From Guyparkeria halophila (lineage in GTDB: Bacteria; Pseudomonadota; Gammaproteobacteria; Halothiobacillales; Halothiobacillaceae), in assembly GCF_034479635.1 (NCBI RefSeq), contig NZ_CP140153.1:379501-443500 (forward strand): 64,000 bases of DNA. The letters are read 5' to 3'. The notes under the pieces are model-generated. The model saw only the letters and a list, made by a program, of their open reading frames with translations, was not told where the DNA came from and did not search any database. Shown here in pieces: positions 1-64,000 of this stretch. Position 1 is the first letter of the stretch. Every line of letters starts with the position of its first letter. The position numbers were made by a program, and so were the translations under genes.

Positions 1-577
1 ATGCGCCCTGGCGAGCACCGATATGGGCATCGGCCTCGCGTTGACTGCGGGAGCCGGCGCCGATTCCACCGGACAGATGACTCCCGTCCTCAGTGCCCTC
101 TCGGGTGAAGATCTGGATCACCCCCCCGCCGGCATCCGCTCCCCATTGACCGGAGCGCGGGCCGCGTACGATCTCGATCCGTTCGATCTGTTCTAGCGGA
201 ATGTGCTCGAGATACGACTGACCGGCGGATACCGAGCCGATGCGTACGCCGTCGAGGAAAACCGCCGTCCGGTTGGCACTCTGTCCCCAGATCGACACGC
301 TCGACAGCTTGCCGGGGCCGCCTTCATTACTGACGGTCAGGCCGGCGCGTCCGGCGAGCAGGTCCGTGATCGATCGCGCCTGGCTGCGCTCGATTTCCTC
401 GCGCGTGATCACGGTCTCGGGCATCGCGGGGGCGATTGCCGGGGCCTCGCGGGCGGCGGTGATGTTGATCGGGCCCAGCCGGTCATTCGCTTGTAGCGGG
501 GCGAGGGTAAGAAGGCAGGCCAGGCCGGCAAGCTTGGCGGTGAGCGACGACGGTCGCCGAGTATCAGGATGAGTCAT
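1..577 (-). CDS. btuB: TonB-dependent receptor, BtuB-like (N-terminal part, cut by window edge)
   Basis: Reading the minus strand from the ATG at 577 gives an open frame that runs off the left edge (192 codons). It starts with a signal peptide ending near LAPLQA, followed by a TonB-receptor plug domain: VITREEIERSQARSITDLLA, then IWGQSANRTAVFLDGVRIG, IERIEIVRGPRSGQWGADA and GGGVIQIFTRE. These plug motifs are typical of the family. The barrel lies outside the window. A cobalamin riboswitch sits directly upstream on the same strand, so the substrate is most likely vitamin B12 or a precursor, carried across the outer membrane with TonB energy. The family is clear; the B12 role rests on the riboswitch. 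Confidence 0.88.
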   Translation of the reverse strand, partial: MTHPDTRRPSSLTAKLAGLACLLTLAPLQANDRLGPINITAAREAPAIAPAMPETVITREEIERSQARSITDLLAGRAGLTVSNEGGPGKLSSVSIWGQSANRTAVFLDGVRIGSVSAGQSYLEHIPLEQIERIEIVRGPRSGQWGADAGGGVIQIFTREGTEDGSHLSGGIGAGSRSQREADAHIGARQGA

Positions 578-624
578 GGAATCAGATTCACGTGACCGAC
601 CAGCCCACCGCGGGTCGGGAATAC

Positions 625-835
625 CGATCAGAGGCCGGTCTCCGGGCTCGTGGTCTAGGGAACCTCGGAATGTTCCCTGTCGGCATCGCCTTCCCGGTCC
701 GGCGGCTGCCGGTGGACCAGTGGCTAATGATGCCGACGTCACCACCTACCGTTGCGGGGGCAGCACGGGCCTTCGACCCGTTTCCCTGTTTCAGTGCCCG
801 CCGCGTTCCGCGGGGACACCACCTCTGACGTCGGG
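625..835 (-). promoter_or_regulatory. Cobalamin riboswitch
   Basis: Read on the minus strand, the leader of the receptor gene contains the conserved blocks of a cobalamin riboswitch in the right order. There is a GGTGTCCC start (about 825), GAAACAGGGAA, then GCTGCCCCCGCAACGGTA (about 750-767), GCCACTGG (about 715-722), a GGGAAGG stretch and the B12-box-like GAGCCCGGAGACCGGCC (about 633-650). The receptor start codon follows about 50 bases later. By family knowledge, adenosylcobalamin binding would repress the receptor. Boundaries are approximate. Confidence 0.9.
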
Positions 836-1000
836 GCGCATTGTTTGCAATCCGTTGAACAAAGGCAAGGGAATGGCGTGAGCCATTTTCATGCTCGAGA
901 TGAATGCCATCTCGGGCGGCGAGCCTGTCGGGCCAGGCGAGCTTGTCGGCTACAATGATGGACGAGCACGAAACCCTTTTTCACCGGATCAGGCCGTGAC
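836..1000. other. Divergent intergenic region between riboswitch leader and nudE
   Basis: Most of the 423-bp gap between the btuB-like gene and nudE is the riboswitch. The remaining 165 bp should hold both promoters. A TACAAT at 951-956 could be a -10 element for nudE, without a convincing -35. A short inverted repeat (ATTG-TTTG-CAAT, 841-852) lies just upstream of the riboswitch. Nothing else is recognisable. Confidence 0.4.
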
Positions 1001-1570
1001 ATGCCCTCGAACGCCCCTCCCACCATCCAGGCGACCCGCACATTGGCCGAAACCCGCCTGTTTCGCGTGGAGGGCGTGGATCTGTGCTTTGCCAATGGCA
1101 CCGAGGTGCAATTCGAACGCCTCAAGGGCAGCGCCAACGGTGCGGTGATCGTCGCGGCGGTCACCGATCGTGACGAGTTCGTGCTGATTCGCGAATACGC
1201 CTGCGGCACCGAGCGCTACGAACTGGGCCTTCCCAAGGGGCGGATCGATGCCGGCGAAACCCCGGTGGAGGCCGCCAATCGCGAACTGAGGGAAGAGGCC
1301 GGCTTCGCCGCCCGGCGCCTGACCCGGCTCAACGAAATGACCATGGCGCCCACCTATTCCGGCCAGCGCACGCAACTCGTGTTGGCCGAATCGCTTTACC
1401 CGGCCCGTCTGCCGGGCGACGAGCCCGAGCCACTGGAGGTCAGCTTCCTGCCGATGGCCGAGCTCGATGACTTCGCCGCCTCGGGCGATTGTTCCGAGGC
1501 AAGATCACTGGCCGCCATGTTCCTGGTGCGGGCGCACCGGCAGCAGCGGGAAAGGGAAGAGAGCGCATGA
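1001..1570 (+). CDS. nudE: ADP-compounds hydrolase NudE (Nudix hydrolase)
   Basis: This 189-residue cytoplasmic protein carries a complete Nudix box, G-x5-E-x7-REL-x-EE-x-G, beginning GRIDAGETP at about residue 80 and including RELREEAGF. The preceding YELGLPKG and the following MTMAPTYSG are typical of NudE, which hydrolyses ADP-ribose, NADH, Ap3A and similar ADP compounds. The length matches the family. Its stop codon overlaps the start of cysQ in an ATGA, the same nudE-cysQ pairing seen in many gammaproteobacteria, so the two are probably translationally coupled. Confidence 0.9.
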   Translation: MPSNAPPTIQATRTLAETRLFRVEGVDLCFANGTEVQFERLKGSANGAVIVAAVTDRDEFVLIREYACGTERYELGLPKGRIDAGETPVEAANRELREEAGFAARRLTRLNEMTMAPTYSGQRTQLVLAESLYPARLPGDEPEPLEVSFLPMAELDDFAASGDCSEARSLAAMFLVRAHRQQREREESA

Positions 1571-2427
1571 CGGATCGTGTACCCCCGACGGGCGAATCGC
1601 CAGTAGGCGAAATCCTTGGTGTCGATGCGGCACTGCTTGCCGAGGTGCGGGCCATTGCCGCCGAGGCCGGGCGGGCGATCATGGCGGTCTACCAGCAGGA
1701 CTTTGCCGTCGAGCGCAAGGCGGATGCCTCGCCGGTGACCGAGGCCGACCTGGTGGCCAATCAGCTGATCGCCGACCGTCTGGCCACCCTGGGTGACGGT
1801 TGGCCGATCATTACCGAAGAGGGACGGGCCCCGGCCTGGCGCGAGCGTTGCGCCTGGCCGCGTTACTGGCTGGTCGATCCGCTCGACGGCACCCGCGAGT
1901 TCGTCAAGCGCAACGGGGAATTCTCGGTCAATATCGCGCTGATCGATGGCGGTGTGCCGGTGCTGGGTGTCGTGCTCGCTCCTGCCGTCGATCTCGAGTA
2001 CGCGGCGATTCGCGGTCAGGGCGCCTGGCGTTATCACGACGAGCCCGGCCCCATTCAGGTGCGTGCCCCCGCCGATCCGCCCACCCTGGCGCTGTCCCGA
2101 TCGCACGCCAGCCGGCGTGAAATGCAGTTGATCGATACCTTCTCCCGGCCGGGGGCCGAGGCCAGCGTGGTGCGCTGTGGCAGTTCGCTCAAGACTTGCC
2201 TGGTGGCCGAAGGCAAGGCGGACCTCTACCCGCGGCTGGGGCCGACCTCGGAATGGGATACCGCCGCCTCGCAGTGCGTGCTGGAGGCGGCCGGCGGCGC
2301 GTTGACCGATCTCTCGGGGCGCCCACTGCGCTACAACACCCGCGAGTCGCTGCTCAATCCGATGTTCGTTGCCCACAACGGCCTGAGTCTCGATTTCGAC
2401 CGATTGCACGAGATTGCCGCGCTCTAA
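1567..2427 (+). CDS. cysQ: 3'(2'),5'-bisphosphate nucleotidase CysQ
   Basis: This inositol-monophosphatase-fold enzyme (286 residues) should hydrolyse 3'-phosphoadenosine 5'-phosphate (PAP) to AMP during sulfate assimilation. Metal-binding motifs are visible: ITEEG with the paired Glu, DPLDGTREF and, near the C terminus, WDTAASQCVLEAAGG. An in-frame ATG exists 78 bases upstream inside nudE, but the ATG at 1567 overlaps the nudE stop (ATGA) and gives a length closer to the family. The N terminus is about 20 residues longer than in E. coli CysQ. Confidence 0.92.
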   Translation: MTDRVPPTGESPVGEILGVDAALLAEVRAIAAEAGRAIMAVYQQDFAVERKADASPVTEADLVANQLIADRLATLGDGWPIITEEGRAPAWRERCAWPRYWLVDPLDGTREFVKRNGEFSVNIALIDGGVPVLGVVLAPAVDLEYAAIRGQGAWRYHDEPGPIQVRAPADPPTLALSRSHASRREMQLIDTFSRPGAEASVVRCGSSLKTCLVAEGKADLYPRLGPTSEWDTAASQCVLEAAGGALTDLSGRPLRYNTRESLLNPMFVAHNGLSLDFDRLHEIAAL

Positions 2428-2454
2428 CATTGGCCGCCGGCCCGGGGGCAAGCG

Positions 2455-2490
2455 TTGCCCAGGGCCAGGCTTTTGCCCAGGGCCAGGCTT
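2455..2490. repeat. Perfect 18-bp tandem duplication
   Basis: The unit TTGCCCAGGGCCAGGCTT occurs twice without mismatch, 2455-2472 and 2473-2490, in the gap between the convergent cysQ and ycgL genes. Neither copy lies in a recognisable gene. It looks like a slippage duplication and resembles other short duplications in gaps of this window. Confidence 0.9.
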
Positions 2491-2518
2491 TCGTTACCGT
2501 CGTCGTGCGCGCCAGCCT

Positions 2519-2815
2519 TTAGTCGGGCGTTTCCTTGCCGGCGCGGATGCCGGCCTTGAGGTTGTCCCAGTGGGCCCAGTTCTCGGCGGTCGGCGGCATC
2601 TGAAGATGGAAGCCCAGCTTTTCAATGTGGCTGCGCACGGTGGCGGTATCGCTGCGCGCCAGCGGCCGGTCATCCGACAAGTCGAGTGCCATCACGAACG
2701 CCAGTTCGCCCAGGCGCTCGCGCACCATTGGGTCGAGTTCGTCCATCTCCTGTCCCTCGCGGACGAACAGGTACATGTCGGGGTTCTTGCGACTCTTGAA
2801 GATATGCGCCTGCAT
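2519..2815 (-). CDS. ycgL: YcgL domain protein
   Basis: A 98-residue protein aligned by eye with E. coli YcgL. The N-terminal segment has KSRKNPDMYLFV, in the place of the SSKRDQTYLYV of YcgL. The middle has LGELAFVMALDL, and a GFHLQMPP segment matches the conserved GYYLQLPPP. The C terminus is a short charged tail. The function of YcgL is not established. It is transcribed toward cysQ, and no strong ribosome-binding site is seen before the ATG at 2815. Confidence 0.8.
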   Translation of the reverse strand: MQAHIFKSRKNPDMYLFVREGQEMDELDPMVRERLGELAFVMALDLSDDRPLARSDTATVRSHIEKLGFHLQMPPTAENWAHWDNLKAGIRAGKETPD

Positions 2816-2909
2816 GACGGGGTCTTGGGTTGTGAATGGGGCGCCGATTGTCGCAGATTCCGCGTTCTCGGGGCAGTCGTGTCCTGGCCGTGGTTATCGC
2901 CGGTCCGGA

Positions 2910-3533
2910 TTATCGGTAGCCCGGGAAGCCCCCCGGGTAGCGGCCGGAGTAGCCGGGCTCCTTGATCGGTCGTCCGTCGCTGGAATAGGGATCGCGTGGC
3001 GAATGATCGCCATGGGGTGGCCGATGGTAGGTCGGTGGCCTGTGGTTCGGGAAGGGACGCCCGCTATCAAACCAGAGCGAGAAGCCGTCGTCGTCCAGGC
3101 GCATGCCGCCATGCGCGGGATCGCGGTAGCGATCGTAGGGTGGCACATACCCACCCCGTGGGTAGTAGGGCAGGTAGCGGGGCTCGTCGCGCCATGGCGC
3201 GACCACGACCACCTCCGGGTTGGACAGGCGACGTTCGAGCGCGCGCCGCTCGGCCTCTTCGCGCGCCTTGCGCTCGGCCTCCTGGCGCTGGTCGTATTCC
3301 TCGGCAATCCGCTTGATGCCTTCGCGGGCCGCCTCGCCCCCGCTGCCCGCCGGTGGCGCGGTGATGGTCTGTGTTTCCATCTTGCCGGTGCAGGGCTGGT
3401 CGGAATAGATGATGCGCCCGTCGGAATGAATGCACTTGTAGACGGTTGCCGATTCCTGGGCCGAGGCGATGGACACGACCGCCCCCAAGGCCATGGCCAT
3501 CGTCAGTCGTGAAGAGAGGTTCAGCCGGATCAT
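2910..3533 (-). CDS. Exported DUF4124-domain protein
   Basis: The start at 3533 gives a 207-residue protein with a clean signal peptide (MIRLNLSSRLTMAMALGAVV, cleavage near ASA-QES). The frame is open upstream, but residues before 3533 would destroy the signal peptide. A DUF4124 module follows, recognised by VYKCIHSDGRIIYSDQPC with its two Cys. Then comes a strongly charged predicted coiled coil (about residues 60-100, rich in Glu, Arg and Ala) and a C-terminal half rich in Pro, Tyr, Gly and Arg. DUF4124 proteins are periplasmic with unknown role. The long low-complexity tail is unusual. Confidence 0.75.
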   Translation of the reverse strand: MIRLNLSSRLTMAMALGAVVSIASAQESATVYKCIHSDGRIIYSDQPCTGKMETQTITAPPAGSGGEAAREGIKRIAEEYDQRQEAERKAREEAERRALERRLSNPEVVVVAPWRDEPRYLPYYPRGGYVPPYDRYRDPAHGGMRLDDDGFSLWFDSGRPFPNHRPPTYHRPPHGDHSPRDPYSSDGRPIKEPGYSGRYPGGFPGYR

Positions 3534-3609
3534 CCTGTTCGTGCCCCCGCGTCGTTGTCCCATAGGGTATAGACCAGATAGCGGGGGTCCGGTTTCGGTC
3601 AGGCGACAG

Positions 3610-6600
3610 TCATTTTGGCGACAGGGCCGCCTCGACATCCTTGGCCTTGGGCGCACCCTTGCCGGCCAGCTCCTGGGCAAAGACGTCCAGGCGATGGCCT
3701 TCGAGCAGATCGAGCAGGGCCTCGCGTCGTTGCCACTCGACCAGGTCCGGCCGGCCCTTCATGAGCCGATTGCGCACCTGTTCGGCTAGCGGGGCGAATG
3801 CCACCCGCTGCATGCGATCGCGCTCCGGCTGGCGCTCGGTCTTCTCCAGGCGCTTCGCGGCGCCATCGAGATAGCGCGGCAGGGCGTCCAAGCGTTCCGG
3901 GCTGGCCAGCCAGATCATGCCGGGGTGCACCAGCAGGTCGATCTGATCGCCGATTTCCTTGGCCGCCTCGATCACCGACAACGGCAGGCGGCCGCTGAGC
4001 TGACGACGCAGGCGGTGCTGGTGCTCGAGGATGGCCTTGATCCGTTGGGCGAGTGCCATGGCCCGGCGCGGCAGCTCGCCATCGAGACGGGCAAGGCGCT
4101 GGCGGAAGGTGTCGGGGTCGCGGATCGGCGGCTGATCGGCGACGGCCAGTTCCCAGGCCGCACGGAAGATCAGTTCCTGGTCGAAGGCGCGGTCGGCCCG
4201 CCGCGAGGCCTGCATGCCCTCGGCGGGGATCGGTCGCGGTGACTTCAGACGGCTGTAGTGCAGGCGCACCGTGTCCAGCGAACGGTCGCCGCGCAAGTCG
4301 GATTCGGCCTGCCGGACCATCTGGGCGCGGCCCAGCAACATCAACCGGACCACGCCCGCCTCGTGGATCCGGCGCGCGCGCTCCGGGTCGTCGATCAACT
4401 CGATCGCCACGTGATCACCGTGGTCCACCAGTGCCGGGTGCGCCTCCACCTGCGCGCCCGCGCTCTCGACCGTGAGGGTGTCGGGCAGCTCGTCGAAGTC
4501 CCACTCGGTCGCCTGATGATCCTCCAGGCGGTGCTTGCTGCGCTGGTTGAACGCCTCCTGCGCGCGCTGTGCCTGCCGGCCGCGCAGGGCGTTGATGTCG
4601 CGGTCGGCGTCGACCGGTTCACCCTCCTCGTCGACGGCCACGAAGCGCATGCGCAGGTGCTCGTCCAGCTTCTGCTCGTCGAACAGGGCCGGGTCGACCT
4701 CGTGGCCGGTCATGCGGCGCAGTTCGTCGGCCACAGCCTGCGAGAGCGACATGTCGGTGTCGGTGATGCGATCCTCGACCGCCTCGGCAAAGCTGGGGGC
4801 CGGGACGAAATGGCGGCGCTCGGCCTTGGGCAACGCCCGGATCATCGCCTCGATCTTCTCCCGGCGCAGGCCCGGCACCAGATGCGTGGTGGGGGTGGCA
4901 TCGATGCGGTTCAGCAAGCCGAGCGGTACATGCAGGCTCACGCCGTCATCCGGCTCGCCCGGGGCGAAGTGGTAGGCAAGCTTCAGTCGGTAGCGGCCCG
5001 CCTGCCAGTGGTCGGGCAGTTCGGCCAGCCGCCGGTCGTCGGGTTCGGTGGCCAGCAGATCATCACGGGTCAGTTCGAGGCTGGCCGCCGCGGCGCGGTC
5101 GCCCTTGATCCAGTGATTGAGCTTGCGGGCATCGGTGACATCGGCCGGCACACGTGCCTGGTAGAAGTCGTAGAGCACCTGGTCGTCGACCAGGAAGGCC
5201 GGGCGACGCAGCTTGGCCTCCAGCGTGCGGATCTCCTCGATCAGGGCCTGGTTGTGTTGCCAGAACGGCTGGGCTGACTCGAAATCCCCTTCGACCAGGG
5301 CCCGGCGAATGAAGACGTCACGGGCGGCGACCGGATCGATGGCGCCGAAGTCGACCCGTCGCTTGGTCACGATCGGCAGGCCGAACAGGCGCACGGTCTC
5401 GAAGGCCGTCACCCGGCCGGATTTCGGGTCCCAGCTGGGTTCGTTGTGCTCGTGGGTGACGAGATGGCCGGCCATCGGTTCGAGCCAGCGCGGATTGATC
5501 GGCGCGTTCATCCGGGCGAATACCTTGGAGGTCTCGACGATCTCGGCGGCCATCATCCACTTGGGCTGTGCCTTGACGGTCACCGAGCCGGGGAACAGGT
5601 AGAAACGCCGGTTATGCGCCCCGAGGTAGACGGTCGGCGCCCGGCGCTTCTTGCCGCGATGGTCGCCGGCGGCCTGCTGGTAGCTCTTCGGGGGAGCGGG
5701 GTCGCGCATCCCGACGTGGTCGAGCAGCCCGGCGAGTGCCGCCTGATGCAACTGCTCGATGCGCCCGGCCAGCGCCGCGGGGAGTTTCTGCTTCTCGCCT
5801 TCCTCGGGCTTGTCCGGCATCACGATCGGCTCGAACTCCGGCAGGCGGATGCGGAACATCTCGTCGACCGACTGGCGCAGCTGGCCGACCAGGTCGTGCC
5901 ATTCGGTCAGTCGGTTGGCGTTGAGGTATCGCTTGATCGCCCACTGGCGTGCCTGGCGGCGGCTCTTGTGGCGGCGCACCTCGTGCCAGGCCGACCAGAG
6001 CGCGAGCGCACTGGCGAAGTCCGAATCGGCCAGGGCGAAGTCGCGGTGGGCGGCATCGGCCGCGCCCCGTGCCTCCGTCGGGCGTTCGCGCGGGTCCTGC
6101 AGGGCGAGGAAGGCGGCGACCACCAGCATGTCCTCGGTGGCCCGGTCGCCGTGCTCGCGGGCCGCGACGATCATCCGGCCCAGGGTCGGGTCGATCGGCA
6201 GGCGCGAGAGTCGGCGGCCGATCTCGGTCAGTCGGCCGGTCTCGTCGAGGGCGCGCAGTTCGAACAGGTGCTTGCGGGCCGAGGCCAGCTGGCGGGGTTC
6301 CGGTGGCTCGATGAAGGGGAACTCTTCGGCCCTCCCGAGCTTGAGCGAGTCGAGTTGCAGCAGCACCGAGGCCAGGTTGGAGCGCAGGATCTCCGGGTCG
6401 GTGAAGGCCGGCCGGCCGTCGAAGTCCTCTTCATCAAAGAGGCGGATGCAGACGCCCGGGGCGATCCGCCCGCAGCGCCCGGCGCGCTGGTTGGCCGAGG
6501 CCTGCGAGACCGGCTCGATGCCGAGCTTCTGTAGCCGGGCGCGCGGATGGTAGCGGCTGATGCGCGCCACGCCCGAGTCGATCACGTAGTGGATGCCGGG

Positions 6601-7713
6601 CACGGTCAGCGAGGTCTCGGCGACGTTGGTCGACAGCACGATGCGCCGTCCGGCGTGCGGGGCGAACACCCGCTGCTGGTCGGACGCCGACAGGCGCGCG
6701 TACAGCGGCAGGATCTCGGTGTTCCGCAGTCCATGGCGCGAGAGCTGGCGCTCGGTCTCGCGGATCTCGCGCTCGCCGGGCAGGAACACCAGGATGTCGC
6801 CCGGGCCCTCGTGGACCAGCTCGTCGACGGCATGCATCACGCCGCGGGCGATCGTGGAGCCCAGTTCCTCGTCGCGGGAGGCCTCCGGCGGGCGGTAGCG
6901 CACCTCGACCGGGTAGCCGCGGCCGCTGACCGAGATGATCGGTGGGCGGCCGTTGCGGTCATCGGCAAAATGTTCGGCGAAGCGCTCCGGGTCGATGGTC
7001 GCCGAGGTGATGATCAGACGGAAGTCCGGCCGGCGCTGCAAGAGGCGCTTCATCACGCCGAGCAGGAAGTCGATGTTGAGGCTGCGCTCGTGGGCCTCGT
7101 CGATGATTAGCGCGTCGTAGCGCAGCAGGTCGCGATCGTGCGTGAGCTCGGCGAGCAGCAGGCCGTCGGTCATCACCGCCACGCGGCTGTTGGGGCGGGT
7201 CTGGTCGGAGAAGCGCACCTTGTAGCCCACCGCGGTGCGCCCGTCGCCGTCGCCACGTACGCCTTCGTCGAGCTCCTCGGCCAGTCGCCGGGCGACGTTG
7301 CGCGCCGCGATCCGCCGCGGCTGGGTATGACCGATCAGCCCGCGTCGGCCGTAGCCGAGCTCGAGCAGCATCTTGGGGATCTGCGTGGTCTTTCCCGAGC
7401 CGGTCTCGCCGGCGATGATGGTCACGGGGTGGCTGGCGATGGCCGCGAGGATCTCCTCGCGCGCGCCCGAGACCGGCAGGCTGTCGGGGTAGTCGATGTC
7501 GATCGCCAGTGCCTCGCGGGCGGCGACCTCGTCGGCGGCGGCCGTCGCCCGGTCGAGCAGTCGGTGCAGGGCGTCCTCGTCGGGCGTGCCCTCCTCGAGC
7601 CGGCGCAGCTGCCGGTCGATCTGTGGCAGATGACGCAGGGCCAGGTGATCGCGATTGGCGTTGATATACGCGAGAATGCTCGCCGGATCGGCGCTGTCGA
7701 CGGGATGACTCAT
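3610..7713 (-). CDS. hrpA: ATP-dependent RNA helicase HrpA (DEAH box)
   Basis: A 1367-residue DEAH-box helicase. Near the N terminus are Walker A GETGSGKTTQIPK and Walker B DEAHERSLN, then SAT (motif III) and QRAGRCGR (motif VI). The large C-terminal region (DUF3418-type) is the part specific to HrpA, and the length is close to the 1300 residues of E. coli HrpA. HrpA acts on mRNA and stalled ribosomes in the cytoplasm. The frame is open to 7824, but the extra 37 residues overlap the divergent gene start. Among the in-frame ATGs at 7737, 7722 and 7713 I prefer 7713 because MSHPVDSADPAS resembles a natural start. No ribosome-binding site decides this. Confidence 0.93.
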   Translation of the reverse strand: MSHPVDSADPASILAYINANRDHLALRHLPQIDRQLRRLEEGTPDEDALHRLLDRATAAADEVAAREALAIDIDYPDSLPVSGAREEILAAIASHPVTIIAGETGSGKTTQIPKMLLELGYGRRGLIGHTQPRRIAARNVARRLAEELDEGVRGDGDGRTAVGYKVRFSDQTRPNSRVAVMTDGLLLAELTHDRDLLRYDALIIDEAHERSLNIDFLLGVMKRLLQRRPDFRLIITSATIDPERFAEHFADDRNGRPPIISVSGRGYPVEVRYRPPEASRDEELGSTIARGVMHAVDELVHEGPGDILVFLPGEREIRETERQLSRHGLRNTEILPLYARLSASDQQRVFAPHAGRRIVLSTNVAETSLTVPGIHYVIDSGVARISRYHPRARLQKLGIEPVSQASANQRAGRCGRIAPGVCIRLFDEEDFDGRPAFTDPEILRSNLASVLLQLDSLKLGRAEEFPFIEPPEPRQLASARKHLFELRALDETGRLTEIGRRLSRLPIDPTLGRMIVAAREHGDRATEDMLVVAAFLALQDPRERPTEARGAADAAHRDFALADSDFASALALWSAWHEVRRHKSRRQARQWAIKRYLNANRLTEWHDLVGQLRQSVDEMFRIRLPEFEPIVMPDKPEEGEKQKLPAALAGRIEQLHQAALAGLLDHVGMRDPAPPKSYQQAAGDHRGKKRRAPTVYLGAHNRRFYLFPGSVTVKAQPKWMMAAEIVETSKVFARMNAPINPRWLEPMAGHLVTHEHNEPSWDPKSGRVTAFETVRLFGLPIVTKRRVDFGAIDPVAARDVFIRRALVEGDFESAQPFWQHNQALIEEIRTLEAKLRRPAFLVDDQVLYDFYQARVPADVTDARKLNHWIKGDRAAAASLELTRDDLLATEPDDRRLAELPDHWQAGRYRLKLAYHFAPGEPDDGVSLHVPLGLLNRIDATPTTHLVPGLRREKIEAMIRALPKAERRHFVPAPSFAEAVEDRITDTDMSLSQAVADELRRMTGHEVDPALFDEQKLDEHLRMRFVAVDEEGEPVDADRDINALRGRQAQRAQEAFNQRSKHRLEDHQATEWDFDELPDTLTVESAGAQVEAHPALVDHGDHVAIELIDDPERARRIHEAGVVRLMLLGRAQMVRQAESDLRGDRSLDTVRLHYSRLKSPRPIPAEGMQASRRADRAFDQELIFRAAWELAVADQPPIRDPDTFRQRLARLDGELPRRAMALAQRIKAILEHQHRLRRQLSGRLPLSVIEAAKEIGDQIDLLVHPGMIWLASPERLDALPRYLDGAAKRLEKTERQPERDRMQRVAFAPLAEQVRNRLMKGRPDLVEWQRREALLDLLEGHRLDVFAQELAGKGAPKAKDVEAALSPK

Positions 7714-7822
7714 CCGACCCATTGTACGAGATGCCATGGGCTGGATTCGTCCCGAATCGGGATAAGGGTGGTTGGCCGCCCGATGACCCGCGCCGAACAC
7801 GCACTCAAGCAGAGGTTGCAGC

Positions 7823-8518
7823 ATGCCGGAAAACGTCAGTTTCTTCGCCGCCCTGGCCGTCGGGTTTTTCGGCGGCGTTCACTGCGTGGGCATGTGCGGC
7901 GGGATCGTCGGGGCGCTGACCTTCGGCCTGCCCGCCGAGACGCGCGAGCGTGCCTCGCGGCTGTTTCCCTACCTGCTCGCCTACAACCTCGCCCGGATCA
8001 CCTCCTACACCGTCGCCGGGGCGATTGCCGGGACGATCGGGCTGCTGGGGCTGTCACTGGTGCCGATGCAGCAGGCCCAGCTGGTGCTGCTGGGCATCGC
8101 CGGGCTGTTCATGGTGATGATGGGGCTGTACGTGGGTGGCTGGTGGTTCGGGCTGACGCGGATCGAGCGGTTCGGTTCGCGGTTGTGGCGCTTTATCGAG
8201 CCGGTGGGACGTCGCCTGATGCCGGTGAGCTCACCGACGCAGGCGTTCGGCCTGGGGCTGGTGTGGGGGTGGTTGCCCTGCGGGTTGGTCTACAGCGTGC
8301 TGATCTGGGCGCTATCGGCGGGCGGGCCGTTGCAGGGCGCGCTGCTGATGCTGGGCTTTGGTCTGGGCACCTTGCCCAATCTGCTCGCGATGGGCGCGTT
8401 TGCCGCGCAGTTGTCCGCCTTCGTGCGCCGCCCGTGGGTGCGCCGGGTCGCCGGCGGGATGGTGGTCGCCTTCGGCGTCTACCAGCTGCTGCTGGCCGGC
8501 GCGCGGCTGGCCGGCTGA
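7823..8518 (+). CDS. Sulfite exporter TauE/SafE-like (DsbD_2-type) membrane protein
   Basis: A 231-residue inner-membrane protein with about six hydrophobic segments. Two signature motifs stand out: GGVHCVGMCGG near residue 17 and GWLPCGLVYS near residue 150. These duplicated Cys motifs mark the DsbD_2/UreH-like group often found beside cbb3 oxidase or copper genes, where a role in metal or electron transfer has been suggested. No such neighbours lie in the window, so the substrate is open. The start has a GAGG sequence about 9 bases upstream. It faces hrpA across a short divergent region. Confidence 0.75.
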   Translation: MPENVSFFAALAVGFFGGVHCVGMCGGIVGALTFGLPAETRERASRLFPYLLAYNLARITSYTVAGAIAGTIGLLGLSLVPMQQAQLVLLGIAGLFMVMMGLYVGGWWFGLTRIERFGSRLWRFIEPVGRRLMPVSSPTQAFGLGLVWGWLPCGLVYSVLIWALSAGGPLQGALLMLGFGLGTLPNLLAMGAFAAQLSAFVRRPWVRRVAGGMVVAFGVYQLLLAGARLAG

Positions 8519-8520
8519 TC

Positions 8521-8545
8521 CCCTGGGGAGAACCCTTGGGGAGAA
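8521..8545. repeat. Short imperfect tandem repeat at a convergent junction
   Basis: CCCTGGGGAGAA (8521-8532) is followed directly by CCCTTGGGGAGAA (8533-8545). It fills the gap between the convergent TauE-like gene and the acylphosphatase gene. There is no T-run, so I do not call it a terminator. Confidence 0.7.
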
Positions 8546-8548
8546 CCC

Positions 8549-8827
8549 TCAGCCGCTCACCGCAAAGCCGCTCAGCCCCTCGGGCGGTTCCTCGCGCACG
8601 GCGAGGTCCTCGACCCGCGCCCGTGGCGGCCCGTCACGCAGATGTTCCAGCATCGTCGTCACCGCATCCGTCTCGCCTTCGAATACCGCCTCGACGCGAC
8701 CGTCATCGAGATTGCGGACCCAGCCGGCCAGTCCCAGCGCCTGCGCCTGCTGTCGGGTGAAGTCGCGGAAGAACACGCCCTGCACGCGTCCGCTGACATG
8801 CACGTGTCGCCGGATGGTCTCTGTCAT
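8549..8827 (-). CDS. acyP: Acylphosphatase
   Basis: A 92-residue acylphosphatase that hydrolyses carboxyl-phosphate bonds of acylphosphates in the cytoplasm. The family signature HVHVSGRVQGVFFRDFTR contains the catalytic Arg, and the following GLAGWVRNLDDGRVEAVFEG contains the catalytic Asn. The length is the family standard. The start at 8827 is chosen because GGGAGGC lies about 5 bases upstream and the longer frame would run into the next gene. It lies 23 bases downstream of the exported propeller-like gene on the same strand. Confidence 0.92.
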   Translation of the reverse strand: MTETIRRHVHVSGRVQGVFFRDFTRQQAQALGLAGWVRNLDDGRVEAVFEGETDAVTTMLEHLRDGPPRARVEDLAVREEPPEGLSGFAVSG

Positions 8828-8850
8828 GGTCGCCTCCCTCGGGTCTGGAT

Positions 8851-9897
8851 TCAGTCGGGCGCCCCCGCCCCGGCCGTTTGTGGGTCGTGCGTCACGCGGG
8901 CCGCCTCGGGTACCTCCAAGTGAAGCAGGGTTCCCGGCCCGGTGCCCTCGCGCACGATGTGCAACAGATGGGGGGAGCGGTCGAAGGCGATGCCCTCCCA
9001 TTGATCGATGCGTGGCAGCGAACGCGACGCGACCGGTCGGCGAATGGCCTCGCTCCAGGGCTCGCCCACGTCACGGCGGAAGAAATACAACGACGAGTAG
9101 GTCAGCACCGCCAGCAGGCGGCCGTCGGGCGATAGCGCCATGCCGGTGGGCAGGCTGGTCTGGCGACCGGTCAGCGGCGAGAGCAGCCAGTTGATCGGAT
9201 CGGTGGGTGCCAGCCCGCCCATCGGGCCGAGCAGGCGGGCCTCGTGCACTTCCGCGCCGGCAAGGCGCTCGCGCGGGCTGCCCTCGCCGGGAAACGCCTC
9301 GCGTGCCGACAGTGGCAGGGCGAACAGACGTGGCGGGTCCTCGCGCTTGGTGAGCAGCAGGATCTGGCCGCCTTGCGGATCGACGGCCATGGCCTCGGTG
9401 TCGGCCGGCCCGTCCGGATAGCGGAAACGCAGCAGGTGTGTCGGCGTGGCGGCAAGGGTCTTGGCCGAGGGGGGAATCGTCCCCGGTTCGTCGATGAACC
9501 ACAGCACGTAGTCCGGCCAGCTTGCGCGGTTGTCGCCGGTGTCGGCGACCACTAGGCCGTGCGAGCCATCGATCCGGACGGTTTCGATTGCCTCCCAGTC
9601 GCGCTGGACGACCCCGTCCAGTTCCAGGCTCAGCCGCCATCGACCGTCGTGGTCGATGCCGTACACGAGCGGGGTGACGCGCTGCATGGAGCCGGGGTCG
9701 TTGATGTTGTCGTTATGCGTCCAGAGCAGCGAGGCATGCTGGGCGGATTGCGCCAATCCGGAGGCCTCGTCGAGGGCGCTCGGCAACTCGTGTTCCACCG
9801 GGGCGGGTGGTGCGGCCCAAGCGAACGGGCTGACGCTCCCCAGCAAGAGGAGCAGCCCGAGCGGCCAGCGGTGTGGGTCAGGTTCGATAAGGGCCAT
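8851..9897 (-). CDS. Exported protein, probable beta-propeller fold, function unknown
   Basis: A 348-residue protein with a signal peptide (hydrophobic LGLLLLLGSV, cleavage near AWA-APPAP). The mature part contains repeated strand-turn patterns: SLLWTHNDNIND, YGIDHDGRWRLSLEL, RDWEAIETVRIDG, GLVVADTGDN, DTEAMAVDP, LPTGMALSPDGRLLAVLTY and QWEGIAFD. These resemble blades of esterase-like-phytase or SMP-30-type propellers. I cannot name a substrate. The gene is upstream of acyP on the same strand, and the two may be co-transcribed. The start at 9897 has no strong ribosome-binding site. Confidence 0.6.
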   Translation of the reverse strand: MALIEPDPHRWPLGLLLLLGSVSPFAWAAPPAPVEHELPSALDEASGLAQSAQHASLLWTHNDNINDPGSMQRVTPLVYGIDHDGRWRLSLELDGVVQRDWEAIETVRIDGSHGLVVADTGDNRASWPDYVLWFIDEPGTIPPSAKTLAATPTHLLRFRYPDGPADTEAMAVDPQGGQILLLTKREDPPRLFALPLSAREAFPGEGSPRERLAGAEVHEARLLGPMGGLAPTDPINWLLSPLTGRQTSLPTGMALSPDGRLLAVLTYSSLYFFRRDVGEPWSEAIRRPVASRSLPRIDQWEGIAFDRSPHLLHIVREGTGPGTLLHLEVPEAARVTHDPQTAGAGAPD

Positions 9898-9925
9898 GGT
9901 CAGCGACGGGGTGAGCGGACATGGG

Positions 9926-9961
9926 AACGCCCCGCTCCACTCGGTGGGGCGGGGCGTGTTT
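9926..9961. other. GC-rich hairpin
   Basis: An inverted repeat pairs ACGCCCCGCTCCAC with GTGGGGCGGGGCGT-like sequence around a TCGG loop, with one bulge. It lies between the start of the exported propeller gene and the DUF2892 gene. On the plus strand it ends in GTTT, a weak T-run only. It may act as a transcript 3' structure or barrier. Confidence 0.5.
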
Positions 9962-9997
9962 CTGGAGCGGCGGTTGGCCGGATCGGTGTGCGAGAAC

Positions 9998-10015
9998 CCT
10001 CGCCTGGCGGCGAGG
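9998..10015. other. Perfect 7-bp hairpin downstream of DUF2892 gene
   Basis: CCTCGCC (9998-10004) and GGCGAGG (10009-10015) form a perfect stem with a TGGC loop. On the minus strand it is followed by GTTCTC, a poor U-run. It is the first structure after the DUF2892 stop and may be a weak terminator. Confidence 0.45.
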
Positions 10016-10041
10016 CTCCCTACCGGCTGACGGTGGGGCGG

Positions 10042-10257
10042 TCAGGCCGGGCCGTCTCCGGACTTGTCCGTGCCGGCGCCGCGAGTGTTCATCCCGATCA
10101 GCTTGTAGACCGGGCAGAAGTTGATCACCCCGGTGGCGAGCGGAATGATGCCGATGTACCCCCACCAGCCGATCACGTCGAACAGCGCCAGGGAGATCAG
10201 CGCGACGCCGACTATGATGCGCAACCACTTGTCGATCATTCCCACATTGGCCGTCAT
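10042..10257 (-). CDS. DUF2892 small membrane protein
   Basis: A 71-residue protein matching the YgaP-type DUF2892 transmembrane domain. It has NVGMIDKWLRIIVGVALI, a second hydrophobic segment, and the conserved end GVINFCPVYKLIGMNT. Two membrane helices are predicted. Stand-alone DUF2892 proteins have no settled role. In YgaP the domain anchors a rhodanese. GGAGGAAG lies about 6 bases before the ATG at 10257, a strong start. Confidence 0.85.
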   Translation of the reverse strand: MTANVGMIDKWLRIIVGVALISLALFDVIGWWGYIGIIPLATGVINFCPVYKLIGMNTRGAGTDKSGDGPA

Positions 10258-10307
10258 TACAGCTTCCTCCGGTTAGACGTGTCGTTGAGTCCGTTCCGGG
10301 AGTGTAG

Positions 10308-10622
10308 TCACTGCGGCGGGAATTTCCCGTGCTCGACGCGGTGCAGCGCGGTGCGCTTCTCGAAGAAGATGCTGAAGTCGGCGTAGTCCCAGCGCGTGAT
10401 CGGCGGGGTCGGATGCTCGCCCGTGGCCGGCACGGGGGCATGGCGACGCTCCGGCTCGCCGAAACGGGCGATGACCTGCTCCTGGGTCAGGCCGTGGACC
10501 GAGGCCGAGCCCTCGCCGGCCTGGGTAAGGCCCTGGGCGAGCGTCGGACTGGCGGCCAGGATGCCGGCGAGTGCCAGCAGGGCGGCAGCCAGCGGTCGGG
10601 CGAGATGCGTCAGCGGGGTCAT
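10308..10622 (-). CDS. Small exported protein, possible BamE/SmpA-like fold
   Basis: Starting at 10622 gives 104 residues with a signal peptide (ARPLAAALLALAGILAAS, cleavage near LAQ). AAGGAG lies just upstream of this ATG; the open frame before it lacks signal-peptide character. The mature part contains LTQEQVIARFGEPERR, which resembles the helix-turn of SmpA/OmlA (BamE-like) domains, then ITRWDYADFSIFFEKRTALH. This is likely a small periplasmic protein. The fold is inferred from this one motif and the function is unknown. It precedes DUF2892 on the same strand with a 50-base gap. Confidence 0.6.
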   Translation of the reverse strand: MTPLTHLARPLAAALLALAGILAASPTLAQGLTQAGEGSASVHGLTQEQVIARFGEPERRHAPVPATGEHPTPPITRWDYADFSIFFEKRTALHRVEHGKFPPQ

Positions 10623-10979
10623 GTTCGGCTCCTTGTCTTGCATTGATGGCTCGTTCCCTGAATGATCGTCTGTCGCGACCCGGCTGGCCGGGCGGTTCCG
10701 ATGCCCTGCTAGAAGCGGCCCGGCGGCCGGCGCGGCGGGGCAGGCGGCGCGATTGTCGCTAGTCTGCGCCAGGCCGCCGTTGGCTGCAAGCGGGATGACC
10801 GGCGGACGCGGGACAGGCCCGAGTGGCATGGCATGCATGCCGAGTTTCCCGGGCGCGGTTTAGACTGTTGCCCGGCTCGTGGGCACGAATGGGCCGCTTC
10901 GCGGTCCAAAAGGCCCACGACGGGGCGATTCGCCTTGGCGTTCCCACGATATTCACCTACAGCACAGGCAGGGGTCTGC

Positions 10980-12227
10980 ATGCGGCGGACATTCGAATGG
11001 ATGATCGGGTTGCGCTATACGCGCGCCAAACGACGCAACCGGTTCGTGTCGTTCATTTCGGCGACCTCGATCATCGGCATCACCCTTGGCGTGACGGCCC
11101 TGATCGTGGTGATCTCGGTGATGAACGGCTTTCAGGACGAGTTGCGCGAACGCATTCTCGGCATGACCGCCCACGTCACCGTCAGCGAGCGCGGCGGCTC
11201 ATTGGGTGAGTGGAAGACGGTTGCCGATCGGATTGGCGAGGAGCCATCGGTGCAGGCCATCGCGCCCTACGTGCAGGCCGAGGGGATGCTGTCGGCCGCC
11301 TCGGAGGTGTCCGGGGCGATCATCCGCGGTATCGAGCCACAGCGCGAATCACCGGTGACCGACATCGGCGCGCACATGCAGGAGGGGGCGCTCGAGGCCC
11401 TCGAACCCGGCGAGTTCGGCATCGTGCTGGGCTCCGCCCTGGCGCGCTCGCTGGGGGTGGGACTGGGTGATCGATTGATGCTGATCAGCGCGGACGTGGC
11501 CGTCACGCCGGTCGGCGGCATGTTGCGCCAGCGACGCTTCACGGTGGTGGGGCTGTTCGAGGTCGGCATGTACGAGTACGACCGCGGCACGGCAATGATT
11601 CACATGGCCGATGCCCAGGCACTGTTCCGCACCGGCGACGGCGTCTCGGGGCTGCGCCTGAAGCTCGACGACATCTTCGCTGCACCGGCCGTGGCGCGGG
11701 ACCTCAACCAGCGGCTGGGCTACCCCTACGTCGCGCAGGACTGGACCCAGTCGAACGCCAACTTCTTCCGTGCCATCCAGATCGAGCGCACGGTGATGTT
11801 CATCATCCTGTCGCTGATCGTGGCGGTGGCCGCGTTCAACATCGTCTCCACCCTGGTGATGCTGGTGACCGACAAGCAGGGCGATATCGCGATCCTGCGC
11901 ACGCTCGGCGCGAGTCCCGGCTCGATCATGATGATCTTCATCATCACCGGCGTGGTGATCGGTCTGATCGGCACCCTGGTCGGGGTGGGCGTGGGCGTGC
12001 TGATCGCCGAGAACATCGACGTGATCGTGCCCTGGATCGAAGGGATGGTCGGCACCCAGTTCATGCCGGCGGACGTCTACTACATCAGCGAAGTGCCCTC
12101 GCGACTCGACTGGGCCGATGTCGGCCTGATCGGCCTGATGGCCTTCGCCCTCTCGTTCCTGGCCACGCTGTATCCCGCGTGGCGCGCCTCCCGTGTCCAG
12201 CCGGCCCAAGCGCTCCGCTACGAATGA
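10980..12227 (+). CDS. lolC: Lipoprotein-releasing ABC transporter permease (LolC/LolE family)
   Basis: A 415-residue inner-membrane permease of the LolC/E (MacB-FtsX) family. A first helix lies at about residues 23-45 (ISATSIIGITLGVTALIVVI), then a long periplasmic domain, then three helices in the last 150 residues including IVAVAAFNIVSTLVMLVTDK. It ends VQPAQALRYE, the typical LolC/E tail. With LolD it should release outer-membrane lipoproteins from the inner membrane to LolA. Only one permease is present beside lolD, so it may work as a homodimer (LolF-type) or pair with a LolE outside the window. The start at 10980 fits family MRRTFEWMIGLRY. Confidence 0.88.
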   Translation: MRRTFEWMIGLRYTRAKRRNRFVSFISATSIIGITLGVTALIVVISVMNGFQDELRERILGMTAHVTVSERGGSLGEWKTVADRIGEEPSVQAIAPYVQAEGMLSAASEVSGAIIRGIEPQRESPVTDIGAHMQEGALEALEPGEFGIVLGSALARSLGVGLGDRLMLISADVAVTPVGGMLRQRRFTVVGLFEVGMYEYDRGTAMIHMADAQALFRTGDGVSGLRLKLDDIFAAPAVARDLNQRLGYPYVAQDWTQSNANFFRAIQIERTVMFIILSLIVAVAAFNIVSTLVMLVTDKQGDIAILRTLGASPGSIMMIFIITGVVIGLIGTLVGVGVGVLIAENIDVIVPWIEGMVGTQFMPADVYYISEVPSRLDWADVGLIGLMAFALSFLATLYPAWRASRVQPAQALRYE

Positions 12228-12271
12228 TCCAGGCAATCGTCCAGGCAATGATCCAGGCAATGACCCAGGCC
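12224..12271. repeat. Four 12-bp tandem units and a duplicated lolC 3' end
   Basis: ATGATCCAGGCA (12224-12235), ATCGTCCAGGCA (12236-12247), ATGATCCAGGCA (12248-12259) and ATGACCCAGGCC (12260-12271) lie head to tail from the lolC stop to just before lolD. The DNA before lolD (CAGGCCCTGCGTTATGAATGA) again encodes QALRYE-stop in another frame, echoing the true end of lolC. Confidence 0.85.
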
Positions 12272-12278
12272 CTGCGTT

Positions 12279-12980
12279 ATGAATGATCTCCGCGATACCC
12301 CTCGGTTGGTACTCGAGGCAAAGGAACTCACCCGCACCTTCCGCGAGGGCAGCCTCAATGTCGAGGTGCTACGCGGCATCGACCTGGCCATTCACGCCGG
12401 CGAGCGGATGGCGATCGTCGGGGCGTCCGGGGCGGGCAAGTCCAGCCTGCTCTCTCTGCTGGCGGGGCTCGACCAGCCCACCGCGGGCGAGGTGTGGCTG
12501 GCAGGCCAGCGTTTCTCGGCGATGGGCGAGCGCCGTCGGGGTTTGCTCCGCAACCAGCATCTGGGCTTCGTCTACCAGGCCCATCACCTGCTGCCGGAAT
12601 TCTCGGCGCTCACCAACGTGGCGATGCCGTTGATCATCCGCCGCGAGCCGCGCGAGCAGGCCGAATCGCAGGCCCGCGCCCTGCTCGAGCGCGTCGGTCT
12701 GGGGCATCGGCTCGATCATCGCCCCGGTGAGCTTTCGGGCGGTGAGCGCCAGCGTGTCGCCATCGCCCGGGCGCTGGTCACCCGGCCGGCGGTGGTGCTG
12801 GCCGACGAGCCGACCGGCAACCTCGATACCCGCAGCACCGAGGCGGTCTTTCAGGCCATGCTCGAACTCAATCAGGCCATGGGTAGCGCCATCGTTCTGG
12901 TCACTCATGATCTTGAGTTGGCCGCCCGGATGGATCGCACCCTGCACATCGCCGACGGCGTGATCACCGATCCCGCCTGA
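12279..12980 (+). CDS. lolD: Lipoprotein-releasing ABC transporter ATPase LolD
   Basis: A 233-residue ABC ATPase. Walker A is GASGAGKSS, the Q-loop region is [19 protein letters not shown], the signature is LSGGERQR, Walker B is [12 protein letters not shown] and the switch His is in VTHD. The [14 protein letters not shown] segment is characteristic of LolD. It energises lipoprotein release by the upstream permease. The ATG at 12279 lies inside a remnant of a second lolC-like end, suggesting that lolC and lolD once overlapped by 8 bases. Confidence 0.94.
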
Positions 12981-13136
12981 GTCGGGTCGTTATCGCGGCC
13001 GAGGTCGGGCCGGCGGCGCCCTGTTTCTCAAAACATATTGCGGCCCGGCACTCACGGTCTACGCTCCTTTGCACTGTCTTCATCGCCCCGGCAATCGGGG
13101 CGTCTGCGACTCTGCATCCAACTCAGGAGAACCGCC
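12981..13136. other. Intergenic region before iorA, with hairpin
   Basis: The 156-bp gap holds a perfect stem CGCCCCG (13084-13090) / CGGGGCG (13096-13102) with a GCAAT loop, followed by no T-run. It lies 35 bases before the GTG start of iorA. The promoter of the molybdenum-hydroxylase operon is presumably here, but I cannot assign its elements. Confidence 0.4.
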
Positions 13137-13634
13137 GTGGCAACACTCACCATCAACGGACGCTCCGTGACCCTCGAGGTCGCCGATGACATGCCCCTGC
13201 TCTGGGCCATCCGTGACTACATCGGCCTGACCGGCACCAAGTTCGGCTGTGGTGCCGGGTTGTGCGGTGCCTGCACCGTGCATGTCGATGGCGAGCCGAC
13301 CCGCTCGTGCATCACGCCGGTCGCCTCCGCGGACGGCAAGGAGATCACCACCATCGAGGGGCTTTCCTCGGCCGGTGATCATCCGGTGCAACTGGCCTGG
13401 GTGGCCGAGGACGCTCCGCAGTGCGGCTACTGCCAGTCCGGCCAGATCATGCAGGCCGCCGCGCTGTTGGCCGACAACCCGGACCCCTCCGACGAGGACA
13501 TCGACCGGGCCATGCAGGGCAACCTCTGCCGTTGCGGCACCTATAACCAGATCCGCGCGGCGATCAAGCACGCGGCCCGCGCCAAGATGGCCGGCAACGG
13601 TGGCCAGAACCAGGATCAGGAGGTTTCGGCATGA
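13137..13634 (+). CDS. iorA: Isoquinoline 1-oxidoreductase-type small subunit (2Fe-2S)
   Basis: The 165-residue iron-sulfur subunit of a xanthine-dehydrogenase-family hydroxylase. The plant-ferredoxin-type cluster is in [16 protein letters not shown] and the second cluster uses [10 protein letters not shown] and NLCRCGTY. It passes electrons away from the molybdenum subunit encoded next. A GTG at 13137 is taken as start because AGGAG lies 8 bases upstream and the protein then begins ATLTING as in the family; the longer frame has no domain support. It overlaps the large-subunit gene by 4 bases. Confidence 0.9.
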
Positions 13635-15778
13635 CCACGCGCAGGCAGTTTCTCAAGGTCTCCGCCGCCGTTGGTGGTGGAATGCTGGTCGGCTTTCGTT
13701 TCGGTGCGCCCGAGTCGGCGATGGCCGCCGACGGCACCTCCGGTGCAATGGACTCGGCGGGGGTGTTCGAACCCAACGCCTGGATCGAGATGCATCCCGA
13801 TGGCCGGACGATGCTGACCATCTCGGGGTCCGAGATGGGGCAGGGCGCGATGACGGTGATCCCGATGATGATCGCCGAGGAGCTCGACCTGCCCTGGGGC
13901 GAGTTCGACACCCGGTTCGCCCCCGCCGACGAGACCTACGCCAACCCGGCCCTCGGCAGCCAGGTTACCGGCGGCAGTGCCACCGTGCGCGGCTTTTACA
14001 CCAAGTTGCGCGAGGTGGGCGCGGCAACCCGCGAGATGCTGATGCAGGCCGCGGCAAACCGCTGGAACGTGCCGCTGTCCGACCTGCGCACCGAGCCGGG
14101 CGTGGTGGTGCACACCGCCACGGGTCGGCAGGTCGAGTACAAGGACCTGCTGGCGGATGCCGCCAAGCTCGAGCCACCAACAGAGGTCTTCACCAAGGAC
14201 CGCGCGGATTTCCGCATTATCGGCAAGCCGACCAAGCGCCTCGACTCGCCGCAGAAGGTCACCGGCCAGGCGGATTTCGGCATCGATGCCCGCCCGGATG
14301 GCCTGCTGCACGCCAGTGTCGAGCGCTGCCCGGTGTTCGGCGGCAAGCTCAAATCCGTGGAAGCCGCCGAGGCGAAAAAAGCGGACGGCGTCGAGGACGT
14401 GATCGAGCTCGACCACGGCGTGGCGGTGCTGGCGCGCGACTGGTGGAGTGCCGACCAGGCCCGCGGCAAGCTCTCGATCGAGTGGGACGAAGGCGAGCTG
14501 GCCGATCTCGACGACGAGGCGATCGACGCGCAATTCCAGGAGCGGGTCAAGCAAGATGCTCGCGCTGCGCGGACAGAAGGGCGTGGTGCCGATGCGTTGG
14601 GCAATGACGAGAACACCCATCGCGCGACCTATCGCGTGCCGTATCTGGCCCACACCACCATGGAGCCGATGAACGCCACCGCCTCGGTGACCGAGGAGGG
14701 AGTGACGATGTGGGTGCCGACCCAGGCGCCCGGCTCGGTACAGAAGGTGGCCGCCGAGGTCGCCGGCGTCGATCCGTCTAAGGTCGCGGTGCACACCACC
14801 TTCCTGGGCGGTGGCTTCGGCCGGCGCTTCGAGACCGACTTCGTTCGCGAGGCGGTCGAACTGTCCAAGCGCGCCGGTCGTCCGGTCAAGGTGATCTACT
14901 CGCGCCCGGACGACGTGCGTCACGACTTCTACCGCCCGGCGGCCTACAACGAACTGTCGGCCACCCTGGGTGACGACGGCCTGCCGGTGACCTGGGTGCA
15001 TCGCATCGCCGGTCCATCGATCTGGTCGCGCGTGGCCCCCGGCATGGTCAAGGACGGCATCGATCCGGCCGCCGTCGAAGGCGCGGCGGACCATCCCTAC
15101 CGGATCGAGAACATCGCGGTGTCCTACGCTCAGGTCGATCCGGGCATTCCGGTGGGTTTCTGGCGCTCGGTGGGCCACTCGCACAACGCCTACATCGTCG
15201 AGTCGTTTCTCGACGAGCTGGCGCGCCGGGCGGAGATCGACCCGGTCGACTATCGCCTGAAATTGCTCGAGGAAAATTCGCGCCACGTCGCGGTGCTCAA
15301 GCGTGCCGCCGAGATGGCCGACTGGGGTGGCGAGGTGCCCGAGGGGCGCGCCCGCGGCGTGGCGCTGGCCAAGTCGTTCGGCAGCTATTGCGCGCAGGTG
15401 GCCGAGGTCTCGATCGAGGACGGCCAGCCCCGCGTGCACAAGGTCTGGTGCGCACTCGATTGCGGCATCGCGGTCAACCCGGCGGGGGTCGAGCGCCAGG
15501 TGCATTCCTCGATTGCCTACGGCCTGACCGCGGCGCTGTCCGGCAAGATCACCATCAAGAACGGCCGGGTCCAGGAACAGAACTTCAACGATTACCCGGC
15601 ACTGAGGATGGATCAGATGCCCGAGGTCGAGGTCGGCATCGTCGATTCGGGCCAGCCGCCGGGTGGCGTGGGCGAGCCGGGGCTGCCGCCGCTGGCCCCG
15701 GCCGTGGTCAACGCGCTGGTCAGCCTGACCGGCAAGCCGATCCGCCGGTTGCCGATCGAGCTGGGCGACGAGGCGTGA
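13631..15778 (+). CDS. iorB: Isoquinoline 1-oxidoreductase-type molybdenum subunit, Tat-exported
   Basis: The 715-residue molybdopterin-binding subunit. The N terminus carries a Tat-type signal ([20 protein letters not shown]), so the complex is probably carried to the periplasm with its small subunit. Cofactor-binding stretches are visible: [36 protein letters not shown] and the catalytic Glu region [14 protein letters not shown]. The IorB group lacks an FAD subunit and usually passes electrons to a cytochrome. The physiological substrate (N-heterocycle or aldehyde) cannot be read from the sequence. Overlaps on both sides indicate a single operon. Confidence 0.88.
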
Positions 15779-16797
15779 GTCCGTCCCCGGCGGTGGCCTC
15801 CGATCGTCAGGCGGCCCTGACGCTGGCGGTCGAGGCACTCGAGGCCGGCCGAGAGGTGGCGTTGGTCACGGTGCTCGAGACCTACGGGTCGGCACCCCGC
15901 CGCCCCGGCTCGATCTGGGTGATCGTCGACCCGGCCGGAACGGGGCCCGAGGGCATCCCAAGGCAGGCCGGCTCGATCTCCGGCGGTTGCGTCGAGGACG
16001 AGCTGCTCGACTGGCTCGCTGCGCATCCGGACCCGGCGCGGGGCGGCAGGCCGGTCGAGCGGCATTTCGATGGCACCACCCACCCGGGCCTGCCCTGTGG
16101 CGGCACCCTGTCGGTGCTGGTCGAGTGGCCGCGACAAGCGGCCGATCTGCGTCCGGCGCTGGCGGCGGTGTCCCGTCGCGAGGCCGTCTGGCGCGAGGTC
16201 GACCTGGTCACCGGCCGGGTCGGCTTTCACCCCATCGATGGCGTGGTGGCGGAATCGCCCTGTCGTCGCGAGAACGCCTTGGCCGTGCCCTTCGGCCCGG
16301 CGTGGCGGCTGGCGATCATTGGTACCGGCCCGGTGGCCGAGGCCCTTGCGCCCCTGGCGCTCTCACTGGGCTTCGAGGTGGATGTCTGCGACCCGCGGCC
16401 GCATGCCGACTGGTCCGTTCCCGGTGTGGCGCGGCATCGCGAGGCACCCGAGCGATTCTTCGCCGCGACCGGGCTCGATGCGCGCACGGCGGTGGTGGCG
16501 GTTGCCCACGACCCGCGGCTGGATGATCTGGCCCTGATGGATGCCCTCGAGTCGCCGTCCTTTCACGTCGCCGCCATGGGGGGCGCGACCACCAGTCGTG
16601 CACGTCGCGACCGGCTGGCCGCCCTCGGCATCGATACCGAACGGCTGCGCGCCCCGGCGGGGCTCGATATCGGCTCGCATACCCCGGCGGAAATCGCGGT
16701 GTCGATGGCCGCCGAACTGGTCGCGGCGCGTCATCTCGAGCGCCAGCGGGCAACGGCGCGGCAGCCCTTGGTCCGCCACGCGCTCGATGCCGGCTGA
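15775..16797 (+). CDS. XdhC/CoxI family molybdoenzyme maturation factor
   Basis: A 340-residue protein with an N-terminal XdhC/CoxI domain (YGSAPRRPGS, SISGGCVEDELLDW, GLPCGGTLSVLVE) and a C-terminal Rossmann-type XdhC_C domain (LAIIGTGPVAEALAPLAL). Such proteins bind molybdenum cofactor and help insert its sulfurated form into xanthine-dehydrogenase-type enzymes. The start is a GTG overlapping the iorB stop (GTGA), which also places it in the operon. Its end overlaps the next gene by 11 bases. Confidence 0.88.
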   Translation: MSPSPAVASDRQAALTLAVEALEAGREVALVTVLETYGSAPRRPGSIWVIVDPAGTGPEGIPRQAGSISGGCVEDELLDWLAAHPDPARGGRPVERHFDGTTHPGLPCGGTLSVLVEWPRQAADLRPALAAVSRREAVWREVDLVTGRVGFHPIDGVVAESPCRRENALAVPFGPAWRLAIIGTGPVAEALAPLALSLGFEVDVCDPRPHADWSVPGVARHREAPERFFAATGLDARTAVVAVAHDPRLDDLALMDALESPSFHVAAMGGATTSRARRDRLAALGIDTERLRAPAGLDIGSHTPAEIAVSMAAELVAARHLERQRATARQPLVRHALDAG

Positions 16798-17365
16798 CCA
16801 GGTGCCGCTCGCCGGGGTGGTCGGCGTGGTGCTGGCGGCCGGACGGTCGCGGCGCTTCGGTGCCGACAAGCGTTGGGTGCCCTGGCAGGATGAGCCACTG
16901 CTCGCCCATGTGCTGCGCACCGCCCGGGCGACCTGCGAGCGTGTGCTGGTGGTCGTCGAGCGGCATGATCCCTTGCTGGACGAGCTGCTGGAGCGATTGC
17001 CGGCCGAGTTGCTGGTCTGCCCCGATGCACGGCGAGGCCTGCCATTCAGTCGGCGCTGTGGGCTCGACGCCCTGCAAGACGATCCCGTCCTGCGCGGCGT
17101 GCTGATCTTCCTGGGCGACATGCCGGCCATTCGTCCGGTCGATGCCCGTCGCCTGGGGGCGGCAATGCTCGAGGCCGGATTGCCCGTTCGTCCGACCCAT
17201 GGCGGCGCGCCCGGCCATCCGGTTGCCTGCCCCGCCCGATGGCTTGCCGAACTGGGCGAGTCGGGGTTCCCGGGCGCGGTGGGGCGGTCGATCGAATGGG
17301 ATCACGCCGGCGTGGTGCGTGACGTCGACCGCCCGGTCGATCTCGCCAACCTGACGCCGCCCTGA
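16787..17365 (+). CDS. MobA/MocA-like molybdenum cofactor nucleotidyltransferase
   Basis: A 192-residue nucleotidyltransferase. The signature VVLAAGRSRRFGADKRW gives the LAAGxSxRxGxxK motif, and LIFLGDMPAIRP holds the metal-binding Asp. Placed after iorAB and xdhC, it is more likely the CTP-dependent MocA type, converting molybdopterin cofactor to its cytosine dinucleotide form as IorAB-type enzymes need, than GTP-dependent MobA. That preference is inference from context. The ATG at 16787 lies inside the end of xdhC; the open frame upstream is a shadow of xdhC. Confidence 0.82.
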   Translation: MPADQVPLAGVVGVVLAAGRSRRFGADKRWVPWQDEPLLAHVLRTARATCERVLVVVERHDPLLDELLERLPAELLVCPDARRGLPFSRRCGLDALQDDPVLRGVLIFLGDMPAIRPVDARRLGAAMLEAGLPVRPTHGGAPGHPVACPARWLAELGESGFPGAVGRSIEWDHAGVVRDVDRPVDLANLTPP

Positions 17366-17497
17366 TTCGGCCGACACCGCCGCCGGTGCCGGTTACCGCA
17401 TCGATCGGCTGTGCTAAGTTTTAATTGACCCTGGCGGGCGTTCGACGACATGTCGAGCCCGCCGCCCTTCCATTGCCACACCAGCGAAGGACCCCGG
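17366..17497. other. Intergenic region before the sucrose operon
   Basis: A 132-bp gap with an AT-rich patch (AAGTTTTAATTGACC, about 17415-17430), a plausible promoter area. I see no clear terminator for the upstream operon. Confidence 0.35.
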
Positions 17498-19000
17498 ATG
17501 AACGAGCGTCCGTCCACGAGTCGTGCCACCGAACCGCTGCACGCCTCGCGTCATTGCTTCGCCCAACCGCGGTTCGCCGACGAGTCGGCCGTGCTTGCCG
17601 ATGCCTATCGCCTGCTCGATGACGCGGTGATCCGTTACCAGGGTCGCCCGGTCGGCACGATGGCGAGCCTCGATCCGCGTGCCCCGGCCGAGAACTACCG
17701 TGATTGCTTCGTGCGCGACTTTGTCTCGGCGGCGTTTCTGATGCTGCTGGAAGGGCGCTCGGACGTGGTGCGCGAGTTTCTCGCCATGATCCTGCGCATG
17801 CGCGGCCAGCAGGAGGAGCTGGAAGGGCAGCAGGTCGCGCCGGGCGTGCTGCCGGCCTCGTTCCGCGTCATCACCCTCGATGACGGCAGCGAGCAGCTGT
17901 CGGCCGACTTCGGCGACCGGGCCATCGGTCGGGTCGCCCCGGTCGATTCGATGATGTGGTGGGCGGTGTTGCTGCGCGCCTACGTGCGCCATACCGGCGA
18001 CACGGCGTTCGCCCACACCCCGGAGGTCCAGCGTGGCCTGCGCATGATCCTGAGCCTCTGCCTGCAGAGTCGCTTCGAGGTCTTCCCGACCCTGCTGGTG
18101 CCGGACGGCTCGTTCATGGTCGATCGGCGCATGGGGGTCAATGGCCACCCGCTCGAGATCCAGGCGCTGTTCGACATGACCCTGCGCACGGCCGATCTCC
18201 TGACCGTCGACGAGGGCAGCCACTGGCTGATCGATCTGGCCAAGCGCCGTCGTCACGTGTTGCGCGACTACGTGCGCCGCTACTACTGGCTGGATCTGGA
18301 CGTGCTCAACGAGGTGCACCGCTTTTCCACCGAGAAGTTCGGCCACGACGTCGACAACGTCTTCAACATCTATCCCGAGTCGATTCCCGAATGGGTCGCC
18401 GACTGGCTGCCGGACGACGGCGGCTACTTCGTCGGCAATCTCGGCCCGGGGCGCATCGATTTCCGCTTCTTCTCGCAGGGCAATTTCCTCGCCACGACCA
18501 CCGGATTGGCGACCGCGAAGCAGGGCGGCCTGCTGATGCATACCGTCACCGAGCGATGGGATGACCTGGTGGGGCAGATGCCGGTCAAGCTGGTCTATCC
18601 ACCGGCGCGCGGGGCCGAATGGCGCCTGATGACCGGGTCGGATCCGAAGAACGTGCCCTGGTCGTATCACAACGGCGGCAACTGGCCGGTGCTGATCTGG
18701 CCGATGGTGGCCGCTGCGCTGGCCACCGATCGTCAGGACCTGGGGGAACGGGCCTTCCGTGTCGCCGAGCGGCGCTTGATGGCCGACAGCTGGCCGGAAT
18801 ACTACGACGGTCGGCACGGCCGCCTGATCGGTCGCCGGGCCAATCTGCATCAGGTCTGGAGCGCCACCGGGTTGCTGTTGGCGCGCCACCTGCTGGCCAA
18901 TCCCGAGAGCCTGGTGGAGTTGGGGCTTGCGGAGGACGACGACAATGCCCCCGGCAGCGGACGCGGCGGCGAGGCAGAGCGAGATCAGGGAGGTGAGTGA
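17498..19000 (+). CDS. GH100 alkaline/neutral invertase-like sucrose hydrolase
   Basis: A 500-residue cytoplasmic protein without signal peptide that resembles glycoside hydrolase family 100. Recognisable stretches are AENYRDCFVRDFVSAAF near residue 65, RVAPVDSMMWWAVLLRAY, MGVNGHPLEIQALFDM, NVFNIYPESIP, SQGNFLATTTGLAT, DPKNVPWSYHNGGNWP and DSWPEYYDG. The family hydrolyses sucrose to glucose and fructose. The start at 17498 has GAAGGA upstream. It is first in an operon with the enzymes that make sucrose, 4 bases before sucrose-phosphate synthase. That suggests control of sucrose level or turnover. Confidence 0.85.
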   Translation: MNERPSTSRATEPLHASRHCFAQPRFADESAVLADAYRLLDDAVIRYQGRPVGTMASLDPRAPAENYRDCFVRDFVSAAFLMLLEGRSDVVREFLAMILRMRGQQEELEGQQVAPGVLPASFRVITLDDGSEQLSADFGDRAIGRVAPVDSMMWWAVLLRAYVRHTGDTAFAHTPEVQRGLRMILSLCLQSRFEVFPTLLVPDGSFMVDRRMGVNGHPLEIQALFDMTLRTADLLTVDEGSHWLIDLAKRRRHVLRDYVRRYYWLDLDVLNEVHRFSTEKFGHDVDNVFNIYPESIPEWVADWLPDDGGYFVGNLGPGRIDFRFFSQGNFLATTTGLATAKQGGLLMHTVTERWDDLVGQMPVKLVYPPARGAEWRLMTGSDPKNVPWSYHNGGNWPVLIWPMVAAALATDRQDLGERAFRVAERRLMADSWPEYYDGRHGRLIGRRANLHQVWSATGLLLARHLLANPESLVELGLAEDDDNAPGSGRGGEAERDQGGE

Positions 19001-19004
19001 CACC

Positions 19005-21191
19005 ATGCCGAAAACGGGTGACAACGACGGACTTTATATCTGCCTGGTCAGCGTGCACGGGCTGATTCGCGGGCAAAACCTGGAGTTGGGTCGCGATGCC
19101 GATACCGGCGGGCAAACCCTCTACGTGGTCGAGCTGGCACAGGCGTTGGCGCGCCGCCCCGAGGTGGGCCGCGTCGACCTGTTCACTCGACGGGTGATCG
19201 ATCCGCGGGTGGATGCCGACTATGCCCAGCCCGAGGAAGATCTGGGCGACAACGCCCACATCATCCGTATCGATGCCGGTCCCGAGGAGTACCTGCCCAA
19301 GGAGCGACTCTGGGACTACCTCAACTGCTTTGTCGACGGCGCGCTGGCACACATCGACCGGATCGGGCGCACACCGGCCCTGATCCACAGCCACTACGCC
19401 GATGCCGGTTACGTCGGCGTGCGGCTGGCCCACCACCTGGGCGTGCCGCTGGCGCATACCGGCCACTCGCTGGGCCGCGTCAAGCGTCGCCGCCTGCTGG
19501 CGCGCGGCGAGAGCAGCGAGACGATCGAGTCGACCTACGCCATGTCCATCCGCGTCCGGGCCGAGGAGGAGGTGCTGGCCGCCGCGGACATGGTGGTGGT
19601 CAGCACCGGCCAGGAGATCGAGGAGCAGTACGGGCTCTACGACTGGACCGATCCCGACAAGATGACGGTGATACCGCCCGGCGTGAACCTGGAGCGTTTC
19701 ACGCCGCCGCCCGAGCAGTTCGCGCCACCCATCTGTGCCGATCTGCGTCGCTTTTTGCGCGAGCCCCAGCGACCGATGGTGCTGGCGCTGTCCCGGCCCG
19801 ACGAGCGCAAGAACATCGCCACCCTGATCGAGGCGTTCGGCGCGCACCCCACGCTGCGCGAACAGGCGAACCTGGTGATCATTGCCGGCAACCGCGACGA
19901 CATTCGCGACATGGACGCCGGGCCGCGCAAGGTGCTCACCGACATCCTGCTGCTGATCGACTACCACGACCTCTACGGCGTGGCCGCCTATCCGCGTCAC
20001 CACCAGTCCGACGACGTACCCGATCTCTACCGGCTGGTCACCCGCAGCCGCGGGGTGTTCATCAACCCGGCGCTGACCGAACCGTTCGGCCTGACCCTGA
20101 TCGAAGCGGCCGCCGCCGGGGCGCCGATCCTGGCGACCGAGGACGGCGGGCCGCGCGACATCATCGCTGCCTGCGAGAACGGCGAGCTGATCGACCCCTT
20201 GGACGCCGAGGGCATTGGCGAACGGATTGCCGCCTTGCTCGAGGACCGCGAGCGCTGGCGGCGCTACTCGCAGAACGGCATCCGGCGCGTGCGCGAGTGC
20301 TACGCCTGGGATGCCCACGTCGAGAGTTACCTCGCGCGCGTGGCGCGGCTGTTCGAGGGCGAGCGTCGCGCGGTGCGCCCCAGCCTCCCCGATCATGTGC
20401 TCACTCAGGTCGATCGGGCGCTGGTGGTCGAGTTGGCGGCGCTGGGCGATTCCACCGATGCCGGCCCGCGCCGCCGGCTGGTCGAGACATTGCGTGCCCA
20501 TCGTCGGCAGGCCGGCTTCGCGGTGGTTTCCGATCGGCCGCGCCGCGAGGTGCTCAGCGCGCTCAAGGAACTGGGCGTGCCCACGCCCGACGTGCTGATC
20601 ACCCGGGGCGGCACGCAGATTCACTATGGCCCACGCCTGTCGCGGGACGAAGGCTGGAGTCGCCATATCGGCTACGCCTGGCAACCGGATCGCGTCTACA
20701 ACCTGCTGGCCCGGACGCCCGGCCTGGAATTGCGTTCCCGTGCGGTGCAGGGGGTGCATGCCGTGCACGCCTTCATCGCGGATACCGATGCCTTTCCGGG
20801 CTTCGAGGCGCTGGAAAACGAGCTGCATCAACTCGACATCCACGCCAACCTGATGCGCCTGTCGCGCAACGAGTTGCTGGCCATGCCGGTGCGTGCCTCC
20901 AAGGGCTTCGCGCTGCGTTATTTCGCCACGCAGTGGGGCATTGCGCTTGATCACCTGCTGGTGGCCGGTGGCGTCGCGACCGACGAGGACATGCTGCGTG
21001 GCAATCCGCTCGGGGCGGTGGTCACGCCGGACGGGGCGAGCGAACTACCGGGTCTGACGGACCTCGATCGGGTGATCTTCACCCGGGGACGCGGGCCGTC
21101 GGGCGTGTTCGAGGCCATCGATCATTACGATTTCTTCGGTGCCTGTGCCCTGCCCGAGGGCCGGCGAGGTGATGACGGGGCGTCCTCATGA
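19005..21191 (+). CDS. Sucrose-phosphate synthase with inactive SPP-like C-terminal domain
   Basis: A 728-residue protein. Residues 1-460 form a GT4 glycosyltransferase: SVHGLIRGQNLELGRDADTG, SHYADAGYVGVRLA, HTGHSLGRVKRRRLL, LALSRPDERKNIATL and NPALTEPFGLTLIEAAA, typical of sucrose-phosphate synthase (UDP- or ADP-glucose plus fructose-6-phosphate). From about residue 465 a HAD domain like sucrose-phosphatase follows. Its motif I reads LVVELAALGD instead of the D-x-D-x-T form, so it should lack phosphatase activity. A separate intact phosphatase gene follows with an ATGA overlap. The start at 19005 is 4 bases after the invertase stop. Confidence 0.88.
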   Translation: MPKTGDNDGLYICLVSVHGLIRGQNLELGRDADTGGQTLYVVELAQALARRPEVGRVDLFTRRVIDPRVDADYAQPEEDLGDNAHIIRIDAGPEEYLPKERLWDYLNCFVDGALAHIDRIGRTPALIHSHYADAGYVGVRLAHHLGVPLAHTGHSLGRVKRRRLLARGESSETIESTYAMSIRVRAEEEVLAAADMVVVSTGQEIEEQYGLYDWTDPDKMTVIPPGVNLERFTPPPEQFAPPICADLRRFLREPQRPMVLALSRPDERKNIATLIEAFGAHPTLREQANLVIIAGNRDDIRDMDAGPRKVLTDILLLIDYHDLYGVAAYPRHHQSDDVPDLYRLVTRSRGVFINPALTEPFGLTLIEAAAAGAPILATEDGGPRDIIAACENGELIDPLDAEGIGERIAALLEDRERWRRYSQNGIRRVRECYAWDAHVESYLARVARLFEGERRAVRPSLPDHVLTQVDRALVVELAALGDSTDAGPRRRLVETLRAHRRQAGFAVVSDRPRREVLSALKELGVPTPDVLITRGGTQIHYGPRLSRDEGWSRHIGYAWQPDRVYNLLARTPGLELRSRAVQGVHAVHAFIADTDAFPGFEALENELHQLDIHANLMRLSRNELLAMPVRASKGFALRYFATQWGIALDHLLVAGGVATDEDMLRGNPLGAVVTPDGASELPGLTDLDRVIFTRGRGPSGVFEAIDHYDFFGACALPEGRRGDDGASS

Positions 21192-22081
21192 GCGAGCTGG
21201 CGCCGATCCTGTTGTGCTGTGACCTCGACCGCACCCTGATTCCCAACGGCCGGGCCGAGGAATCGGCCGAGGCGCGGCCGCGCCTGGCGCGCTTCTGTGC
21301 CCACCCGGCGGTCGAGCTGGTGTTCGTCTCCGGGCGGGATCTCCAGCTGGTGCTCGAGGGCATCGACGAGTGGTCGCTGCCGCAACCCGACTACATCATC
21401 GGTGATGTCGGCACCACCATTTACGCGCCGCGTTCGCAGACGGGGCATGGGGATGGCGACTGGATTCACTGGCCGGCCTGGACCGATCAGATCGCGCCGG
21501 ACTGGAACGGACTGACCCACGACGATGTCAGCGACATGTTCGCCGACATTTCCGTCCTCCGGCCCCAGGAGCCGGCGAAGCAGGGGACGTTCAAGGCGAG
21601 CTATTACGTCGACCGACAGGCCAACCAGGAGGTGCTCGATGCCGAACTGCACAGCCGGCTGTGGCGTAACGGAGTCGACGCGCGACTGGTCTGGTCGCTC
21701 GACGAGGCGGCCGACGTGCTGCTGCTCGATGTATTGCCGACCCATGCCAGCAAGCTGCACGCGATCGAGTTTCTCGTCCAGCATCTGGCCTTCGACGAAA
21801 GTCGGGCGATATTCGCCGGCGATTCGGGCAACGACCTCCATGCCCTCGGCAGCCACATCAACGGTGTGCTGGTCGCCAATGCCGAACCGGCGGTCAAGGC
21901 GCGTGCCCGGGAGCTGGTGCGTGCCGGCGCGATGGAGGACACGCTCTACCTCGCGCAAGGCGGTCTGTTCGGCATGAACGGCAATTACGCCGCCGGGGTG
22001 CTCGAGGGGATCGTGCACTACCTGCCGGAAACCCGCGAACAGATGGGTCTGACCACCGATGTCGGCGAGGCCCCGGGTTGA
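21188..22081 (+). CDS. Sucrose-6-phosphate phosphatase (HAD family)
   Basis: A 297-residue HAD-IIB phosphatase of the sucrose-phosphatase/mannosyl-3-phosphoglycerate phosphatase group. Motif I is CCDLDRTLIPNG with both catalytic Asp (residues 12 and 14), motif II is VFVSGRD, the Lys motif is in GTFKASYYVD and motif IV is FAGDSGNDLHAL. It should convert sucrose-6-phosphate to sucrose. It overlaps the synthase gene by 4 bases, supporting joint action, and provides the activity missing from the synthase's own C-terminal domain. Confidence 0.88.
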   Translation: MSELAPILLCCDLDRTLIPNGRAEESAEARPRLARFCAHPAVELVFVSGRDLQLVLEGIDEWSLPQPDYIIGDVGTTIYAPRSQTGHGDGDWIHWPAWTDQIAPDWNGLTHDDVSDMFADISVLRPQEPAKQGTFKASYYVDRQANQEVLDAELHSRLWRNGVDARLVWSLDEAADVLLLDVLPTHASKLHAIEFLVQHLAFDESRAIFAGDSGNDLHALGSHINGVLVANAEPAVKARARELVRAGAMEDTLYLAQGGLFGMNGNYAAGVLEGIVHYLPETREQMGLTTDVGEAPG

Positions 22082-22866
22082 CGGTCTGGCGCTGGCTCCT
22101 CGGCCTGTTCGGTCGATCCTCCCGTGACGCGATCGAGATTCCGGCCCCGGCCTGGCAACGCGTCTGCCAGGGTCAACCGGAGCTGTCCGTGCTGTCGGTC
22201 GAGGAATGCGAACGCCTGCGGCCGTTGGCCGGGCAGTTCCTCGCCGAGCGACCGTTCTACGCCGGCGGAGCGATGGAGCTTACGGATGCCATGCAGCTGC
22301 GGATCGCCGCCCTGGCGAGCTTGCCGGCGCTCTCGCTCGGCATGGGCTGGCTGGCGGGGATTCGGTCGGTCGTGGTGTATGCGGATGCCTTCGAGGTCGA
22401 TCACGAGGAGGTCGACGAGGACGGCGTGGTGCATCACGTCCGCGATCTGCGTGCCGGCGAGGCCTGGTCGCATGGCACCCTGGTCCTCTCCTGGGCGGAT
22501 ATCGAGGCCGGGCTCGACCCGGATGTCGCCACCAGCGTGGTGATCCACGAGGTGGCGCATTTCATCGATGGGACCAACGGTGCGGAAAACGGCTTCCCGC
22601 CGCTGGACAAGGGCCATGATCGTGCCCGCTGGACGCATGACTTCCAGGTGGCCTTCGACCGGCTCAACCGGGAGATCGATGCCGGGCACGAGCCGACGAT
22701 CGACCCGTATGCGGCCACCAACCCGGCCGAGTTCTTTGCCGTGCTCAGCGAGTATTTCTTTCGGATGCCCGGCGAGCTGCTTGACTTCGATGCATCGCTG
22801 TATCGGCATCTCGCCCGTTTTTACGCTCAGGACCCACTAACACGCATGATCTCCGCGGGCGGGTGA
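22078..22866 (+). CDS. mtfA: M90-family zinc peptidase, MtfA-like
   Basis: A 262-residue protein, close to the 265 residues of E. coli MtfA. The zinc site HEVAHFIDG gives HExxH, and a downstream Glu follows in NPAEFFAVLSEYFF, as in the family. MtfA in E. coli binds the glucose-PTS repressor Mlc and has aminopeptidase activity. The start is TTG overlapping the phosphatase stop (TTGA), so the gene is translated from the sucrose operon. Its role there is unknown; a link to sugar control is a guess. The gene ends facing the MFS gene. Confidence 0.85.
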   Translation: MTVWRWLLGLFGRSSRDAIEIPAPAWQRVCQGQPELSVLSVEECERLRPLAGQFLAERPFYAGGAMELTDAMQLRIAALASLPALSLGMGWLAGIRSVVVYADAFEVDHEEVDEDGVVHHVRDLRAGEAWSHGTLVLSWADIEAGLDPDVATSVVIHEVAHFIDGTNGAENGFPPLDKGHDRARWTHDFQVAFDRLNREIDAGHEPTIDPYAATNPAEFFAVLSEYFFRMPGELLDFDASLYRHLARFYAQDPLTRMISAGG

Positions 22867-22912
22867 CATCGAGGTTGGCGAGCGAGGGACTCGCGCCTCT
22901 TGCTGGCAGCAG

Positions 22913-24172
22913 TCATGTGGAGGCAGAGTCCGGCTGCCGTGTGAGACGCGGACTCAACCAGACCCAAGTGATCACTGGCATGGCGAGGGTCAGGATCAGG
23001 CTGCACATCGCCAGCCCACTCATGCCCGTCAATTGTCCGTCCGGTGCCGTCGTGAGTAGCAGACTAGACAGAAACCCCGCCAAGCCCGATCCCACGCCAG
23101 AGGCGGCATTGTGAAGCGACATGAACGCCGCGCGTTGCCGAGGGCGGGGTAGCGAGACCAGCAGGCTGTTGGTCGAACTGGTGCGGGCGGTGCTCCCCGC
23201 CATGAAGAGAGCGAAGAGCAGGTAGAGCGATGCGGTCGGCGGGTGGACGAGGTAGGTCAGGGTGATGGCTATACCAGCCAGGATGGCATTGGCCATGTGG
23301 TTGCTGTGCCGCCAGCCGTGATCGAAGAAGTGGCCCGAGGCCTTGAGCAGGACCAGTGTGCTGATGCCGCCGATCAGGTAGAGCAGCGCCATGTTCTCGC
23401 GCGGAAAACCCAGGTTGAACTGAAAGTGGCTGGCGAAATTGGCCACGATCAGGAAGTGGGCCAAGGTCTGTCCGGCAACGACCGCCAACGCCAGCCCAAT
23501 GGCAGGTTGACGTAGCAGTTTGAACAGTAGACCGCGGTCGATCTTTGCCTCGAGGTGGCCGGTCATTGACGGTATCGTCGCCATCGCCATCACGGTCAAG
23601 GCGACGCCGGCGAGGCCGAATGCCAAGAAGGTGCTTCGCCAACCGAAATGCAGGGACAGCTGCAGGGACAGCGGCACGGCCAGGATGGCTGCCACCGAGA
23701 ACGCGGTGGCAACCAGGGCCATGGCCCGTCCCCGCTGTCGGTCGGGTATTACGTCGACCAACGTGGCCATCATTACCGCGATGGTGGGGCCGTTGATGCA
23801 GCCGGCCAGGATGAATAGTCCCGTCAATTGCGCCGGCTCGCGGGCGAAGCCGCAAGCCAGAAAAATCAGTGCCCTTGCGCCCAGCAGGGAAATCAGCAGT
23901 GGCCGTCGGTCGAATCGGTCCAGCAGTCCGGCGAACAGCACCGATGCCGCCGCCGAGCCGAGCATGGCGCCACCGACCAGATTGCCGATTTGCGCCGGGT
24001 CGAAGCCGATGCCTTCGACCAGATCCGGTCCCAACGGCATGATCATCATCATACTGCCGATGGAAACGACGCTCGCGAGAAACGCGAGGCGGACGATGTT
24101 GTTTGCCGCTCCGGCGGAAAAAAGCATGAAGACGCAAGGAAGATGTCGGTGCCGCGAACGGTAACGGCTCAT
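22913..24172 (-). CDS. MFS transporter, probable siderophore exporter
   Basis: A 419-residue major-facilitator protein with about 12 hydrophobic segments. Between the second and third helices is LLDRFDRRPLLISLLGAR, the family's loop motif, and DVIPDRQRGRAMALVATAF lies further on. It is 25 bases downstream of the TonB receptor gene on the same strand, facing away from the ent genes. Position suggests an EntS-like exporter of the catechol siderophore. Family membership is clear; the substrate is inferred. The start at 24172 lacks a clear ribosome-binding site, and an alternative ATG lies at 24127. Confidence 0.75.
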   Translation of the reverse strand: MSRYRSRHRHLPCVFMLFSAGAANNIVRLAFLASVVSIGSMMMIMPLGPDLVEGIGFDPAQIGNLVGGAMLGSAAASVLFAGLLDRFDRRPLLISLLGARALIFLACGFAREPAQLTGLFILAGCINGPTIAVMMATLVDVIPDRQRGRAMALVATAFSVAAILAVPLSLQLSLHFGWRSTFLAFGLAGVALTVMAMATIPSMTGHLEAKIDRGLLFKLLRQPAIGLALAVVAGQTLAHFLIVANFASHFQFNLGFPRENMALLYLIGGISTLVLLKASGHFFDHGWRHSNHMANAILAGIAITLTYLVHPPTASLYLLFALFMAGSTARTSSTNSLLVSLPRPRQRAAFMSLHNAASGVGSGLAGFLSSLLLTTAPDGQLTGMSGLAMCSLILTLAMPVITWVWLSPRLTRQPDSAST

Positions 24173-24197
24173 GCCGTAGCCGTCGCGACGAGGTGGA

Positions 24198-26132
24198 TCA
24201 GAAGCGGTACGAGCCGCTTACGTAGTAGCTACGTCCCAGCTGGATGACCGGGTAGTTCGGGTTGTCGTCGACCGGACGCTCGTCGGTGGCGTTCTTGATG
24301 CCCAGACGCAGGTCGAGATGCCGGCTGAAGGCGTAGCCGAGGCCGAGATCCACGGTCTGGTAGCTTTCCGTGTATTCCGGATCGCTGCCACGCGGCGCAA
24401 TGTACTGTTCGCCGTGGTGGTTGGCCGCCAGGAAGGAATGAATCTGGCCGGTCATGTCCCAGTCGAGCCGCACGGTCGCCTTGTGATCCGGGCGGGCGGT
24501 CAGCGGGTCGCCGTTGCCATCTTCGGTGTCCAGGTACGTGTAGTTGCCGCTCAGGCCGAGTGTGTCGGTCAGTCGTACGGCGCCTTCGAACTCGACCCCG
24601 TGGATGTCCACCTCACTGATGTTGGTCCACACGCGCTGCGTCTCACCCGGGATGTAAGGCGCGTCGATCATGTCCTCGACGTCGTTCTTGAACAGGGTGA
24701 GTGTGGCATTCCAGCGCTCGCGCTGAACGTCGACGGCCATTTCGTAGTTGGTGCTGGTCTCCGGTTCCAGATCCGGGTCGCCCGTGATGAAGCAGGAACC
24801 GCCGCAACTGACCAACTGGTAGTTCGGGTTGAGTTGGTACGGGCCCGGGGCCTTGAATGCCTGGCTCACGCCGCCCTTCAGGGTGACCGACTCGTTGAGG
24901 CCGTAAACCAGGTAGGCGCGCGGGGTGAAATGCCCGCCGAAGTCCTGGTGATGGTCGTAGCGACCGCCGAGGGTAAGCGCGAGGTCGTTGGTCAGACCGA
25001 TCTCGTCCTGCAGATAGACGGCATAGCGGTCGGTCTCGTCCTCGCCGGTATCGGTGTAGGTGTACTGATCGACGACCTTGTCGCGGCGGGCTTCCACCCC
25101 GGCGGTGATCGCGTGATCGCCGAGCCGGAAGTTCGAGTAGCCATTGATCAGCATGTTCTTTTGCTCGTAACTGCGATCCGCCGGCGGATCGATCACCGCG
25201 AAGGAGCTGTTGTAGTCCTCGATCTCGGCGGTTTCGTACTGGGCCTGAACGGTGGTGTCGCCCCAGCTCCAATACCCTTTGTGTGTCAGGCTGAACAAGT
25301 CCCGATCCACCTCTTGTTCGCGTGTGCGGCCCGGCGCGTAGTAGTCCAGTGGTCGTTCGTCGTTGCTGTGGCGGTAGTCGAAGTCGAGCGACTGATTGTC
25401 GCTCATCATCCAGCTCACGGTGGCGTTGAGATTGCGCGTCTGTTTCTCCTCCAGGCGCGGCACCTGACTGGACTCGTCCGGTTGCCAGGCATTGCGGTTG
25501 TAGGTTTCGGCGTTGACCTTGAAGAACACGTCTTCCGAGAGCGGTCCCCGCGCCGAAACGCCGTTACGAATCTGTTCGCCGCCCGTGTCGTCGGTGGTCT
25601 GGTAGGTGCTGGTCAGGCTGCCGGTCCAGTCGGAAGACGGCCCCTTGGTGATGATGTTGACCACGCCGCCGATCGCGTCCGAGCCGTACAGTGCCGACAT
25701 CGGACCGCGGATGACCTCGACGCGCTCGATGTCGCTCAGCGGTACCGGGGAGGTGTCGAAATCGCTGCCCCGCCACAGGACCTCCCCGGTGGAAATGCGC
25801 TTGCCGTCGATCAGCACCAGTGTGTACTTGGATCCCAGCCCACGAATGCTGACGTCGCTACGGCCGGTACCGTTGCCCGCGCCCTGGTAGACGCCCGGCA
25901 GGCGCTTGAGCACGTCGCTGAGATCGTTGATCGGCATCTCCCGGATGTCTTCCTGCGTCAGCACGGAGATGGATGCCGGTGCCTTGCTTTTCGAGTGCGA
26001 GGTGGTGGTGGCGGTGACCGTCACCGGGCTCAGGATTTCGGCGTCCTGCGCCAGGGCGGGGGAGGCCAGCGCGATCAGGATGCCGGTTGTCAGCGCGCTT
26101 CGGCCGAACGTGGCCGCACGATTGGTTTTCAT
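24198..26132 (-). CDS. TonB-dependent catecholate siderophore receptor
   Basis: A 644-residue outer-membrane receptor. The signal peptide ends near SPALA-QDA, followed by a TonB-box-like SPVTVTAT. The plug contains SVLTQEDIREMPINDLSDVL, DVSIRGLGSKYTLVLIDGKR, IERVEVIRGPMSALYGSDA and IGGVVNIITK. A 22-strand-type barrel follows, ending in SGSYRF with terminal Phe. The sequence looks like the IrgA/CirA/FepA group of catecholate receptors. GGAGGGACC precedes the ATG at 26132, and a Fur-box candidate lies 32 bases upstream. It is divergent from the ent biosynthesis operon. Confidence 0.9.
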   Translation of the reverse strand: MKTNRAATFGRSALTTGILIALASPALAQDAEILSPVTVTATTTSHSKSKAPASISVLTQEDIREMPINDLSDVLKRLPGVYQGAGNGTGRSDVSIRGLGSKYTLVLIDGKRISTGEVLWRGSDFDTSPVPLSDIERVEVIRGPMSALYGSDAIGGVVNIITKGPSSDWTGSLTSTYQTTDDTGGEQIRNGVSARGPLSEDVFFKVNAETYNRNAWQPDESSQVPRLEEKQTRNLNATVSWMMSDNQSLDFDYRHSNDERPLDYYAPGRTREQEVDRDLFSLTHKGYWSWGDTTVQAQYETAEIEDYNSSFAVIDPPADRSYEQKNMLINGYSNFRLGDHAITAGVEARRDKVVDQYTYTDTGEDETDRYAVYLQDEIGLTNDLALTLGGRYDHHQDFGGHFTPRAYLVYGLNESVTLKGGVSQAFKAPGPYQLNPNYQLVSCGGSCFITGDPDLEPETSTNYEMAVDVQRERWNATLTLFKNDVEDMIDAPYIPGETQRVWTNISEVDIHGVEFEGAVRLTDTLGLSGNYTYLDTEDGNGDPLTARPDHKATVRLDWDMTGQIHSFLAANHHGEQYIAPRGSDPEYTESYQTVDLGLGYAFSRHLDLRLGIKNATDERPVDDNPNYPVIQLGRSYYVSGSYRF

Positions 26133-26163
26133 CAGGTCCCTCCTTATTTTTTAACAAATACGA

Positions 26164-26183
26164 ACGGTTATCAGTATCATTCC
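26164..26183 (-). promoter_or_regulatory. Candidate Fur box upstream of the siderophore receptor
   Basis: On the minus strand AATGATACTGATAACC (26166-26181) matches the Fur consensus core AATGATAATCATTATC at 12 of 16 positions. It lies 32 bases before the receptor start, in the region shared with the divergent ent operon. Binding is inferred. Confidence 0.6.
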
Positions 26184-26325
26184 TTATCTCGTTGAGTCAA
26201 CTTCGGCAGGCTCATCGGCCCTGCTCTTTACACTCCCGTCCGGACGGCCCCTTGTCGGCACATGGCCCAGGCGGTGGGCAGTTACATGCCGACCGGAGTG
26301 TAAATAAGAAAGATTCGTACTTGTG

Positions 26326-26354
26326 TTGACGATTGCATGTCGCGTTGGTAACGT
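26326..26354 (+). promoter_or_regulatory. Putative sigma-70 promoter for the ent operon
   Basis: TTGACG (26326-26331), a 17-base spacer and TAACGT (26349-26354) resemble a sigma-70 promoter. The leader to entC would be about 115 bases and contains the small hairpin GTGG-TGAA-CCAC directly before the GGGAGGG ribosome-binding site. The 345-bp region 26133-26477 holds nothing else I can name. Confidence 0.4.
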
Positions 26355-26477
26355 CCATGAGCCTCGGCTAATGAAATCGCGTGAAGCGCGCCTTGACGGG
26401 ATACGCAAGGCCGGAGTCGGACGGTATCCCCGTGCGGGGTGCCGGCTCATGTGGTGAACCACCGGGAGGGCAGTGGG

Positions 26478-27653
26478 ATGCAGACGCTTGAACAAATCAC
26501 GGGGCAGCAGCGCGATTCGGGCTGCCTGGAAACGGCGAGCTTCGAGTTCTCGTCGTCAAGGATGACGCTTCTGGCCAACGGGGTGCGGCGTGTGCTCGCC
26601 GAGCCGGGATGTTGCCCGAGGCAATTGCCGCGCAGCGTGCTCGCCATGCTGGCCGAGCGTTCAAGGATGACGGAGGCCGGATCGATCGTCGTCGGCGCGA
26701 TTCCTTTCGACGATAGAAGTGTCTGCCAGCTTTACGTGCCGGCCTCGTATCGCTTCGTCCGACGCGAACTGCCACGCGATGGAATCGTGCCGGCGGCATC
26801 CGTGATCGCGTCCATGCGCGAGGTCACCGACGAACGACAATACAAATCCGCCGTCTCGGAGGCGCTGTCGCTGATGTCGTCGACGGAGCTGCGCAAGGTG
26901 GTGCTGTCCCGTTCGATCGACATCGAGGCCGACGCGGCGCTGGACGTGCGCGCCATGGTCGATGCTCTGCGCGATCGTAATCCGCAGGCCTACGTCTTCG
27001 CGGTGCCGACGATCGGTGGCGGCACGCTTCTCGGCGCGAGCCCCGAGTTGCTCTTGCGCAAAAAGGACGATGTGGTCGTCAGCAACCCGTTGGCAGGGTC
27101 GCGCCCTCGGCCTGCAAACGCCGCGGACGAGGCGGCTGTCATCGATGAGCTCATGGCCTCCGACAAGGATCGTCGCGAGCATGCCTTGGTGGTCGAGGCG
27201 GTTGCCGCCGGCCTGTCGCCTTTCTGCAGGACGCTCGACGTGCCGGAAGCACCTGAGGTGATCCGTACCTCCTCGATGCTGCATCTGTCGACACGTATCG
27301 AGGGTCGGCTTGCCGATCCCGAGGTGTCGTCGCTCGAGATGGCGCTCGCCCTGCATCCCACGCCGGCTGTCTGTGGGACGCCCTGTGATCTGGCGCGCTC
27401 GGCCATCTCGAGGCTCGAAGGCTATTGCCGCGACCAGTACTGCGGTGTGGTCGGCTGGATGGACGCCCGCGGTGATGGCGAATGGGCCGTGTCGATCCGA
27501 TGCGGACTGCTCAAGCAGAATGGCATGCGCCTCTACGCCGGGGCCGGCATCGTCGATGGCTCGGAGCCCGATAGCGAATGGGACGAGACCACCGCCAAAC
27601 TCAATACCATGCTGGACGTGTTCGGTCTGCGTCCGGCCAACGACGCGAGCTGA
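26478..27653 (+). CDS. entC: Isochorismate synthase EntC
   Basis: A 391-residue chorismate-utilising enzyme that converts chorismate to isochorismate, the first step to 2,3-dihydroxybenzoate. Family motifs include KVVLSRSIDIEAD, GGGTLLGASPELLLRK, NPLAGSRPR, KDRREHALVVEAV, LHPTPAVCGTP and a C-terminal AGAGIVDGSEPDSEWDET. The start at 26478 is preceded by GGGAGGG at 7 bases; a GTG at 26439 in frame has no such signal. It opens the siderophore operon; entE starts 11 bases after its stop. Confidence 0.92.
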   Translation: MQTLEQITGQQRDSGCLETASFEFSSSRMTLLANGVRRVLAEPGCCPRQLPRSVLAMLAERSRMTEAGSIVVGAIPFDDRSVCQLYVPASYRFVRRELPRDGIVPAASVIASMREVTDERQYKSAVSEALSLMSSTELRKVVLSRSIDIEADAALDVRAMVDALRDRNPQAYVFAVPTIGGGTLLGASPELLLRKKDDVVVSNPLAGSRPRPANAADEAAVIDELMASDKDRREHALVVEAVAAGLSPFCRTLDVPEAPEVIRTSSMLHLSTRIEGRLADPEVSSLEMALALHPTPAVCGTPCDLARSAISRLEGYCRDQYCGVVGWMDARGDGEWAVSIRCGLLKQNGMRLYAGAGIVDGSEPDSEWDETTAKLNTMLDVFGLRPANDAS

Positions 27654-27663
27654 GGGGCAGGTT

Positions 27664-29316
27664 ATGAGTGTCGCCTTCACCTGCTGGCCGGAAGCGCTTG
27701 CCCGACGGTATCGAGACGCTGGCTACTGGCGCGGTCAACCGCTGACGGACATTCTCGACGCCCACGATCCGCGCGAAGCGGATCGTGACGCGATTGTCTG
27801 CGCCGAGAGACGGTTCAGCTACGACCAGTTGATCCGGCTTTCGCGTCGACTGGCCGCCTCGCTGGTCGCCGCCGGTCTGCGTCCCGGTCAGACCGTGCTG
27901 GTGCAGATGCCCAATTGCGCCGAGTTCTACCTGCTGTTCTTCGCCTTGCTGCGATGCGGTGCGGTGCCGGTCAACGCGCTTTTCAGTCACAACCGTCGCG
28001 AGTTGCTTGCCTTCGCCGAACAGATCGCCCCGGCGCTGCTGGTGCTTACGGATGATCACCCGGCGATGCGCGGGCGGCAGGGAACGGCATTGGTCGACGA
28101 ACTACGTCGATACGCGTCTGGCGAGGCTCGGCTGTTGCATTTCGGCGACCGCGCCCTGCCGGTCGAGAAGGTGCTCACCGATTTTCGTTGGGAAGATGGC
28201 GAGCCGCTCGACGAGTCGGAGTGCCTGAACGGGTTCTCGCCGAATCCGCCGGACGAGGTCGCCTTTTTCCAGCTATCCGGCGGCAGCACCGGCCTTCCGA
28301 AGCTCATCCCTCGGACTCACGACGACTACGGTTACAGCGTGCGCGCCAGCGCCGAGTTATGCCGCTTGAACGTCGACACCGTCTTTCTCTGCGCGCTGCC
28401 GGCGCCGCACAACTACAGCCTCAGCTCGCCCGGCACGCTCGGCATATTGCACGCCGGCGGCGTCGTGGTGATGGCGCGCGACCCCGGGCCGGCCACCTGC
28501 TTCGAGTTGATCGACCGTCACGCCGTGACCATGGCGGCCCTGGTGCCGCCGGCGCTGAGCCTGTGGTTGGAGGCCGCCGACTCGGTGCGGCCGCCCAGCC
28601 TCGGTAGTCTTAGCTTGCTGCAGGTCGGCGGCGCCCGGCTCAGCCCGGCCCTGGCCGAGCAGGTCCCGACGCGTCTGGGCTGCCGGCTGCAACAGGTCTT
28701 CGGGATGGCCGAGGGTCTGGTGAACTACACCCGCCTTGACGACGATCGCTGGTACGTGGAGAACACCCAGGGCCGGCCGCTCAGCCCAGCCGACGAGATC
28801 CGGGTCCGCGACGCCGAGGGCCGGGATGTGCCGCCCGGCGAGGTTGGCACGCTCTGGGCGCGCGGGCCCTACACCTTCCGCGGTTACTACCGCGCCGAGG
28901 CGCACAACGCCGTCGCCTTCGACGTCGAGGGGTTCTATTGCTCCGGTGATCTGGTTCGCCGGACCGATAGCGGTTACCTGGTGGTGGTCGGCCGGGAGAA
29001 GGATCAGATCAACCGCGGCGGCGAAAAGATCGATGCCCTCGAGATCGAGGACCTCCTGCTGGGGCACCCGGCCATCCGACAGGCGGCGTTGGTCGCGATG
29101 CCCGACGAGGTGTTGGGCGAGCGCAGCTGCGCGTTCCTGGTCGCCGATGCCCGGCTACGGGCCGTCGACGTGCGCCGTTTCCTACGACGAGAGGGCGTCG
29201 CCGACTTCAAGCTGCCCGATCGGGTGGAATTCATCGACGACCTGCCCCGAACTGCCGTGGGAAAAATCGACAAAGCCGCGCTGCGCCGACGGATTTGCAG
29301 CGCGGCGGCGTGCTAG
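27664..29316 (+). CDS. entE: 2,3-dihydroxybenzoate-AMP ligase EntE
   Basis: A 550-residue adenylate-forming enzyme that activates 2,3-dihydroxybenzoate and loads it onto the aryl-carrier domain of EntB. The ATP loop is LSGGSTGLPKLIPRTHDDY. Aryl-acid-ligase features follow: LPAPHNYSLSSPGTLG, QVFGMAEGLVNYTRLDD (the region containing the core A5 motif) and REKDQINRGGEKID (A8). The catalytic Lys lies in TAVGKIDKAALR. The size and order beside entC and entB match enterobactin, vibriobactin and bacillibactin loci. The start is taken at the ATG of 27664. Confidence 0.94.
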   Translation: MSVAFTCWPEALARRYRDAGYWRGQPLTDILDAHDPREADRDAIVCAERRFSYDQLIRLSRRLAASLVAAGLRPGQTVLVQMPNCAEFYLLFFALLRCGAVPVNALFSHNRRELLAFAEQIAPALLVLTDDHPAMRGRQGTALVDELRRYASGEARLLHFGDRALPVEKVLTDFRWEDGEPLDESECLNGFSPNPPDEVAFFQLSGGSTGLPKLIPRTHDDYGYSVRASAELCRLNVDTVFLCALPAPHNYSLSSPGTLGILHAGGVVVMARDPGPATCFELIDRHAVTMAALVPPALSLWLEAADSVRPPSLGSLSLLQVGGARLSPALAEQVPTRLGCRLQQVFGMAEGLVNYTRLDDDRWYVENTQGRPLSPADEIRVRDAEGRDVPPGEVGTLWARGPYTFRGYYRAEAHNAVAFDVEGFYCSGDLVRRTDSGYLVVVGREKDQINRGGEKIDALEIEDLLLGHPAIRQAALVAMPDEVLGERSCAFLVADARLRAVDVRRFLRREGVADFKLPDRVEFIDDLPRTAVGKIDKAALRRRICSAAAC

Positions 29317-29378
29317 GGAAGTTCTGCACGAACGCGCACCCATCCGATTCACGACACCTTGAGGAGAACGTACTGGCC

Positions 29379-30266
29379 ATGAGCATAGGCAACCTTACTT
29401 CCTACCCACTGCCCAGCGCATCGGAGCTGCCCGAGTCGCGTGTCGCCTGGCCCTTTCAACCGGAGCGTGCCGTGCTGTTGATTCACGACATGCAGGAATA
29501 CTTTGTCGCGTTCTACGGCACAGACAGCCCGCTGATCGAGCAGGTCGTCCGCAAGCTGGTCGAACTCAAGGCCCGCTGCAAGGCATTGGGGATTCCCGTG
29601 GTGTACACCGCTCAGCCGACCGAACAGTCGGATGAGGACCGGGCGTTGCTCAACGACATGTGGGGGCGGGGCCTGCCCGCGCGCCCCGAACGGTATCCCG
29701 TCGTCGGCCCGCTCTCGCCCGAGATCGACGATACGGTTCTGACCAAGTGGCGCTACAGCGCCTTCCATCGTTCGCCGCTGGCGGATCTAATGCGCGACTG
29801 GGGGCGGGATCAGCTGCTGATCGGCGGCATCTACGGACATATCGGCGTCATGCAGACGGCGGTCGATGCCTTCATGCGTGACGTCAAACCGTTCGTAGTC
29901 GCCGACGCGACCGCCGACTTCTCGCGCGAGGATCACCTGACGGCGTTGCGAATCGTGGCCCGGACCGCCGGGCGCGTGCTGACCCTCGAAGATGTGGTCG
30001 CGGCCGCAGCCGACCCGGGCTGGACCCGAGCTGGCTTGCGCGGCCGGGTCCGGGGCATGTTGCTTGATGCCGACGAGTTGCGCGACGACGACAACCTAGT
30101 CGATTTCGGCCTCGATTCGGTTGCCATGCTGGGCCTGGCCGAGGAATTACAGCGCGACGGCATTCGCGTCGATTTCGCCACCCTGGCCGCCAACCCCTCC
30201 ATCGACGAGTGGTGGCGCCTGATCGATGCCGCCTCGACGCCGGCCACGAGCGAAATCCATGAGTGA
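29379..30266 (+). CDS. entB: Isochorismatase / aryl carrier protein EntB
   Basis: A 295-residue two-domain protein. The isochorismatase domain (to about residue 205) has AVLLIHDMQEYFVAFYG, VLTKWRYSAFHRSPL and IGGIYGHIGVMQTAVDAF. The C-terminal aryl-carrier domain has DNLVDFGLDSVAMLGLAEEL with the phosphopantetheine Ser. It makes 2,3-dihydro-2,3-dihydroxybenzoate and then carries the activated aryl acid to EntF. The ATG at 29379 lies 12 bases after GAGGAG. A CTG at 29373 in the same frame would sit at better spacing, so the exact start is slightly uncertain. Confidence 0.93.
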   Translation: MSIGNLTSYPLPSASELPESRVAWPFQPERAVLLIHDMQEYFVAFYGTDSPLIEQVVRKLVELKARCKALGIPVVYTAQPTEQSDEDRALLNDMWGRGLPARPERYPVVGPLSPEIDDTVLTKWRYSAFHRSPLADLMRDWGRDQLLIGGIYGHIGVMQTAVDAFMRDVKPFVVADATADFSREDHLTALRIVARTAGRVLTLEDVVAAAADPGWTRAGLRGRVRGMLLDADELRDDDNLVDFGLDSVAMLGLAEELQRDGIRVDFATLAANPSIDEWWRLIDAASTPATSEIHE

Positions 30267-31059
30267 TCGCCGACCGGACGCCGCGGATTCAGCCGACGAG
30301 GACGAGTGGCGCGGGCGTCGCGTGTGGGTCACCGGGGCCGGACGAGGCATCGGTCGGGCCGTGGCGCAGCGCTTTCAGGCACTGGGTTGCGCGGTGGTCG
30401 GTTTCGACCGCCATTTCGATGAGGCGGACGAGCCGGACGAACCGGGTCTGCGTCGGGTGACGCTCGACGTGTCGAACTCGGCGGCAGTCGATGCGACGAG
30501 CCGCAAACTGATCGAGCAGGCGGCCGGGGTCGATGTGTTGGTGAATGTAGCGGGCGTGCTTCGCCCTGGGCCACTGGAATCGATGGCGGACGCCGACTGG
30601 CGGCAGACCTTCGACGTCAATGTGACGGGGGCCTTCCACCTGTTGCGCGCCGTTTCCCCGGTTTTCCGGCGACAGGGCCACGGCTGCGTGGTCGCCGTCT
30701 CGTCCAACGCGGCCCGGGTGCCTCGGGTCGGCATGGCCGCCTATGGCGCCTCGAAGGCCGCCCTGACCAGCCTCACCCTCAGCACCGGGCTCGAGCTGGC
30801 CTCCAGCAACGTCCGTTGCAACGTCGTCTCGCCTGGTTCGACCCGCACGCCGATGCTCGAGTCACTCTGGGACGACGGGTTGGGTGAACGGACCACCATC
30901 GCCGGTGACCCCGAGCGGTACCGGCTCGGCATCCCCCTCGGTCGGTTGGGGCAGCCGGAAGACGTCGTCGAGGCGGTCGTCTTTCTGGCCTCGTCGCGTG
31001 CGAGACACATCACGCTGCAGGATCTGGTCGTCGATGGCGGCGCCACGCTTGGCGCCTGA
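30259..31059 (+). CDS. entA: 2,3-dihydro-2,3-dihydroxybenzoate dehydrogenase EntA
   Basis: A 266-residue short-chain dehydrogenase that oxidises 2,3-dihydro-2,3-dihydroxybenzoate to 2,3-dihydroxybenzoate with NAD. The cofactor motif is WVTGAGRGIGRAVA, the Asn motif is NVAGVLRPG and the catalytic Ser and YxxxK lie in VAVSSNAARVPRVGMAAYGA and YGASKAAL. The ATG at 30259 overlaps the end of entB by 8 bases. This completes the three-step DHB pathway from chorismate. Confidence 0.92.
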   Translation: MSDRRPDAADSADEDEWRGRRVWVTGAGRGIGRAVAQRFQALGCAVVGFDRHFDEADEPDEPGLRRVTLDVSNSAAVDATSRKLIEQAAGVDVLVNVAGVLRPGPLESMADADWRQTFDVNVTGAFHLLRAVSPVFRRQGHGCVVAVSSNAARVPRVGMAAYGASKAALTSLTLSTGLELASSNVRCNVVSPGSTRTPMLESLWDDGLGERTTIAGDPERYRLGIPLGRLGQPEDVVEAVVFLASSRARHITLQDLVVDGGATLGA

Positions 31060-31093
31060 CGTCGCACCGAGGTAACACGAAGGAGAAACCATC

Positions 31094-35121
<4,028 letters not shown>

Positions 35122-35125
<4 letters not shown>

Positions 35126-36189
35126 ACCGACGGCGATTTATCCAGTTGGCCGGCGCGTCGGCCACCTCGCTTTCCCTTGATCGATTGATCGCCGCAGAAG
35201 AGCGGCCCCCGATCGACGCATCGGCCAGCATGAGCAACATGACGTGGCGAAAGTCACCGGATTTTCTCGATCAGGCCTTGTCAGGCGGTCAGGTGGTGGG
35301 CCTGGGCGAGGCCCACTGGTATCCGGGCCTGATCCGTTACCAGCATGAGCTTGTCTGCGCGCCGGAGTTGGCCGGACGGCTGACCGACCTGGTGCTGGAA
35401 TGCGGAAACCGCCGTCATCAGGCCCTGCTGGACGCGTATCTGGACGGTGCCGAAGCATTCGACGGGGCGCCGATCGACGAGCAACGCTTGCTGGCAATTC
35501 GGCTTGACTCGCTTTCGTTCCCGGCCTGGATGTCGCCATCCCACGGCCAGCTGTTCGCCCGACTTCGGGCAACAAATCTGGCGCGTCCGGCGGGTGAGCG
35601 TATTCGAGTGCACCTGGCCGAACCGGCCTTCGATTGGGGGGACCTTGCCGGGGAAGACGACTGGTGGGCGATCAACCGCCAGCGTGACGAGGCATTCTTC
35701 CGATACCTCGAGGCCCGCTTCACACCGGCCGGTGGCCGTGGCGTAGTGGTGCTCTGCGGGGCTCGCCATCTGCTCAAGGGCGATGGTGGCGATGCTGGCC
35801 CGGGGATGCCGCGTGAGCCGCTGGGTCGGCTCATGGCGCACCACCAGCCCGGGCGGTTGTTGAGCATCTGGCCCAGTACGTCGGGTGACGAAAGCGAGGT
35901 CGCCGCGCTTGTGGGCAGGCCACCTGATCGGTGGCCCGCGATTGCCTCTGTCGCCGACCGGCCTCAGTCGGCGGGGCGCGTTCTGCCTCCACCGTTCGAC
36001 GACGTGGGCGAGGTGGCGCCGTCCCGGCACGTCGACGCCTGCCTCTACGCCGGCCCGCAGCAGCGCTCGATGCAATGCGATCCCGTCATCGGTCGAGGCG
36101 AATGGCCCGAGCGGTTGCGGGCGCGCGCTCACGTCCTGCCTGCCCGCTTGCGCGAGGCGGTCAGTCGCCTGCTTGAGAGTCTCGGGTGA
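35122..36189 (+). CDS. Tat-exported ChaN/EreA-like protein embedded in the siderophore operon
   Basis: A 355-residue protein of uncertain family. It starts with a twin-arginine-type signal (MNRRRFIQLAGASATSLSL). The mature part shows VVGLGEAHWYPGLIRYQHEL, LVLECGNRRHQALLDAYLDG and VVVLCGARHLLKG. These spaced GxGExH, E and H elements resemble the ChaN/EreA/Tiki superfamily, whose members bind heme or hydrolyse esters and peptides. Its start overlaps the entF stop (ATGA) and its end overlaps entD (GTGA), so it is coupled to siderophore synthesis. A periplasmic esterase or maturation role for the siderophore is possible but unproven. I know of no standard ent gene like it. Confidence 0.65.
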
Positions 36190-37034
36190 GTCCCGGTTCG
36201 CGCCATCGCCGGCCATCCCGTGGCGCTCGCCAGTCGACGCCGAGTCCGATCCTCGAGTCCCCGACACGATTCCAGCTTGGTGACCTGCCGCTGGTGCTGC
36301 AACCGTTCGCATGGTCGGGAGTCGACGAGCGATGTCTCTCGGCCGCGCATGTCAGGCTGGGGCTGGACGAACCTGCTTGGCCGCCGCGAGTGGTCCTTCG
36401 GCGGCGGGTGGAATTTCTTGCCGGGCGACGCGCAGCGGCGCTCGCGTTGCTCGATCAGGGCGCGCGGAGAACCGGCGTGGGTGTCGGCCCGACGGGCGAG
36501 CCTCGTTGGCCGTCAGGCTGGGTCGGAAGCATTTCTCACGTTCACGACGACCGAAAGGCGCGCGGACTGGCGGTCGCCGTCACGCGGCGGGCTGATCGGG
36601 AAGGAGAGCCGGTCGTGGGCGTGGGGGTCGATGTCGAGAACTTTGCCGATGCCGATCGCGCACGAGCCATGGAACGACTGGTGATCCGCGGTGAGGAACA
36701 CCTCGCATTGCCCGCGCTTGGTCTCGATCGTCGTGCCGCGCTCAGCGTGATCTTTTCGGCCAAGGAAAGCTTCTTCAAGGCCGCTTTCCCCGTGGTCTGC
36801 CGTTTCTTCGACTTTGATGCCCTCGCATTGGTCGGCGCGGAGATGGCCGGGCAGCGATTGATATTTCGTCTTCGCCGGAGCCTTGCCGCCGGGCTGGGCG
36901 CCGGCCGGAAGATCGAGGTCGAGTGGCGTCGGTTACCTGGTCGAGTGATAACCGCAACCGTTCTCCCAGCAAACCCGGTCCAGCGTGCGGGGGCGAACGG
37001 TCGAGGCCCTGCACAACCCCGTTGTTTGGGCTAG
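36186..37034 (+). CDS. entD: 4'-phosphopantetheinyl transferase EntD
   Basis: A 282-residue EntD/Sfp-type enzyme that would prime the carrier domains of EntB and EntF with phosphopantetheine from coenzyme A. Motifs are GSISHVHDD, VVGVGVDVENF (metal-binding Asp) and VIFSAKESFFKAAFP (the KExxxK element). The start is a GTG overlapping the preceding stop by 4 bases. The first 25 residues are rich in Arg, Ser and Pro and outside the domain, so initiation might be later. It is the last gene of the ent operon. Confidence 0.9.
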   Translation: MSPGSRHRRPSRGARQSTPSPILESPTRFQLGDLPLVLQPFAWSGVDERCLSAAHVRLGLDEPAWPPRVVLRRRVEFLAGRRAAALALLDQGARRTGVGVGPTGEPRWPSGWVGSISHVHDDRKARGLAVAVTRRADREGEPVVGVGVDVENFADADRARAMERLVIRGEEHLALPALGLDRRAALSVIFSAKESFFKAAFPVVCRFFDFDALALVGAEMAGQRLIFRLRRSLAAGLGAGRKIEVEWRRLPGRVITATVLPANPVQRAGANGRGPAQPRCLG

Positions 37035-37094
37035 ATTCGTTCCTGTATCGCAATCTCGCATCGTCAAGATGGCAAAACGAAAGGAGTGACTTTC

Positions 37095-37595
37095 ATGTGT
37101 GCAGCCAAAGCAAAGAAGAGTGACAAGAAGACCCTAGAGAACCTGCAGAAGGCTTTGTCCATGGAGTTGACGGCCACCCACCAGTACATGTTGCACGCCC
37201 ATGTGCTCGAAGACTGGGGGCTGGACCGACTGTCGAAGAAGATGCACGGTGAGGTGCAGGAAGAGTTGGGTCATGCCAGCAAGTTCATCGACCGCATCTT
37301 GTTCCTCGATGGCGACCCGGTGGTCACCGAGGCCAAGGCCGCGCGTCGTTCCAGTTCACTGGGCGACATGTTCAAGGCGGATCTCAAGGAGGAGCTCGCC
37401 TCGATCCAGTTTTACGGTGAGGCCGCGCTCGAGGCACGCAACGAAGGGGACGTCGGCACGGTGCATATTTTCGAGGAGATTCTGATCGACGAGGAGGGCC
37501 ATGCCGACTGGCTCAAGCGTCAACTCGAGCTTATCGAGCGCATGGGTGAGCCGAACTACATCCTCGCCTACCACACCCCGGAAACCGGCGCGTAG
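37095..37595 (+). CDS. bfr: Bacterioferritin
   Basis: A 166-residue ferritin-like protein. Diiron ligands are visible in ALSMELTATHQYMLHAHVL, QEELGHASKFIDRIL, DLKEELASIQFYGEA and LIDEEGHADWLKRQLELI, in the spacing of bacterioferritin. It should oxidise and store iron as a 24-mer. The ATG at 37095 is used with AAAGGAG about 9 bases upstream. The gene lies between siderophore synthesis and uptake operons, fitting an iron-handling island, with its own short upstream gap of 60 bases after entD. Confidence 0.88.
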   Translation: MCAAKAKKSDKKTLENLQKALSMELTATHQYMLHAHVLEDWGLDRLSKKMHGEVQEELGHASKFIDRILFLDGDPVVTEAKAARRSSSLGDMFKADLKEELASIQFYGEAALEARNEGDVGTVHIFEEILIDEEGHADWLKRQLELIERMGEPNYILAYHTPETGA

Positions 37596-37640
37596 TGTCA
37601 AGCCGCCGCGCCATTGCATGACTGGCGCGAAGCGCAAGAG

Positions 37641-37668
37641 ACCCCGCGTGATGCCCGCGGGGTTTTTT
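37641..37668 (+). terminator. Rho-independent terminator after bacterioferritin
   Basis: CCCCGCG (37642-37648) pairs with CGCGGGG (37656-37662), followed by six T (37663-37668). It lies between the convergent bfr and DUF2218 genes. Confidence 0.9.
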
Positions 37669-37682
37669 CGTTGGAGTTGGGG

Positions 37683-37976
37683 TCAGTGTGACTGGGGCTC
37701 TTCCCATGTCACGGTGAGAGGGTTGCGCTTGGTGAACATCCAGACGTGGCGTTCGATCACGTCCATGATCTTCTCCAACGAGGCGCTGTCGTCTGCGCGG
37801 CAGTGAAAGTGCAATGCTGTGTCGCCGGCCTCGAGTCGGCATTCGCCGAACGGGAAACGCGCGTGCCCGGTGGTCTCGTCGTGCTCGACCGATATCTTCT
37901 TCGCGAAATGCCGGCAGAGTCGATCGAGGTAGGTCGAGGCCAGGGGGGTTTCGGTGGTGCCGGAAAGGGTGATCAT
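37683..37976 (-). CDS. DUF2218 protein
   Basis: A 97-residue protein matching DUF2218: TYLDRLCRHFAKKISVEHDE, HARFPFGECRLEAGDTALHF and LEKIMDVIERHVWMFTKR. It overlaps the ATPase gene by 4 bases and is last in the siderophore ABC importer operon. DUF2218 genes often accompany siderophore uptake or reductase genes. The molecular role is not known; intracellular handling of the imported iron complex is a reasonable guess from position. It is a soluble small protein without signal peptide. Confidence 0.85.
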   Translation of the reverse strand: MITLSGTTETPLASTYLDRLCRHFAKKISVEHDETTGHARFPFGECRLEAGDTALHFHCRADDSASLEKIMDVIERHVWMFTKRNPLTVTWEEPQSH

Positions 37977-38788
37977 CGGGTGTTTGCCTCATGTGTCGAG
38001 AGGGTTTCGGATGGCCGGGCAATCCGGTCGGCCTGCACGATCGGATAACCGTGCGAGCAGCGCTCGACACGGCCTTCGATCCCGTAGGCGCGGGCAAGGA
38101 GTTCGGCATCGAGTACCTCCAATGGATCGCCAGCGGCGAGCAATGCGCCGTCTTTCAGTACCACGAGACGGTCGCAGAAACGCAGCGCGAGATTGAGATC
38201 GTGTATGGCCACCAGCGCGATCCCGCCGGCGTCGGTCGTGTGGCGGACGCGTTCGAGCACCTGGATCTGCCAGCGCAGGTCCAGTGCGCTGGTGGGTTCG
38301 TCGAGCAGCAGCAACCGCGGCTGCCGCGCCAGCACCTGAGCGAGACCCAGCATCTGCCGCTGACCGCCGGAGAGTTCGCCCAGCGGCCGGAATGCCAGCG
38401 CCCGCAGACCGAGATCATCAAAGACGCGTTCCACGCGGTGCTCGATTCGATCGCGGGGCATCGAGGGATCGGCGGTCCTCAACGCGGCCATGAGGCTTTC
38501 ATAGGCGACCAGTGAGCTCGCCTGGGGGAGTGTTTGGGGTAGATAGCCCACGCGCCGGAGGCGTTCGGCGGGCGGCAGTGAGCCTAGATCTTCTCCGTCG
38601 AGCCGCACTTCGCCCTGCATCGGCAGGAGTCCGGACACCGCCCGCATGAAGGTGGATTTGCCGGCGGCGTTCGCACCCACCACGGCGACCAGATCCCCGT
38701 TGCGGAAGGTCGGCAGGTCCAGGCGGTCAAGTATCCGTCGGCGGCGGTAGCCCGCCGTCAGGCCGCGCACGTCGAGTGATCCGCTCAT
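37973..38788 (-). CDS. Iron-siderophore ABC transporter ATPase (FepC/FecE-like)
   Basis: A 271-residue ABC ATPase with Walker A VGANAAGKSTFM, Q-loop VGYLPQTLP, signature LSGGQRQMLGLAQ, Walker B LLLLDEPTSALDL and switch VAIHDLNLAL. These forms are typical of FepC/FecE/BtuD. It powers import of the ferric siderophore through the upstream permease. It overlaps both neighbouring genes by 4 bases (permease before, DUF2218 after). Confidence 0.9.
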   Translation of the reverse strand: MSGSLDVRGLTAGYRRRRILDRLDLPTFRNGDLVAVVGANAAGKSTFMRAVSGLLPMQGEVRLDGEDLGSLPPAERLRRVGYLPQTLPQASSLVAYESLMAALRTADPSMPRDRIEHRVERVFDDLGLRALAFRPLGELSGGQRQMLGLAQVLARQPRLLLLDEPTSALDLRWQIQVLERVRHTTDAGGIALVAIHDLNLALRFCDRLVVLKDGALLAAGDPLEVLDAELLARAYGIEGRVERCSHGYPIVQADRIARPSETLSTHEANTR

Positions 38789-39864
38789 CGTGGTCGCCTC
38801 TTTCCGAGCACCAGCATCATGAATAACGGGACGCCCACCAGCGCGGTGACGATGCCGATAGGCAGTACCACGCCGGGAACGAGCGTCTTGCTGAGCATGG
38901 ATGCCAGGGAAAGCATCAAGGCGCCGGCCAGCGCGCTGCCCGGCAGATAGAAACGGTGATCCTCGCCCAGCAGCAGCCGGGCGATGTGCGGGCCGACCAG
39001 ACCGACAAAGCCGATGGTGCCGACGAAGGAGATCGCCGTCCCTGCGAGCAGACTGACGCGCAGAACCACCGCCAGCCGCAGCCGCTCGACCGGCACGCCA
39101 AGGCTGCGTGCCTGGTCCTCGCCGCTGCGCAGGGCGCTCATTGACCAGACGTTTCGCAGGGCGAAGACCATCGTGACCGCGAGAATCACCGCCAGGATGG
39201 CGACTGTCTCCCAGGCCGCGCGCGCGAGGCTGCCCATCGTCCAGAACACGATCTGCTGGAGCGCGTCGCTGTCCGCGAGGAACTGGAGCAGCCAGACCAG
39301 GGCTTCGAAGGAGAACAGCAGGGCAATGCCGAAAAGCACCACGGTCTCCACGCCGGCGCCATGCAGCCGCGCCAAGGCGAGGATCAGCAGGGTCGCGCCC
39401 CCGGCACTGAGGAAGGCGAGGAGCGTGATCGCGTAGGTCTCGCCGAGTCCGAACAGGTCGAGACCGAGCACAATTGCCAGCGCCGCGCCGAAGGTGGCCG
39501 CCGACGACACGCCTAGGGTGAACGGACTGGCCAATGGATTGTTGAGCGCCGTCTGCATCTCGGCGCCGGCGAGCCCGAGTGCGGCCCCGACGAGCACGGC
39601 CATCAGGGCGTAGGGCAGGCGGATATCCCAGAGAATCACTGCCTCACCCCGCTCGAGCTGGTCGGGCTGGAACAGCCCCAGGAGCAAGCGGCTGAGGGGA
39701 AACGTCGACGGGCCTGTCAGGATGTCGAGCACCAGTGCAACGAGTGCTGCAACGGCGAGTCCGATCAGGAGCAGCCGACGTCGTCGCGTGAAGCGTCGGT
39801 AGTCGCCGGCCAGCGAGGGTCGGCGAGGCACCGGTGTCGAGTCCGCATCGGGATGGGGGCTCAT
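38785..39864 (-). CDS. FecCD-family siderophore ABC permease
   Basis: A 359-residue inner-membrane permease with about ten hydrophobic helices and the family stretches LPYALMAVLVGAALGLAGAE, NPLASPFTLGVSSAATFGA, GTIGFVGLVGPHIARLLLG and the C-terminal LPIGIVTALVGVPLFMMLV. Only one permease is present, so it probably forms a homodimer as in BtuC-type systems, unlike the FepD/FepG pair of enterobactin uptake in E. coli. It overlaps the binding-protein and ATPase genes by 4 bases each. Confidence 0.9.
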   Translation of the reverse strand: MSPHPDADSTPVPRRPSLAGDYRRFTRRRRLLLIGLAVAALVALVLDILTGPSTFPLSRLLLGLFQPDQLERGEAVILWDIRLPYALMAVLVGAALGLAGAEMQTALNNPLASPFTLGVSSAATFGAALAIVLGLDLFGLGETYAITLLAFLSAGGATLLILALARLHGAGVETVVLFGIALLFSFEALVWLLQFLADSDALQQIVFWTMGSLARAAWETVAILAVILAVTMVFALRNVWSMSALRSGEDQARSLGVPVERLRLAVVLRVSLLAGTAISFVGTIGFVGLVGPHIARLLLGEDHRFYLPGSALAGALMLSLASMLSKTLVPGVVLPIGIVTALVGVPLFMMLVLGKRRPR

Positions 39865-41006
39865 CGTTGCTTGATCCAGTAGGTGCCGGTGGTTTCATAG
39901 GGCAAGAAGCGCGCGCGCAAGCGATCGAATGTCTCGGCGGGTTCCAGATCGCGGAATGCTTCGGGGTGCAGCCACTTGGCGAAGGCCTGCAGTGCCACCA
40001 CGTTGAACGGCGAGTTGTAGAAGTGATGCCAGATGGCATGAGCGCGGCCATTCTTCACCGCCTCGAATTCACGGATCCCGCGTCGTTGCAGGGTCACGTC
40101 GAGGGATTGCCGCGCCTGGGCCTCGGACACGCCGGCGCCCAGCACGATATGCCCGTTGTGCGCTTTGTCGTTCTTGGATCCGATCGCGGTCCCGATGTAG
40201 ATATCCGGCTGGTGGGACAGCAGGTATTCGAGACTGACTAGGCCGTGGCTCCCGGGGAGCAGGTCGGTGGCGATATTGTTGCCGCCAGCCCGTTCGACCA
40301 GCAGGCCCAGCATGCCGTTGGACATGGTCTCGCAGCATTCCTCGCGCAGGCCGACCCGGCTCTCCAGGAACACGTCGGGTTGCGTCTCGACCTCGGCAAG
40401 GCCGTCATCCACACGGGCCATCTCGCGTTGATAGGCGGAAATGAAGGCCTCCGCTTCCTCCTGTCTGCCCAGTACCTCACCCATCAGGCGCATGCTCGGC
40501 ACGGTGTTGGTCAGCGGATCATGGCGGAAGTCGATGAAGACGACCGTCACGCCGGCCTGTTCGAGTCGCTCGATCACCGGTCGATCCCCGGGTGACGGAC
40601 CGTGCCCCTCCAGCCCGAAGAAGGCCACGTCCGGCGCCATGGAAAGGGCGCGTTCGACGCTGAAGCTCGACGGATTGAGGCGGCCGACGCGTGGAATCTC
40701 GTCGACGGCCGGGAAGGCTGCCCTGAAGCGCGTGTAACCGGCCGGGTCGAGACGCTTGAATTCGCCCTGCATGCCGACGATCCGATCGATCGCCTCCTCG
40801 CCCTCGAGAATGGAGGTGGGTACAAGGAAACGGCCCTCACCGAGCAGGACCCGGTCGACCTTGCCGGGCAGATCGATTTCGCGGCCCGCCAGGTCGGTCG
40901 GTTCGGCCAAGACGGTGACGCCCCAGATGAGGGCCGCCAGGCCCAGCAGCCCTGCACGGGTGAGTTTGCCGGCGGGGCGACGGGTGGAGCTTGGGTGACG
41001 GTACAT
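39861..41006 (-). CDS. Periplasmic siderophore-binding protein
   Basis: A 381-residue exported protein of the FepB/BtuF-type. The signal peptide has LLGLAALIWGVTVLAEP; the Arg-rich N terminus before it is about 15 residues. The mature part has a helical-backbone substrate-binding layout with PRVGRLNPSSFSVERALSMA, VTVVFIDFRHDP and NGMLGLLVERAGGNNIATDL. It should deliver the ferric siderophore to the permease it overlaps. A Fur-box candidate lies 74 bases upstream. The receptor, this operon and the ent genes probably share iron regulation. Confidence 0.88.
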   Translation of the reverse strand: MYRHPSSTRRPAGKLTRAGLLGLAALIWGVTVLAEPTDLAGREIDLPGKVDRVLLGEGRFLVPTSILEGEEAIDRIVGMQGEFKRLDPAGYTRFRAAFPAVDEIPRVGRLNPSSFSVERALSMAPDVAFFGLEGHGPSPGDRPVIERLEQAGVTVVFIDFRHDPLTNTVPSMRLMGEVLGRQEEAEAFISAYQREMARVDDGLAEVETQPDVFLESRVGLREECCETMSNGMLGLLVERAGGNNIATDLLPGSHGLVSLEYLLSHQPDIYIGTAIGSKNDKAHNGHIVLGAGVSEAQARQSLDVTLQRRGIREFEAVKNGRAHAIWHHFYNSPFNVVALQAFAKWLHPEAFRDLEPAETFDRLRARFLPYETTGTYWIKQR

Positions 41007-41079
41007 GTGAGTGCCTTTATTCGTTCACGGTGGACGTAAGGGCTCGCCAACGCCTCCATTGGATCAGAGAACACTAACA

Positions 41080-41098
41080 TTAATGCGAATCGTTATTG
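41080..41098 (-). promoter_or_regulatory. Candidate Fur box upstream of the importer operon
   Basis: AATGCGAATCGTTATT (41082-41097) matches the Fur core AATGATAATCATTATC at 12 of 16 positions, 74 bases before the binding-protein start. It is in an AT-rich patch of an otherwise GC-rich region. Confidence 0.65.
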
Positions 41099-41136
41099 AT
41101 AGCAAGTTGATGTTGCCATTCCCGTGCAGGGTCGGG

Positions 41137-41772
41137 TCAGTCGGCCAACAGAAACGCCAGGCTACGTTGCGCCACTTGCGGCGATAGCAGCAGTCCGAAG
41201 TGACTGACGGGCACGCACTCATGTGTGGTCAGGGCGGTGGTGCGTGTCTCGTTGACCGCCACGGTGCCGTCGCTGGGTGACTCGAGTGCGCCGCGCAGCA
41301 GTCGGCCGGGACCGAACGGGCGGGTGCCGGCGAGCATCAGTGTGTTGGGCGTGGCCCACTCGGGTGGGGTGCCGGCCAGGCCGTCGACAAGGCTGCCATC
41401 AAGCAACCATCGCCCCAGTCGGGTCTCGGCCATTCGGCGAGCCACCCCGCTGCCGGCTAGTGGCGAGCCCAGCAGCACCACGCGCGTTGCCGTTGAGCGC
41501 GCCTCCGGGTGCCGAGCGAACAGGTGGGCCAGCACCAGGCCGCCAAGGCTGTGGGCGACGAAGTGGCGGGGGCGGTCGGGTTGGTCTGCCAGCCAATGGG
41601 CGAGCCGTTCGGCGTTCTCGGCCGGCGTTGAGCGCGTCGGGTAGTCGAAGCGGACCGGGTCGAAGCCAGCGCGTTTGAGGGAATGGGCGAGTGGCCACAT
41701 GGCCCAGCGTCCCATCCACAGCCCGTGCAGCAGAACCACGCGCGGCCCACGTGCGATCGGCCCGTTTGCCAC
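41137..41772 (-). CDS. Alpha/beta hydrolase
   Basis: A predicted 211-residue alpha/beta hydrolase. The oxyanion region is VVLLHGLWMGRWAMWPLA, the nucleophile elbow is VAHSLGGLVLAH, and a C-terminal His lies in VPVSHFGLLLSP. The ORF is open to 41865 inside the preceding gene. I choose a GTG at 41772, 10 bases after that gene's stop, because the extra N terminus looks like shadow sequence. The substrate is unknown. A role as siderophore esterase is conceivable given the neighbours, but it follows the VIT-like gene rather than the ABC operon. Confidence 0.7.
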   Translation of the reverse strand: MANGPIARGPRVVLLHGLWMGRWAMWPLAHSLKRAGFDPVRFDYPTRSTPAENAERLAHWLADQPDRPRHFVAHSLGGLVLAHLFARHPEARSTATRVVLLGSPLAGSGVARRMAETRLGRWLLDGSLVDGLAGTPPEWATPNTLMLAGTRPFGPGRLLRGALESPSDGTVAVNETRTTALTTHECVPVSHFGLLLSPQVAQRSLAFLLAD

Positions 41773-41782
41773 CCGTGTCGGC

Positions 41783-42487
41783 TCAGGAAAGACCCGAGAG
41801 CAGTTGGCCGACAAGCGCGGTGACGCCCATGGTGGCCGCCCCCCAGAAGGCGGTGCGGAAACCACCCAGCATCATCGAGGCCCCGCCCGTCCGCGAGCTC
41901 AAGGCGCCGAGCACGGCCAGTACCAGCAGGGTGAGCGGTACGGTGAGCATCATCATGCGCTCGACGGGTGCGGTCAGCGCCACCAGCAGGGGGAGGGCCG
42001 CACCGGCAGCAAACGATACCGCCAGCGGGATGGCGGCGAGCAGGGGGCGCATTTCGGTGAGACGGTGCAGGCCCATTTCCTCCCGGGCATGGGCGCCGAG
42101 GGCGTCGTGGGCCATCATCTGCCGGGCGACCCGATCCGCCGTCTCGGGATCGACGCCGCGCTCGACGTAGATGTCGCGCAATTCGCCCAGCTCGTGCTCG
42201 AAGTTGATTTCCAGCTCGCGCGCCTCCATGTCCAAGTCGGCCTTTTCCGTGTCCTGACGCAGGCGCAGGGCGACGTGCTGCCCGGCGGCCAGGGCCAATG
42301 CCCCGGCGACCAGGGCGATCACCGCGGCGTGCAGTACCTCGCCGGGCGGCAGACCGGAGGCCAGTAGACCGGCGATGAGGCTGGACAGGGCAACCAGCCC
42401 GGCGATTGCGCCCAGCACGGCCGCCCGGACGCTACGGTAGCGGTTGAGGCGGTGGTGTTCCCCGTGAAGGTCGGGCCGCTTGGTCAT
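41783..42487 (-). CDS. VIT1/CCC1-family iron/manganese transporter
   Basis: A 234-residue membrane protein of the VIT1/CCC1 family. A first pair of helices (residues 20-75) is followed by the family's charged Glu-rich segment MEARELEINFEHELGELRDI and VERGVDPETADRVARQMMAH, then three C-terminal helices. Family members move iron or manganese out of the cytoplasm. It lies next to siderophore uptake and bacterioferritin genes, which suggests protection against excess iron. It is divergent from relA over a 185-bp gap. Confidence 0.82.
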   Translation of the reverse strand: MTKRPDLHGEHHRLNRYRSVRAAVLGAIAGLVALSSLIAGLLASGLPPGEVLHAAVIALVAGALALAAGQHVALRLRQDTEKADLDMEARELEINFEHELGELRDIYVERGVDPETADRVARQMMAHDALGAHAREEMGLHRLTEMRPLLAAIPLAVSFAAGAALPLLVALTAPVERMMMLTVPLTLLVLAVLGALSSRTGGASMMLGGFRTAFWGAATMGVTALVGQLLSGLS

Positions 42488-42672
42488 GCCTGTCTCCCTG
42501 TGCCTGACCGGCCGATGGGCCGGGTGGTAATCTGGGCGTCACGTCGGTCATCCGGTTGATGGCTCCGCGCACACAGACGGGATAGTGCCACGGCCCCGAC
42601 GGCAACCCAACTGGCATGTGATGCCGGCGCGGTCAAGCCGGCCCCTTTTAAACCGGAATCTATCTGCCCCAC
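42488..42672. other. Divergent intergenic region, VIT-like gene / relA
   Basis: This gap must carry promoters in both directions. It contains short GC-rich inverted repeats (CCGGCCGATGGGCCGG, about 42510-42525) and an AT patch CCTTTTAAACC near 42651. No known riboswitch or operator could be recognised. Confidence 0.35.
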
Positions 42673-44601
42673 ATGCAGCATCCGCTCGACATCAGTTCTG
42701 ATCACCTCTGCCAGCACCTGCAACAGGTGCTCGATGGCATGGGCGATGTGGTCACGCCCGACATGGCGCTGGCCGTTGAGCGCCTGTGTGTGTCGGTCAC
42801 GCGGGACACGGAATCGGCGGCCGGACCACGCGTGGCCGTGGCACTGGCGGATATCCAGGCGGACCTGCCCACCCTGGTCGCCGCCTTGCTGGCCGACCCG
42901 GCCCTGGGTGAATCCGGCATTTCCTCCCCGGTTCCAACCATGCTCGACCATGACGGCAAGCGGGACGTGCAGCGCCTGATCGAGGCGATCGAACGCTTAC
43001 GGGGATGGGAGGCGCGTTATCCCGAGCCACGTGCCGAGCAGCAGCGCGAGTACTGGCGCCGCCTGCTGCTCGCCGGGGCCCGTGATGCCCGCGCGGTGCT
43101 GATCGATCTGGCCTACCGGCTGGAGGGGATGCGACGCCTCGGCGACGAGGCCGACGAGGCGAGGCGCCGGCGGTTTGCCGGCATGACGCTGGCCGTCCAT
43201 GCACCAATCGCCCATCGGCTGGGCCTGGGGCAGATCAAGTGGGAGCTCGAGGACCTGGCCTTCCGCCACCTCGAGCCGAACACCTACGTCGAGATCGCGC
43301 GCCTGCTCGACGAACGGCGCACCAGTCGTGAGTCGTACCTGGCTCACGTCGAGCAGAAACTGCATCACGCCCTGATCCAGGCGGGGATCCGGGCCGAGGT
43401 CTACGGCCGGCCCAAGCACATCTACAGCATCTGGGGAAAGATGCGTCGCAAGCAGCTCTCCTTCGAGGGGCTGTTCGACGTGCGCGCGCTGAGGGTGCAG
43501 GTCGATTCGGTCACCGACTGCTACGCCGCGCTCTCGGTGGTCCACGAGCTGTTCCGCCCGATTCCGAGCGAGTACGACGACTACATCGCCCGTCCCAAGC
43601 CCAACGGCTACCAGTCGCTGCACACCGCCGTCGAGGCCGACGAGGGCAAGGTGGTCGAGATCCAGATCCGCACCGAGCGCATGCACGCCTTCGCCGAGTT
43701 CGGGGTCGCCGCCCACTGGCGCTACAAGGCCGGCGGTGGTTCGGCCAATCCGTTTGACATGCAGGTCGAATCGCTGCGGCGTGGCCTGTCACGCGGCGAG
43801 ATACGGCCACTGACCGCGCCGATGGTGTATGCCTTCACGCCCGATGGCGAACTGGTCGAGCTGCCGGCGGGGGCGACGGTGCTCGATTTCGCCTATCGCA
43901 TCCATACCCACCTGGGGCACCGTTGCCGCGGGGCGAAGGTCAACGGCCAGATCGCACCGCTGAAGACCGAGGTGGCCAACGGCGACACGGTTGACGTCCT
44001 GACGAACAAGGAGCCGGCGCCCAGCCGTGAGTGGGCGCACGCCAAGAGCGGTTTCCTGTGCTCGGCCAGTTCGCGGGCCAAGGTGCGCAACTGGTTCGCG
44101 CAGTTCGACCGCGAGGATGCCCGTGAGCGGGGACGGCTGACCTGCGAGCGTCTCTACCGGCGCTTTTCCATGGATGCGGCAGCGAGAAAGGGGCTGCTCG
44201 AGGCCCTCGGCGTCAACAGCGAGGATCAACTGTTCCTGGCGGTGGGGCACCATCGTATTGCCCCGGAGACGCTGCAGGCCGCCGCCCGCGGTCAGCTGGG
44301 CACGGCGGCCGATCGTTCCGCGCGCCCGCGACGCGAAACCCAGCCCGAGGGTGAGCCGCTGCCCGAGCCGCCGGGCGGGCGCAGTCTGGTCATCGAGAAC
44401 CAGTCGATCGACGGGCTCAAGGTCATCCCGGCCAAGTGTTGCAACCCGCAGCCGGGCGAACGGGTGATGGCCTTCCTCAGCCGATCGCAGGGCTACAAGC
44501 TGCATCGCCCCGATTGTCGCAACCTCGCCCACCTGGCTCGCCAGTACCCCGAACGGGTGTTGCCAGTCGAGTGGCCAGGAGCCGAAGGCGGTTCCGACTG
44601 A
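42673..44601 (+). CDS. relA: RelA-type (p)ppGpp synthetase lacking the ACT domain
   Basis: A 642-residue RelA/SpoT homolog. The N-terminal hydrolase domain lacks the HD motif. The synthetase has GRPKHIYSIWGKM, FDVRALRVQV and EYDDYIARPKPNGYQSLHTA. The EYDD matches the EXDD motif typical of monofunctional synthetases rather than the RXKD of bifunctional Rel. A TGS domain (VYAFTPDGELVELPAGATVL) and a zinc-finger-like CCNPQPGERVMAFL with HRPDCRN follow. The protein ends there, about 100 residues short of E. coli RelA, so the C-terminal ACT domain is absent. It should make (p)ppGpp at stalled ribosomes. Confidence 0.9.
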   Translation: MQHPLDISSDHLCQHLQQVLDGMGDVVTPDMALAVERLCVSVTRDTESAAGPRVAVALADIQADLPTLVAALLADPALGESGISSPVPTMLDHDGKRDVQRLIEAIERLRGWEARYPEPRAEQQREYWRRLLLAGARDARAVLIDLAYRLEGMRRLGDEADEARRRRFAGMTLAVHAPIAHRLGLGQIKWELEDLAFRHLEPNTYVEIARLLDERRTSRESYLAHVEQKLHHALIQAGIRAEVYGRPKHIYSIWGKMRRKQLSFEGLFDVRALRVQVDSVTDCYAALSVVHELFRPIPSEYDDYIARPKPNGYQSLHTAVEADEGKVVEIQIRTERMHAFAEFGVAAHWRYKAGGGSANPFDMQVESLRRGLSRGEIRPLTAPMVYAFTPDGELVELPAGATVLDFAYRIHTHLGHRCRGAKVNGQIAPLKTEVANGDTVDVLTNKEPAPSREWAHAKSGFLCSASSRAKVRNWFAQFDREDARERGRLTCERLYRRFSMDAAARKGLLEALGVNSEDQLFLAVGHHRIAPETLQAAARGQLGTAADRSARPRRETQPEGEPLPEPPGGRSLVIENQSIDGLKVIPAKCCNPQPGERVMAFLSRSQGYKLHRPDCRNLAHLARQYPERVLPVEWPGAEGGSD

Positions 44602-44638
44602 CAACAAACCGTCATGCGCGCGGGGTAGGTTGGTACCA

Positions 44639-45829
44639 ATGGAAAAGACACCTGCTTCCCCGGCGCTGCACCTGGCCGACGTCACCATGTTCTGGGGACC
44701 GGCCTCGGGCGGCGTGCGCCGTTACCTCGAGGCCAAGCGCCATCACATCGCCGGTTGCCCCGATTGCCAGCACAGCCTGCTGGTGCCCGGCCCACACCCG
44801 GCGTGGTCGGCCGATGCCAACCAGTGGCTGCGACAGTTGCCGGCGTGGCGCCTGCCCGCCGGTGATGGTTACCGTTTTCCCCTGCGTTCCGGTCCCTGGC
44901 GCGAGGCGTTGATCGAGCTGGCGCCCGATGCGATCGAGGCGGGCGATCCCTACGTCACCGCCCACGCCGCCCAGGCCGCGGCGAAACAACTGGGCGTGCC
45001 GGCGGTCGGCTTCTTCCATTCGGACCTCTCGCGCTTGCTCGCGCTGCGCTGCGGCGACTGGGTCCGGCCGCTGTCGGGGCGCTATCTGGGCCGGCTGTAT
45101 CGCCGATTCGACTGGATGTTCGCCCCCAGCGACGTCATGGCCAGCCAGCTGGCCGAACTGGGCGTGCGCCATGTCAGCGTGCAGCGCCTGGGCGTGGATA
45201 CCTCGATCTTTCGTCCCTCGGCGGTCCAGCCGGGACTGCGGGACGCGCTCGGGATTCCGCGTGATGCCCGCTTGCTGGTGTTCGCCGGGCGCAACACGCG
45301 CGAGAAACACGTCGACCAGCTGGTCGCGTCGCTCGACGAGCTTGACGGTCGTTACTACCTGTTGCTGATCGGCGCGGGCATGCCGGTCGGCAGTCATCCC
45401 CGCCTGCGCGTGGTCGATTACGTCGCCGACGAGCACACGCTGGCCGCCTACCTCGCCTCGGCGGACGCCTTGCTGCATGCCGGCGATGCCGAGACCTTCG
45501 GCCTGGTGATCCTCGAGGCGATGGCCTGCGGCCTGCCCGTGGTCGGCGTGGATGCCGGGGCCACGCCGGAACTGGTCGACGAGGCGGTGGGCGAGTTGGT
45601 CCCGACTGCTCGGGCCGCCGCGCTGGCCCGAGGCGTGACGCGCCTGTTCGAGCGCGACTGGTTGGCCACCGGTGCCGCCGCGCGCCGACGGGCGGTGCGT
45701 CACTACGGCTGGGGGCCGCAGCTCGATCGGCAATTGCTGAGGATGAGCCAGCTGTGCCGCGAGGGCCGGGTCAGTGACGACAGCGGCGCCGAGGCATCGT
45801 GGCCACACAAAGGCTCGGTGTCCGCCTGA
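44639..45829 (+). CDS. GT4-family glycosyltransferase
   Basis: A 396-residue GT-B glycosyltransferase. The N-terminal glycine-rich loop FWGPASGGVRRYLEAKR, the donor-binding GRNTREKHVDQLVASL and the C-terminal GDAETFGLVILEAMACGLP with the EX7E pattern are typical of GT4 enzymes such as mannosyltransferases acting on lipids. The ATG at 44639 is 37 bases after relA. A TTG three codons upstream is possible. The acceptor is unknown, and a cell-envelope glycolipid is a guess from family. No other envelope genes are adjacent. Confidence 0.82.
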   Translation: MEKTPASPALHLADVTMFWGPASGGVRRYLEAKRHHIAGCPDCQHSLLVPGPHPAWSADANQWLRQLPAWRLPAGDGYRFPLRSGPWREALIELAPDAIEAGDPYVTAHAAQAAAKQLGVPAVGFFHSDLSRLLALRCGDWVRPLSGRYLGRLYRRFDWMFAPSDVMASQLAELGVRHVSVQRLGVDTSIFRPSAVQPGLRDALGIPRDARLLVFAGRNTREKHVDQLVASLDELDGRYYLLLIGAGMPVGSHPRLRVVDYVADEHTLAAYLASADALLHAGDAETFGLVILEAMACGLPVVGVDAGATPELVDEAVGELVPTARAAALARGVTRLFERDWLATGAAARRRAVRHYGWGPQLDRQLLRMSQLCREGRVSDDSGAEASWPHKGSVSA

Positions 45830-45889
45830 TCGACCTTGCCGAGAGGTTCGCGAAGACCACGCCAAGACGTGGCGCTCGCCTTGTGGCGG

Positions 45890-46126
45890 TCAGTCCTCGA
45901 GCCAGCTCGCCACCTGGGAGCGTGACGGCATGGAGCCGCTGTGAACGACACGGCCGTCGATCACCACGCCCGGGGTGGACATCACGCCCATGGCCAGGAT
46001 TTCGGCGATGTCCTCCACCTTCTCGATTTCGATTGCCACTCCCTGTTCCTGGGCCGTGCGGGCAACCAGGTCATAGGTGCGTTGGCAGTTGGCACAACCA
46101 CTGCCCAGTATCTGGATGGTCTTCAT
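45890..46126 (-). CDS. Small thioredoxin-like redox protein
   Basis: A 78-residue thioredoxin-fold protein with the redox site GSGCANCQRTYD and a cis-Pro loop STPGVVIDGRVVHSG, as in the 'redox-active disulfide protein 2' group. Such genes are commonly adjacent to SO_0444/DUF318 permeases, as here. It is the last gene in the ArsR-type operon, 12 bases after the Cys-rich protein. It may reduce metal-binding Cys in its partners. It has no signal peptide and is likely cytoplasmic. Confidence 0.87.
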   Translation of the reverse strand: MKTIQILGSGCANCQRTYDLVARTAQEQGVAIEIEKVEDIAEILAMGVMSTPGVVIDGRVVHSGSMPSRSQVASWLED

Positions 46127-46138
46127 GGTCTCGCTCCG

Positions 46139-46471
46139 TCAACAACAGGATGTCTTTTTCTCGGCATTGCCGCAGCAATTCTCGTCGGCCGTGTTGCAAC
46201 AGGAGGTCGCGTCGGCCGACGCCCGCGACAGGCAGCTTTCCAGCGGCTCGCCAGCGAGCACCGCGTCGACCATCCCCGATGCCCGCTCCCAGGATTCGGT
46301 GGCGACGGCCCGTGCCGTGGTCACGACCTCGTGGATCTGGTGGTCCGGGATGTCGCGTTTGCTCAGCCGCTCGACCATTTCCGCCGTCTTCGACGGGCAA
46401 CGGGAGGCAATGGCCGCGCTCAGGGCGGCAATGTCCAGAATGGCGGGGTTGAGACCTTTTGCTTCACTCAT
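46139..46471 (-). CDS. AhpD/CMD-like protein with Cys-rich metal-binding tail
   Basis: A 110-residue protein. The first 75 residues (ILDIAALSAAIASRCPSKTA, then DIPDHQIHEVVTTARAV) resemble the helical carboxymuconolactone-decarboxylase/AhpD fold, but only one Cys of the usual CxxC is kept (RCPSK). The tail holds three CC pairs: ATSCCNTADENCCGNAEKK and a final TSCC, plus one upstream Cys. Such pairs suggest binding of As(III), Cu(I) or similar thiophilic ions. It sits between the permease and the thioredoxin-like gene in one operon. I know no standard name for this combination. Confidence 0.65.
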   Translation of the reverse strand: MSEAKGLNPAILDIAALSAAIASRCPSKTAEMVERLSKRDIPDHQIHEVVTTARAVATESWERASGMVDAVLAGEPLESCLSRASADATSCCNTADENCCGNAEKKTSCC

Positions 46472-46481
46472 TATTCATTCC

Positions 46482-47438
46482 TCAGGTAACCAGGTTGAAG
46501 GTCCAGCCGACCAGCGTGAAGGCGATGGCCAGTACCGCGGCGAACAGGGCCAGGGCGGGCCAGCGGATCACCTTGCGCAGGATCAGGATCTCGGGCAGCG
46601 ACAGCGCCGCCACGCTCATCATGAAGGCGAGCGTCGTGCCCACGGCCGCGCCCTTGCCCAGCATCGCCTCGGCGACCGGGATGATGCCGGTGGCGTTGGC
46701 GTACAGCGGGATGCCCAGCAACACCGCGCCCGGCACGGCCAGCCAGTTTCCCTGCGCTCCGAGGTAGGTGGTGACCCAGTCGCCGGGCACGAAGCCGTGG
46801 AAGGCCGCGCCCACCGCAATGCCGATCACCACCCACTTCCAGATCCGGCGGACGATCTCCTTCACCTCGGCGACGGCGAAGCGGTGCCGCCCCTTCCAGC
46901 TCCGGTCGGCCGCCGGCGGTTGGGCCTCACCCATCTGGATCTTCCAGACGTAGTCCTCCACCCAGCGCTCGGCGCGGAACCACTCCATGGCCATGCCACC
47001 GATCCAGGCGACTACCACCCCGGCGGCGACGTACAGCAGCGCCAGCTCCCAGCCGAGGATGCCGATCAGGAGCACCACGGCGATCTCGTTGATCATGGGG
47101 CTGGCGATCAGGAACGAGAAGGTCACGCCCAGCGGGATGCCCGCCTCGACGAAGCCGATGAACAGCGGCACCGACGAGCAGGAGCAAAACGGCGTGACCG
47201 CGCCCAGGGTGATGGCCAGGGTGCGGGCCATCCACGGCGGTTTGCCACGCACGTAGGCGCGCACCCGCTCGGGACTCATCAGGGCACGCAGCAGTCCCAT
47301 CGCGTAGATGACGACCACCAACAGGAAGAAGATCTTCGTCGTGTCCATGACGAAGAAATGCAGCGCGTCGGCGAAACGCTCGCCCTCGGTCAGGCCGAGG
47401 GCCCCGTAAACCAGGTTGTCGGCCAGCCAAGCGAACAT
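46482..47438 (-). CDS. SO_0444/ArsP-like permease (DUF318)
   Basis: A 318-residue membrane permease with about eight helices. The signature TPFCSCSSVPLFIGFVEAGI and the matching half IPLYANATGIIPVAEAML are typical of the DUF318/ArsP/SO_0444 group, which exports organoarsenicals or related metal species. The adjacent Cys in FCSCSS may bind the substrate. It lies 3 bases after the metallo-beta-lactamase-fold gene and 10 bases before the Cys-rich gene, all under the ArsR-type regulator. Confidence 0.88.
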   Translation of the reverse strand: MFAWLADNLVYGALGLTEGERFADALHFFVMDTTKIFFLLVVVIYAMGLLRALMSPERVRAYVRGKPPWMARTLAITLGAVTPFCSCSSVPLFIGFVEAGIPLGVTFSFLIASPMINEIAVVLLIGILGWELALLYVAAGVVVAWIGGMAMEWFRAERWVEDYVWKIQMGEAQPPAADRSWKGRHRFAVAEVKEIVRRIWKWVVIGIAVGAAFHGFVPGDWVTTYLGAQGNWLAVPGAVLLGIPLYANATGIIPVAEAMLGKGAAVGTTLAFMMSVAALSLPEILILRKVIRWPALALFAAVLAIAFTLVGWTFNLVT

Positions 47439-47441
47439 GGC

Positions 47442-48395
47442 TTATTGCATCGCCGCTGTTTCGATCTGCGTGTAGGCGCGGCTGATGTTGGTGCGGTGCC
47501 AGTTGTCGAAGTGCTCGAGATGCTCGAACGGCGGCGCATCGGTCAGTCGCTCCACCGTGCTCTGCAGCCCCTCGAAGTTGTCGACCGCCGTACGGATCTC
47601 GGTCACCAGGAAATCGAGGTAGTCGCCGGCCTCGGAGCGGGCCTGGGCCATGTCGGTTACCTGGCCGTGACCGGGGATCACATGCACCGGCTCAAGGGTT
47701 TCCATCTGGTGGAAGGCCTGCCGCCAAGAGAGCACGTCCGACCAGGGGTGGATGCCCAGCATGCGATCGACGTAGACCATGTCGCCGGTGAAGACCGTCT
47801 CCGTCTCGGGCAGCCAGACGACGATGTCGCCGGGGAAGTGCGCGTCGCCGAACCAGATCAGTTCGAACGTCGTGCCACCGATCTCGAGCGTCTGCCGGTC
47901 GGCATCGATCGGGTCGGTCGCCTGCATCGGCTCGGTGCCGGCAAAGCGCTCGCCCAGCACCTCCTCGAGGCGGGCGACGTGCTGGTCGGCGAACCGCCGT
48001 TGCGTCTCTACCGTGCGCTTCAAGGCGACGATCTCGGCGCCCTGTTCGGCAAACCAGCCATTGCCCAGCCAGCGATGATCCTGGCTGCCGGTGTTGATGA
48101 CATGCGTGATCGGCTTGTCGGTCACCGCGTCGATGGCCGCGTCGATCTGCTTTGCCCCCAGGCGCGAGGCGCCCGAGTCGACCAAGACCACGCCGTCATC
48201 GGTGACCACGAAGCCGAGGTTGTTGTTCAGGGCATCGTTCTCGGCGGTGCGGCCGGTGATCGGCCCGACGATGGCGTAGACGTTGTCGACCACCGGGGCG
48301 GCCTTGGGCTCATAGGGTTGCGGCTCGTCGGCCTGCGCGATGCCGGCCAGACCGAGGCCCAACAGGGCCAGCAGGGAAACAATGGCTTTATTCAT
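47442..48395 (-). CDS. Exported metallo-beta-lactamase-fold protein with altered metal motif
   Basis: A 317-residue protein with a signal peptide (MNKAIVSLLALLGLGLAGIA, cleavage near QADEP). The start at 48395 restores it. The fold shows GVVLVDSGASRLGA, FGDAHFPGDIVVWLPE, TVFTGDMVYVDRMLGI and VHVIPGHGQVTDM. The usual HxHxDH site should follow INT, but here the sequence is INTGSQDHRWLGN, so the first two His are missing while the later metal-ligand regions remain. It may have a single-metal or non-hydrolytic role. It lies between arsR and the permease in the operon. Confidence 0.75.
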   Translation of the reverse strand: MNKAIVSLLALLGLGLAGIAQADEPQPYEPKAAPVVDNVYAIVGPITGRTAENDALNNNLGFVVTDDGVVLVDSGASRLGAKQIDAAIDAVTDKPITHVINTGSQDHRWLGNGWFAEQGAEIVALKRTVETQRRFADQHVARLEEVLGERFAGTEPMQATDPIDADRQTLEIGGTTFELIWFGDAHFPGDIVVWLPETETVFTGDMVYVDRMLGIHPWSDVLSWRQAFHQMETLEPVHVIPGHGQVTDMAQARSEAGDYLDFLVTEIRTAVDNFEGLQSTVERLTDAPPFEHLEHFDNWHRTNISRAYTQIETAAMQ

Positions 48396-48420
48396 CGGGG
48401 ATATCCGTGGGAAAAAGGGG

Positions 48421-48768
48421 TCAGGCCGGGCAGGCGGCACCGGGGCGCTCGCCCATGGCGGTCAGACGCCGGCGGTCTTCGACAAAGGCGGGGTCGTCCT
48501 GCATGCCGGCCAGGGCCTCGTCGAGGATCGTGTGCGCCCAGCCGGGCAAGTCCGGTGACAGGCGGTAGTCCACCCACTGGGCGCGGCGCTCGCCCTCGAT
48601 CACCCCCGCTTGGCGCAGGTTGGCCAGGTGGCGGGAGACACGGGGCTGGTCTTCGTCGACGGCGTGTTGCAGTTCGCAGACGCAGAGGGTGCCCTGCTCG
48701 GCCATCAGGAGAGCGAGGCGCAAACGAGTCGGGTGCGACAGGACGGAGAAAAGTTCGATCGGTGACAT
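48421..48768 (-). CDS. arsR: ArsR/SmtB-family metalloregulator
   Basis: A winged-helix repressor (115 residues from this start). The metal site LCVCELQHAV matches the ELCVCDL motif of E. coli ArsR, followed by QPRVSRHLANLRQAGVI (recognition helix) and WVDYRLSPDLPGWA. It should release DNA on binding As(III) or Sb(III). The open frame extends to 48795 through ATGs at 48789 and 48780. I prefer 48768 because family proteins start just before PIELF and because the upstream ATGs crowd the operator repeat. It heads the operon. Confidence 0.85.
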   Translation of the reverse strand: MSPIELFSVLSHPTRLRLALLMAEQGTLCVCELQHAVDEDQPRVSRHLANLRQAGVIEGERRAQWVDYRLSPDLPGWAHTILDEALAGMQDDPAFVEDRRRLTAMGERPGAACPA

Positions 48769-48785
48769 GGTGTATTCCATCGATG

Positions 48786-48825
48786 TCATATGCAATTAAC
48801 GGAACATGGAATATATTGCATATGA
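48786..48825. promoter_or_regulatory. Inverted-repeat operator between arsR and arsC
   Basis: TCATATGCAAT (48786-48796) and ATTGCATATGA (48815-48825) form a perfect 11-bp inverted repeat with an 18-bp AT-rich centre. It sits between the divergent arsR and arsC-like starts, the expected place for an ArsR operator controlling both directions. Binding is inferred. Confidence 0.75.
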
Positions 48826-48863
48826 AGAAGTCACCCGGTCAAGCCATTTTGCAGGAGAGTCCC

Positions 48864-49298
48864 ATGAACCAGTCCCGCCGCATCCTGTTCGTCTGCATCC
48901 ACAACAGTGGCCGAAGCCAGATGGCCGAGGCGTTTCTCAATGACCTGGGCGGTCCGGAGTTCGTGGCGGAAAGCGCGGGCGTCACCCCGCGGCCGATCAA
49001 CCCCGAGGTGGTGCAGGTAATGCAAGAGCTGGGCTACGACCTGTCCGGGGCCGAGTCGGACAGTATCTTCGACTTCTTCCGCGAGGGGCGGCTGTACGAG
49101 CAGGTGATCTACGTCTGTGAGCGCGAGGCCGAGGAGGACTGCCCGGTATTCCCCGGGGTCAGACGTATCCTGCACTGGCCGTTCCCGGACCCGGCGACGC
49201 TTCCCGGCAGCGAGGCGGAACGCCTGGAGGCGCTTCGCGGGATACGTGACCAGATCCGCAGCCGGGTCGAGGAATGGCTGCAGACCGACCGTTCCTGA
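48864..49298 (+). CDS. arsC: Arsenate reductase, low-molecular-weight-phosphatase type
   Basis: A 144-residue protein with the CX5R active loop VCIHNSGRSQMAEAF near the N terminus. A second Cys pair, YVCEREAEEDCPVFPG, is placed like Cys82/Cys89 of thioredoxin-coupled ArsC from plasmid pI258, though with one more residue between them. It would reduce arsenate to arsenite. CAGGAGAG before the ATG at 48864 fixes the start; the very long open frame upstream in this phase is a shadow of five minus-strand genes. It diverges from arsR across the operator. Confidence 0.85.
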   Translation: MNQSRRILFVCIHNSGRSQMAEAFLNDLGGPEFVAESAGVTPRPINPEVVQVMQELGYDLSGAESDSIFDFFREGRLYEQVIYVCEREAEEDCPVFPGVRRILHWPFPDPATLPGSEAERLEALRGIRDQIRSRVEEWLQTDRS

Positions 49299-49300
49299 TC

Positions 49301-49320
49301 CTGGGCCAGACTTGGCCCAG
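49301..49320. terminator. Hairpin between convergent arsC and modC
   Basis: CTGGGCCA (49301-49308), loop GACT, TGGCCCAG (49313-49320): a perfect 8-bp stem starting 3 bases after arsC. No T-run follows on either strand, so termination is plausible but not typical. Confidence 0.45.
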
Positions 49321-49333
49321 CTCGCCAGATGGC

Positions 49334-50428
49334 CTATCCCATCAGCGCCGCGCTCTTGATCAAGGCCGTGACCGGCTGGTCGGGTGCCAGCGCCAGGTGA
49401 TCGACCGTGCGACTCGTTACCTCGCTGACCAGCCGCTGGCCGTCCGTCAGTGCCAGGAATACCGCCACCCGGCCGGGGCCACTGGTCTCGATTCGCTCGA
49501 TCCGGCAGTCCACCTGGTTCTGCACCGAGATCCCCTCGACCCGCCCGCGGGCCAGGGCGACGTCGTCGCCACGCACCCGCAGGCGCCGCGGCCCGGTATC
49601 CGTCGGCCGGCCGTCGTGGGTCAGCCACAGCGTGACCGGCTCGTCGCCGCCCGTCGCCCGGGTGACGAAACGCAGTCGGTAGGGCTCGCCATCAACCGGT
49701 TCGAGGTGGCCGTCCAGCGAGGCCACCGGGCCCTCCTCGGTGAACAACGGCGAGTCGACCCGGCCGAGTGCCTCCTTGAGCGTCTCGACCCGCTCGACAC
49801 CGCCATCGGCCATGAACACCACCCGGTCGGCGAGCCGTTCGACCTCGGCCGGGGCGTGAGTGATCATCACCGTGGGGATGGCGAAATCGCGGATGACCGT
49901 CTCGAACAGGTCGAGCAGCTCGGCCTTGGCGCGCCAGTCGAGTGCGGCCAGCGGTTCGTCCATCATCAGCACTCGCGGCCGACCGATCAGCGCGCGGGCG
50001 ATGGCGATGCGTTGGCGTTCCCCCCCGGAGAGATTGCCCACCGCGCGGTCGAGCAGCGGGCCGATGCCGGTGCGCTCGATGATCTGGTCGCGGTCGATGC
50101 CCGCACCGCGGTCGGTCGGTGCCCGACTGGCGGCAAAGTCGAGGTTGCCGCGCACCGTGCGGTGGGCCAGCAGCGCGGCGTGCTGGAAGACCATGCCGAT
50201 ATCGCGGCGCTCGGCGGGCAGCGCACGGCGACCCTCCTGCCAGACCTCGTCGTGAAAGCGAAGCGTGCCGCGGGTATGGCGGTCGAGTCCGGCCATGGCG
50301 CGCAGCAGCGTGCTCTTGCCCGAGCCCGAGCGGCCGAACAGGGCCGTCACCCCGTCCGAGTCGAAGCGGAAGTCGCCGGAGGTCATCCGAAAATCGCCCA
50401 CGGTCAGGGTCAGGTTGCCTGCGAACAT
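49334..50428 (-). CDS. modC: Molybdate ABC transporter ATPase ModC
   Basis: A 364-residue ABC ATPase: Walker A FGRSGSGKSTLL, Q-loop IGMVFQHAAL, signature [15 protein letters not shown], Walker B VLMMDEPLAALD and ITHAPAEVERLADRV. A C-terminal molybdate-binding (TOBE/MOP) domain follows, with IERIETSGPGRVAVFLALT and VTALIKSAALMG. It powers molybdate import with ModB. The start at 50428 follows modB by 10 bases. ModC's TOBE domain allows product feedback in this family. Confidence 0.92.
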   Translation of the reverse strand: MFAGNLTLTVGDFRMTSGDFRFDSDGVTALFGRSGSGKSTLLRAMAGLDRHTRGTLRFHDEVWQEGRRALPAERRDIGMVFQHAALLAHRTVRGNLDFAASRAPTDRGAGIDRDQIIERTGIGPLLDRAVGNLSGGERQRIAIARALIGRPRVLMMDEPLAALDWRAKAELLDLFETVIRDFAIPTVMITHAPAEVERLADRVVFMADGGVERVETLKEALGRVDSPLFTEEGPVASLDGHLEPVDGEPYRLRFVTRATGGDEPVTLWLTHDGRPTDTGPRRLRVRGDDVALARGRVEGISVQNQVDCRIERIETSGPGRVAVFLALTDGQRLVSEVTSRTVDHLALAPDQPVTALIKSAALMG

Positions 50429-50438
50429 TGAATGCCTC

Positions 50439-51131
50439 CTAGCCCAGTCGTGCCGAAAAGCGGCGGTTGATCAGGTAAACGCCCATCAGCACCGCGAAGG
50501 AGAAGATCACCATCACCGCCGAGAGCAGGTGGGCCTGGGCGTACTCGAATGACTCGACGTGGTCGAAGATCGCGATCGAGACCATGCGCGTCTGCCCTTC
50601 GATATTGCCGCCGACCATCAGCACCACGCCGAACTCGCCCACCGTGTGGGCGAAGGTGAGCACGGAGCCCACCAGCAGCCCCTGGCGCGACAGCGGCAGG
50701 ATCACGGTAAAAAAGCGATCGAGAAAGGTCGCCCGCATCAGCCTGGCGGCGTCCAACACCTCTTCGGAGAGCCCCTGGAACGCCGACATCATCGGCTGGA
50801 CCATGAACGGCAGCGAGAACAGCACCGAACCGATCACCAGCCCGGCGAAGTTGAAGGTCAGCTGGCCGTCGAAGCCGAACAGGCCCAGGAACTCGGTCAG
50901 CGTGCCATTCGGGTTCATGGCGATGATCAGGTAGAAGCCCAGCACCGTCGGTGGCAGCACCAGCGGCAGCGAGACCAGCGCCTCGAACACCACCCGCCAG
51001 CGCGAACGCATGCGGGAAAGCCCCCAGGCGATGGGTACGCCGATGATTAGCAGCAGGAGAGTGGTCACCGACGCCACCTGCAGGGTCAGCCAGATCGGGT
51101 GGGTGTCGAGTGGTATGCCGAACAGGGTCAT
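50439..51131 (-). CDS. modB: Molybdate ABC transporter permease ModB
   Basis: A 230-residue inner-membrane permease with five or six helices. The cytoplasmic EAA-type loop is QGLSEEVLDAARLMRATFLD. LPLVLPPTVLGFYLIIAMN and TFAHTVGEFGVVLMVGGNIE are characteristic of ModB/CysW-like permeases. It forms the channel for molybdate delivered by ModA. Between modA and modB a rho-independent terminator-like hairpin occurs (51177-51218), which may reduce read-through into modBC. Confidence 0.9.
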   Translation of the reverse strand: MTLFGIPLDTHPIWLTLQVASVTTLLLLIIGVPIAWGLSRMRSRWRVVFEALVSLPLVLPPTVLGFYLIIAMNPNGTLTEFLGLFGFDGQLTFNFAGLVIGSVLFSLPFMVQPMMSAFQGLSEEVLDAARLMRATFLDRFFTVILPLSRQGLLVGSVLTFAHTVGEFGVVLMVGGNIEGQTRMVSIAIFDHVESFEYAQAHLLSAVMVIFSFAVLMGVYLINRRFSARLG

Positions 51132-51176
51132 TTGTCTGCGTTCCAGTTCTTGGTCGGGGAACCGCTTTCCCTTGTC

Positions 51177-51218
51177 TAAAAAACGGCGCGACCCCCGAGT
51201 CGTTCCGGGGGGCGCGCC
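51177..51218 (-). terminator. Rho-independent terminator between modA and modB
   Basis: On the minus strand GGCGCG (then CCCCCCGG) pairs with (TCGGGGG)TCGCGCC around an AACGAC loop, followed by GTTTTTT. It lies in the 114-bp gap after modA, inside the presumed mod operon. Confidence 0.85.
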
Positions 51219-51245
51219 AAGGGCTCCGGGAGGGAGTCTAGGAGG

Positions 51246-52022
51246 TCAGTGTGTGTCGTAGCCGAACTTCCGGATGATGGCCGCGCCCTGCTCGCTGCGA
51301 ACGAAGGCCAAAAAGTCGTCGACCACGTCAGGGTGTTCGCTGCGGGTCAGGGCCGCCGCACCCTGCTGGATCGGATCATAGTCCTCGGCCGGCGGCATCC
51401 AGGTGTGGCCCTTGCCTGCCACCGGGCTTTCTGGATCTCGCAGTTGCGACAGGGCGACGAAGCCCAGCTGGGCATTGCCGGTGGTGACGAACTGGAAGGT
51501 TTGCGTGATGCTCTCGCCGGTCGCGATCTTCCCTTCGTCGCGATAGCGCTGGTAGAGATCGCGCTTTTCCAGCACCTGCTGCGCGGCAAGCCCATAGGGT
51601 GCGGCCTTGGGGTTGGCCGCGGCAAGATAGCGGAAGTCGCCATTGGCCAGGATTTCTTCCGCGTTCTCATCGACTGGCAGGTCGAGGCTGAACAGGGCCA
51701 GTTGTCCCTGGGCGTAGACGAAGAAGTCCCTCGCGTCACCGGCCTCGACCAGGAGTTCCGGGCGTCCCGTGTCGGCAGAGAAGTAGGCATCGAACGGCGC
51801 ACCGTTCTGAATCTGCGCGAGCAGTTTGCCGGACGGGCCGAATGAGAACCGCACGTCGTGACCGGTCTTCGCTTCCCAGGCCGCGCCGATCTCCTCGGCC
51901 GCCTTGGTGAAGTTCGCCGCGATGGCGACGGTGATGGTCTCGGCCTGCGCGATCATTGAGGCCAGCAGGCTGCCGCCGAGCACGGCGGTGGCCAGGGACG
52001 TCTTCAGGGTCTTCTTGAGCAT
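51246..52022 (-). CDS. modA: Periplasmic molybdate-binding protein ModA
   Basis: A 258-residue exported protein. The signal peptide is LKTSLATAVLGGSLLASMIA with cleavage near QAETI. The mature protein begins ITVAIAANFTKAAEEIGAAW, then RFSFGPSGKLLAQIQNGAPF and VEAGDARDFFVYAQGQLALF, typical of ModA. It ends IRKFGYDTH, as ModA proteins do. The start at 52022 has GGAGGC 5 bases upstream; an ATG at 52034 overlaps that Shine-Dalgarno sequence. Confidence 0.93.
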   Translation of the reverse strand: MLKKTLKTSLATAVLGGSLLASMIAQAETITVAIAANFTKAAEEIGAAWEAKTGHDVRFSFGPSGKLLAQIQNGAPFDAYFSADTGRPELLVEAGDARDFFVYAQGQLALFSLDLPVDENAEEILANGDFRYLAAANPKAAPYGLAAQQVLEKRDLYQRYRDEGKIATGESITQTFQFVTTGNAQLGFVALSQLRDPESPVAGKGHTWMPPAEDYDPIQQGAAALTRSEHPDVVDDFLAFVRSEQGAAIIRKFGYDTH

Positions 52023-52097
52023 GGTTGCCTCCATGGTTGCTGCTCTCGATGTGTTGTCAGGTATATCTTGGTGGGCGCAAAAAATGCCGCCGAACGG

Positions 52098-52901
52098 TCA
52101 GCCGTCCACGCCCAGGATCACGTGGCTGGCCTTGATCTGGGCGCAGGTCTTGCCACCTTCGCGCAGCCCCAGCGTGTCGATGCTCGCGTTGGTCACCACC
52201 GCGGTCAGATGCGCCCCGCCGGGCAGGGCGACCACCACCTCGCTGTTGACCGCGCCGGTCTCGAGCCGTTCGACCGTGCCGCAGAGATGGTTGCGCGCCG
52301 AGGTGCGCGAGGCGGCGTCGCTGAGGATGACGAAGCTCGACTTGATCAGGGCGTGCACGTCACGTCCCTCGGCCAGACCCATGTCCTCGACGCTGCGGCT
52401 GGTGATCACGGCGACCAGCTCGTCGCCACCGTTCAGCGCGACCACGACCTCGCTGTTGACCGGCCCGCGCGTGATCGCCTTCACCTTGCCGGTCAGATGG
52501 TTCCTGGCGCTGGTCTTCATGTTGATCCTCCGGATCAGGTCCAGTTGATCGGTGATCTGTTCGCGTTCGAACAGGCCCAGCAGCTCGCGCTGCAGGCCGT
52601 CGAGCCGGCGCCAGGCGGCCAGCAGTTGCCGGCCTTCCTCGGTCAGCGCCGCCCCGCCGCCCTTCGCCCCGCCATGGCGGGTCGCCACCAGCGGACGATC
52701 GGCGAGATTGTTGATCGCGTCGACCGCGTCCCAGGCCGCCTTGTAGGTCATGCCGATCGCCCGGGCCGCGCCGCTGATCGAGCCGGTCTGCTCGAGCGCC
52801 GACAGCAGGCGCAGGCGGCGGTCTGAGACCTCGCCCTCACCCAGTTTCAGGCCCAGCGAGCCGGTGAACGACGCGTTATGTTTCTCACTATATATCGACA
52901 T
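52098..52901 (-). CDS. modE: Molybdate-responsive regulator ModE
   Basis: A 267-residue regulator (E. coli ModE: 262). The N-terminal winged helix has LLSALEQTGSISGAARAIGM and TYKAAWDAVDAINNL, then GGAKGGGAALTEEGRQLL. Two C-terminal MOP domains follow, each with TSARNHL: SARNHLTGKVKAITRGPVNS and SARNHLCGTVERLETGAVNS. It senses molybdate and represses mod genes. Candidate ATGs are 52901, 52937 and 52940, all with poor ribosome-binding sites; 52901 best fits family length. The first codons coincide with a ModE-box-like sequence. Confidence 0.9.
   Translation of the reverse strand: MSIYSEKHNASFTGSLGLKLGEGEVSDRRLRLLSALEQTGSISGAARAIGMTYKAAWDAVDAINNLADRPLVATRHGGAKGGGAALTEEGRQLLAAWRRLDGLQRELLGLFEREQITDQLDLIRRINMKTSARNHLTGKVKAITRGPVNSEVVVALNGGDELVAVITSRSVEDMGLAEGRDVHALIKSSFVILSDAASRTSARNHLCGTVERLETGAVNSEVVVALPGGAHLTAVVTNASIDTLGLREGGKTCAQIKASHVILGVDG
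52874..52897 (-). promoter_or_regulatory. Candidate ModE box overlapping the start of modE
   Basis: Minus strand: CGATATATA, six bases (GTGAGA), AACATAACG. The E. coli ModE site is CGnTATATA-N6-TATATAACG, so 15 of 17 fixed positions match with exact spacing. The site covers codons 2-10 if modE starts at 52901. Confidence 0.6.
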
Positions 52902-52977
52902 CGGGTGGATCGCAACGGGGTGAATCAGGGCGTTCATCATACGCCAGCGTCGGCCGGTGGCAGCGCGTGCGCCCTGC

Positions 52978-53595
52978 CTATGCCGCCGGATCGATGACCA
53001 TGAGCAGGCGGGTCGGATCGCCTCCCCGAAGCGATGGCGAACGATGCAGTAATGTCGTCGGTGCGTCGTCCTGCCATTGCTTGCCGCGCAGGAGTAGGGG
53101 CGCCCCGGTGGGTGTGTCGAACACCTCGGCGGGAGCATTGCCGGGTCGCGCGATGCCGTATTGCGTGCCCGTCCCCCGATAGGTGCAGAGTAGCCGGGCC
53201 GGCACCGCGTCGACATGGAATTTCGGGCAGGTGACCGAGTGGATCACGTTCAGTTTTAGTCGGATATCGGTGACCCGCAGGATGGCCGCGAAGCGTTTCG
53301 CGAGTGCCGCGATGTCCTCGATCAGCCACTGGCGTGACGTGGTGTCCGGCATGCCCGCGGCGTCACAGCAGGCCGTGACGGCCTCGGCAACCCCGGCTGC
53401 CGGCACGGTGAGCTGGGCCGAGGGCAGCTGGTCGAGGGGGAGCGCGGCTATCCATTCATCGAATCCGGGCGGTCGCGGCCGTTGCCACAGGACGGCGGAG
53501 ACCCCCGCATCGTGGATCGTGGCGAGGCCCTCGGCGTGGCCGGTCACCGTCACGCGCGGGCTCGTCGCTCGCTCGAGGGTGGCCATGTCGTTCAT
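52978..53595 (-). CDS. DUF1826 protein (zinc-regulon partner of COG0523)
   Basis: A 205-residue cytoplasmic protein matching DUF1826: [20 protein letters not shown], the central [20 protein letters not shown] with its Cys and His, [15 protein letters not shown], and LRGKQW with [20 protein letters not shown] near the end. DUF1826 genes occur beside Zur-regulated COG0523 genes in many proteobacteria, as here, overlapping by 4 bases. The Cys/His cluster suggests metal binding. The biochemical function is unknown. Confidence 0.82.
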
Positions 53596-54818
53596 GCCGA
53601 CGCCCCCATGGGCAACCAGTGGGCGAAGGGATCGGGGCGGTCCGCCAGTCCGGCCAGGGCCCGCGGCCCCGGCGCGAGGTGTTCCGGCAACAGCGCGGCG
53701 TCGAGTCTGGCCGCAAGGTCAGTGCGGTCCATCCCCGTACCGATGAACACGATTTCCTGCCGGCGGTCGCCCCAGGGTTCCTGCCAGTGCTGATCGAGGT
53801 AGGCGTGTAGCTGGGGGGAGTCGGGCCAGTGTTCCCTTGGGGCGGAGGCCCACCAGGTGCCCAGCGGCGAGACGCTCGACAGGGCGCCGGCCAGCGAGAA
53901 TTCCGCCACCAGGTCGGGCTGCGTGGCGATCCAGAAATGCCCCTTCGCCCGTATCACCCCGGGCAGTGGCCCGTTGAGCAACTCGTGGATCTTCGTCGGG
54001 TCGAAGGGTCGACGCGCCCGGTAGACGAACGAGTCGACGCCGTATTCCTCGGTTTCCGGGGTGTGTGCGGCGAATCCGTACAGTTCCTTGAACCACATGG
54101 GGTGCTGGTGCGCCTTGTCGAAGTCGAAGCGGCGCGTGTCGAGAATCGCCTCCGGCGGCACCTCGGCGAAGTCGGTCTCGATAATCCGCGCGTCGGCGTT
54201 CAGGCTGCGCACGATCTTGCGCGCAGCGTCCCTCTGCTGCGGGTCGGCGGCCGAGACCTTGTTGAGGACGATCACGTCGGCGAACTCGATCTGGTCGGTC
54301 AGCAGGTGAACGAGCGTCCGTTCGTCTTCCTCGCCGAGGGCTTCGCCGTGATCGCGCAGGAAGTCGTGGCTGGAGAAGTCGCGCAGCAGGTTGGCCGCGT
54401 CGACGACCGTCACCATGGTGTCCAGTCGGGTCACGTCGGAGAGGCTTCGCCCCGCCTCGTCGCGGAATTCGAAGGTGGCGGCGACCGGTAGCGGCTCGGA
54501 GATGCCGGTCGACTCGATCAGCAGGTAGTCGAAGCGCCCTTCCTCCGCCAGCCGACGCACTTCCTCAAGGAGGTCGTCGCGCAGGGTGCAGCAGATGCAG
54601 CCGTTGGACATCTCGACGAGCGTCTCCTCCGTGCGGGACAGCTCGTTGGCAGAGCGGACCAGGTCGGCGTCGATGTTCACTTCCGACATGTCGTTCACGA
54701 TCACTCCGACACGCAGGCCGTCGCGGTTGTTCAGCACGCGATTGAGCAGCGTCGTTTTCCCGGCGCCGAGAAAGCCGGACAGGACGGTGACGGGTAGGCG
54801 GTTATCTGTAGCGGCCAT
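53592..54818 (-). CDS. COG0523-family GTPase metallochaperone (ZigA/ZagA-like)
   Basis: A 408-residue G3E GTPase. Walker A is [19 protein letters not shown], the metal motif is [14 protein letters not shown], and [12 protein letters not shown] and [12 protein letters not shown] provide the Asp/Glu and NKxD-like elements. A CobW_C domain follows ([19 protein letters not shown]). With a Zur-box-like site 91 bases upstream and DUF1826 downstream, it probably delivers zinc under zinc starvation. The size fits the ZigA/YeiR subgroup rather than CobW of cobalamin synthesis. Confidence 0.88.
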
Positions 54819-54907
54819 CGGGAACCTCCTTTGAACAGGTGAGCTTCGAGTGATTGGATTGCGACCGGGCTAGCCTGAAGACGGGCCGACTCGACCTGCC
54901 TTTGGTT

Positions 54908-54930
54908 GCAACGTTATAACATAACATTAA
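54908..54930 (-). promoter_or_regulatory. Candidate Zur box
   Basis: GCAACGTTATA-A-CATAACATTAA matches the gammaproteobacterial Zur palindrome GAAATGTTATA-N-TATAACATTTC at 17 of 22 positions. It lies about 90 bases before the COG0523 gene, in a short AT-rich stretch. Confidence 0.7.
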
Positions 54931-54958
54931 AGGGTTGCGCGTCACCCGGCGCCCAACG

Positions 54959-56410
54959 TCAGCGCTCGTAGTCCTTGATTTGCTGGAAGGCCTCCAGCGC
55001 GCGTTCACGTGAGGTCTTGAGGCCGACGATCGGTTCGGGGTAGGTCTCGCCCAACGTCACGCCCGCGTCGGCAAGGGTCGACGGCTTCGCCTCCCAGGGG
55101 GCGTACAGGGCCTTGTCGGGCAGCTCGGCCAGTTCCGGCACCCAGCGGCGAATGAAGGCGCCGTCAGGATCGAATTTCTCGCCCTGCAGCACCGGATTGA
55201 AGATGCGGAAGTAGGGGGCGGCGTCCGCGCCGGTGCCGGCGACCCACTGCCAGCCGGCGGTGTTGCTGGGCAGGTCGGCGTCGACCAGGGTGTCCATGAA
55301 CCAGTCGGCGCCGATGCGCCAGTCGACCAGGCAGTTCTTGGTCAAGAACGAGGCGACGATCATCCGCGCCCGGTTGTGCATCCAGCCGGTGGTCCAGAGC
55401 GCCCGCATGGCAGCGTCCACCACCGGGATGCCGGTCTCGCCACGCTGCCAGGCGGCGATGTGATCGCGATCGTTGCGCCAGGGCAGGTGATCGAAGCGGG
55501 CATCGAGGTTGTCGGTTTCGGTCTGCGGGAAGTGGTAGAGCAGATTGGCACCGAACTCGCGCCAGCCGACCTCGCGCAGGAAGTGTTCCGGCCCTTTCTC
55601 ATCCAGGGCATCCGGGTATTCGCTCCGCACCCGGGCGACCACCTGGCGCGGCGAGATCTCACCGAAGTGCAGGTGTGGCGAGAGCCGCGAGGTGCCGTCC
55701 AGGTCGAGCCGATTGCGGGTCTCGTGGTAGCGCGAGATGTCGTCGAGGAACGACTCGAACCGATCCCAGGCGCCCGCCTCGCCGGGTGTCCACCAGTCGG
55801 CAAAGCCATCGGCCCAGTCGAGCGGCGGCAAAAGGCCGAGCGAATCGATCGGCTCGCCCTCGATGGCCTTGTCCACCGGTGGCAATCGTTCGGGGTCGGA
55901 AACCACCGGCCGGTCGATGCCCTCGGCGAGCAGTGCCTTCCAGTAGGGCGTGAACACCTTGTAGGGCGCGCCCTGCTTGTTGAGCACGTGCCAGGGCTCG
56001 AGCAGGTAGTTGCCGGCAAAAGACTGCGCGGCCAGTCCCTGCTCGCGCAGTGACTGCTTGACCGCCCGGTCGGTGGCGATGCCGGCCGGTTCGAGCCGGC
56101 GGTTCCAGTGCACGGCCGTGGCGCCGGATTCGGTGGCCAGGCTGGCCAGTACCTCGGTCGGTTCACCGCGGCGTATGATCAACCGGCTGCCCAATGCCCG
56201 CAGGTCGCGATCGAGCGCCGCGAGGCTGTGATGCAGCCACCAGCGACTGGCCCCGCCCCGAATAAAGCCGTCGCGGCGCGGCTGCTCGCCCTCGGGCGGG
56301 AGGATGTAGACGGGTATGATGTGCTCGGATGCCAGCGCGGCGTCGAGTGCCGGGTTGTCGGCAAGGCGCAGATCCTGGCGGAACCAGACAAGAATGGACG
56401 ATGTGGACAT
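54959..56410 (-). CDS. phrB: Deoxyribodipyrimidine photolyase
   Basis: A 483-residue photolyase/cryptochrome-family enzyme that repairs cyclobutane pyrimidine dimers with light. It starts ILVWFRQDLRLADNPALDAA (antenna domain). The FAD domain has SRLSPHLHFGEISPRQV, LREVGWREFGANLLYHFP, DAAMRALWTTGWMHNRARMI and DADLPSNTAGWQWVAGTGAD, with the conserved Trp positions. The size matches class I CPD photolyase. It ends 28 bases before the Zur-like site and is divergent from the RND operon. Confidence 0.92.
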   Translation of the reverse strand: MSTSSILVWFRQDLRLADNPALDAALASEHIIPVYILPPEGEQPRRDGFIRGGASRWWLHHSLAALDRDLRALGSRLIIRRGEPTEVLASLATESGATAVHWNRRLEPAGIATDRAVKQSLREQGLAAQSFAGNYLLEPWHVLNKQGAPYKVFTPYWKALLAEGIDRPVVSDPERLPPVDKAIEGEPIDSLGLLPPLDWADGFADWWTPGEAGAWDRFESFLDDISRYHETRNRLDLDGTSRLSPHLHFGEISPRQVVARVRSEYPDALDEKGPEHFLREVGWREFGANLLYHFPQTETDNLDARFDHLPWRNDRDHIAAWQRGETGIPVVDAAMRALWTTGWMHNRARMIVASFLTKNCLVDWRIGADWFMDTLVDADLPSNTAGWQWVAGTGADAAPYFRIFNPVLQGEKFDPDGAFIRRWVPELAELPDKALYAPWEAKPSTLADAGVTLGETYPEPIVGLKTSRERALEAFQQIKDYER

Positions 56411-56446
56411 GGACGGTTCGGTAATGGCTGCAGGGAGGAGTGGCGG

Positions 56447-57583
56447 GTGAGTATGGCAAAGCGCCGTGGTTTTTTTCTGCCGCTGCTCGTCCTGATCGGC
56501 GGCCTTGTCGTTGTGCCGGGCCTGCCTGTTGAACGGGCGTTGGCCGAATCCAAGCCCGCGGGGGGTGACGCGCCGGTGGTATTGGTCGCCCCGGTGGCGA
56601 GCGGTGTGGTTGAACGGGCATCACTGGTCGGCGAGGTGACCGCCGAGACCACCGCATCGGTCGGCTTTCAGGCCGCCGGGCGCATCGACGAGCGCGCGGT
56701 GCGCCGCGGGCAGCGCGTCGCCGCTGGTGAGCCCCTGGCTCAACTGGACAGCCGCGACCTGGCCGCGCGGGTCGACTCGGCCGAGGCCGAGCTCGCCCAG
56801 GCCCAGGCCGAGGCGCGACTGGCCGCGCAGGAACTCGAGCGTACCCGCCAGTTGCACGAGCGCCAGGTCGCCAGCCGGCAGGCCCTCGATCAGGCGATCT
56901 CGCGCGAACAGGCGAGCCGGGCTCGCGTGGCCAGTATCGAGGCGCGACTGGCCGAGGCGCGCAATGCCCTGGATTACGCCACGCTGGCCGCGCCCTTCGC
57001 GGGTGTCGTGATCGAGCTGGTCGCCGATGTCGGTGACGTGGTGGCCGCCGGCCAGCCGGTGGTGAGGCTGGCGGCCGCCGATGGCCGGCTGGTCGAGGTG
57101 GCGGTGCCCGAGCGGCGCCTGGCCGATCTCCCCCAGGTGGGCCTGGCGCGTCTGGACAGCGATGGCGTCGAGCTCGACGCCACGCTCGATTCGGTCAGCG
57201 GCGCGGCCGCCCCGGTCAGCCGGACGTTTGCCGCCCGCTACCGGCTGCCCGCGGCGGACGAGCGGCCCTGGTCGCTTGGGCAGACCGCCATGCTGCACTT
57301 CGATGAGTCGGCGCCACGCCAGCGTGTGCCGGTCGGCGCCGTGTTCGCCCGTGGCGACGGGGCCCGGGTGTTCCGGGTCGTCGACGGGCGGGTCGAGGCC
57401 GTGACCGTGCGCGTGCGGCGTATCGAGTCCGATTACGCGGTGATCGAGTCCGACCTGCCGGTCGGTGCGCTGGTGGTGATCGCCGGCGTCAACCGCCTGC
57501 ATGACGGCCAGGCCGTCGAGCCGCGGCGCGGCGACGAGGTCGCGGCGGGTGCGGCGGACGAGGTCGAGGAGACCGCGCCTTGA
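56447..57583 (+). CDS. RND efflux membrane-fusion protein
   Basis: A 378-residue periplasmic adaptor. The N terminus is a hydrophobic anchor or signal (FFLPLLVLIGGLVVVPGLPV). The biotinyl-lipoyl half-domains are VGFQAAGRIDERAVRRGQRV and TLAAPFAGVVIELVADVGDV, separated by a coiled-coil hairpin rich in Ala, Glu and Gln. A beta-barrel domain follows. The GTG at 56447 is 6 bases after GGGAGGAG; an ATG two codons later at 56453 is the alternative. It overlaps the RND pump gene. No outer-membrane factor gene is beside it. Confidence 0.87.
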   Translation: MSMAKRRGFFLPLLVLIGGLVVVPGLPVERALAESKPAGGDAPVVLVAPVASGVVERASLVGEVTAETTASVGFQAAGRIDERAVRRGQRVAAGEPLAQLDSRDLAARVDSAEAELAQAQAEARLAAQELERTRQLHERQVASRQALDQAISREQASRARVASIEARLAEARNALDYATLAAPFAGVVIELVADVGDVVAAGQPVVRLAAADGRLVEVAVPERRLADLPQVGLARLDSDGVELDATLDSVSGAAAPVSRTFAARYRLPAADERPWSLGQTAMLHFDESAPRQRVPVGAVFARGDGARVFRVVDGRVEAVTVRVRRIESDYAVIESDLPVGALVVIAGVNRLHDGQAVEPRRGDEVAAGAADEVEETAP

Positions 57584-60500
57584 GCCAGTCGGTCATCAGC
57601 CGGTTCAATCTCTCCGCGCTGGCGGTCCGCGAGCGCTCCATCACCCTCTACCTGATCCTGCTGGTCGCCTTCGCCGGTCTGTATGCCTTCGTCTCGCTGG
57701 GACGGGCCGAGGATCCCGCCTTCACCCTCAAGGTGATGCTCGCCGAGGCGCATTGGCCGGGAGCGACCGCCGCCGAGATGCAGGCGCAGGTGGGCGAGCC
57801 GCTCGAGGTGGCGCTCGACAACGTCCCCTACTTCGACTTCGTCGAGACCATCAGCCGGCCCGGCTCGGTCTATCTGCGCATCAACTTCGCCGAGTCCACG
57901 CCGCCCGAGGCGGTCGACAATGCCTTCTACCAGGTGCGCAAGCACCTCTCCGATGCCGCCCCGCAACTGCCACCGGGCGTCGCCGGCCCGTTCTTCAACG
58001 ACGACTTCTCGGATGTCTATTTCACGCTCTACGCCCTGACCGCGCCCGGCGTGGACCAGCGCACCCTGGTCGAGGCGGCCGAGACATTGCGTCGCGAGGC
58101 GTTACGGGTCGAGGGCGTCGACAAGGCCCATCTGATCGGCGAACAGGACGACCGGGTGGAGGTCCGTCTCGATCCGGCCCGCATCCAGTCGATGGGGCTC
58201 TCAGTCGAGGCGGTCGCCGCCGCGCTCGCCGCGCAGAACCGGATGACCGCGCGCGGACTGATCGAGACCGACGGCCCCCGTCTGTACCTGCGGGTCGGGC
58301 CGGGGCTGGATGCCGACGGCCCCGAGTCGATCGAGCGTATCGCGGCGAGCCCGCTGACCATCGATGGGCGGGTGCTGCGACTCTCGGACGTGGCCGAGGT
58401 CTCGCGCCGGCTGGCCGATCCGCCCGCCTTCGTGGTCGAGAACAATGGCGAACGCGCCCTGATGGTGGGCGTGATCATGGCCGACAACGTCAATGGCCTG
58501 AAACTCGGCGAACGGCTGGCGGCCTTCGAGCAACGTGTCGCCGCCGATCTGCCCGTCGGGGTGGAGCTGGAGAAGGTCACCAACCAGGCCGATGCGATCC
58601 GTCTGGCGGTGGATACCTTCCAGATCAAGTTCCTGATCGCCCTGGGCGTGGTCATGCTGGTGGGCTTTCTCGCCCTGGGATTGCGCGCCGGGCTGGTGGT
58701 TGCACTGGCTGTGCCGCTGACCCTGGCGATGACCTTCGTGGTGATGCAGGTCACCGGCAAGAACCTCGACCGCATCACGCTCGGCGCGCTGATCCTCTCG
58801 CTCGGGCTGCTGGTGGACGATGCCATCATCGCCATCGAGATGATGCTGGTGAAGCTCGAGGAGGGCGCCGATCGCATCAGTGCAGCGGCGCATGCCTGGA
58901 CGGTGACCGCGATGCCGATGCTGGTGGGCACACTCGTGACCGTGGTCGGCTTCGTGCCGATCGGCTTTGCCCAGTCGAACGTGGGCGAGTACGCCGGCAA
59001 CATCTTCTGGATCCTGGGCATCTCCCTGATCGCCTCGTGGTTCGTCGCGGTGGTGTTCACGCCGTATCTGGGCGTGAAACTGCTGCCGCGCATCCAGCCG
59101 GCACCGGGCGAGATGTACGGCGGGCGCACCTACCGCGCGCTGCGGCGGGTGATCACCGGTTGCGTCGCGCATCGCTGGTGGGTGCTCGGCGGCACCCTGA
59201 TCCTGTTCATCGCCTCGGCCATGTTGATGGCCCAGGGGGTAGCCAAGCAGTTCTTCCCCAGCTCCGATCGTCCCGAGCTGCTGATCGACATCCAGCTGCC
59301 CGAGGGCAGCTCGACGACCGCCACCCGCGCGGTGGCCGAACGGGTGGCCGCGGCGATCGAGGACGACCCGGCGCTGGAGTCGCTCTCCACCTACATCGGC
59401 CGGGGTGCACCGCGCTTCTTTCTCGCCCTCAATCCCGAGCTGCCCGACCCGGCCTTCGCCAAGATCATCGCGGTGACGCACGACGCCGAGGCGCGCCAGG
59501 CCCTGCGTGAACGACTGGACACGATGATCGCCGAAGGCGCCTTTCCCGAGGCCCGCGTGCGACCGCACCCGCTGCTGTACGGCCCGCCGGTGGTCTGGCC
59601 GGTGCAGTTCCGTGTCATGGGGCCGGAAATCGAGCGGCTGGTGGCGATCGGGGAGCGGGTGCGCCGCGTGATGGCCGACAACCCGCACCTGGTCGATCCG
59701 CACCTGGAATGGGGGCGGCAGGTGCCCACCCTGTCGCTCTCGCTGGATCCGGCGCGCCTGGCGGCCTTCGGCCTGACGCCCGTTGACGTGCAGGGGCAAC
59801 TCGCGGCATTGATCAATGGCCGCGTGGCCACCGAGTTGCGCGAGGGCATCCGGGGAATCGAGGTGGTGGTGCGTGGTGACCCGGCCGTGGCCCGCGACCC
59901 GGCCCGGCTGGAAACCCTGCCCATTGGTCTGGACGACGGCAGGAGCGTGCCGCTGGCGCAACTCGGCGAGATCGAGGTCGAGACCGAGTTGCCGGTGTTC
60001 AAACGACGCAACCAGACCCCGTATCTAAACGTCAACGCCGAGATCCGCGGCGCCCAGCCGCCCGATGCCACCTTCGCCAGCTGGGCGGACCTGGCCGACC
60101 TGCGCTCATCCTTGCCGGCCGGCTACCGGCTCGAGATCGGCGGCACGGTCGAGCAGTCGGCCAAGGCCCAGAACTCGCTCAAGGTGATCATGCCGCTGAT
60201 GGTGGTGCTGATGTTGACGCTCTTGATGCTCAACATGCGCTCGTTCCCGGGCCTGTTCATGGTGCTGCTGACCGCGCCGCTGGGCCTTATCGGCGCGGCC
60301 GGCGCCCTGGCGCTGTTCAATCAGCCATTCGGCTTCGTCGCGCTGCTGGGGCTGATCGGTCTCGCCGGCATCCTGATGCGCAACACCCTGATCCTGGTGG
60401 GTCAGATCGACGAGAACCGCCGCGCCGGCGATGACCGCCGTACCGCCGTGATCGAGGCCACCATCCGCCGGGCCCGCCCGGTGGTGCTGACCGCCCTGGC

Positions 60501-60660
60501 GGCGGTGCTCGCCTTCGTGCCTTTGACGGCCAGCACGTTCTGGGGGCCGCTGGCAGTGACGCTGATCGGCGGGATCGCCGTCGGGACCGTGCTGACCATC
60601 GTGTTCCTGCCGGCGATGTATGCGGTGTGGTTTCGGGTCAAGCCGCCGGCCGCGGCCTAA
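57580..60660 (+). CDS. RND-family efflux pump permease
   Basis: A 1026-residue inner-membrane pump of the AcrB/HAE superfamily. The proton-relay Asp pair lies in LGLLVDDAIIAIEMML (TM4), followed by TLVTVVGFVPIGFAQSNVGE. The second half has GLIGLAGILMRNTLILVGQI and RARPVVLTALAAVLAFVPL. The start is TTG overlapping the adaptor stop (TTGA). The substrate cannot be read from sequence; the overall form is closer to multidrug than to heavy-metal pumps, because no Met/His metal pocket stands out. Confidence 0.9.
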   Translation: MSQSVISRFNLSALAVRERSITLYLILLVAFAGLYAFVSLGRAEDPAFTLKVMLAEAHWPGATAAEMQAQVGEPLEVALDNVPYFDFVETISRPGSVYLRINFAESTPPEAVDNAFYQVRKHLSDAAPQLPPGVAGPFFNDDFSDVYFTLYALTAPGVDQRTLVEAAETLRREALRVEGVDKAHLIGEQDDRVEVRLDPARIQSMGLSVEAVAAALAAQNRMTARGLIETDGPRLYLRVGPGLDADGPESIERIAASPLTIDGRVLRLSDVAEVSRRLADPPAFVVENNGERALMVGVIMADNVNGLKLGERLAAFEQRVAADLPVGVELEKVTNQADAIRLAVDTFQIKFLIALGVVMLVGFLALGLRAGLVVALAVPLTLAMTFVVMQVTGKNLDRITLGALILSLGLLVDDAIIAIEMMLVKLEEGADRISAAAHAWTVTAMPMLVGTLVTVVGFVPIGFAQSNVGEYAGNIFWILGISLIASWFVAVVFTPYLGVKLLPRIQPAPGEMYGGRTYRALRRVITGCVAHRWWVLGGTLILFIASAMLMAQGVAKQFFPSSDRPELLIDIQLPEGSSTTATRAVAERVAAAIEDDPALESLSTYIGRGAPRFFLALNPELPDPAFAKIIAVTHDAEARQALRERLDTMIAEGAFPEARVRPHPLLYGPPVVWPVQFRVMGPEIERLVAIGERVRRVMADNPHLVDPHLEWGRQVPTLSLSLDPARLAAFGLTPVDVQGQLAALINGRVATELREGIRGIEVVVRGDPAVARDPARLETLPIGLDDGRSVPLAQLGEIEVETELPVFKRRNQTPYLNVNAEIRGAQPPDATFASWADLADLRSSLPAGYRLEIGGTVEQSAKAQNSLKVIMPLMVVLMLTLLMLNMRSFPGLFMVLLTAPLGLIGAAGALALFNQPFGFVALLGLIGLAGILMRNTLILVGQIDENRRAGDDRRTAVIEATIRRARPVVLTALAAVLAFVPLTASTFWGPLAVTLIGGIAVGTVLTIVFLPAMYAVWFRVKPPAAA

Positions 60661-60663
60661 CGG

Positions 60664-60831
60664 CCACCGCTGGCGGCGGAGAGGACAGAGACTAGAGGGA
60701 AGAAGTCAGAAGCGAGGTGTCAGCGGAAAGGCGTGAGAGCGAAATTGCCACCGCTGGCGGCGGAGAGGACAGAGACTAGAGGGAAGAAGTCAGAAGCGAG
60801 GTGTCAGCGGAAAGGCGTGAGAGCGAAATTG
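60664..60831. repeat. Perfect 84-bp tandem duplication
   Basis: The sequence 60664-60747 (starting CCACCGCTGGCGGCGGAGAG) is repeated without visible change at 60748-60831, directly after the RND pump gene. It contains a purine-rich stretch and no reading frame of note. Confidence 0.93.
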
Positions 60832-60850
60832 GCGGCTTCACCATCTCCCC

Positions 60851-60878
60851 CTGACCCCTGACCCCTGACCCCTGACCT
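60851..60878. repeat. 7-bp tandem repeat CTGACCC x4
   Basis: CTGACCC occurs three times in a row (60851, 60858, 60865) plus a fourth unit with one change (CTGACCT, 60872). It lies 20 bases after the 84-bp duplication, in the same 371-bp gap before pstS. Confidence 0.9.
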
Positions 60879-60927
60879 CGGGTTGCATCCTGTTGATCTC
60901 CCTTTGGTTCCGTCTTTCGGCTACCCT

Positions 60928-60978
60928 CTGTCACCGAACCGTTGTCACACTTTCATCTTGCTGTCACAAATCGTCATC
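60928..60978 (+). promoter_or_regulatory. Candidate Pho box cluster before pstS
   Basis: TGTCA-type half-sites recur: CTGTCAC (60928), TTGTCAC (60942), CTTTCAT (60950), CTGTCAC (60961) and CGTCATC (60972). CTGTCACAAATCGTCATC (60961-60978) resembles the PhoB consensus CTGTCATAAAnCTGTCAT, with one base less between half-sites. PhoB control of pst genes is known widely; binding here is inferred. Confidence 0.5.
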
Positions 60979-61031
60979 AGACTCCATTCCCGCAATCGCG
61001 TTGTGTTGAACACCAAATGAGGTTTTTACTG

Positions 61032-62048
61032 ATGAAACGTTTTGCTGTATCCAGCATTGGCTTGGCCGCCGTAATGGCCACCACCATGAGCGCCGCCCAG
61101 GCGCGTGACCAGATCCGCATCGTCGGTTCGTCCACCGTCTTCCCGTTCGCCAGCTACGTCGCTGAAGAACTGGGCGCGACCACCAAGTGGCCGACCCCGG
61201 TCATCGAGTCCACCGGTTCCGGCGGCGGCATGAAGCTGTTCTGCGAAGGTAACGGTCTGAACACTCCGGACATCACCAACGCCTCGCGCCGCATGAAGCC
61301 GTCCGAGTTCGAGCGCTGCCAGGAAAATGGTGTAACCGATGTCACCGAGGCCATGGTCGGCTACGACGGCATCGCCTTCGCCCAGAGCAACACCAACGAC
61401 GCGGTCGCCGTGACCCGCGAGCAGATCGCCATGGCGCTGCTCGAGCAGGTGCCGGTCGACGGCAAGCTGGTCGACAATCCGCACAAGATGTGGAGCGACA
61501 TCGACTCCTCGCTGCCGGCCCGCGAGATCCGCGTTTACGGTCCGCCGACCACTTCCGGCACCCGTGACGCCTTCGAGGAGCTGGTGCTCGAGGCCGTGAC
61601 CGAGGAAATGGAAGCCTACGGCAACGAAGGCTACGCCAACCTGCGCAAGGACGGTGCCTACATCGACGCCGGCGAGAACGACAACCTGATCGTGCAGAAG
61701 CTGCAGAACGACGTCGACGCCTTCGGCATCTTCGGCTACTCCTTCCTCGAAGAGAACGCCGACAAGCTGTCCGGCGCGTCCATCGACGGCGTCAAGCCGG
61801 AGCCGGAAGCCATCGGTTCGGGTGAATACCCGGTTTCCCGTTCGCTGTGGTTCTACGTCAAGAACAGCCACGCCGACGACGTCCCGGCCATGGGTGACTA
61901 CGTCGAGCTGTTCATGAGCGACAAGATGATCAGCGGCATGGGTTACCTCAAGGGCATCGGCCTGATCCCGATGCCGGAAGATCTGCTCAACGAGTGGCAG
62001 ACCAACGTTGCCGATCGCAAGCAGCTCGAGCTGTCCGATCTGAAGTAA
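61032..62048 (+). CDS. pstS: Phosphate-binding protein PstS
   Basis: A 338-residue periplasmic protein. The signal peptide is MKRFAVSSIGLAAVMATTMS with cleavage near AQA. Phosphate-binding loops are RIVGSSTVFPFASYVAE, ESTGSGGGMKLFCEGNG, ITNASRRMK and YGPPTTSGTRDAFEEL. It delivers phosphate to PstCA. The ATG at 61032 has GAGG about 9 bases upstream; another at 61017 would add five residues to the signal. Codon use looks more strongly biased than in neighbours, as expected for an abundant protein. Confidence 0.92.
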   Translation: MKRFAVSSIGLAAVMATTMSAAQARDQIRIVGSSTVFPFASYVAEELGATTKWPTPVIESTGSGGGMKLFCEGNGLNTPDITNASRRMKPSEFERCQENGVTDVTEAMVGYDGIAFAQSNTNDAVAVTREQIAMALLEQVPVDGKLVDNPHKMWSDIDSSLPAREIRVYGPPTTSGTRDAFEELVLEAVTEEMEAYGNEGYANLRKDGAYIDAGENDNLIVQKLQNDVDAFGIFGYSFLEENADKLSGASIDGVKPEPEAIGSGEYPVSRSLWFYVKNSHADDVPAMGDYVELFMSDKMISGMGYLKGIGLIPMPEDLLNEWQTNVADRKQLELSDLK

Positions 62049-62060
62049 GCGAAGGAGTCG

Positions 62061-62105
62061 CTCCCCAGGGACGGGGAAAGGACGCCCTCCCAGGGACGGG
62101 AAAGG
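62061..62105. repeat. Imperfect direct repeat after pstS
   Basis: CTCCCCAGGGACGGGGAAAGG (62061-62081, one base longer in two runs) is repeated as CTCCCAGGGACGGGAAAGG at 62087-62105, just before the pstS terminator. Confidence 0.75.
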
Positions 62106-62130
62106 CCGGCGGGCATGCTCCGCCGGCCTT
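62102..62130 (+). terminator. Rho-independent-type terminator after pstS
   Basis: AAGGCCGGCGG (62102-62112) and CCGCCGGCCTT (62120-62130) form a perfect 11-bp stem with loop GCATGCT, followed by CTCTTGTC. It lies between pstS and pstC, which would favour higher pstS expression. Confidence 0.75.
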
Positions 62131-62274
62131 CTCTTGTCGCAAGCGTTTGGCGGACTTGATGCCGAACGCTTGCAACAGGAGGCAGGTTCCCAATAATGGG
62201 CCGCTTTGAATCCTTGGCCGACACGGCCTGCCGGCAGCTGCCGGCTTCGTGGTACACGACGGAATAGCGCAGAC

Positions 62275-63534
62275 ATGCAGACCGACCAGATACTGATGAC
62301 GTTCTTCGCCGGGGTGCTTCTCCTGGGTGCGCTGGGGTTCTACCTCGGGCGCAGCAAGGCGGTCCGAACACGTGCCGACGGTGCCCACATGCATTCCCAG
62401 CCGGATCAGTACGCCTGGTTTGCGGTGCTGACCTCGGCCGGGCCGGCCGTAATCGTCGCCTTCGTGTCGGCGATCATCCTGGGTTTGTTCGAAAGCGCGT
62501 TTCCGGGTTGGCTGGCGGTGGCCGGCGCCTTGGGGCTGGGCGCATTCGGCCTGTTTATCGGGCTCAACCGCATCCGTCCCGAGCTGAAAGCGCGTGACTC
62601 GCTCGAACACGCAGTCAAGTGGACGCTGCTGGCAGCCGCCTCTGTCTCCATCCTGACCACCTTTGGCATCCTGTTCTCCATCCTGTTCGAGGCGATCCGC
62701 TTCTTCCAGATGGAGAGCTTCTGGTACTTCATCACCGGTACCAACTGGGCACCGGGGGATTCCTTCCTCGAGGCCGCCGGTCGCGCTGAGGCCGGGGAAG
62801 GGTCCTCCGGCAACTTCGGCGCCGTGCCACTGTTCGCCGGCACCTTCATGATCACGATAATCGCCATGCTGGTTGCCGTTCCCATTGGCGTGTCGGCGGC
62901 TATCTACATGGCCGAGTACGCCCCCGAGCGAGTGCGCACCGTGGCCAAGCCGGTGCTCGAGGTGCTCGCCGGCATCCCGACCGTGGTCTACGGCTTCTTC
63001 GCCGCGATCACCGTCGCCCCGCTGATCGTCTCCGCGGCCGGCTCGGTGGGCCTGGATGCCTCGTTCAACAACGCGCTGGCGCCCGGGATCGTGATGGGGA
63101 TCATGATCATCCCGTTCATCTCCTCGCTCTCCGACGATGTGATCACGTCGGTGCCTAATTCGATGCGGCAGGGGTCGCTGGCGCTGGGCACTACCCGCAA
63201 CGAAACCATCCGGTTCGTGGTCTTACCGGCGGCGCTGCCCGGCATCATATCGGCCACGTTGTTGGGCGTCTCGCGCGCGTTGGGCGAGACCATGATCGTG
63301 GTGATGGCCGCCGGTATGCGTCCCAATCTCACGGCCAACCCGCTCGAGGATATGACCACGGTCACCGTCAGCATCGTTTCCTCGCTGACCGGCGACAACG
63401 AGTTCGAGTCGGCCGCGACGCTCTCGGCCTTCGCGTTGGGCCTGATGCTTTTTGTGATCACGCTGGCCCTCAATTTCGTCTCCGTGTTGATGATCCGCCG
63501 CTTCCGTGAGAAGTACGCGGTAAACGATCTATAA
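62275..63534 (+). CDS. pstC: Phosphate ABC transporter permease PstC
   Basis: A 419-residue inner-membrane permease. An N-terminal extension of about 110 residues carries extra helices (TFFAGVLLLGALGFYLGRSK). The ABC permease core has FAGTFMITIIAMLVAVPIGV, VLEVLAGIPTVVYGFFA, SLALGTTRNETIRFVVLPAA and LGVSRALGETMIVVMAAGM (EAA-like loop). It imports phosphate with PstA. The start at 62275 fits; upstream codons have no domain support. The long N terminus is found in other PstC proteins that pair with DUF3333-type PstA. Confidence 0.9.
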   Translation: MQTDQILMTFFAGVLLLGALGFYLGRSKAVRTRADGAHMHSQPDQYAWFAVLTSAGPAVIVAFVSAIILGLFESAFPGWLAVAGALGLGAFGLFIGLNRIRPELKARDSLEHAVKWTLLAAASVSILTTFGILFSILFEAIRFFQMESFWYFITGTNWAPGDSFLEAAGRAEAGEGSSGNFGAVPLFAGTFMITIIAMLVAVPIGVSAAIYMAEYAPERVRTVAKPVLEVLAGIPTVVYGFFAAITVAPLIVSAAGSVGLDASFNNALAPGIVMGIMIIPFISSLSDDVITSVPNSMRQGSLALGTTRNETIRFVVLPAALPGIISATLLGVSRALGETMIVVMAAGMRPNLTANPLEDMTTVTVSIVSSLTGDNEFESAATLSAFALGLMLFVITLALNFVSVLMIRRFREKYAVNDL

Positions 63535-63559
63535 ACAGTTCTACCGGAAGCTCCCTGTC

Positions 63560-64000
63560 ATGGCCCAGTCCCTAGACGATATCTCCCGTCAGCTGAGAAA
63601 GCGTCACCGCAAGTCGGCACGCATGAAATGGCTGTCGATGAGCGCGCTCATCGCTGCTGCTGCATTCTTGGTGCTCTTTCTCGTTGACATGGTGGTCAAG
63701 GGGTTGCCGGCATTCCAGCAGGCTTACATCGAGGTCGAGATCGACTACAGCGAACGAGCCGCCGAGCTGCCGCTCGCCGCGGTCCAGGCCGACGTGCGCG
63801 ACCTGGTCAGCCGAGGTTATCTGCGCCTGATTCCGGGGCGCATGGCCGAGGACGAGTCGCTGCTGGGCACCCAGCGCATGGAGTGGGTGCTGGCGGACGA
63901 TGCCGTCGACCAGCACCTCAAGGGCCGGGACACGCGTCTGAAGGACAAGCAGAAGGCGGTGATCGAGCGGCTGGTTGAGTCGGGCCGCGCCGAGTTGAAG
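63560..64000 (+). CDS. pstA: Phosphate ABC transporter permease PstA (N-terminal part, DUF3333 type)
   Basis: From the ATG at 63560 the frame is open to the right edge (147 codons). It starts MAQSLDDISRQLRKRHRKSA, has one membrane helix (MSALIAAAAFLVLFLVDMVV) and then a large periplasmic region (IEVEIDYSERAAELPLA, DVRDLVSRGYLRLIPG, LGTQRMEWVLADDAVDQHLK). This matches the DUF3333 extension of PstA in several proteobacteria. The permease core lies outside the window. It follows pstC by 25 bases. Confidence 0.85.
   Translation, partial: MAQSLDDISRQLRKRHRKSARMKWLSMSALIAAAAFLVLFLVDMVVKGLPAFQQAYIEVEIDYSERAAELPLAAVQADVRDLVSRGYLRLIPGRMAEDESLLGTQRMEWVLADDAVDQHLKGRDTRLKDKQKAVIERLVESGRAELK

Follow-up and report, generated by a model that had tools for sequence, protein, structure and literature searches.

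A putative Ere-fold hydrolase encoded directly behind entF in Guyparkeria halophila and Halomonadaceae, a candidate enterobactin esterase

RESULTS

The siderophore locus and the position of gene X

The window analysed here (the whole stretch of 64,000 nucleotides from Guyparkeria halophila, contig NZ_CP140153.1, positions 379,501 to 443,500) carries a locus complete for a catechol siderophore: entCEBA, a four-domain (C-A-T-TE) EntF with a serine code, a gene that we call X, and a gene for a phosphopantetheinyl transferase (PPTase). On the plus strand lie entC (isochorismate synthase, 26439–27653), entE (DHB-AMP ligase, ORF 27310–29316), entB (isochorismatase with an aryl carrier domain, 29295–30266), entA (2,3-dihydro-2,3-dihydroxybenzoate dehydrogenase, 30226–31059), the NRPS gene entF (31094–35125), gene X (35122–36189) and the ORF of an EntD-like 4'-phosphopantetheinyl transferase (36186–37034), the true start of which is uncertain. 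Since the EntE domain begins at about codon 121, the true entE start must lie later than the start of the ORF. EntF has the HHxxxDG, GGHS and GWSIGG motifs and the TE histidine, and the anchor positions of its A domain, like those of all X-linked EntFs, carry the residues of the serine-activating E. coli EntF. On the minus strand are a CirA/FepA-like TonB-dependent catecholate receptor (24198–26132), an MFS exporter (22913–24172; the NCBIfam model that fits it best, MxcK for myxochelin export, stays below cut-off) and a siderophore ABC importer (37973–41006) made up of a FepB-like binding protein, an FecCD permease and an ATPase, the permease sharing 59% identity with its counterpart in a Halomonadaceae entF operon.

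Since this is the only one of 27 genomes searched within its family to have X or a strong EntE match, the siderophore locus was probably acquired horizontally, and positions 24198–41006 are likely to represent an acquired island; the neighbouring hydrolase gene (41137–41865) is, by contrast, genus-wide. Two AT-rich, Fur-box-like intergenic sites (26160–26178 and 41079–41097, each 13/19 to consensus) precede the receptor/ent operon and the FepB-like operon, respectively, their number and score being at chance level. A ferritin/bacterioferritin-like gene (37086–37595) directly follows the entD-like gene on the same strand, and a sucrose metabolism block (neutral invertase, a sucrose-phosphate synthase-like fusion and sucrose-phosphatase) occupies 17450–22081.

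Gene X is present as described in an initial annotation made from the sequence alone, with ORF, overlap and motifs all confirmed: it encodes 355 aa (35122–36189, plus strand), its start ATG (35122–35124) overlaps the entF stop TGA (35123–35125) as ATGA, and its translation contains GLGEAHWY, LECGNRRHQ and CGARHLLKG. The same annotation had X translationally coupled to entD as well; the GTGA at 36186–36189, through which the end of X overlaps the PPTase ORF, is indeed there, but because 69 residues of that ORF stand before its recognised 4PPT_N domain, coupling at this end is possible and not established. The N-terminus of X (MNRRRFIQLAGASATSLSL) fits a twin-arginine motif followed by uncharged residues, a rule that matches 1.1% of random N-termini drawn from the window's proteins; the Pfam TAT_signal model (PF10518) gave no match on window X, and a lipobox was not found in it. 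This leader-like extension (residues 1–36, 35122–35229, plus strand; RRxFI motif, as RRRFI) is missing in all entF-linked relatives, and a start at the alternative in-frame ATG at 35230 (M37) would remove the leader and leave X with an N-terminus as long as theirs. Residues 1–38 have a pLDDT below 50 in the AlphaFold model, and the codon-position GC of the 36-residue extension is compatible with coding, if less marked than in the body of X. Judged from these sequence features, the Tat-like leader appears to be peculiar to the window copy, and the start of X is uncertain.

Fold and predicted active site of X

The initial annotation placed X in the ChaN/EreA/Tiki superfamily, and the structural comparisons bear this out. 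Window X and a Kushneria X were modelled with AlphaFold (pLDDT 80 and 88, respectively); each model contains the parallel beta-sheet core with the common Ere/ChaN/Tiki superfamily fold, and for both the best PDB matches are BcR135 and EreC, of the Ere family, with HopBA1, ChaN and RRSP behind; the TM-scores of 0.4–0.6 mean that these matches concern the core only. Profile comparison of X with four Ere-family proteins gave 92.7% (E 4e-7). A sequence search of the PDB with X returned no significant match, and the gathering cut-off of the erythromycin esterase family (PF05139) was not reached, with no match on window X at E up to 1 and weak matches in 2 of the 16 entF-linked members (best E 0.17). 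On window X the ChaN family (PF04187) scored 22.3 bits against a gathering cut-off of 27.7, and no match was found to PF11806 or PF00756, the families of Fes, IroD, IroE and PfeE.

Seven residues (G62, E63, H65, E93, R188, G213 and H216) show no variation among the 16 entF-linked members. The catalytic residues of EreC, which hydrolyses lactones independently of metal, are E47, H50, E78, R261 and H289 (PMC7979712). The His–Glu spacing is 28 residues in X and in EreC and its Ere relatives, and the Arg–His spacing is likewise 28 in both X and EreC; R188 is matched to EreC R261 by spacing and local sequence only. E63, H65, E93, R188 and H216 are thus the X counterparts of the EreC set, and E63, H65, E93 and H216 form a 2His/2Glu set (ExH, a Glu 28 residues on, and GxxH) of the kind that RRSP also requires (PMC6254334). 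We regard the assignment of X as an Ere-type hydrolase as well supported.

ChaN gives X its weak Pfam match and also turns up in the list of fold matches, so X might instead be a non-catalytic, ChaN-like protein that binds heme or a ferric catechol and carries iron or siderophore. We consider this improbable, given that all the Ere/RRSP enzyme residues are invariant in the X members, that the Ere family fits better in fold and well in sequence profile, and that the relatives of X are leaderless whereas ChaN is a lipoprotein.

X relatives stand behind entF and probably share its history

With window X alone as the query, the genomes of 84,980 species gave no match and a 369-genome sample of the class gave one distant match; relatives of X have to be found with a profile, not a single sequence. 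A profile search of 250 Halomonadaceae genomes recovered 15 relatives, 27–31% identical to window X, and a profile scan of the 84,980 species' genomes allowed most of these 15 to be assigned to a genus (Kushneria, Phytohalomonas, Larsenimonas, Halotalea or Carnimonas). X lies directly behind an EntF-like NRPS gene in 15/15 Halomonadaceae relatives (X-bearing genomes of one genus not being independent counts), a placement in a second family that exceeds what chance would produce, its start falling, in the cases read, at the entF stop or a few bases away. An EntE match above 600 bits occurs in 26 of the 250 genomes, all 15 X genomes among them, and none of the remaining 224 has X; in seven other EntE-positive genomes lacking X a distant entF could have been missed. 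Halotalea and Carnimonas have the order entF-X-entC-entE-entB-entA; in Kushneria entF and X stand by themselves, with dnaB on one side and a photolyase-related gene on the other. Hence the entF-X-entD neighbourhood that the initial annotation proposed to survey is not a conserved arrangement, entF-X being the part that is kept (15/15).

The trees agree with this linkage. The X-linked EntFs and the window EntF form one clade (99/99), which leaves out E. coli EntF and the EntFs of Halomonadaceae without X. In the X tree, window X falls with the entF-linked Xs (94/94) and separately from the members outside siderophore loci; it is divergent, however, with a long branch and a poorly aligned C-terminal part, and because of the long branch its exact place is weakened. 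The simplest reading of these sequence trees is that entF and X have passed down as a pair.

The product of one such system is established. Kushneria konosiri X49T, in which entF and entE lie about 540 kb apart, is among the X-bearing genomes, and a 2026 study found that K. konosiri makes enterobactin together with its linear dimer and trimer, its entF and the dhb operon being separated by more than 500 kb (PMC13251462). X therefore adjoins an entF tied experimentally to enterobactin. The neighbour of this entF, which is X, goes unmentioned in the main text of that study (PMC13251462), and our literature search found no paper on an Ere-like gene in an enterobactin locus.

Homologues away from siderophore genes, which the initial annotation had taken as a sign against its proposal, do occur among distant superfamily members (Oceanobacter kriegii, Kofleriaceae, Sphingomonadales and others, several of which look exported) and not in the close clade. 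In Oceanobacter kriegii two overlapping relatives of X lie in tandem (L044:9860–11939), the first of them exported and lipoprotein-like, outside any siderophore locus. A homologue on an Agrobacterium vitis plasmid lies near AraC, MFS and PPTase genes, within 5 kb of the PPTase gene and an ABC efflux set (L004:8073–12870), and not in an ent cluster; we class it as a distant relative. The distant members might be read as a sign that X is a passenger without a part in siderophore metabolism, but 15/15 placements behind entF at 27–31% identity, with invariant active-site residues, lead us to give this the least credence of the explanations weighed here. That X is part of a siderophore system, as first proposed, is upheld by the 15/15 placements, the co-occurrence with EntE and the joint EntF and X clades, and its membership of the enterobactin system is strongly supported.

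X was also proposed to be exported. No leader or signal peptide was found in the 15 entF-linked relatives, which start at the entF stop, so that the twin-arginine leader is not kept in the family and export (0/15 relatives with a leader) would apply at most to the window copy. Because no relative has a leader, X appears to be ancestrally cytosolic, and the window copy may be either the form with the Tat-like leader or the leaderless form from M37.

Inventory of other esterases

The Fes domain (PF11806) is absent from the window genome and from all 15 X-bearing genomes. No PF00756 esterase above cut-off was found in the window genome, its single PF00756 match, below cut-off, being an S33-type hydrolase; the genome has no other recognisable enterobactin esterase. 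A search for a SIP reductase there found none, and its FhuF, considered and set aside, adjoins an FhuB-like gene and probably serves another siderophore. An alpha/beta hydrolase gene (41137–41865) beside the FepB-like gene was rejected as the siderophore esterase of this genome. It adjoins the ABC importer on the same strand, and X would then be otherwise occupied, but 9/10 further genomes of the genus carry it and entE is missing from all of them, as expected of a housekeeping gene, and we regard its involvement as very improbable.

In each of four Halomonadaceae genomes that lack X and have a serine-type entF, the locus holds a cytosolic-looking esterase: Fes just upstream of entF in G783 and, in G770, G791 and G881, a PF00756 protein that has no leader and is encoded in the transport operon. 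The X-bearing loci have neither. The E. coli-type fes of G783 (L137:6042–11467) stands directly before an entF whose product, unlike its relatives, groups with E. coli EntF.

Inspected X-bearing genomes (at least one per genus) do have an exported PF00756 esterase distinct from X, its gene adjoining that of a TonB-dependent receptor or a FepB-like gene, leader peptides having been judged by eye from the sequences; the arrangement is that of PfeE, which adjoins pfeA (PMC8001512). In a Kushneria genome (L124:5987–9344) the gene behind that of a TonB-dependent receptor encodes a PF00756 esterase whose leader is clearly twin-arginine-like (RRRLLKGAGAMALL), and receptor and esterase are probably a PfeA–PfeE-like pair. 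Kushneria, Halotalea and Carnimonas have an additional leaderless PF00756 protein. We therefore rejected the idea that X replaces all PF00756 esterases, exported ones being found in X-bearing genomes. Because the X-bearing relatives own a periplasmic IroE/PfeE-like esterase, X would parallel Fes/IroD and not IroE, much as other bacteria have one esterase in the cytosol and another in the periplasm. A point against an esterase role of X is that an exported PF00756 esterase occurs in every X-bearing genus, so that cleavage of ferric enterobactin may already take place in the periplasm. Of the earlier suggestion that X replaces Fes/IroE, a predicted stand-in for Fes is supported by the absence of PF11806 and the displacement pattern, and replacement of IroE is not supported outside this genome.

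DISCUSSION

The computed fold and active-site residues, the linkage to serine-type entF, the co-inheritance and the absence of Fes are best explained by X being a non-orthologous enterobactin ester hydrolase, a reading for and against which we consider the chances about evenly divided. We infer its substrate, reaction and place of action as follows. X would most likely open the serine ester bonds of enterobactin or of its iron complex by a mechanism following that proposed for EreC: H65, held by E63, would activate a water molecule that E93 and H216 keep in position, and R188 would stabilise the oxyanion. X would thereby do the work of Fes and IroD, to both of which it is unrelated, and a reductase would then take iron from the weaker linear catechols. 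Ancestrally X would be cytosolic and made together with EntF, and the window copy, having gained a Tat-like leader, may act in the periplasm as do IroE, PfeE and Cee. More tentatively, and with rather more doubt than belief, we suggest that X represents a second, independently arisen way of opening the enterobactin ring: an Ere-fold, metal-independent esterase family born beside entF, cytosolic in the majority of its hosts and Tat-retargeted here as the sole ferric-enterobactin esterase.

X travels with entF and not with uptake genes, and the isolated entF-X pair of Kushneria also fits a role in synthesis. The main alternative is that X serves the EntF line as a hydrolase for editing or off-loading, acting, in parallel to EntH, on (DHB-Ser)n esters that are stalled or wrong or on carriers that are misloaded. 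It is always adjacent to entF, usually overlapping the entF stop; no uptake gene consistently adjoins it, even the Kushneria pair standing alone; and a search with E. coli EntH as the query brought up no entH relative around entE in the X-bearing genomes covered. Yet entF of the E. coli type needs no partner of this kind, the known substrates of Ere-fold enzymes are lactones and peptides and not carrier thioesters, and a Tat leader in one member would part X from EntF, so that we hold an editing role to be possible but unlikely. EntH, a proofreading thioesterase, resembles X as an accessory hydrolase of enterobactin synthesis, but it is located after entA and acts on carrier thioesters. EntH has a hot-dog fold.

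Considering that Ere enzymes are resistance enzymes and that Ere and Tiki homologues also occur in peptide-product clusters (PMC8939145), X could conceivably hydrolyse some other ester or peptide, such as a foreign siderophore-antibiotic or a macrolide, and serve protection and not iron. The fixed link of X to a serine-specific entF in several genera, together with their co-inheritance, makes this distinctly improbable.

Among known systems, EreA/EreC and the BcR135 group (PF05139) resemble X in fold, in the GExxH/Glu/GxxH layout and in the five EreC catalytic residues, each of which has a counterpart in X, and EreC opens a macrolactone by means of a metal-independent, His-activated water; X differs in being mostly below Pfam detection, in having a core of about 300 aa as against about 400, and in being linked to entF and not to macrolides. 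ChaN (PF04187), a Campylobacter heme-binding lipoprotein, shares the superfamily fold and is the best, if sub-threshold, Pfam match, but X is below its gathering cut-off and the X relatives are leaderless. The trilactone esterases Fes, IroD, IroE, PfeE and Cee share with X the proposed reaction and the genomic setting (fes-ybdZ-entF are adjacent in E. coli), whereas X matches neither PF11806 nor PF00756 and has other catalytic machinery. Fes and the PF00756 esterases have an alpha/beta-hydrolase fold.

Finally, the enterobactin esterases that we found described in the literature (Fes, IroD, IroE, PfeE and Cee) are all of the Fes/PF00756 type. If X does prove to be an Ere-fold enterobactin esterase, it would represent convergent evolution of iron release from a chelator that ranks with the strongest known in nature and would link a macrolide-resistance fold to siderophore metabolism. 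X would then also be a marker gene of enterobactin production in halophiles in which, as in Kushneria, entF is split from the dhb operon.
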